IMG/VR virus record: IMGVR_UViG_3300009504_000032
Span: 1-27,952 of that record
DNA from: a virus
Length of the DNA: 27,952 nucleotides
Strand: one strand, 5' to 3'
Part shown: one piece after another, positions 1-27,952 of the stretch
Layout of the letters: the number at the start of each line of letters is the position of its first letter
Position numbering within the stretch: position 1 is the first letter of the stretch
Position numbers and translations under genes: made by a program
The notes under the pieces: generated by a model
Told to the model about the DNA's origin: nothing
The model's database searches: none
Seen by the model: only the letters and a program-made list of their open reading frames with translations

Positions 1-431
1 AGGAACCCACCCCTAACGGTACCGGAACCATTGATGGCGAACGATGTTGGCGTGCTGCTGGTAATTTGGCGGTTGGATGTTGCACCGGGTGTCCACGCCA
101 TACGCGTAGCATCACTGTATGAGGTAAACTCATTCCAACCCGCGTGGGCCGCCATTGTGTCGGTGTTAGCCAATGCGGTGTAACCACTATTGTCGATAAG
201 GCCGATGAACCAATCAGTAATCTGAGCACCGTCACCAAATACACAGTCGTACGCGTGAGCCACACCGACGTTCACGATGCCATTGTTGATTCTGATTTTT
301 TCAATCAGATGACCTTCCCGGCTGTAATGGGCGAATTCAAATACGCCCTTAAGGTTAGTAATAAGCCCCAGGTGAGGTGGCCTAATAAGTTCAAACCCCA
401 GTTGAGGTTTCATATCAAATGCTTGCTTCAC
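1..431 (-). CDS. Phage structural protein downstream of tape measure (partial)
   Basis: An open frame without a stop runs off the left edge of the window, so only the first 143 codons are visible. I chose the GTG at 431 because it overlaps the tape-measure stop as GTGA and has GAGG five bases upstream; an in-frame ATG at 413 is the alternative, without a clear ribosome site. The visible protein has a short N-terminal part (KPQLGFELIRPPHLG), then a beta-rich stretch with DWFIGLIDNSGYTAL, DTMAAHAGWNEF and TRMAWTPGA. From memory, this Trp/Gly pattern recurs in small phage proteins encoded near tail or capsid genes and of unknown function. Its place directly after the tape measure suggests a tail-tip or baseplate-proximal component, but that is inference from position only. 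Confidence 0.6.
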   Translation of the reverse strand, partial: MKQAFDMKPQLGFELIRPPHLGLITNLKGVFEFAHYSREGHLIEKIRINNGIVNVGVAHAYDCVFGDGAQITDWFIGLIDNSGYTALANTDTMAAHAGWNEFTSYSDATRMAWTPGATSNRQITSSTPTSFAINGSGTVRGGF

Positions 432-3400
432 GAGAGCCTCGCTGTTTTGTTACGCAATTCACGCCGAACTGCTTGGGCAACTTTACGTCCATCAATCTGT
501 TGAGCCGATGTATTATTGATATTTACTATCACGTCGCCGACGTTGGTTACATCACCACCCTGAGCGAATCGTGGTTGGTCAAACTTGTTCATGGCCTTAA
601 TTGTGGGATACCATTGGCTGGTAGACCGGGGATTCATTACAAATTCGCCGGGTGTAAGTTTGGCGTCGACAACGTCGCCGCCTGTGGCAAATACTGGTTT
701 AAGCGTAAGGCCGCCTAATGCGAAATTTTGAGCCGGTGGCCGGATTGCTGCCAACATTGATGCCGCTTGACCCGCAGCACTTGCTAATTGAGTTATTGAT
801 GATGCGGTCTGAGTACTAGCGGAATTTAATGAATCAAAAGATACACTATTTAGTTCATGTTGAATTGGCAGCGTAGTTACACTATTTAATTCCTGTTGAA
901 ATTGTTGTGTATCTGGAATATTTTGTAACTTACCCGCCGCTACGTCAGCAGCTTGATTAAGATTATTAAAATCAACCCCATAGCCTGGGTCCATTATGGG
1001 GTGTTCTGGTAGCGAATAGCTACCACTACCAGGTTGTTGCCAAATATGTCCTAATGTTTCAAAGCCATCAAAAGCCGGATACAGCGTCATGCTGCCCCCG
1101 CCCCGAGGCTCATGACTCAATTGCCCTAACGTTCCGGGCCCCTCAAAAGTTGAATACATTTTACTATGAACAGGTTCATCTCGAATTAAAGAAACAAAAC
1201 CTGGATCACGATAAATTTTATCAGGAATTACAGGCGCAGGCGCAGGTGCAGGTGCAGGTGCAGGTGCAGGTGCAGGTGCAGGTGCAGGCGCAGGCGCAGG
1301 TGCAGGTGCCGGTGCAGGTGCAGACGTAAACCACGTTCCGTCCGGGAGTTGGCCGGATAATTTTGCTGTAGCCCCTTCAAGGGCTGTAGCAAACCCAGTA
1401 ACTTGGTCCGTTGGTAGCGTAAAGGTATTGAAGCTTGTTTTGAGTTGCTCGGTACTATTAAGAAGTTGATCTAACTCGCCCCTCAAACGTTGTTCCTCTT
1501 CTTTAACTGTTTCTGGAACTTGAGCCGGTATAGCTTGTTGAACACCTTTAAGAAATTCTCGAGCTTGTTGTTCTAACATATTTAGAGTACTGGGTAGTGC
1601 AGACCTAATAGCCTCTATTTGAGCGGCATCGACATCCATACTTCCAGCCTGCTTAGCTAGAGCTTCAATTTGAGCAATCATTTCCATTAAAGCTGGGCCG
1701 GCTTTTGCTGTTCTGCTTAAGGGGCCAGCATCATAATCTTCTTCAGTAATTCTAGCAGCTTGTAAACGTTCAGTTGATTCGCGGAGTGAGGGTAAATCAC
1801 CTTTAGCAATAGCATCACGCATCGCGTGAGACGCTTCAATGATTTCTTTTATCCGTAATTGAAAATCACTTACTTGAAATTGTAAAACACGCTCATCTAT
1901 CGGTGCAGCGATTGTAGCATCAGTTCTTGCAAAAGGTAAACCTAGTGCAGCAGCACCGCGTTGAAATTGTCCAGGAACTTGAATTTGACGCTGTTTTATA
2001 TCTTCAAGATATTTTTTCCATTCTTCTGGATGAGTAACCCAAGGAGCATAATCACCTAAGTCAATTTGTAACCGACCATCTTGCAAGGGCTTAGCTGGTG
2101 CTGTAACATTACCTCCTGTAAAAACCCTTGAGGGTCTTGCTTTTTCAAGACCTAATTCTTTTCGTTGTTCAGGTGTAACCAATATACTTTGTAAAGATTT
2201 TTCTGGATCAACTTGCTTACCTAATGCCGTTACTCTAGGAATTATAGCTTCTAATTTTTCTAAATGTTGTTCACGCTGTTTAAGTCTAGTTGCATCCGCT
2301 AAACCCGATTCAATCTCTCTATTAACGTCTGCGATATACTCAGCAAATAATTGAGCAGCACGTGGTTGTAAGCCCATTAAGTCCCTACTAAAGGGCTTAT
2401 CGTATTTTTGTTGGCTAAAATCATCAAGTGTCTGCAGCACGCCGCTGGCTTCAAGCTGTTGAAGTGCTTCTTTAGCTGACTGCGTTGACTGACGATAAAA
2501 TTCACGGGCATAATTTTCACCCGCCTGTTCAAACGTAGTCTGTTGACCTGAAACAGGATCAGAATACCGCATCGTGGCCCGATCAAGAGATGACCGTAAT
2601 CCGATTTTTTCACGAAGTGTAGCTGCGTCAACTATTTGAAGACTTTCAAGCCCAGCATCCATCCGCCGAAGAGTATCTTGCTGTGCTTTAACTTGCTTCA
2701 TGTATTCGGGATCGCCGGGCTGCCCTGTTATTTTAATGCTTCTAAATTCTGAAAAAGCTTGTTCTATATCAGCTAATGCTTGGCGGTTATGCTCTTCCGC
2801 CGCTGCTGCTTGTTGTTTAATCAAAGCTTGCTGCTGGCTGTGTTGACCTAATTTTGCCTGACCTCGTTGTGTAATGTCCCACAGATCACGCTGACTGCCG
2901 CCTAACTCATATCCGCGTATACCTAATTGTTGGGCCTTTTGAATAAATTGACGCTGACGTTCTTCATCTGTAGTCTGTTCAGCTGCGTCTAAATATTCAT
3001 GGGCACGCCGCATATGCGAAGCAGCTTGTACGTGTTTTGGGGCATCTCGAATACTGCGGCCCCAAATAGCATCACTTGCTGTATTATGCAGGTCAGCCTG
3101 CTGATTGCGAAGATTTATCATATTTATGTCAGCTTGTTGCTGCATAGTTTGTAGTTGACTAATGAGTCCTTGCACCATCGCGGTGCGGCTCTGCATATTG
3201 CGTGAAAAAACTGCTTCTATTGAACTAGCCCAATTTTCGGCGGCAGTAATATCTTGATGGTAAGCCCGTCCAATTGTTTCAAAAGCCTCAGTAGCATTTT
3301 TAGCTATATCTCGGTATTGTACTGACTGAGATCGTGCAAGAACTTGAGCATCAATTTGAACATCAAGTAATTCTTGTGCCCGCCTCGGATCTTGCTTTTG

Positions 3401-6400
3401 CTGCTCTAGTTGAAAGTCATGGTAGGTTGTTACTGGTTTTTGATAAAGATGTCGGGCATATATTCCGGCACCAATAGCCGCAGTTGCGATTCCGGCACCA
3501 GGTAAAACTAAAGATGCGGCTTTACCACCGAATAAGCTGCCTAGCCATGAAAGAGCCCCACCTATTTTAGTTATTGCAGCTATGCCCGCCACCGCGGCCG
3601 TACCCGCAACAGCCATCGATCCATAAGTCAGCATATTTTCCGGGCCAATAGTTCCCACGGTTCCGGTATACATCTGCATTAAAGTGGGACCCATTACGTC
3701 AACCCAGTGTGCCTGCATCCGTGCCTGGAGCTGCTGGTAATCTAATGCTGGTAAACGAGAAATTTTATCAGAAGCTATCTTTAGGTCTTCAGGGGTTACC
3801 CCTTCAATACGTTCACGAATTGCCTGATATTGTTCAGCTTTTGCCCCAATAAGCGTAGATACACCACGTACCGCCCGAATACGCCCAAACATATCGCCTA
3901 AATTTTCGGCTGCAGAGCCTGAATATTCGGTAACATGTTCTAGGAAACCCTGCAAACCGCGGCCACGCACGGCAAGGCTTGTGCTCATAATACCAAGACG
4001 ATCAAGTTCGTTTTGCATTTCTCGTGTAGGTTTAAGTAACCGTAACAGTGTGTTGCCAAGTAATGTAAGTGATTCCTCCGGCTTCATACCCATGATAGTT
4101 TGATGAGCGATGCCGGCCATAATCTCAGTTCGATCAACACCCAATTCTGCCGATAACGGCATCACGCGACCTAGAATGTTTCTTAATTGAGGGCCGACCA
4201 CGCGGCCTAATTCAATTGTCTTGAACATCTCTGCCCCGACTTGCGTGGCAGCTCCCGCTCCAAGACTATATGCGTTTAAGACTGATGCTAATGCTTCAAC
4301 AGATTCATCAATAGGGGTTGCGGCGGCACGACCAAACATTGCGGCATCATCTAAGAAGCCGGTTAACGCTGGCCAGCTTTGACCCGATCCGGGAATATTA
4401 GGATCAAATCCACCAATAGCGTGAAGCTGATTTGATATAGCAATATATGCTGCTTGAGCTGTACCCGTAGGTGTTTGAGCCCATTTAGTTGACAAGTGTG
4501 TAATTTCTTGAGCTAGTGGAGCAATGCCCATCTCAGTTGCTTGTTGAGAGATAGTCTGAATCCGACCAAGCATAATCTGAAATTCAGCAGCTTGATCAAT
4601 TGATTGCCGCATTGCGGCACCTAAACGGTAATATGCTCCGATAACTAAATGCATGCCTAAGTAACCTAAGAGACCACCAGCTTGACTAGGTTGTTTAGGC
4701 TGTTGAGGTTGTTGTTGTGCCCAAGGCCACGGGCCTTGAGGTAAACGTGGAGGCGGCTGGCCGCCACCTGCTTGCCACTGGCCCCAGAATTTATTCGGTG
4801 GTCCTCCGCCACCTGGAGGTAATTGATGGTAACGAACATTCGGCCCTGTAGGTATTGAAGGACCTCCCCACCCAAAACCACCTGGTTGCATCGGACCCCA
4901 ATTGGGTTGTTGAGGCCTAAAAGGCACGCCCCCTCCCGATGGAGGTCCCGCGGCTGAAGACGGCGGCGGTGGTCGCCATGCTGGCGGCGGAAACTTGGGT
5001 GGCGGTACTTGAGTTCCTGGTGTTAGATACAATGAATCTTTTGGCGGGGGTAAATCTACCGGAGTCCGTGCCGACGGAAATGCTGCATGGCGTAAATGTT
5101 GAAAATATCCGGGTGTTAGTTGACTTGGGGGTGAACTTAATAAAGAAGTCAAAGCCGGATTATTTTGCGTTTTAGCAATAAAACGATAATAATCTAGTAA
5201 TTTAGCTTGATTAGGTATTATTGCCGCAGGCGTAGCCGCAGGCGTAGCCGCAGGCGTAGCCGCAGGCGTAGCCGCAGGCGTAGCCAAAGCTTGTCGTAAT
5301 GCCCCCGGTATCCGGCGTTCTAATGCTTCACTTTGAACTAATTTTTCAACTTGAGCGGCTTGTTTATAATAACTTTCATCTAGATTTTCAATTGCTTTGG
5401 TTGCAGAAAATGTTTTTCTTGCTCCGCCTTGAGCAGCTTGACGTAAGACGCTGGCTACGTTTCTAGCTTCTTCAGGCAAATCTTGTCGACGTATATGCCA
5501 TAGTGCACGCAAATCTTTATATTGTTGTAATTCAATTTCTCGGGCACCAGGTTGATTTGTTTTATGAAAGTCAGTTGTAAAAATACCAGAAGGCATTGGA
5601 CCAGTTGGTTGATGAAAGAATCTAGCAGCAGGCTCTTTTGGAGCCGCAGGCTGAGTTGATTTAACTACAGCTGCCCGCTGACTTGAAAGTAATTCTGTAT
5701 GCGGGCCTACCATAATTTTATCGATTTTAGTCGGTCCAATTTTAGGAACTTCAGCAATTTTAAGTGCCCGCTCTAGATCACCTTTTATGTCACGGTGAGC
5801 CATCATTCTGGGAAAAATTTTAGCTAATAACTCAGTATCATAACCCGATTCATGTAACCGAGCGGGGTCAACTTCTACGCCAGCATAACCAGCTACCTGA
5901 TGTAATTTATATCCTTTTTGTTTGTGTTTGGGATATACGTGTTTAGCTAAAGTCATTGTATCAAGTACGCGGTGTTGTAAAGGCATCCCGCCTGCGGCAA
6001 CTAAATCACGATTTATAGCATTGATATCAAATTTAGCATTATGGGCAACAACTACCACGGAACGCGGATCACCGAGACTTGCGGCTATTGCCGGAGCAAC
6101 TTCTCCAATGCGTGGTTGAGATTGCAACATTTTTATTGCATCCACGCGTTGTGCAGATGTTTTTCCTAATAACTCTCTAGCACCCTCTTCAAATTCAATA
6201 GTAGGTTTAATTCTTGTAGTATATTCAGGTACTTTTCTTGAAGGATCAATTGACGTAAGGGCGTGCATCTGTGCTAGGCGACTAAATCCAGTGGTTTCAG
6301 TATCAACAAACACCGGCTTTAATGGTCCAGGAGGGCCGCCATAGACTAAATCACGTAATTGATTTAGGCGAGCTGTCGCAGGGATACTTTGTTTAGCAAT

Positions 6401-9400
6401 TTGATTTATATTATCAATAAGTTGAGGAGCCATAGCTCTAAATTGTGCTACCTGACGTAAGAAAGCTGTTTTAGACTCTGCCAGGTGTTGAAGTTCTTGA
6501 CCTTCCCACCGCTCCATGCCTGAAGCCGTACGAATCTTTTTGCTGGCTGCCGGATGTTGATCAACATACTCACGCATACCGCGTAGCATTTGTTGCTTGG
6601 GATCAAGGGCACCAATCTCTTCACGCATGAAACGCGTGACAGCTTGTTTTGCTTGATCGAAGCGTTCCCAGAGTTTCTTCGGATCAAAGAAACCAGCTTC
6701 GCCTTGCAGCTGACTCATAGGTAATTGAGGGTTTTTAGCCGCAGTATGTCTTAGTGCTGGACTATAAAGTTCATCATATAACTTTTTAATTGTTGCAGGA
6801 GCTGCCAGTTTTCCTTTACCTGTTGTGAGCTGTAATGCTTGTTCCCAGGTTATTGATTTACCTAAAGCCCGGAACTGGTCTTCAACACTAAGTGTTTTCT
6901 TAGTTGGCGAATGACCCAGGTAACCCGAACGCGAGCCTTGAGCCGCCTTAAGCATCTTTTCTCTAACAGAGTCTCTGACATCACTCGGATAATGAAGCTG
7001 AGATGGAATTGATCGGGCTTTGGCACCTTGCTGTAGTGCCGCAAATGCAACCTGAAAATTAACTAAATTTCGTATAACGTCATTGGGTAGGGGTGTTTCA
7101 GGAGTAAAAGTCGTCGGCTGGAAGCCAGCAGCTCTAGTGAGTCTAGCTTGTAAAACTTGAGTGTGACAAACAACGGGACCTTTAAGCTCAAACTGACCAC
7201 GCTGGCAGGAGCAAACAATTTCTTTGTAATTCTGAGGTATTTGTAAAAACTTCTGCATGAATGCAGGATCTTTTAACCGCTGATTTAATGCTTTCTCGTA
7301 CTGAGATAGTGAATCTGATAATGAATATTCTTTTAATGAGAAAGGGCTTCCTACCCAACCCGGATCACCTGGCTGGGTATTTAATAGGTGTGCTTTACCA
7401 TAGTTACCACGTCGGGCGTCCAGTACATCTGGGGATAACTGGCCGTAGCCAGTTACCCGCCGATATGCCGGTATGTTACCTTGAAGCGGTAAAAGTTGAG
7501 GACCCCAAACACCTTGACCGAAGAATTGTTGCCCGGTTTCGGGGTGTAGCTGACCGATCTTAGGGGCATTCATTGCATTTAAGCCTAATATCAGCTCATC
7601 GTATGGGGCCATCCAGCCGTGGGCAGCAATATTAGCTCTAATTAAATCCTGTGCTTGTCGCATAATTTGAGAAGAATAATCAACTTCAAGCTTACCAGTA
7701 CGCTCGACACGTCTTTGCCACGGCTGAGGTATTCGTGGGTCTTCAGTTTTTAATGGTGGTGTTATGCCGCTAGCTCCGCCGACTATCCCGGCAGCCGTAG
7801 GCATTTCTAAAACTTTGAAGCCGAAAAACGGATCTTCCGTTCCTTCGGGCGGTTTAGGTATAATAATCTTACCGGTTAAACCTCCAGGTTTATGAACTAA
7901 TCTTTGAGGCCCCATAGCTGGGGCACCTAATTCAGGATATCTGTGCGTAATTGCTCGTTGCTGCTGTACATATGGCAGGTCTGGGGCTGCTGACATCCGC
8001 ACTGCTTGACCGAATATACCACCAGTCCGACGCATGTATTCTTCAAATAACGGATGTCCCGGAGTTCCACCGTGGCCTATATGTCCCCACGCTTTGCGAG
8101 GTTCAGGTCGGTCAACTTCAGCAAGATTTGCTGGCAGTTGTCGTGCTAATTGGGTTACTAACCGTTCAGCAAGGGGACCTATATTAACTGATTTTTGACT
8201 TAACTCTACTTGTCTGCGAGCTTTGTCTAAATATGTTTGTAATCGTGGGTCACCTGTTACCCGATCACGCGAAATTGGCTGAATTTTATCAAATTGACGT
8301 TGTAATGCCTCAAACTGACCTAATACATCAGTTATACGACGCCAGGTACCTCTCGTAATAAACCCAGGATTACTGAGTTCTTCACGTAGCTCATGCATAG
8401 CTCGGAAAGTTCTACTAGCTTCCTGAACAAGGCCTGGTGCCATTTTCATGTAACTATCACGGTGAAATTCCCGGAATACCGAGCGTAAATCTTTGTAAGA
8501 TTCATCGAGTAATTCTGTGTATTTATTTTGAGCTTTAAGTTGTTTCTTCTCTATCTTAGCCCGCCAAATTGCTAACGCATCTCTTGGCGGCGTCATCTGG
8601 CCGAAACTCCGGTCTTGCGGCACAGGCATGGGCGCCACTTTAGCAGAGGCTCGTGCCTTGTGTCGGGCTTGATTTACAAAAGGTATTAAATTTTGGATCG
8701 ATTCAACTAATGGGACATATTGTAAAACTTTTCGATCATGTCCCGGTGCTTCATGTCGCAAACCGGTATAATCTTGCCGCCTTAATTCTCGGTCGTCCGC
8801 TTGCCGCGAGCTGCTGGCTGCCCGACGTATTGCACGCTGAGCTTTGACAATCAATTGCGGTATCGTACGAGCGATTTGTTGCTCGATTTTAGCAACATCC
8901 AACGGTATTGCAGTTGTTTCTGGAGTCTTGCGGCCAGTGTCCCCAGTTAATTGATGCCTGAAGCGGGCTTCCATTCGTCGTGCAACCGCATCGACTATAC
9001 TTTGATCATCTAACTTTCCAGCTTCAAAACGCCGGTTAAAAACATTTCGAACTTTATGTTGTAATAACTTAATATGCTTCTGCACCACATCATCAGTGCC
9101 TACCGCTTTTACATGATGGCCTGGTGGTGTAGTAGTGCTAGCAGCTTCACGTAGGTTCTGTAGACCCCAAAATAAATTCTTTAATTTTTTATCTAACTTA
9201 GGAATATCTTCTGTCGTTTTAAGATTGCTGAATGCTTCTTGAGCTCGTGTTATAGCTTTTTGAACTGAACGGACCTGCCGCATAAGTGGGCTGCGATTTT
9301 CCGTCATAGCAACGGCTACCGCAAGTCCTTGATTTGTCTGTTCGACTAGCCCGGCAATGTCGGTTAAATTTCGGATGAGAGATTCTGCACTAATCCTGAT

Positions 9401-9412
9401 TTGCTCTGCCAT
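428..9412 (-). CDS. Giant tape measure protein with DUF4326-like and DEDDh exonuclease domains
   Basis: 2,994 residues, start ATG with GGAGG six bases upstream. It sets tail length and fills the tail tube before DNA ejection. N-terminal ~650 residues are helical and Lys/Arg/Gln-rich. Residues ~655-760 resemble DUF4326: GWVGSPF (685-691), C734-x-C736 and C749-H750. Residues ~1030-1200 form a DnaQ-like DEDDh exonuclease with D1037 and E1039 (VDTETTG), D1129 (HNAKFD), and H1187 and D1192 (HESGYD). A run of ATPA repeats precedes a Pro/Gly/Gln-rich linker (~1450-1577). From ~1580 the usual tape-measure core starts, with FQIMLGRIQTIS near 1613 and a hydrophobic segment about 1925-1985. Long coiled coil, a Pro-Ala hinge (~2697-2728) and the typical C-terminal LTPGEFVMNP motif follow. 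The tape-measure call is firm; the exonuclease call is strong; the DUF4326 call is moderate. Confidence 0.93.
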   Translation of the reverse strand: MAEQIRISAESLIRNLTDIAGLVEQTNQGLAVAVAMTENRSPLMRQVRSVQKAITRAQEAFSNLKTTEDIPKLDKKLKNLFWGLQNLREAASTTTPPGHHVKAVGTDDVVQKHIKLLQHKVRNVFNRRFEAGKLDDQSIVDAVARRMEARFRHQLTGDTGRKTPETTAIPLDVAKIEQQIARTIPQLIVKAQRAIRRAASSSRQADDRELRRQDYTGLRHEAPGHDRKVLQYVPLVESIQNLIPFVNQARHKARASAKVAPMPVPQDRSFGQMTPPRDALAIWRAKIEKKQLKAQNKYTELLDESYKDLRSVFREFHRDSYMKMAPGLVQEASRTFRAMHELREELSNPGFITRGTWRRITDVLGQFEALQRQFDKIQPISRDRVTGDPRLQTYLDKARRQVELSQKSVNIGPLAERLVTQLARQLPANLAEVDRPEPRKAWGHIGHGGTPGHPLFEEYMRRTGGIFGQAVRMSAAPDLPYVQQQRAITHRYPELGAPAMGPQRLVHKPGGLTGKIIIPKPPEGTEDPFFGFKVLEMPTAAGIVGGASGITPPLKTEDPRIPQPWQRRVERTGKLEVDYSSQIMRQAQDLIRANIAAHGWMAPYDELILGLNAMNAPKIGQLHPETGQQFFGQGVWGPQLLPLQGNIPAYRRVTGYGQLSPDVLDARRGNYGKAHLLNTQPGDPGWVGSPFSLKEYSLSDSLSQYEKALNQRLKDPAFMQKFLQIPQNYKEIVCSCQRGQFELKGPVVCHTQVLQARLTRAAGFQPTTFTPETPLPNDVIRNLVNFQVAFAALQQGAKARSIPSQLHYPSDVRDSVREKMLKAAQGSRSGYLGHSPTKKTLSVEDQFRALGKSITWEQALQLTTGKGKLAAPATIKKLYDELYSPALRHTAAKNPQLPMSQLQGEAGFFDPKKLWERFDQAKQAVTRFMREEIGALDPKQQMLRGMREYVDQHPAASKKIRTASGMERWEGQELQHLAESKTAFLRQVAQFRAMAPQLIDNINQIAKQSIPATARLNQLRDLVYGGPPGPLKPVFVDTETTGFSRLAQMHALTSIDPSRKVPEYTTRIKPTIEFEEGARELLGKTSAQRVDAIKMLQSQPRIGEVAPAIAASLGDPRSVVVVAHNAKFDINAINRDLVAAGGMPLQHRVLDTMTLAKHVYPKHKQKGYKLHQVAGYAGVEVDPARLHESGYDTELLAKIFPRMMAHRDIKGDLERALKIAEVPKIGPTKIDKIMVGPHTELLSSQRAAVVKSTQPAAPKEPAARFFHQPTGPMPSGIFTTDFHKTNQPGAREIELQQYKDLRALWHIRRQDLPEEARNVASVLRQAAQGGARKTFSATKAIENLDESYYKQAAQVEKLVQSEALERRIPGALRQALATPAATPAATPAATPAATPAAIIPNQAKLLDYYRFIAKTQNNPALTSLLSSPPSQLTPGYFQHLRHAAFPSARTPVDLPPPKDSLYLTPGTQVPPPKFPPPAWRPPPPSSAAGPPSGGGVPFRPQQPNWGPMQPGGFGWGGPSIPTGPNVRYHQLPPGGGGPPNKFWGQWQAGGGQPPPRLPQGPWPWAQQQPQQPKQPSQAGGLLGYLGMHLVIGAYYRLGAAMRQSIDQAAEFQIMLGRIQTISQQATEMGIAPLAQEITHLSTKWAQTPTGTAQAAYIAISNQLHAIGGFDPNIPGSGQSWPALTGFLDDAAMFGRAAATPIDESVEALASVLNAYSLGAGAATQVGAEMFKTIELGRVVGPQLRNILGRVMPLSAELGVDRTEIMAGIAHQTIMGMKPEESLTLLGNTLLRLLKPTREMQNELDRLGIMSTSLAVRGRGLQGFLEHVTEYSGSAAENLGDMFGRIRAVRGVSTLIGAKAEQYQAIRERIEGVTPEDLKIASDKISRLPALDYQQLQARMQAHWVDVMGPTLMQMYTGTVGTIGPENMLTYGSMAVAGTAAVAGIAAITKIGGALSWLGSLFGGKAASLVLPGAGIATAAIGAGIYARHLYQKPVTTYHDFQLEQQKQDPRRAQELLDVQIDAQVLARSQSVQYRDIAKNATEAFETIGRAYHQDITAAENWASSIEAVFSRNMQSRTAMVQGLISQLQTMQQQADINMINLRNQQADLHNTASDAIWGRSIRDAPKHVQAASHMRRAHEYLDAAEQTTDEERQRQFIQKAQQLGIRGYELGGSQRDLWDITQRGQAKLGQHSQQQALIKQQAAAAEEHNRQALADIEQAFSEFRSIKITGQPGDPEYMKQVKAQQDTLRRMDAGLESLQIVDAATLREKIGLRSSLDRATMRYSDPVSGQQTTFEQAGENYAREFYRQSTQSAKEALQQLEASGVLQTLDDFSQQKYDKPFSRDLMGLQPRAAQLFAEYIADVNREIESGLADATRLKQREQHLEKLEAIIPRVTALGKQVDPEKSLQSILVTPEQRKELGLEKARPSRVFTGGNVTAPAKPLQDGRLQIDLGDYAPWVTHPEEWKKYLEDIKQRQIQVPGQFQRGAAALGLPFARTDATIAAPIDERVLQFQVSDFQLRIKEIIEASHAMRDAIAKGDLPSLRESTERLQAARITEEDYDAGPLSRTAKAGPALMEMIAQIEALAKQAGSMDVDAAQIEAIRSALPSTLNMLEQQAREFLKGVQQAIPAQVPETVKEEEQRLRGELDQLLNSTEQLKTSFNTFTLPTDQVTGFATALEGATAKLSGQLPDGTWFTSAPAPAPAPAPAPAPAPAPAPAPAPAPAPAPVIPDKIYRDPGFVSLIRDEPVHSKMYSTFEGPGTLGQLSHEPRGGGSMTLYPAFDGFETLGHIWQQPGSGSYSLPEHPIMDPGYGVDFNNLNQAADVAAGKLQNIPDTQQFQQELNSVTTLPIQHELNSVSFDSLNSASTQTASSITQLASAAGQAASMLAAIRPPAQNFALGGLTLKPVFATGGDVVDAKLTPGEFVMNPRSTSQWYPTIKAMNKFDQPRFAQGGDVTNVGDVIVNINNTSAQQIDGRKVAQAVRRELRNKTARLS
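1232..1322 (-). repeat. Hexamer repeat coding a Pro-Ala hinge
   Basis: About fifteen tandem copies of a 6-base unit (plus strand GCAGGT or GCAGGC) lie inside the tape-measure gene and code for an uninterrupted Ala-Pro dipeptide run. Such rods commonly act as extended spacers between domains. The run separates the long coiled-coil part from the C-terminal part. The alternation of only two synonymous units suggests recent expansion by slippage. Confidence 0.9.
5223..5285 (-). repeat. 12-bp tandem repeat coding ATPA units
   Basis: Five identical 12-base copies (plus strand GCCGCAGGCGTA) plus a 3-base partial copy sit in the tape-measure gene and code for repeated Ala-Thr-Pro-Ala. They lie between the exonuclease domain and the Pro/Gly/Gln-rich linker, marking a flexible border between the N-terminal enzyme-like half and the tape-measure core. 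The copies are identical at the DNA level, so the array is young or prone to copy-number change. Confidence 0.92.
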
Positions 9413-9734
9413 TTAGTTCCTCCATTATTTGAGCTAACAGCTTGTTGTACGTTCGCTCTAAGATTTCATCTGCTGCTGCCCTAGCAGCCGGCAGAGCGTT
9501 GTAAGGTCCAGGAACCCGCAAATTAACACCAACACGCGTGGCGTCCATTTTTTCATTGATTAAAAAATGTGGAACATTAAAAGTGATAGTAAAATCAGTT
9601 GCAGTAATCATCACTGAATCTAATTGGGCCCGAGATGCCCCCGTGTAAGACGGGACTCTTGCTAGAAATTCATCTACAAAAGCATCCCGAGCCTCTAAGA
9701 TTGCCCTTTCGAACTCGGCTTGAATAGGGGGCAT
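9390..9734 (-). CDS. Small tail protein of unknown function before tape measure
   Basis: 114 residues, ATG with GAGG seven bases upstream; it overlaps the tape-measure start by 23 bases and lies under the end of the frameshifted chaperone frame. The start is helical (FERAILEARDAFVDEFLARVP), followed by YTGASRAQLDSV, a beta-rich middle (FTITFNVPHFL) and a helical end with many Ala, Arg and Glu. The pattern of an N-terminal helix followed by a short TG-x-SRAxL motif is faintly like HK97 gp10-type neck or tail-completion proteins, but I would not assign that. It sits where some phages have an extra tail assembly factor. Function unknown. Confidence 0.75.
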   Translation of the reverse strand: MPPIQAEFERAILEARDAFVDEFLARVPSYTGASRAQLDSVMITATDFTITFNVPHFLINEKMDATRVGVNLRVPGPYNALPAARAAADEILERTYNKLLAQIMEELNGRANQD

Positions 9735-9952
9735 ACGGGCACCTCTGGCTGCTCATCAATATGAGCAATTTGATCATAAGCTAAAACATGAGACTGCTCC
9801 GCAGCAGTTAAGTCTTCCCATGTTTCAGCATGTCTATTTACGCCAGGAGGGCGTATCCCCACCCGGAGACACGCCCTCCATATCGCATAAAGCCCTGTCC
9901 GGCCATCAGGTAATCTTAGTCGCCGTTCAGTCCCGCTGAGGTCATCAGTAGA
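9695..9952 (-). CDS. -1 frameshift extension of the tail assembly chaperone
   Basis: The gap between the chaperone stop (9916) and the next gene is open in the -1 frame relative to the chaperone, and the encoded protein looks real: LPDGRTGLYAIWRACLRVG, then WEDLTAAEQSHVLAYDQIAHIDE, ending at a TAG at 9695-9697. The Trp-x-x-Leu-x-x-x-Glu-Gln-x-x-x-Leu-Ala-Tyr pattern is what I expect of the second (gpT-like) half of tail assembly chaperones. Read through the slip site at 9952-9958, the fusion would be 147 + 85 = 232 residues. There is no convincing independent start, which supports synthesis by frameshifting. It overlaps the next gene by 40 bases. Confidence 0.75.
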   Translation of the reverse strand, partial: STDDLSGTERRLRLPDGRTGLYAIWRACLRVGIRPPGVNRHAETWEDLTAAEQSHVLAYDQIAHIDEQPEVPVCPLFKPSSKGQS

Positions 9953-10392
9953 AAATTTGCCCGAGCATTCTCCATAGCCTGCTCAGTCAAGGCATTAACC
10001 TCGTAAACCTTTCGGAGTAGATGCCACCACTCCGTATCAATCAACCCAGCCTCTTTGAGTTCTTCACGGGCTTCTGACCACGTTTGAGGTTGGTCTTCTT
10101 TAACCCGCTCCCACTCGATCGAGTTCTTTGGGTGCTTTAATGATTCAAGAACTAACCACGCTTGCCGTAATTCGGCGTAAGCCTCCAATTGTTTCTGAAA
10201 CGACGGATCATCCAAGTTTTCAGTTTGGGTACCGCGTCTCAAAATCTTAGGAGGCGTCGGTCGCGGATGAGCCGTATCAAACGGCTCCCAAGAATCGACC
10301 GCCTTGATATAAAAAATCAAATTGCCTTGCGTCCGGGGAAATACTGCAACATCCTCGGGAGGCAGTTTTACGCTTTCACCATCAATCTTCAT
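9916..10392 (-). CDS. Tail assembly chaperone (gpG-like)
   Basis: 158 residues, ATG with GGAG eight bases upstream. It lies between the tail-tube genes and the tape measure, the conserved position of tail assembly chaperones, which coat the tape measure during tail assembly. The protein is charged and Trp-rich: KLPPEDVAVFPRTQGNLIFYIKAV, then PPKILRRGTQ, a helix ELRQAWLVLESLKHP and WERVKEDQPQTW. This N-terminal PPK..RRG layout is common in the family. Position, length and a slippery heptamer near the 3' end leading to a second open frame make the assignment strong even without a database match. Confidence 0.85.
   Translation of the reverse strand: MKIDGESVKLPPEDVAVFPRTQGNLIFYIKAVDSWEPFDTAHPRPTPPKILRRGTQTENLDDPSFQKQLEAYAELRQAWLVLESLKHPKNSIEWERVKEDQPQTWSEAREELKEAGLIDTEWWHLLRKVYEVNALTEQAMENARANFLLMTSAGLNGD
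9952..9958 (-). promoter_or_regulatory. Slippery heptamer for -1 ribosomal frameshift
   Basis: On the minus strand this reads A AAT TTT in the chaperone reading frame, a perfect X-XXY-YYZ heptamer. Slippage by -1 enters the open frame that continues to 9695. It lies 34 bases before the zero-frame stop, the usual arrangement for the gpG/gpGT pair of lambda-like tails. I see no obvious strong downstream stem, and the efficiency cannot be judged. Confidence 0.7.
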
Positions 10393-10420
10393 TCAAAATA
10401 CTCCTCGTGGGGTTGGAAGC

Positions 10421-11368
10421 TTAGTAAGCCCGTCTGATAGTTTCAGGTTCCGTAAACTTGCAGCGGCCCTCGAAACTGAGCGTTGCATCACTCAGTTCGT
10501 GGCCGACAGTGTCCCAACGGAATTCCTTAAAGGTGGTAATCTCGTGGTCGATGTTACACGGTGGCTTGTAATCCACCTCAATATCGACAGCATAAAGTTC
10601 ACAGGGATCGGCACCCGCGGTAACCCAATCAGCTGCTTCTCCACGCTGTTTGAGCACGTCTTCTGGCGTTGGGACATTGCTGCCCGTCACAGCCGTGACA
10701 AACTCGTACACCGAATCCAGCGACACGCTGAGAGGTTCATCATCCCCCTCGACGACCGCATCAATGTGACCACGGTCCATTTCGTATTCGAAGTTGGTGA
10801 CTTCATCCCACGTCAGATTTCCATCACCCATCTTCACGTTGAGGCATCGACCGAGGATCGTAACATTGGCCGTGGCCTGCGGAAGTGCGTCAGCGGTCGC
10901 AAGCGGCGGGCTGATGGTCACGGACGCTGGAATTGGGCTAAAGGTAATCACGGCCTCGTCAACTGGAAGATTGCCGTCTTCGAGAACCGGCGTAAACGCA
11001 ATATTGGTTGTGTCACCACTGGTTTCCGTCGTCGCCGTCACGGTGTAGGTACCGGTAACGCCGGCCATCGTAAACGTGGTACCGACTGGAACGCGGCCCG
11101 TAATGGTATCCACGTCCAGATTATCGTCACCAATCCCGATGGATGCGTCCTTCACGCGGCCAGTTGACGGCCCAGCCGTCTTAGCACTAATTGTGTAAAT
11201 CTGATTGACATTTGCGATAAGAATTCTCACTCCTAGCGGCAAGCCGGCCGGAGCTTCATTGAGTTGAAGGGTTGTTTGTCCATTGGAGCCAGTGGCTGCA
11301 ATCTTTGCAGTCCCCCGATAACCGTCGAGAAAACGGACTGTGCAATGTCGTAGGCGGATTCTCGCCAT
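10421..11368 (-). CDS. Tail tube paralogue 3 (two inserted modules)
   Basis: 315 residues; ATG with GGAGG eight bases upstream, overlapping the preceding gene by one base (TAATG). Residues ~174-315 are the core shared with the two upstream genes: VKMGDGNLTWDEV, FEYEMDRGHIDAVVEGDD, PTPEDVLKQRGEAADWV, DPCELYAVDIEV and a C-terminal RRAY. I read the core as a major tail tube protein. Between the N-terminus (MARIRLRHCTVRF) and the core lie two beta-rich modules (~20-70 and ~80-145); the second has VPVGTTFTMAGVTGTYTVTA and IAFTPVLEDG. The shortest paralogue has none and the middle one has one, so modules were added stepwise. They could form surface domains on the tube. GC-rich compared with flanking genes, as expected of a highly expressed protein. 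Confidence 0.8.
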   Translation of the reverse strand: MARIRLRHCTVRFLDGYRGTAKIAATGSNGQTTLQLNEAPAGLPLGVRILIANVNQIYTISAKTAGPSTGRVKDASIGIGDDNLDVDTITGRVPVGTTFTMAGVTGTYTVTATTETSGDTTNIAFTPVLEDGNLPVDEAVITFSPIPASVTISPPLATADALPQATANVTILGRCLNVKMGDGNLTWDEVTNFEYEMDRGHIDAVVEGDDEPLSVSLDSVYEFVTAVTGSNVPTPEDVLKQRGEAADWVTAGADPCELYAVDIEVDYKPPCNIDHEITTFKEFRWDTVGHELSDATLSFEGRCKFTEPETIRRAY

Positions 11369-12084
11369 TAGTATGCCCTCCTGATGGGGGTAATGTCCTT
11401 AACTTTGCACTGACCCCGAACCGCGATTGTTGATCCCTGTAAATCATGGTTAATTGACTCAGCCCGAAATTCAGGCAGGAGCGTGATTTCATGATCGATG
11501 TCACACGGCGGGTGATAATCAATCTCAATTTTAACGGCATAAGGTTCGCAGGGGTCGGCACCGGCCGTCACCCAATCAGCCGCTTCACCGCGTTTCTTGA
11601 GAACGTCCTTCGGAGTTGGTACGTTCGTGCCAGTAGAGGCCGTGAGATATTCATAAGTAAGATTCATGTTGACAGCCACGGGTACATCGTCGCCCTCAAC
11701 GGCTGCGTCAATCCGGCCTTTGTCCATCTCGTATTCAACGGTTCGAGCCGTATCATACGAGACGTTGCCGTCACCAACTTTGATCTCTAAAGCCCGCCCT
11801 TGAATAGTAATTGCCGCCCCATTTTCCGGCAGGCCGTCGCCCGTCGTCATTGCAGGCGTAAATGTAATGCCAGTTGTATTGGGCGGACCGCCCGTTACAG
11901 CCGTAATGGTATAAATTTGAGCGGCACCTACAACTTCAAATCGGGTGCCAACGGGGATGATGCCACCCGCGAACGTAATGTTCATCGTTGTAGCATTATT
12001 CGCCGGAGCCCCGTTTACGGTAGCTTCCGCACTGTAACCGTCAATAAATCGAACGGAACAGTGCCGTAGTCGAATTCTCGCCAT
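11368..12084 (-). CDS. Tail tube paralogue 2 (one inserted module)
   Basis: 238 residues, ATG with GGAG eight bases upstream. Residues 1-16 are nearly identical to the next gene's (MARIRLRHCSVRFIDGY). Residues ~17-95 are one beta-rich module (IPVGTRFEVVGAAQIYTITA, GITFTPAMTTGDGLP) and ~96-238 the common core (IKVGDGNVSYDTARTVEYEM, RIDAAVEGDD, RGEAADWVTAGADPCEPYAV). The core ends in RRAY like its downstream paralogue. Which of the three is the main tube subunit is not visible; good ribosome sites precede all three. The pattern could equally reflect a tube, a tube-cap and a tail-decorating variant. Confidence 0.82.
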   Translation of the reverse strand: MARIRLRHCSVRFIDGYSAEATVNGAPANNATTMNITFAGGIIPVGTRFEVVGAAQIYTITAVTGGPPNTTGITFTPAMTTGDGLPENGAAITIQGRALEIKVGDGNVSYDTARTVEYEMDKGRIDAAVEGDDVPVAVNMNLTYEYLTASTGTNVPTPKDVLKKRGEAADWVTAGADPCEPYAVKIEIDYHPPCDIDHEITLLPEFRAESINHDLQGSTIAVRGQCKVKDITPIRRAY

Positions 12085-12116
12085 GCTTAGTACTCCAAAT
12101 TTGTGATCAAACCGAT

Positions 12117-12590
12117 TTAAGACCTTGTGGTAGCAATAAATTTAGTTTTGCATCGACCTCGAACAGCTAACGATGATGATGCCAAATCAAAATCTATTGA
12201 GTCCCAACGAAATTCAGTAAATACAGTGGTCATTTTAGCCAGTAAACTGCACCCTGAGTTACTCAGAACAGTAATATTTACCGCATAAGGCTCGCAGGGG
12301 TTAGCACCAATTGAAACCCAGCTTGCAGCCGCACCTGTCTTTGTAATAGCTTCTGCAGGTGTCGGGACCGCGCCGCCCGATGCTAATATATATTCGTATA
12401 CAAAACTCATTTCAACGGCTACAGGTATATCGTCACCTTCAACCACAGAATCAATCGCACCACGGTTCATCTCATATTCGAGATTTCGGGCGAGAGTCCA
12501 CGATATACCCCCATCAGCAACTTTAACAGCTATGGAGCCACCAGAAGCTGCAATTGTAACAGTGGTGTCTTTCAACCGTATTCTAGGCAT
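12117..12590 (-). CDS. Tail tube paralogue 1 (core only)
   Basis: 157 residues, ATG with GGAG eight bases upstream; the ribosome site is embedded in the last codons (Leu-Glu-Tyr) of the preceding gene. It begins MPRIRLKDTTVTI and passes straight into the core (VKVADGGISWTLARNLEYEM, GAIDSVVEGDDIPVAVEM, PTPAEAI, ASWVSIGANPCEPYAV), lacking the modules inserted in the two genes that follow. This length and predicted all-beta character fit a minimal tail tube protein. It is more AT-rich and more diverged (no RRAY end) than the other two, which resemble each other most. Confidence 0.8.
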   Translation of the reverse strand: MPRIRLKDTTVTIAASGGSIAVKVADGGISWTLARNLEYEMNRGAIDSVVEGDDIPVAVEMSFVYEYILASGGAVPTPAEAITKTGAAASWVSIGANPCEPYAVNITVLSNSGCSLLAKMTTVFTEFRWDSIDFDLASSSLAVRGRCKTKFIATTRS

Positions 12591-12592
12591 AT

Positions 12593-12988
12593 CTAGTACT
12601 CCAAACTAATTTCACACGTAACCGTAGCCTGTTTAATTGTTTCGGCTTTATCTACGAAACCGAAATCATCTACTTTTAGAACCCCGTCTTGCACCAAGCA
12701 GCCAACCGTTGGGACTTGAAGAGCCAGCTTTTGCAAGTAATCATGAAACTGATTTGCTACATCAATATATTGATAAACATTATCAGTTGATGAAGGTGTT
12801 GCAATGATTAAAATTATCACGGTAAAGCGGGATTCAACTACAGGATTTGTCTTGGAGCCGGGTATTCGTATTTCTGCATAGAGCCGCGACGGGTGCAGTA
12901 GTGGGTTTCCCGCTTTTCGAACCGGGATAGGACTAAAATCTCTAAGAGCTTTAATTAAATGAGCCCGGCAAAGTGTGAGGTTATTCAT
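12593..12988 (-). CDS. Tail terminator or minor tail protein candidate
   Basis: 131 residues from the ATG at 12988, which overlaps the previous stop as ATGA; a longer upstream frame exists but would only re-read the Pro-rich 3' end of the preceding gene. The protein begins MNNLTLCRAHLIKALRDFSPIPV, a helix, then has strands (RLYAEIRIPG, RFTVIILIIAT), DNVYQYIDVANQFHDYL and VGCLVQDGVLKVDDFGF. Size, helix-then-strand order and the slot between the connector and the tube are those of tail terminators, which cap the tube. Function is inferred from order; no family signature seen. Confidence 0.55.
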   Translation of the reverse strand: MNNLTLCRAHLIKALRDFSPIPVRKAGNPLLHPSRLYAEIRIPGSKTNPVVESRFTVIILIIATPSSTDNVYQYIDVANQFHDYLQKLALQVPTVGCLVQDGVLKVDDFGFVDKAETIKQATVTCEISLEY

Positions 12989-13431
12989 GGTGGTGGTGGT
13001 GGGTCTGGTGGCGCTGGTGGGTCTGGTGGCGGAGCATAAAACGCTTGAGCAGTCTTCCAATTCGCTTGAAATTCAAATGTAGTGTCTGAACTTAAACTCG
13101 TAGTCATGACCATGTCAGCACGAAATTCAACGTATCTTTCAGCTGTTGCCGCTTTAAGTGACGCCACGCGGTAGCTGCCGTGATCAGCAATTTTAAGTAC
13201 CGTATAACTTTTACCTTGGCAAACTACGATTGTTTTATTTTCTAAATGTTGCTCAGTAATTGCCCATGCGTCTGCTACGGGGACAAGTTCATTTTGAGGT
13301 ATTTGAGCGTTTTCAATAAAACTAATATAGCCTCGCCAGGCTTGTTCTACAACTTCAACTTGACCTGTTAAATGATTGATTATTTGTTGACGCTGGATGA
13401 TTGCGGCAGGCTTACGTACTTTACGGTTCAT
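12985..13431 (-). CDS. Putative head-tail connector (stopper-like)
   Basis: 148 residues, overlapping the receiver-domain gene as ATGA. The middle (ITEQHLENKTIVVCQGKSYTVLKIADHGSYRVASLKA) resembles the beta-barrel part of head-closure/stopper proteins, where a 'write-out' of the form GxxYxV-x-x-v is followed by a turn and a strand. The C-terminus is a low-complexity proline tail (PPPDPPAPPDPPPPP) of the kind that binds or spaces partners. In gene order it stands after the coat and before the tail terminator candidate, where a connector is expected. Moderate to low certainty on function, good certainty that it is a gene. Confidence 0.5.
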   Translation of the reverse strand: MNRKVRKPAAIIQRQQIINHLTGQVEVVEQAWRGYISFIENAQIPQNELVPVADAWAITEQHLENKTIVVCQGKSYTVLKIADHGSYRVASLKAATAERYVEFRADMVMTTSLSSDTTFEFQANWKTAQAFYAPPPDPPAPPDPPPPP

Positions 13432-14075
13432 CCAAATATCGCTGTGGCTAAACTTGCTATTATTGCTGTAATAGCAGTACCAAAAGCAATTTTAGCCCAT
13501 TTTTGATAATTTTTAACATCCCGAATGATATCTACGGCCCCGGGCACCTGTTCATCTAATGTTCTTTTGCCAAATAACCATGTTTCTATTTCAGTTAAAC
13601 GCCGCATATCTTGTAGTACTATAGTTAACTGTTGTTGCATCGTTGCTAGTGATGTTTGTACAATCACTAAATGCCGTTCTACGTCACAAACAATGCATTT
13701 ACGATTTTTTGCGGCATAAAGTACCCGTGTCACTATTTCAGGTAAAGTAGACCACTCAAATTTATTTTTATCTAAAAATACTTGTACCCCCATGTCTAAG
13801 GCATGAACTTGCATTGCAGGTGTTGTTACACCACTTAAAATAACGATAGGTAAATATTCCGGCAACGCTTTAACTACATTTAAACCCTCAGAATCAGGTA
13901 ATTTTAAATCTGTTAGAATTAAATGTATTTCTTCCCGAGGATTCAATAATAACCGCTTAGCATCTGCTAAAGTTCTAACGCGTTTTAATGTATAAGAGTC
14001 ACCCAACGGCAGCAATGCCCGCTGAACCAATTGAGCATCATTATCATTGTCCTCGATCAGCAAAAAAGTTAGCAT
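13428..14075 (-). CDS. Receiver-domain (CheY-like) protein with C-terminal membrane helix
   Basis: 215 residues, ATG with GAGG five bases upstream. Residues 1-122 are a response-regulator receiver domain with every key residue: E8/D9 acidic pair, phospho-acceptor D56 (ILTDLKLPDSEG), S81 (VILSG) and K103 (VFLDK). There is no DNA-binding output domain. A KCIVCDVERH segment (C127, C130) leads into an amphipathic helix and a single hydrophobic helix near 195-214 (AIAFGT...IASLATAIFG), an arrangement like XhlA-type membrane proteins of phage lysis cassettes. It lies between the coat and a connector gene and is coupled to the latter. It might sense a host phospho-relay at the membrane or titrate host kinases; this is inference. 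Strongly AT-rich next to the GC-rich coat gene, so possibly acquired. Confidence 0.85.
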   Translation of the reverse strand: MLTFLLIEDNDNDAQLVQRALLPLGDSYTLKRVRTLADAKRLLLNPREEIHLILTDLKLPDSEGLNVVKALPEYLPIVILSGVTTPAMQVHALDMGVQVFLDKNKFEWSTLPEIVTRVLYAAKNRKCIVCDVERHLVIVQTSLATMQQQLTIVLQDMRRLTEIETWLFGKRTLDEQVPGAVDIIRDVKNYQKWAKIAFGTAITAIIASLATAIFG

Positions 14076-14088
14076 TGTGCCTCGACCT

Positions 14089-14116
14089 AGCCCGCCACCC
14101 TTACAGGTGACGGGCT
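14089..14116 (-). promoter_or_regulatory. Intergenic hairpin between coat and receiver genes
   Basis: An 11-pair stem (one G-U pair on the minus-strand RNA), arms at 14106-14116 and 14089-14099, with a 6-base loop, fills the gap after the coat stop. No T-run follows on the minus strand, so it is not a standard intrinsic terminator. It could protect the 3' end of coat mRNA or act as a partial terminator that lowers expression of downstream genes. Confidence 0.65.
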
Positions 14117-14131
14117 ATTTCTAGTGGTTGA

Positions 14132-15550
14132 CTACGACAGAACAACCACTCCAAGAGCCGTGTCCAGCACCTTGATGCCGGCCAAGAAGTCCAGCGTCAC
14201 ACGATGCTTCTGTGCTTGGCCATCATACGTAATGACCGCACGCATCGGGATACCACTCCAGTTCGTCGAGTATCCTTCGACGCCACCACGCGGAGCTGCC
14301 AACGGTCGCAGGGCGAGCGTCATGCAGTTGCGGTGGTAACCAAAGTTGAAGCCGCCGGCCACGGGGCCAAGATGAGCCCATTGCTGGTGGCTAACACCCG
14401 CCTCCAGCGGACGATCCAACAATATCGACGTGGTTCCGGTCTGCACGATCGCATACTTCGTAGTCGATTCGTGGAACGTAACCATCTGACCCACTTGCGG
14501 CGTAGCTGTCGGATTGTTGAAGGCAATTGCTTCAGCATAACCCGCGGCATAATGACCCGCTTCATTGATTTGTAAACGCCCATATCGGGTAATAACGGCG
14601 TCGTTGACCGTAGCTTCAATAAGTCCCGGACTAATCGTGATGGCCGTTGCGTTTCGTTGATTCACAACGGTAGCCTGGTAATAAAACTTGCCGATGCGAA
14701 TCCAGTCACCGACCGTCAGACCGTCGGGTGCATCATCCAGGAAACCATCGACAGTCAGTTCCGTGGACCCGGCCGCAATGTTACCATTGTTGATGGCACC
14801 AGCAACAGAAACCGTCGATGGCAGCAACGCCGGCGTATTCTGCGACATATACGTGTGCAGACCCTGCTTCGTGCCCAGGTACCCGAACATGAGGCCTTCC
14901 ACGTCGCCACGCTGATCAGCCTGCGTGAAGATCGCGTTCTCCATCATCTTGGCGTCGGCACCGTGCCCGAGAGCCAGATACCTGCGTCCATCGTCAGGCA
15001 CCAGGTTCCCGTTCATCTTGCCGCGAGTCATGGCCAGCAGAGCGTTGCCGTTATTGTTGGCCAAGCCGCCGATCTCACCGACCTGATGAGGCGTGAATTG
15101 GTACACTTGCGACAAGCAGATCTGATCCACCATCTTCGCCAGGGCAACGGCCGCGGGTTTGATGAACACGTCGATCAGATCTTGCATGGCGAGCGTCAGG
15201 TCGCTGTCATCCAGCAAGAATGAGTGGTAAATGTGCTGATTCAACACCACGGGGATGTTGTTCAGCACGGCGTCTTCCGCCGTAACGTTGCTGCCCTTGT
15301 TCTTCCGCTTGGCCGTGAAGTTTGACGGCTGACGGGTGTTGACCGTGTCACCGAACCGGGCGAAGATTTCCTCGAAGTCGCGGTGGATCGTGTTGGCGAT
15401 CTGCATATTCTCCGTCAGAAGTGCAACACTTTCCTGTGCCCACATCTGCGGGATGAGTGCCGTGACGTTGTTGGCCCGCGAAATTCGACGTGTTTTGATA
15501 AAATTTGGTCGTAGCATGACTACCCTCTCTTGAGATTTTGTTTTCGCCAT
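14132..15550 (-). CDS. Major capsid protein (P22 coat-like fold)
   Basis: 472 residues, ATG with AGGA about ten bases upstream; overlaps the scaffold gene by 31 bases. N-terminal region has WAQESVALLTENMQIANTIHRDF, FARFGDTVNTRQPSNFTAKR and FIKPAAVALAKMVDQICLSQVY, the order and wording of P22 gene-5-like coat proteins, HK97 fold. Residues ~245-325 are an inserted beta-rich module (GSTELTVDGFLDDAP, GLTVGDWIRIGKFYYQATVV, ITISPGLIEATVNDAVITR), comparable in kind to the P22 insertion domain and to the modules in the tube proteins. The C-terminus (MTLALRPLAAPRGGVEGYSTNWSGIPMRA) is also family-typical. High GC in wobble positions compared with neighbours. High confidence. Confidence 0.95.
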   Translation of the reverse strand: MAKTKSQERVVMLRPNFIKTRRISRANNVTALIPQMWAQESVALLTENMQIANTIHRDFEEIFARFGDTVNTRQPSNFTAKRKNKGSNVTAEDAVLNNIPVVLNQHIYHSFLLDDSDLTLAMQDLIDVFIKPAAVALAKMVDQICLSQVYQFTPHQVGEIGGLANNNGNALLAMTRGKMNGNLVPDDGRRYLALGHGADAKMMENAIFTQADQRGDVEGLMFGYLGTKQGLHTYMSQNTPALLPSTVSVAGAINNGNIAAGSTELTVDGFLDDAPDGLTVGDWIRIGKFYYQATVVNQRNATAITISPGLIEATVNDAVITRYGRLQINEAGHYAAGYAEAIAFNNPTATPQVGQMVTFHESTTKYAIVQTGTTSILLDRPLEAGVSHQQWAHLGPVAGGFNFGYHRNCMTLALRPLAAPRGGVEGYSTNWSGIPMRAVITYDGQAQKHRVTLDFLAGIKVLDTALGVVVLS

Positions 15551-16311
15551 TCCATATATTCCTGTTGAGACATATTTCTGAAATCTGGTTCACCAGATTT
15601 TGTTGTTTTAGTACTTCCGGTGCCGGAAGTTGCTGTTGAAGCAAATAAGCCGGCAAATTCTTCTTGCTCACGCAGGTGAGCAACAGCTTTCTCCGGAGGT
15701 AATTGAAGCGTCTTGGTTTTACTGGGGTCTTCATCATCCTGCACTTCAATTTGAATTACCCGACGATTTTTACCCGTCGCTTTACCTTCGTCATCCATAA
15801 TGGGAACTTGACGCATCCGTTGAATCATGTAAGGTTTGATAATTCCCATTGCCTGCGGTCGGACATTATGCATGCCCATCGCAGTTGTAAGAATAGTATC
15901 CACTTCAAGCTGCTCGTGCTCGCGACGAGCAGCATCGCGTTCGTCTGTTAATTTTTGACGCTCCGCTTCCCAGGCTTTCTGCTGTTTGGCCGCCTTCTGT
16001 CTAGCCAACTCAGATTCAGTTTGAGATTGATTCCGTAATGTTTCAATCTGCTGCTCCAAGGCCAGCTTGCCTTCTGGAGTTAAGCCATCCCGTTGAATGG
16101 CTTCCAATGCAGTAAGTTGCTCTTGAATCTTTTGCTGAGCGGCTCGCTTTTCTTTTGCGAGTAACTTGTTGACTTCGTCTTGCGTAAAGGTTTTGGTCGC
16201 CGGCGGGTCAGCTGGCGGGTCAGCCGGCGGGTCGGCCGGCGGGTCACCTTCACGACAAATCGCCCGCAAAGTCAACCAGTAATATTGATATTTCATATCA
16301 AACAACCTCAT
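15520..16311 (-). CDS. Capsid scaffolding protein
   Basis: 263 residues from the ATG at 16311 (ATGA overlap with the previous gene); an in-frame ATG at 16296 has a GAGG nine bases upstream and is an equally good start. A DPPA repeat (~24-38) is followed by a long charged coiled coil (EVNKLLAKEKRAAQQKIQEQLTAL ... about residues 40-135), a globular part (TILTTAMGMHNVRPQAMGIIKPYM) and a basic C-terminus with SGEPDFRNMSQQEYMEWRKQNLKRG. This is the usual form of phage scaffolds: acidic Pro-rich head, coiled coil, basic tail that binds coat. It directly precedes the coat gene. No maturation protease is evident here. Confidence 0.85.
   Translation of the reverse strand: MRLFDMKYQYYWLTLRAICREGDPPADPPADPPADPPATKTFTQDEVNKLLAKEKRAAQQKIQEQLTALEAIQRDGLTPEGKLALEQQIETLRNQSQTESELARQKAAKQQKAWEAERQKLTDERDAARREHEQLEVDTILTTAMGMHNVRPQAMGIIKPYMIQRMRQVPIMDDEGKATGKNRRVIQIEVQDDEDPSKTKTLQLPPEKAVAHLREQEEFAGLFASTATSGTGSTKTTKSGEPDFRNMSQQEYMEWRKQNLKRG
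16199..16246 (-). repeat. 12-bp tandem repeat in scaffold gene (DPPA units)
   Basis: Four copies of a 12-base unit (plus strand GCCGGCGGGTCA with minor changes) code for the DPPA run near the scaffold N-terminus. It is the third short in-frame tandem repeat in this operon that makes a Pro/Ala-rich flexible segment. Confidence 0.88.
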
Positions 16312-16811
16312 CCCCTACTGACTGCGATGGCTCTGGGATCACGTAGGTACGGACGGAGTAATTGCCAAGCTATTGGCGAAGGAACTCCTGCCAGTACCCA
16401 CTCAGGGGCCTGTGTCCGGTCGTAGGTAGTCCGGAACGACAACGGGCCGATACCTTCGCTGACGGTCGCGAGGTCCCGTATCTCATCTTCTGGATTGTTC
16501 CCGTCAAGTATTGCAAAAGCAATTTCGCAGCAAGCCTCTTTAATGGCCCGCGGGATGTGAGTATCTTCATCCCGAGGAAAAACTAAGTCTTGCTGGTCAG
16601 ACAATTCCCGGAGCTGACTGAGAGTTGCTCCAGCTTCACGGGCGTGATATACCGCTGCTGGAAAACCCTTATAATTCAGCCGGTTGATAATTCTTGTCGC
16701 GGCAATAACCGCTGTTTGTTTGTCCGCCGGTGGGGCAGCAAACCATTTAGATGCTTTTAACGTCCCGCCTAAATAGTCTTCAACTTCTTCAAGTGTGACA
16801 TATGTTATCAT
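16308..16811 (-). CDS. Head-tail adaptor, DnaT-like/gp6-like
   Basis: 167 residues, overlapping the portal gene as ATGA. Helical N-terminus (VTLEEVEDYLGGTL), then WFAAPPADKQTAVIAATRIINRLNYKGF, LVFPRDEDTHIPRAIKEACCEIAFAILDGN and VSEGIGPLSFRTTYD. The run 'W..A...KQ.A...A.R.I..L.Y.G......L.FPR......P..I..A.CE.A.A.L' is the signature of phage adaptors annotated as DnaT-like ssDNA-binding or gp6-like; they fill the ring under the portal. The DnaT label is a historical one; an adaptor role fits the position right after the portal. Confidence 0.75.
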   Translation of the reverse strand: MITYVTLEEVEDYLGGTLKASKWFAAPPADKQTAVIAATRIINRLNYKGFPAAVYHAREAGATLSQLRELSDQQDLVFPRDEDTHIPRAIKEACCEIAFAILDGNNPEDEIRDLATVSEGIGPLSFRTTYDRTQAPEWVLAGVPSPIAWQLLRPYLRDPRAIAVSRG

Positions 16812-18445
16812 TGTTCACCTTTCTGTGATGTTATTTTTTCTAATTCTGACATGTCTAAGCCATCAGTATTACCCCGAGCATTACTTGGAACTTGTGCCTG
16901 GGCGATCCGGGCTAACCGTTCAGCGTGTTCTTTGTTAGCTTTCTCAGCCGTATCTGCGGGGAGATTTAGCAATTTACTAGCGTATTCCCGTGGGAGAACA
17001 CCTTCTTCAGTTAATTTGGGCACGTCTGCGGGACGTACTACTAATGAAGGTGCGTCTTGAATTTCCTGTTCAATTTGCTTACGGAGGTCGGCCGAGAGCT
17101 GTTGATTAAGCACAAGTGACGTAATCTGATTAGCAATAATGCGGCGGTAAGTTGCTGAGGGCACAACTTCCTGCATTTTTGATAATTTTTCAATATGTTC
17201 AAGTCGTTCTTGCACTGACATCATCTGAAAATCATTAGGATATTTTACAATATAATCATCAGATTCTTTTTCAAAATCAGCCCATATTTGAGCGACGCCC
17301 CGCTCAGCTTTTTCAAGTAAAACAGCTAACACAGCCAAACCGTGGTTAGTCGAAGCTTGACTCTGTGTTAAAGCTGTGACCGACATCAGACCACGGACTG
17401 AAACATTTTGTAATGCTAATAGCATGAGTCGGCGAATATCATCGCGTATTTTGTCATATAATTCAAGCATTTTGGGTATATTTTCAGTATCAGGACTGAT
17501 AAAATCTGGCCGATCTGAGTTCTGAGAATATCTGCGGCCATAATTTTTACCGATTTTAAGCTTAGATGCGGCTTCTGTGGGCTCGTCGCCTTCTTCGAGC
17601 ACTGGCGCCCTTAATGAGGCCATTAGTGTAGCCATATCACTTTGCTCGGTATAAACTGACATGTTGGCTCCGATAGCGTATGCTATCGTAGACGACATGA
17701 GATTTAATATCGCGGCTTGATGTCCGATAACATCTTGTATAATCGAATCATCTGTTTCTAAGATAATAATTGGTACTTCTTGCAGATCAAGTACTGCCTG
17801 AAATTGCTCGTTACCTTTTTCATCATAATACGTCACTGCCACGCCCGAGCCAGGCATTTTTCGTAAATAGCGATATTGAACTTCACCACCAATACGCAGA
17901 CTTGTGCCGGCAAAATACTTAGGATTGATATCTTTTATCAATACCTCTGTAGGTATACTCGCTCCAGCCGGAGTGTGCCATGCTAAAATATTCTCAGCTT
18001 CAATTATATAAAGATATGGTGGGTTTACAATTGCATCTGCTACTGTGGGTTCCGGCGGTAATACTGCCCGATCCACGCAGATGGCCACACGTTTCATTGT
18101 TAAAAGTTCGCGTAAAACATCCATTACTAAGAAATAATTTAATGAAGTTCCAGCTCCATCAATATTGCCTGTAAGAGCTGTTTGAAATGTTTTAGGCCCA
18201 TTCCGACGGATAACAGACCCCATTTGCGTGAAGATACCAGTAAGTATTTCACGAAGACAGGCTTTTATATACGCAGGATGGGGCGTAAGCTTCTCGCGTT
18301 CTAAATAAGTTGGATAGTCTTCTTCGGGCAACTTTTGTAGTTGATTCCGAATATAAGATGGCCCGGCATTCAATGCTTCCCGCCAGGTAGCCCATTGAGA
18401 GCTATCGGCCACGTATGCTGGGCTCCGCACGTCAATCAACTTCAT
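16808..18445 (-). CDS. Portal protein (DUF4055-like)
   Basis: 545 residues, start ATG with GGGAG five bases upstream, overlapping the terminase stop as ATGA. N-terminal block (WREALNAGPSYIRNQLQKLP, EDYPTYLEREKLTPHPAYIK, REILTGIFTQMGSVI) has the pattern of DUF4055-type portals, which are the dodecameric DNA gate at one capsid vertex. Further typical parts: YFLVMDVLRELLTMKRVAICVD, AENILAWHTP, and the helical stem IRDDIRRLMLLALQNVSV with the downstream Q/S-rich crown. Length is in the family range (about 450-550). Located between terminase and adaptor as in most tailed phages. Confidence 0.87.
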   Translation of the reverse strand: MKLIDVRSPAYVADSSQWATWREALNAGPSYIRNQLQKLPEEDYPTYLEREKLTPHPAYIKACLREILTGIFTQMGSVIRRNGPKTFQTALTGNIDGAGTSLNYFLVMDVLRELLTMKRVAICVDRAVLPPEPTVADAIVNPPYLYIIEAENILAWHTPAGASIPTEVLIKDINPKYFAGTSLRIGGEVQYRYLRKMPGSGVAVTYYDEKGNEQFQAVLDLQEVPIIILETDDSIIQDVIGHQAAILNLMSSTIAYAIGANMSVYTEQSDMATLMASLRAPVLEEGDEPTEAASKLKIGKNYGRRYSQNSDRPDFISPDTENIPKMLELYDKIRDDIRRLMLLALQNVSVRGLMSVTALTQSQASTNHGLAVLAVLLEKAERGVAQIWADFEKESDDYIVKYPNDFQMMSVQERLEHIEKLSKMQEVVPSATYRRIIANQITSLVLNQQLSADLRKQIEQEIQDAPSLVVRPADVPKLTEEGVLPREYASKLLNLPADTAEKANKEHAERLARIAQAQVPSNARGNTDGLDMSELEKITSQKGEQ

Positions 18446-20055
18446 AACAACTCCCTTACATCACGGTTGTGTTGGCGAGCCACAGCTATTGGAAATGCAA
18501 TTTCAGAATACACTCGTGAGAATGTATAATGATCTGGACCTGTACTCAAATATTGCGAACTAATTTCAGAATCAGATTTCCGAACATACCGGCGGACAAG
18601 AGCTTTAATATGATCCATAAACTCTTGGGGAAGATCTAATGGTACAGTTATTCGCCGCGTCTTATAACGTGACAGAGCTGTGTCCAACCACGCGGTCCGG
18701 TTTGTTTTCAAAATAATATCGCCTGTGATAGTATTATCAACTTCACTCCGAACAAATTTACATAACCGAACTAAACCAGGAAATAATGCGGCCATTTCAA
18801 GTGCTTTACGTGATTCAGGTTCAGAATCTATGACTATTTGAGCTGGATTAAAATCTGTTATGAGATTTTTTATCTCGCTAAAAGAGGTTAAAGTTCCTAC
18901 ACGTAAAGTTTTTGCTGTTGCAGCTAAATTGATGTCGGCACAAGGTCGATCAAATGCCCAAGTATCGACACAATAATGTAAAAGTTTACCCACGTCAATT
19001 CCTATAGTAATAAGTCTACCACGCGGTGGTGGGTCTAACATTGTATATTGACCGTAACAAGATCTAACATCTTCAAATTCAATTCGAGCACCCTGTAAGA
19101 GCTTAGCGAGTCCGAGCATTGAGTTCCAGAGTTCCTGCTCTGCAGCAAGATCAATTTGGGCTCGGAAAACTGCACGTGTGAACTCTTCAGGTGTAACTGT
19201 GGCTGAATATAATTGATTTATATAAAATCCATCAATTGGTGAAACACGCTGTGGTACAAACTTAGCTGGTGCAAGAAATTCTGGTTTGGCTTCATGCGGT
19301 AACTTAACTTGACATTCATTGCATTTTAGATAAGATTTAGCACAATCCGGGTCTGTATGGGATTCCCCGCATAATTCTAAATTATCCGGGTATGTTAATT
19401 CAATATGTTTGGAGCATGAAGGGCACGGAAAGAAGAAGTGACTCTCTGTGCTTTCTTTTAGTTTAGCATTAATCCCGTAATCCGGCACCGTCGGCGTACT
19501 AATATACCATGATTTCTTAATAAGCTGACCCGCCAAGCGTTGTTGGGCCAGAGGTATCTTTTCAGGCGGCATCTCATCGACTTCATCAAATACAATCAAT
19601 GAGACGTCGACAGATTTCAACGCTGAATTGCTATTCATACCGCGAATATAAATTGTGCCAGAAGCAGCACGTTTTACGCCTACATTTTTATTTTTAGTAA
19701 ATAGTGTTGAGAGGTAATCAGAGCCGTCGATAATCTTATCAAATCTAGTAATTGAGAAGTCTGACGCATCCGGCGTACGTGTGGGAAGAAGGTATAATGC
19801 GTTTCGACCGTCGGCGATAGTTTTAAGTGTAATACCCACTGTTAAAGTTGAATAGCCTAATTGAGCCGCTTTTTGACCGACGCAGACATCAGCTTCTGCG
19901 TCCAACATTTCACGCATCCAGGGGTGGTGCTTATAACGTAATGGGCCCTCAAATGGTTGCCCGAGTATTATGTATTTAGATGCCCAGCGGGATGCAGTTG
20001 TGAGTGTTCGACTGTTGAGCTGCTCTGCTGCGTGTGTCAGCAGATCACGTAACAA
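18442..20055 (-). CDS. Terminase large subunit, GpA family
   Basis: 537 residues. The only start compatible with the length is TTG at 20055, overlapping the previous gene by 11 bases and lacking a clear ribosome site. It cuts and pumps the DNA into the prohead. ATPase: Walker A-like G60-QKAAQLGYST-70, Walker B LIVFDE with D157 and E158, and motif III ISTPT (185-189). A zinc-ribbon pair CPSC (211-214) and CNEC (245-248) is typical of the GpA family (lambda gpA). Nuclease acidic residues D354 (TIGIDVG) and D410 (IVIDSE) are present. Such terminases mostly use cos-type ends, but no cos site is seen. High confidence. Confidence 0.93.
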   Translation of the reverse strand: MLRDLLTHAAEQLNSRTLTTASRWASKYIILGQPFEGPLRYKHHPWMREMLDAEADVCVGQKAAQLGYSTLTVGITLKTIADGRNALYLLPTRTPDASDFSITRFDKIIDGSDYLSTLFTKNKNVGVKRAASGTIYIRGMNSNSALKSVDVSLIVFDEVDEMPPEKIPLAQQRLAGQLIKKSWYISTPTVPDYGINAKLKESTESHFFFPCPSCSKHIELTYPDNLELCGESHTDPDCAKSYLKCNECQVKLPHEAKPEFLAPAKFVPQRVSPIDGFYINQLYSATVTPEEFTRAVFRAQIDLAAEQELWNSMLGLAKLLQGARIEFEDVRSCYGQYTMLDPPPRGRLITIGIDVGKLLHYCVDTWAFDRPCADINLAATAKTLRVGTLTSFSEIKNLITDFNPAQIVIDSEPESRKALEMAALFPGLVRLCKFVRSEVDNTITGDIILKTNRTAWLDTALSRYKTRRITVPLDLPQEFMDHIKALVRRYVRKSDSEISSQYLSTGPDHYTFSRVYSEIAFPIAVARQHNRDVRELL

Positions 20056-22156
20056 GAGCTAAAATATCTTTCAATGTCTGAGCTTGTGCAGCGGTTAGAC
20101 CCGAAATTTCACCGATTTCAACTGATGGAATTCGGCTAGTTAAGATATAGCCATGCCACGTGTCATCAACATCTTGAGCGTCGTCAACAGTAAGAACTGC
20201 ACCAGCTTGGGCAATCACGCGTGCAAAGCGATAAGTACCGGCCCCGCCGAGATGGAACTGAAGGGTATGGCCTACATAATCCGCGTCTGAATCAAATCGA
20301 TCACCTGAGCAAGTAATATCATCGCCGTCAATGCTAGCGATATTAAATATCAAAGGACGAATCTGCCACCAGAACCATGCGGGCAAATTATGTTCAGTAT
20401 TTTGCATAATTGTAGGTTCAATTTTTGTATAATGGACGCCCTGAACAATTTGAGAAACGCTAATTCCGGCACGAAGAACTGTGATGTTTGACCGGTCAAG
20501 ATAAAAACGATCAGCAGCATTAGCCCGTTGGCTACGAAATTGAATTCGTACAACGCCCGTATCTTGGTTTTGATGCTGCGGCTGCAATACATAATCACGC
20601 GTAACATTACTGTCACTAACAGGAATCCGTGTACCGCCGGTAGATAATTCTCCCCATTCAGTTGTGGCGATATTGTACGCCCAAACACTAACTTCACGGC
20701 TTGCGACAGTACCACCCGATCCGGTAGTTCGCCCTGTAATTTCAAGCGTGTCTGCCACGCCGTCGGTACAGATAAATTGAATTTCAACAGTCAGAATAGC
20801 TTCGTCTGCTGGGCTGAAAACAAGATCAGGGTCTAAAGTTGATTGTGTATCGGCTATTGTACCAGAGATATATACTCCAGTAGTAAGATCATAGTCAAAT
20901 ACTGGATCAGCAAAAGCCCGCATGGTGCTGGCTTCGGGTAATAAATTGATTTGATTCGCGAGTGTTGCGGCCGTATGTTGTACTAAAGGTACCTCACAAA
21001 TCGTGGGAACACAATCAGGAGCATCAATCATAATTGTAAGGTTTGTTGCATTAAGATGATTATAAATATCATTTTCAAAATGAAGCTCATACATACCCAC
21101 GGGTGGTGCGGCTGCAAATCGAACTTTACCTACACTTGGAGCTTGATAAGTTCCGGGCGTGGTTACGTTTTCAACTTCGTCTGATACCACAGCATATTCA
21201 TATGTGGGTAAATTTGAATTATTTGGACGTACTGTAACTGTAAGTCCCGCTGTTTCATGAGTTAAACTTGGCCCTTCGACGGGCAATCTTAAAATATTAC
21301 CAACTGAGCCGTGTAAAATTTCCGGTAAAATGTGGAAGTTAAACGATGGCATTGGTGCCACGGGCGGGTCCATTAATGGGACTTCACAAAGTGTCGTTGC
21401 ATGATCCGGACCCGAAACCATAATCGTGAGATTTGTAGCATTAAGATGAGATAAAATATCATTTTCAAGATGAATCTCATACATACCTGCAGGCGATGCA
21501 AATGCAAACCGGATATGTCCCGCAGTTGGAGCTTGATACGTGCCAATTGTAGCAATATTCTCAATCTCACTGTCGCCGGCAGCATATACGTAAGTAGGAG
21601 TATCCTCATTATTGGGTCTAATTGCAATAAATAACCCCATCGATTCAAATGTCAACCCACCACCAGACGGCTCACCATCTTTACGCATAATAGGTACGCG
21701 TAAAATCACGCCGGTAGATCCGTGTTGGATACTTGGCAATATCTGAAAAGTCGGGGGTGCAGGTGCTTTGAAATCGTTAATGGAATTGATTGCTGTTTCC
21801 TTAACACTTTGAATATCGACTTGATAAAATCCAGCAGGACTAAATGGAACTTGAGTGTGTAATGTACCACCAGCCCAGTATCCCTGAATTGATTCAATTA
21901 GCGTGTCAGTAATTTCCCGTTCGGCCCCTAAACGCTTATAAATATCATAAATGTACGGGCCATTTGAAATAGTAAGGTGTGTTGCACCGTAAAAATAATC
22001 AGGCCCTTCAGTAAGATCCTGCCCATAGTCGTCCCAATCATCAGGATCAAATGCAACTAACGTTGCGGTCGCCCGATCCACGTGTTGAGTTCCGGGTAAA
22101 AGTTCCCGTTGAACAAAATAAAGATCTTCACCAGTGGCTGTATGTTTAATCTTCAT
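20045..22156 (-). CDS. Appendage/fibre-type protein with two repeated beta domains
   Basis: 703 residues; start overlaps the previous gene by 11 bases. Residues 137-261 and 274-391 are two copies of one ~120-residue domain sharing ILP-x-I-x-HGS-x-G, an RPNN turn, TPTY or LPTY, IENIATIGTYQAP or VENVTTPGTYQAP, GMYEIHLEND or GMYELHFEND, and NATNLTIM. These strand-rich repeats look like Ig-like adhesin domains of phage receptor-binding or baseplate proteins. The N-terminus carries WDDYGQDLTEGPDYFYGATHLT; residues ~440-560 form another beta domain (VEIQFICTDGVADTLEIT), and the C-terminus ends with a short helix (GLTAAQAQTLKDIL) as in trimeric fibres. It lies before terminase, not after the tape measure, which is unusual for a tail-tip gene. 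Could also be a head fibre. Confidence 0.65.
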   Translation of the reverse strand: MKIKHTATGEDLYFVQRELLPGTQHVDRATATLVAFDPDDWDDYGQDLTEGPDYFYGATHLTISNGPYIYDIYKRLGAEREITDTLIESIQGYWAGGTLHTQVPFSPAGFYQVDIQSVKETAINSINDFKAPAPPTFQILPSIQHGSTGVILRVPIMRKDGEPSGGGLTFESMGLFIAIRPNNEDTPTYVYAAGDSEIENIATIGTYQAPTAGHIRFAFASPAGMYEIHLENDILSHLNATNLTIMVSGPDHATTLCEVPLMDPPVAPMPSFNFHILPEILHGSVGNILRLPVEGPSLTHETAGLTVTVRPNNSNLPTYEYAVVSDEVENVTTPGTYQAPSVGKVRFAAAPPVGMYELHFENDIYNHLNATNLTIMIDAPDCVPTICEVPLVQHTAATLANQINLLPEASTMRAFADPVFDYDLTTGVYISGTIADTQSTLDPDLVFSPADEAILTVEIQFICTDGVADTLEITGRTTGSGGTVASREVSVWAYNIATTEWGELSTGGTRIPVSDSNVTRDYVLQPQHQNQDTGVVRIQFRSQRANAADRFYLDRSNITVLRAGISVSQIVQGVHYTKIEPTIMQNTEHNLPAWFWWQIRPLIFNIASIDGDDITCSGDRFDSDADYVGHTLQFHLGGAGTYRFARVIAQAGAVLTVDDAQDVDDTWHGYILTSRIPSVEIGEISGLTAAQAQTLKDILALVT

Positions 22157-22649
22157 TTTCAGTCACATTCATTTCTGTAATATTGCCGTCGTCATCGCGA
22201 ACGATAGTCCACGTATAGACGCCGTCGGTATAACTGATAAGAGTATCATCCTCACCGTATGTATAGTTCACGGTACGCCCATTGATAAATTCAATTTGTG
22301 TAATGAGCCCGGCTTCATCACGCGTGATGTGCCTGGATCGGGTTTTGATAAAATCCGGATTGTAGAAATCTTCGGGGATCTCAGCTACACCCGGAACAGA
22401 TTGATTGACAGTAATATTCCGCATGTAAGGGACAGGGTCTGCAACTGAGATGCGGAAGAATTTATAGTTAAAAATTGTTTTGGGGAGCGGACAAGGTGTG
22501 TTGATTTGAGATAAATTATCAAAATAAAGCCCGTTGTCGGACACTTGAAGTGTCCCGACAATGGGGTGATCGGCAGTCAGCGAGACGCTGGTTGCCTCAG
22601 AGTTGACGGCTGTTACATCTGACAGCCGCTGTTCTGGGTGTATTTTCAT
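22146..22649 (-). CDS. Small structural protein, paralogue of the gene at 22988
   Basis: 167 residues from ATG 22649, chosen for GGAG five bases upstream; a longer frame to 22676 would start inside a terminator stem. Its first ~85 residues (MKIHPEQRLSDVTAVNSEAT, DHPIVGTLQVSDNGLYFDNL, CPLPKTIFNYKFFRISVADP) match the gene at 22988-23311 (PIVGSIQVSKNGLWFEDL, LPCKLPKRVLEYKFFRLAV) closely. A second part (RDEAGLITQIEFINGRTVNY, TWTIVRDDDGNITEM) looks like YD-repeat-type strands. Function unknown; grouping with fibre-type genes suggests a virion surface or baseplate part. Confidence 0.7.
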   Translation of the reverse strand: MKIHPEQRLSDVTAVNSEATSVSLTADHPIVGTLQVSDNGLYFDNLSQINTPCPLPKTIFNYKFFRISVADPVPYMRNITVNQSVPGVAEIPEDFYNPDFIKTRSRHITRDEAGLITQIEFINGRTVNYTYGEDDTLISYTDGVYTWTIVRDDDGNITEMNVTENED

Positions 22650-22658
22650 ATTTGCTCC

Positions 22659-22692
22659 AAAAAAATCAAAACGCATCTTCCTTGATGCGTTT
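22659..22692 (-). terminator. Intrinsic terminator overlapping the next ribosome site
   Basis: On the minus strand a perfect 9-pair stem (AAACGCATC and GATGCGTTT, loop of six) is followed by TGA and seven T. The T-run touches the GGAG ribosome site of the gene starting at 22649, so the terminator and start signal share bases. It stands in the middle of the operon and would reduce readthrough into the fibre-type gene and the head module, unless antitermination or a coupled ribosome prevents it. Confidence 0.85.
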
Positions 22693-22700
22693 CGACTAAT

Positions 22701-22970
22701 CTAGTCCAAGGGGTCAGGATCAGCGGGGGTCGAATTTGCCGCAACTGCTGCGGCCAAACTGTCGCTGGACTCCCGTAGATCCGCGACCAATGCGGCCAGC
22801 GCCTCAGGATCGCCTTGACACTCCTCGATTTTCCTCGCCAAGTCAGCAATCAATGCAACGGCGGACTGCGTTGTACCCCGTATGTTCTCAACTGCTGCGG
22901 ATAATTCAAGCAATTTTGCCACAACAAAACTCCCAAAGATAAGAAATACAAGCATTAAAACCCATAACAT
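22701..22970 (-). CDS. Small membrane protein with helical tail
   Basis: 89 residues from ATG 22970, picked for GGGGAGGA about seven bases upstream; an ATGA-coupled ATG at 22991 would add seven residues. One N-terminal hydrophobic segment (MLWVLMLVFLIFGSFVVAKLL) is followed by an amphipathic heptad-rich helix (AALVADLRESSDSLAAAVAANS). Form fits a spanin-, holin-like or anchor protein, but nothing decides between them. It ends just before an intrinsic terminator. Confidence 0.7.
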   Translation of the reverse strand: MLWVLMLVFLIFGSFVVAKLLELSAAVENIRGTTQSAVALIADLARKIEECQGDPEALAALVADLRESSDSLAAAVAANSTPADPDPLD

Positions 22971-22987
22971 AGTAATTCCTCCCCAAC

Positions 22988-23311
22988 TCATGGTTTAGTT
23001 GGCGGCCGCACCTTTTGTTGCTGCTTGACGTGTGGCTGCTCATCGGTAACAACCGTGATTTCCCGCAGCTGGTGAAGTGGTTCTTGAACCGCGAGGCGGA
23101 AGAATTTGTATTCAAGAACTCTCTTCGGCAGTTTGCAGGGTAAAGTAACCGGTGATGTGTCTTTCAGATCCTCAAACCAAAGACCATTTTTGGATACTTG
23201 AATCGATCCAACGATGGGATCTTCCTCAGGTTTGATATCCAGCTGAATGCTGGTTGCCCCAGGATCAACTGCCACCGATTCAGAAAATCGGGTATCAGGT
23301 TGCAAAATCAT
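22988..23311 (-). CDS. Small structural protein, paralogue of the gene at 22146
   Basis: 107 residues from ATG 23311 (ATGA overlap, GGAG six bases upstream). Shares its core with the gene two positions downstream: DPIVGSIQVSKNGLWFEDL, LPCKLPKRVLEYKFFRLAV, LREITVVTDEQ. It lacks that gene's second part and instead ends in a Lys/Gln/Pro tail. The pair is separated only by the membrane protein gene, so it arose by a local duplication. Function unknown. Confidence 0.7.
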   Translation of the reverse strand: MILQPDTRFSESVAVDPGATSIQLDIKPEEDPIVGSIQVSKNGLWFEDLKDTSPVTLPCKLPKRVLEYKFFRLAVQEPLHQLREITVVTDEQPHVKQQQKVRPPTKP

Positions 23312-24006
23312 ACCACACTCCAATCTGTTCGTGACTGTGTTGCGTAGCCCCAGCAATACCAACCCTCAATGTCAGGACCACTAATACTACGAGACATCGT
23401 CATTGAAGATGTTCGGCTCCAACCGGCCGCAAAAACATCCAAAGCTAATTCAAACCAGTGTTTACACCATAAGTCTGACTCAAGTGCTTCTGGCATTATA
23501 TTTGGTTGAGCGGCATACAGTATAGGGTGAATATATTTAATTATTGTTCCCCATGAATAGGGTAAAGACAATTCATACTCAGTAATATATACCAATTCTG
23601 CGCTTGCCCGCCAATAAGCTTCAGTCGTTTGAAAAGCCATAATTTCGGGGAATCGGTAGTCACGGCCGACATGCCGGAGGCCCCAAAATTGTTGTAAGAA
23701 CCAGCCCCACTTTTTATTTGAAAATGGGCCCGTAAAAAACCAATCACGGTCTAAGTCAATTAAATCATTTGCCCCTACCGGCGGGCCATATTGTATTGCT
23801 AATGATGTAGGTGTGTTTGATGTTACATTATTTTTTGATCTTAAAGTGTTACCGGCTAACGGCGGCAACCCAAATAAATTATTTAATCGGAGAGCAATAC
23901 TCCAGCTTTCCCCATTTGGAAGTAATGTCGCTGGCTGCCAAGTACCGTCTAAAGGGAAATAATTAAAATCAGCTGGACTAAGGAAAGTCTGAATACAGTC
24001 TGCCAT
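23308..24006 (-). CDS. Trp-rich protein of unknown function
   Basis: 232 residues from ATG 24006; a TTG at 24015 would start inside the tRNA-like element. No convincing ribosome site precedes ATG 24006, which lies four bases after the tRNA-like 3' end. The protein is Trp- and Tyr-rich (DWFFTGPFSNKKWGWFLQQF, LRHVGRDYRFPEIMAF, LWCKHWFELALDVFAAGW), without signal peptide or membrane helix. Placed among fibre-type genes. I do not recognise a family. Confidence 0.65.
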   Translation of the reverse strand: MADCIQTFLSPADFNYFPLDGTWQPATLLPNGESWSIALRLNNLFGLPPLAGNTLRSKNNVTSNTPTSLAIQYGPPVGANDLIDLDRDWFFTGPFSNKKWGWFLQQFWGLRHVGRDYRFPEIMAFQTTEAYWRASAELVYITEYELSLPYSWGTIIKYIHPILYAAQPNIMPEALESDLWCKHWFELALDVFAAGWSRTSSMTMSRSISGPDIEGWYCWGYATQSRTDWSVV

Positions 24007-24009
24007 AAG

Positions 24010-24078
24010 CACCAAGCGTCGGACTCGAACCGACTTCTTTCCCTTTGAGGAATGTTTTACCCGTTAAACTAGCTTGGA
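24010..24078 (-). tRNA. tRNA-like element with abnormal anticodon arm
   Basis: Reading the minus strand, a 6-pair acceptor (CCAAGC with GCTTGG; the first pair T-T is a mismatch), TA, a D arm GTTT/AAAC with loop AACGGGTA, and a perfect T arm (GTCGG, loop TTCGAGT, CCGAC) are in order. In between is TTCCTCAAAGGGAA, which gives only a 4-pair stem and a 6-base loop; a normal 7-base loop with U33 would give anticodon CAA (Leu) but with a 3-pair stem and no long variable arm. Length is 69 bases, about four short, and no CCA is encoded. It looks degenerate, or serves as a processing signal. The next CDS starts right after it. Confidence 0.6.
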
Positions 24079-24098
24079 GGCCACCCCACGAGCGTGAT

Positions 24099-24590
24099 CT
24101 ATTGTTCTAACAACAACTGCCACCAGACGTTAGCGAATGCGACTGCACGACAGCCTGTACCCACACCTATGTGAGCATATACTTGTGTAGTGCCCTCGTT
24201 CATCCACTCAGTTGCCGAACATGCACATGTAGTAGTTACTGTACGTGAAGCAATGAAGAAATAATAAGAATAGCCGTCAGCAGTAGTGCTGTGCCACATT
24301 AAATCGCTAGACCTTACAAGTGCATTTATAATATAGTCAGGAAAAGGTGTTTCCCCCGTGGTGACACCCACATTAAGGTCGTGACATGGGCACTTTTGTA
24401 CCTTAATTTCACCTACAACCGTATAAGTAAGTTGATTTCCGTTCACGTCAATAAATAGAGGTTCAGCATCAATAATAACTAAAGGTTCTAATACAGTAAC
24501 TGGGTCTCCGGGCCCCGGCCCTGGCGGCGGCTGAGTGAAACCAACTGACGGTGCAAATAGCACCAACAATAATATGATAATTCGTATCAT
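24099..24590 (-). CDS. Exported Cys-containing protein
   Basis: 163 residues, ATGA overlap with the peptidase gene and GGAG eight bases upstream. Signal peptide: MIRIIILLLVLFAPSVGFTQ, followed by PPPGPGPGDP. The mature part is beta-rich with five Cys (C67, C69, C122, C124, C147; KCPCHD and TCACSA), so disulphides or metal binding are possible. No lipobox. In a phage operon such proteins may be cell-surface modifiers or superinfection factors; function unknown. Confidence 0.7.
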   Translation of the reverse strand: MIRIIILLLVLFAPSVGFTQPPPGPGPGDPVTVLEPLVIIDAEPLFIDVNGNQLTYTVVGEIKVQKCPCHDLNVGVTTGETPFPDYIINALVRSSDLMWHSTTADGYSYYFFIASRTVTTTCACSATEWMNEGTTQVYAHIGVGTGCRAVAFANVWWQLLLEQ

Positions 24591-25444
24591 ATTGCAATCT
24601 CCGGCGGAATTGTCATGGACGTAATACAGTAAGCCGAAACTAAACCAGCCCGAAGTCGGGATATCGAATCATAACGAATCACATCGTATGAGTCAACGTA
24701 ACCCGCAACTTGACTAGCTTGATTCCAGAAAGCAAGAGGTACGGCATGTCCTTCACGACCGTGGCCGACTAACCAACCGTGGAGTAAAAGGCAAACTGTT
24801 TGTTCCCATCGGGTGGGAATTATCACTTCCACGGGTCGGTGTTGCATTGCCGTCGTTTGCCAACCCGCAGGAAATTGACTTAGGGGCACCCACGCCCCGC
24901 TGCTTTGATTGATGCCACCACGTCCTGCGGTGCCGGTAAGGGTATGCCGGAAGTTATACTCCCGAGGTTGAATACGGTCAGGGAGCATTCCGCGGCGGAC
25001 TGCAATATCCATAACTCCACGTGTGCTTGCACCGCCACGCTGGCGTGGATTTGCTTCCGCGTAAACAGAAAGACATGAATACCAAATACTGCGGGCCGTG
25101 GCCGAGATTGGGAGCCTGCGGCCAGCCACAGGTGGTCCGACTTTTATGCCTTGCTGCTTGTTAGCCGCACCCTCGCCTACTGCACGTAGTGCGTGAGTAG
25201 TGCATTCGTGTGTGGGGTTTTGGTTGGTAAATCGGTCGAGATAATTGATTCCCCAATTATTGTGTTTATCATTATCCCGTGCTTTATCGGCCCAGTCTTT
25301 GGGTTCGATCCACAGTGCTTGCGGAAAGGTTCTGGCGGCATCGCCACAGGCTTCCCACACAGCCCCAGCTTCATCTGGAAGGTAACCATCGAATGGAGTA
25401 ACTACATCGATAAGTTTTGGGTCAATTGGGGAGAACGTGTTCAT
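24587..25444 (-). CDS. Papain-like cysteine peptidase
   Basis: 285 residues; overlaps the preceding gene by 23 bases. The segment YLDRFTNQNPTHECTTHALRA (69-87) has the Gln/Cys-helix pattern of clan CA peptidases, with Q75 as oxyanion Gln and C81 as nucleophile; GHAVPLAFWNQASQVAGYVDS (232-252) gives H233 as general base and N241 or D251 as the third residue. Length ~285 and this order fit C1-type enzymes of phages. No signal peptide, so it acts in the cytoplasm or in the virion, e.g. in capsid or fibre maturation. GC-rich. The alternative is an inactive structural relative. Confidence 0.65.
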   Translation of the reverse strand: MNTFSPIDPKLIDVVTPFDGYLPDEAGAVWEACGDAARTFPQALWIEPKDWADKARDNDKHNNWGINYLDRFTNQNPTHECTTHALRAVGEGAANKQQGIKVGPPVAGRRLPISATARSIWYSCLSVYAEANPRQRGGASTRGVMDIAVRRGMLPDRIQPREYNFRHTLTGTAGRGGINQSSGAWVPLSQFPAGWQTTAMQHRPVEVIIPTRWEQTVCLLLHGWLVGHGREGHAVPLAFWNQASQVAGYVDSYDVIRYDSISRLRAGLVSAYCITSMTIPPEIAI

Positions 25445-26048
25445 AGATATGATTTTCTGTTGTAGGGCGTCTGATAATTTTTATCACAGTGCCGTCCGCA
25501 TCTAAAAGTACTAGCGCCGGGAGTCCGGCTGTTTGTGCCGCTTGTATAGCTTCCTGTGGAGCACCGGGGGTATTTTGATCCACGGCAATTGCAAATATTC
25601 CGTGTTCTTGGTTTAAATTGTGAAGAGCTTGGCTGACGGCTGCTGGCGGCGAGCCTTGGTCCTTCTCGTAAACATAAATTGCTCGTGTTGGGGTTATAGG
25701 GGTTATTGGAGTTTCTGGGTCTTGGTCACCGACTGTGATACGGTGATAAGATATATCAGGCCCCATTATTACGTAAACACCGGGTAAATCTAAATCGATA
25801 ACCAGTTCAAATGCTGAGGTACCATCTTCATTGAAAACTAAACGTCGTTGGAAGATGTTTACATACGAATTTTTGGGGGCTGAGATTTTAAATTCTATCG
25901 CAAATATTTCTGGTATTTGCTCAAGAGATTTAATTTCTGGGAACCCCGTAACTTCAAGCCTCACTTCTTGAGGCGTAGCCAGCTCTGTCGGCCCCTCGAA
26001 GGAGACCGACAAAGCTAGCAGCAGCAAACTAATTGACGTTAACTGCAT
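25422..26048 (-). CDS. Exported thioredoxin-like fold protein lacking the Cys pair
   Basis: 208 residues from ATG 26048 (GAGG nine bases upstream); ATG 26054 is alternative, and the much longer frame to 26180 is spurious overlap with the preceding gene. Signal peptide MQLTSISLLLLALSVSFEGPT. A beta-sandwich part follows (VRLEVTGFPEIKSLEQIP, FELVIDLDLPGVYVI), then a linker (TPITPITPT) and a C-terminal alpha/beta domain with RAIYVYEKD, GIFAIAVDQN, TAGLPALVLLDADGTVI: the cis-Pro and strand order of thioredoxin-like folds but no CxxC. Probably a binding rather than redox domain. Function unknown. Confidence 0.6.
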   Translation of the reverse strand: MQLTSISLLLLALSVSFEGPTELATPQEVRLEVTGFPEIKSLEQIPEIFAIEFKISAPKNSYVNIFQRRLVFNEDGTSAFELVIDLDLPGVYVIMGPDISYHRITVGDQDPETPITPITPTRAIYVYEKDQGSPPAAVSQALHNLNQEHGIFAIAVDQNTPGAPQEAIQAAQTAGLPALVLLDADGTVIKIIRRPTTENHIYEHVLPN

Positions 26049-26376
26049 CGTCATAAGCCTCTTGCCAGAGATCATCTCCGGCATCGCGGCTGAGAGCATC
26101 CTTGATTTCAGCTTCGATTGCTTCCGAAAGTGCCTGCGTTGCCGCGGCTCGCCGCCCAAGGCGAACACCACACTCCACACAGATTTGACGGGCCGTGTTG
26201 TTGATTGCCATTCGCTGCCTGAAGCTCAACCTGCGAAGACCTTCACGCATTTCCCGCCCGTTGTCGAAACACAACTTGAGCAGCTCGCTGAGGAAAGGTG
26301 CAAGCAGGGGCATGACAATTTCGACCCAGCCCGCACGTTTGATGATGTTGGTATAAGCGGTTTCAAGTGGGGACAT
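26029..26376 (-). CDS. Small helical protein, unknown
   Basis: 115 residues from ATG 26376 (GGAG six bases upstream); the frame upstream to 26481 repeats the preceding gene's 3' end and is not used. Mostly helical: MSPLETAYTNIIKRAGWVEIVMPLLAPFLSELL, then an Arg-rich part (REMREGLRRLSFRQRMAINN) with C-V-E-C, and an acidic end (DDLWQEAYDDAVNVN). Overlaps the neighbours on both sides by 14 and 20 bases. An amphipathic, possibly membrane-associated N-terminal helix is visible; no family recognised. Confidence 0.65.
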   Translation of the reverse strand: MSPLETAYTNIIKRAGWVEIVMPLLAPFLSELLKLCFDNGREMREGLRRLSFRQRMAINNTARQICVECGVRLGRRAAATQALSEAIEAEIKDALSRDAGDDLWQEAYDDAVNVN

Positions 26377-26794
26377 CTTTAGCTCCTTGATAGAGGGGAC
26401 AGTCTTTGTTTGTACACACCATATATAGGGGACAATGTTGATTTGAGCAGAATTCTTCTCCGGTTTCAAGAGTTGAATCACCGTCTTGTGCTGCCGACAT
26501 TCCCCTATTAAAGTTTAACGCTCTCTGTGATTGTAAAAGTAAATCAAATTTATGATTTACTTCAGTACGAACTTGAACTAAAATTGCAATTAAAGTTAAT
26601 AATGCCGTAAGAGTTCCAGTCATTACACTGCCAACTGCTGCTATTAACAGTACAGCATTTTCAGATTCCATGACAATTATATAAGCAATAATAGCTAAAC
26701 CCGCCAGAATAATCAGCATAACAGATACAGTAAATAGTGCCATTATTGCCGGTGATGTACCTACAACGTGTTTACGCCTCATCGATGGACTCAA
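26363..26794 (-). CDS. Two-helix membrane protein with duplicated C-x4-CPLY motif
   Basis: 143 residues; the TTG at 26794 is favoured because GGAGG lies six bases upstream, whereas ATG 26782 has no site. Hydrophobic helices ~16-41 (LFTVSVMLIILAGLAIIAYI) and ~47-73 (AVLLIAAVGSVMTGTLTALL). The tail then has a helix and CSNQHCPLY followed two residues later by CTNKDCPLY (C116, C121, C127, C132), a duplicated motif likely to bind a metal. Holin-like topology is possible, but the Cys repeat is not a holin feature I know. Confidence 0.75.
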   Translation of the reverse strand: MSPSMRRKHVVGTSPAIMALFTVSVMLIILAGLAIIAYIIVMESENAVLLIAAVGSVMTGTLTALLTLIAILVQVRTEVNHKFDLLLQSQRALNFNRGMSAAQDGDSTLETGEEFCSNQHCPLYMVCTNKDCPLYQGAKDVPT

Positions 26795-27272
26795 TTAGAT
26801 CCTCCAATCTTTGATAAATTTTATCAAGTATAGCTATATCTTGAACTTCATCCGCTACAATTTGCATTAGTGTTCCGATTAGTTTAAGTGCTTCTGCACG
26901 AGGAATTAGGTTACGTTTATCGTGTTCGAGCTTGAGTGCCCCTTCAGTAAGCTTTTGCACTTTTGATATTAAATCTGCAATATGACCTGAATAAACTATT
27001 AACGAGTCTGAGTCGGTAAGCATCTGGGCACGAGCCGCGAGAATTCGCTTTAATAAAGTTGTTTCAGCCGTTAGATCAAACAGCTGGCCACGCGGGATGT
27101 TAGGCGTAGTCGTGCCGATTGCATATTCAAAATTCGTACGACGGTGTTTGCGGCAGTATTGTTGGTCATCCTCTACTGCAAAGTGACACCGTTTTCCGTT
27201 GGCTAAAACTGCCTCACATTGAATGTCGTCAAGCGACGCAGGTCGCATGGGTTCGGTTAAGTAGTATGTCAC
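26772..27272 (-). CDS. Zinc-finger-containing protein, candidate small terminase or regulator
   Basis: 166 residues; GTG start at 27272 with only a weak AAGG about eleven bases upstream (ATG 27248 is a fallback that keeps the finger). The N-terminal finger is C19-x9-C29-x10-C40-x2-H43 (QCEAVLANGKRCHFAVEDDQQYCRKH, in two parts), a form common at the start of phage and plasmid proteins. A helical domain follows (ETTLLKRILAARAQML, LISKVQKLTEGALKLE). As first gene of the structural operon it may be a DNA-packaging small subunit or a transcription regulator. Not decided by sequence. Confidence 0.6.
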   Translation of the reverse strand: MTYYLTEPMRPASLDDIQCEAVLANGKRCHFAVEDDQQYCRKHRRTNFEYAIGTTTPNIPRGQLFDLTAETTLLKRILAARAQMLTDSDSLIVYSGHIADLISKVQKLTEGALKLEHDKRNLIPRAEALKLIGTLMQIVADEVQDIAILDKIYQRLEDLIESIDEA

Positions 27273-27276
27273 ATTT

Positions 27277-27291
27277 TGATAAACCTTATCA
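27277..27291. promoter_or_regulatory. Operator-like palindrome before the first gene
   Basis: TGATAA-ACC-TTATCA is a perfect 6-base inverted repeat with a 3-base centre, five bases upstream of the GTG start of the first operon gene. The size fits a dimeric regulator's half-sites. No partner gene is known. Confidence 0.4.
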
Positions 27292-27380
27292 CGTGGACAA
27301 AAAGCTCCAGATCTCTTCTGCTATAAGGATAACAGTACATTCTTATCTATTTTGTTTTGACCGGTTACCCAGCACCATTT

Positions 27381-27446
27381 TCTGGAGTTTGCGACCTGGT
27401 ACACACGGCGGCCACGCGGTGTGTTCCGGAGTTTGCGACCTGGTAC
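27381..27446. repeat. 22-bp direct repeat pair
   Basis: Copies at 27381-27402 and 27425-27446 (44-base period, one mismatch), each ending GCGACCTGGTAC and followed by GGCGGCC within four bases. The intervening bases can pair (CACAC with GTGTG). Iteron-like or protein-binding sites. Confidence 0.75.
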
Positions 27447-27447
27447 G

Positions 27448-27633
27448 GCGGCCAGCGGCCAGCGGCCAGCCGCTACCGAGCGGCCAGCCGCTCGCAGTGA
27501 TATTTATTATCCGGGGCTGGGGTTTCTTGTTTCTTGTTTCTTGTTTCTTGTTTTTTGTCTTTTGTTTTTTGTTTTTTTGTTTTTTGTTGCTGGCCGCTGG
27601 TTTGGTAGCGGCTGGCCGCTGGCCGCTGGCCGC
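27448..27633. repeat. 30-bp perfect inverted repeat enclosing T-rich loop
   Basis: Arms 27448-27477 and 27604-27633 are exact reverse complements made of GGCCAGC/GCTGGCC words. The 126-base centre includes a second palindrome (CGAGCGGC-CA-GCCGCTCG, 27478-27495 approximately) and the T/G tract. A large cruciform or single-stranded hairpin is possible, the kind of structure found at rolling-circle or strand-initiation origins. Confidence 0.8.
27523..27586. repeat. Heptamer T/G-only tract
   Basis: Four exact TTTCTTG heptamers (27523-27550), then TTTTTTG-like derivatives to 27586. The plus strand here is nearly free of A and contains C only in the heptamers. Extreme strand asymmetry and low melting temperature suggest a DNA-unwinding element between GC-rich hairpin arms. 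Confidence 0.85.
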
Positions 27634-27715
27634 TGGCTACCGACCGGTAGCGGCTGGCCGCTGGCTACCGACCGGTAGCGGCTGGCCGCTCGCTACCGAC
27701 CGGTAGCGGCTGGCC
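27604..27715. repeat. 28-bp GC-rich palindromic tandem repeats
   Basis: Full units at 27646-27673 and 27674-27701, a partial unit at 27702-27715, and a longer first unit from 27604 carrying an extra 14 bases. Each reads GGTAGCGGCTGGCCGCT followed by a closing CTACCGACC, so each can fold on itself. Resembles short GC-rich repetitive extragenic palindromes. Confidence 0.85.
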
Positions 27716-27793
27716 TAATTGATATTTCTTATCCGGCTGGGTCCGTACTCAGTATGGGAGCAGTGCGTGTTGGCAGACAGTATTGGCCAGCTG

Positions 27794-27811
27794 AAAAACC
27801 CCACCAGGGGT
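27794..27811 (-). terminator. Short intrinsic terminator after the hairpin array
   Basis: On the minus strand ACCCC-TGGT-GGGGT is followed by further T residues: a 5-pair GC stem with a T-run. It lies at the downstream end of the hairpin array when read on the minus strand and would end a transcript entering from the right. Confidence 0.5.
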
Positions 27812-27820
27812 AGCGGCGGC

Positions 27821-27952
27821 GGAAACGAATAGCGGAGGGGTGACCGGCTGTACTCAGACGGTCAGCCCGGAGCGACTGGAAACGATTAGCGGAGACCGCC
27901 ACCGTAACCTCCTGTACTCAGGAGGTTACGGTGGCGGCCGGAGCGACTGGAA
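27821..27952. repeat. Hairpin array with constant loop and linker, variable stems (cut by window edge)
   Basis: Linker copies containing GGAAACGATTAGCGGAG (or GGAAACGAATAGCGGAG) begin at 27821 and 27878, with a truncated one at 27939-27952; the fuller linker adds CGGAGCGACT before GGAA. Between linkers lie stem-loops: 27838-27868 (13-pair, one mismatch and one bulge) and 27896-27937 (19 perfect pairs). Stems differ entirely in sequence but both close on CTG-TACT-CAG. A lone GTACTCAG at 27745 has no good stem. The array likely continues beyond 27952. Not a CRISPR: the variable parts are palindromes. Confidence 0.75.

Follow-up and report, generated by a model that had tools for sequence, protein, structure and literature searches.

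Two hairpin units in a repeat-rich noncoding tract ahead of a probable small-terminase gene in an uncultured tailed phage

The right end of IMGVR_UViG_3300009504_000032, a 27,952-base IMG/VR virus record that represents a fragment of an uncultured tailed phage, carries two hairpins that are both real and far beyond chance. They represent one unit in two diverged copies, the second of which is cut by the contig end. Within the window, that is, the whole record as analysed here, the hairpins lie in noncoding DNA ahead of a probable small-terminase (TerS-like) gene, and this position is the useful new finding, putting an unusual hairpin motif at a site that recurs among genomes and suggesting a link to packaging-site evolution. 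The observation is real but smaller than first described, comprising two related units. Tentatively, we read the hairpins as the edge of a noncoding, TerS-proximal cis region, pac/cos-like and/or concerned with control of the late operon, which would evolve by repeat turnover and template switching.

The two hairpin units

The following features make up the array:

27821-27881, plus strand: hairpin unit 1, with linker GGAAACGAATAGCGGAG, an imperfect hairpin at 27837-27868 and linker CCGGAGCGACTGGAA
27878-27952, plus strand: hairpin unit 2, with linker GGAAACGATTAGCGGAG, a perfect hairpin at 27896-27937 and linker CCGGAGCGACTGGAA, cut by the contig end
27833-27837 with 27868-27872, and 27890-27894 with 27939-27943, plus strand: CGGAG direct repeats flanking each hairpin, as read from the sequence

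Hairpin 1 forms 12 of 14 pairs, with mismatches at loop distances 4 and 11 and the loop TACT at 27851-27854; hairpin 2 forms 19 perfect pairs around the loop TACT at 27915-27918 and is thus five pairs longer. Both share the cap CTG-TACT-CAG, linker CCGGAGCGACTGGAA is exact at 27867-27881 and 27938-27952, and linker GGAAACGAWTAGCGGAG is present at 27821 and 27878. The original prediction of two stem-loops with this cap, one of them with 19 perfect pairs, each followed by a constant linker, is therefore confirmed. Its description of the stems as unrelated was overstated, as the inner arms near the loop (GTGACCGGCTGTACTCAGACGGT and GTAACCTCCTGTACTCAGGAGGT) share 78% identity across 23 nt, while the outer parts differ. 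Removal of both hairpins leaves a 22-nt direct repeat, CGGAGCGACTGGAAACGAWTAG (27833-27943). Taken together, the similarity of the inner arms, the CGGAG flanks and this direct repeat identify the hairpins as diverged copies of one unit. An array cut by the window edge had been proposed; the contig end does cut unit 2, but only two units are present, and a third occurrence of GTACTCAG, at 27745, shows no significant resemblance to the unit (p 0.07-0.12). The record ends at 27952, and a near-identical contig (L123) spans only 8445-23293. A coding role of the units was rejected, the spacings of 57 and 71 nt shifting the reading frame.

Among sites with a 4-nt loop in 20 shuffled windows, none formed more than 11 of 14 pairs, and the perfect hairpin next in length within the window has 10 pairs. 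Compared with shuffles, the folding z-score of the array was -6.5 as RNA and -6.9 as DNA. Changes on both sides of the stem were seen between the units at five pairs of the 14-pair stem when the arms were anchored on the loop, and at only two pairs in a sequence alignment; since the latter number was equalled by 123 of 500 shuffles, the two-copy covariation is not statistically meaningful. Selection on pairing cannot be proved from two copies, and the searches found no relatives of the unit. Template switching, in which one arm is repaired from the other, is known to produce multi-base compensatory changes in stems while the loop is kept, or sometimes inverted (PMC8794818). The earlier claim that pairing itself is selected is hence not supported, because such a process changes both arms and keeps the loop. 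The units provide a concrete case in which paired stem changes are not to be taken as selection on pairing unless template switching has been ruled out.

No copy of the unit was among the matches listed in pattern scans of IMG/VR and GTDB, and GenBank phages gave none either. Rfam gave nothing in the tract at its gathering threshold, in agreement with the earlier statement that no named family with this layout is known. The covariance-model search that had been proposed, using a model of the two units, gave no match in 566 kb of related phages or in 100 genomes without an established link to the host. Linker 17-mers gave chance matches only, as did a 14-mer linker scan of viral contigs among the matches listed (for example, L104, where the match fell in collagen-like coding repeats). 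When 289 genomes of the phylum of the Pontiellaceae record were searched at the DNA level, only chance matches of 20-37 nt came up, and palindrome and direct-repeat patterns of the adjoining tract had no relatives in the pattern scans. A scan for GCGGAG...CTGTACTCAG recovered one family (L162, L179 and L199) with the same cap and a perfect stem, but with another stem sequence, other linkers and a T-rich tail, and this was judged a coincidence. As a separate observation, L162 (near 10341), L179 and L199 carry several unlike hairpins close together, one of which has the CTG-TACT-CAG cap and the T-rich tail. Absence of relatives of the unit in these scans is not proof of absence.

The repeat-rich tract and the adjoining gene

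The recognised phage genes of the window, namely those for the large terminase (TerL), portal, scaffold, major head protein and a very long tape-measure protein, are all on the minus strand. The noncoding right end (27273-27952) lies directly 5' of the TerS-like gene and is dense in unrelated palindromes and in 7- and 28-nt repeats:

18442-20055, minus strand: large terminase (phrog_675, 8e-71)
26772-27272, minus strand: probable small terminase (TerS-like), assigned by synteny, with a CCCH zinc motif and a helical body
27380-27446, plus strand: two 23-nt direct repeats, TTYYGGAGTTTGCGACCTGGTAC, 44 nt apart
27448-27633: long inverted repeat with arms 27448-27477 and 27604-27633, 30 of 30 positions complementary
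27522-27588: 7-nt tandem repeat GTTTCTT/GTTTTTT, 9.4 copies, inside the loop of the long inverted repeat
27625-27715: 28-nt tandem repeat GCTGGCCGCTGGCTACCGACCGGTAGCG, 3.2 copies at 98%, itself palindromic
27801-27819, minus strand: hairpin resembling a weak terminator, with a TTTTT run after it, on the downstream side of the hairpin units

The long inverted repeat belongs to a longer stem that is predicted to enclose the T-rich heptamers, and the segment 27378-27815 folded as DNA has a z-score of -10.5.

Several other features of the window are recorded here in their own right. The tape-measure-like protein (428-9412, minus strand, 2994 aa) contains a DNA polymerase exonuclease-type domain before its tape-measure match (phrog_192, 7e-26, residues 1034-1239, motif VFVDTETTGF), and CAGGTG is repeated 15 times at 1231-1323 within its gene. 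Repeats of 12 nt occur at 5223-5285 and 16195-16246. Three adjacent proteins at 10421-12590 (minus strand) match one and the same stretch in each relative and look like tandem duplicates. A single tRNA gene lies at 24009-24078 (minus strand), its anticodon not being assignable by ARAGORN, and a cassette of about 6.7 kb (20045-26794, minus strand) separates the TerS-like gene from TerL.

Relatives comprised phage contigs gathered via the large terminase, plus two contigs from genome bins. A TerS-like profile, built from seven relatives with the window left out, matches the window gene at 6e-13. In 11 relatives it detects a homologue located 5' of TerL; the distance is about 1.1 kb or shorter in eight of them, and in the other three the gene is displaced. 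In G011 the homologue of the window gene sits directly before TerL. In the window, as in G006, L131 and L132, the TerS-like gene begins some 4-7 kb away from TerL, the distance in the window being 6.7 kb. The family has four invariant residues (C, C, C and H), which are kept in the window member (the CCCH members are 26772-27272 on the minus strand, L125, L130, L131, L132, L262, L263, L266, L275, L279 and L281). The family has no confident match in Pfam, PHROGs or GenBank phages, and searches with the fold, for which the model is of modest confidence, and of solved structures gave no usable match. By position and synteny alone, gene 26772-27272 is a probable small-terminase candidate, and the protein seems to belong to an undescribed family of TerS-like proteins that carry a zinc motif.

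Repeats ahead of TerS and possible explanations

In each of the nine relatives whose sequence extends far enough, the 1.3 kb ahead of TerS ranks by repeat density within the top 0.7-17% of genome positions; in the window it ranks within the top 0.9%. The combined Fisher p for the nine relatives is about 5e-6, which is only a guide because the relatives are akin to each other, the measure was picked after the first examples and L263 has a run of N. Set against the other intergenic DNA of the same contig, this stretch is denser in seven of the eight relatives that allow the comparison, the exception being G008; L262, being without another intergenic segment, stood outside this comparison. The repeats differ in sequence among the relatives and from those of the window, and are not conserved between phages. 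Thus G004 carries, upstream of TerS (L279:4303-4872), eight palindromes of the form TAAGTCCTT-7 or 8 nt-AAGGACTTA with a constant stem and a loop found in both orientations (GCTACAT and ATGTAGC), the region folding with a z-score of -18; G010 has an 8-nt tandem repeat at this place, G005, a complete relative whose ends overlap, has 14- and 28-nt repeats with hairpins, and G008 has an 11-nt repeat.

Since the repeats at this site change from one relative to the next, the tract would represent a cis-acting control or packaging region rather than a named RNA family. Its place directly 5' of the TerS-like gene is one that a pac or cos site might take, the TerS assignment itself being positional, and repeats that TerS could read stand at the same place in relatives, albeit with unrelated sequences. 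A packaging or late-operon control region is the best single reading because the pac of SPP1 sits in a repeat-rich region at the small-terminase gene (PMC4737164), and we regard it as a plausible but tentative explanation. Packaging would start in the tract, where TerS may read repeated or structured DNA and TerL may cut nearby; from its position, the tract may also, or instead, control the packaging and late operon. During replication, template switching would copy one stem arm onto the other, so that stems drift while loop and linker stay. Complementarity then need not be selected pair by pair, because the copying process itself keeps the arms complementary. This pattern fits both the window, where the loop is kept, and G004, where it is flipped, although the window offers two paralogous units and no ancestral state. 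Against the explanation stand the lack of conservation of the repeats between phages and the 6.7 kb between the TerS-like gene of the window and TerL. Noncoding DNA ahead of a gene may also gather repeats for other reasons, and G008 is no denser there than in its other intergenic DNA. A packaging site at this place would have to be recognised, yet each phage seems to have built it anew from unrelated repeats. Among the DNA roles allowed by the original prediction, a packaging-related site gains support, because the tract adjoins the probable TerS gene and the corresponding site in relatives is also dense in repeats.

A more specific form, in which the packaging-initiation site of this phage family is a fast-evolving hairpin array upstream of a zinc-containing small terminase and is recognised by structure (a cruciform or a fixed-loop RNA hairpin) and not by sequence, is distinctly unlikely. 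If it were true, each phage would keep the architecture while the sequence turns over, as structure rather than sequence would be recognised.

Functionless repeat turnover, with slippage and template switching producing repeats and hairpins without a specific role in an intergenic hotspot, is somewhat unlikely. Unrelated repeats with periods of 7, 14, 28 and 44 nt stand side by side, relatives carry other repeats at the same place, the units had no homologues in the scans, and template switching explains the stems (PMC8794818); turnover alone, however, does not account for the high repeat density ahead of one particular gene in all nine relatives. The strong RNA fold (z -6.5 and -5.6) and the terminator-like site at 27819-27801 on the minus strand, which is the strand of the recognised phage genes, agree with a minus-strand transcribed element, either part of an upstream transcript (its 3' end or UTR) or a small hairpin-repeat RNA, terminating ahead of the late operon. 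We consider this unlikely, as shuffles are expected to contain 1.7 +/- 1.3 such terminator-like sites and the observed one is not above this number, the tract has no Rfam match, the searches gave no relatives of the unit, and the two-copy covariation is within that of shuffles. No promoter-like site and one terminator-like site were seen. The minus-strand terminator proposed originally is therefore present but unexceptional, and of the proposed noncoding RNA of repeated hairpins the repeated unit holds, with one weak terminator behind the RNA reading.

Iteron-type origins resemble such direct repeats near T-rich heptamers, and the 22-nt direct repeat with its inserted hairpins could accordingly belong to a DNA replication origin or a primase/initiator site of iterons and hairpins. 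This appears very unlikely, given that no replication gene was recognised nearby and the GC skew does not turn at this end of the window. The CGGAG direct repeats that flank each hairpin like target duplications would suit a mobile or host-derived palindromic (REP/MITE-like) element family inserted at CGGAG, but this is highly improbable: copies were seen neither in the window outside the array region nor in relatives, viral or genome pattern scans, or plasmid records, and what the hairpins have in common is the cap and not stable ends.

Comparison with known systems

REP/BIME palindromes, which are associated with RAYT transposases, are short palindromes after a GGAG-type tetranucleotide. The window resembles them in this respect, but no dispersed copies were seen. 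The repetitive hairpin-forming and double-hairpin elements of mitochondria are, like the units described here, intergenic multi-copy hairpins. In the sponge mitochondrial elements, stems are conserved and loops vary (PMC2800124), a pattern nearer to that of G004, whereas it is reversed in the window, with a conserved loop and a varying stem. The hairpins attributed to template switching by Monttinen and Loytynoja (2022, PMC8794818) show multi-base compensatory changes and a kept loop, a pattern that the units of the window would fit; they were, however, described in RNA genes along reconstructed histories, whereas the window provides only two paralogous units. In the pac regions of SPP1 and SF6, repeats lie at and upstream of the small-terminase gene and their sequences differ between related phages (PMC4737164). 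The window similarly has repeats at a TerS-like gene that differ among relatives; the SPP1 pac repeats are described as direct repeats, whereas the window has strong hairpins.
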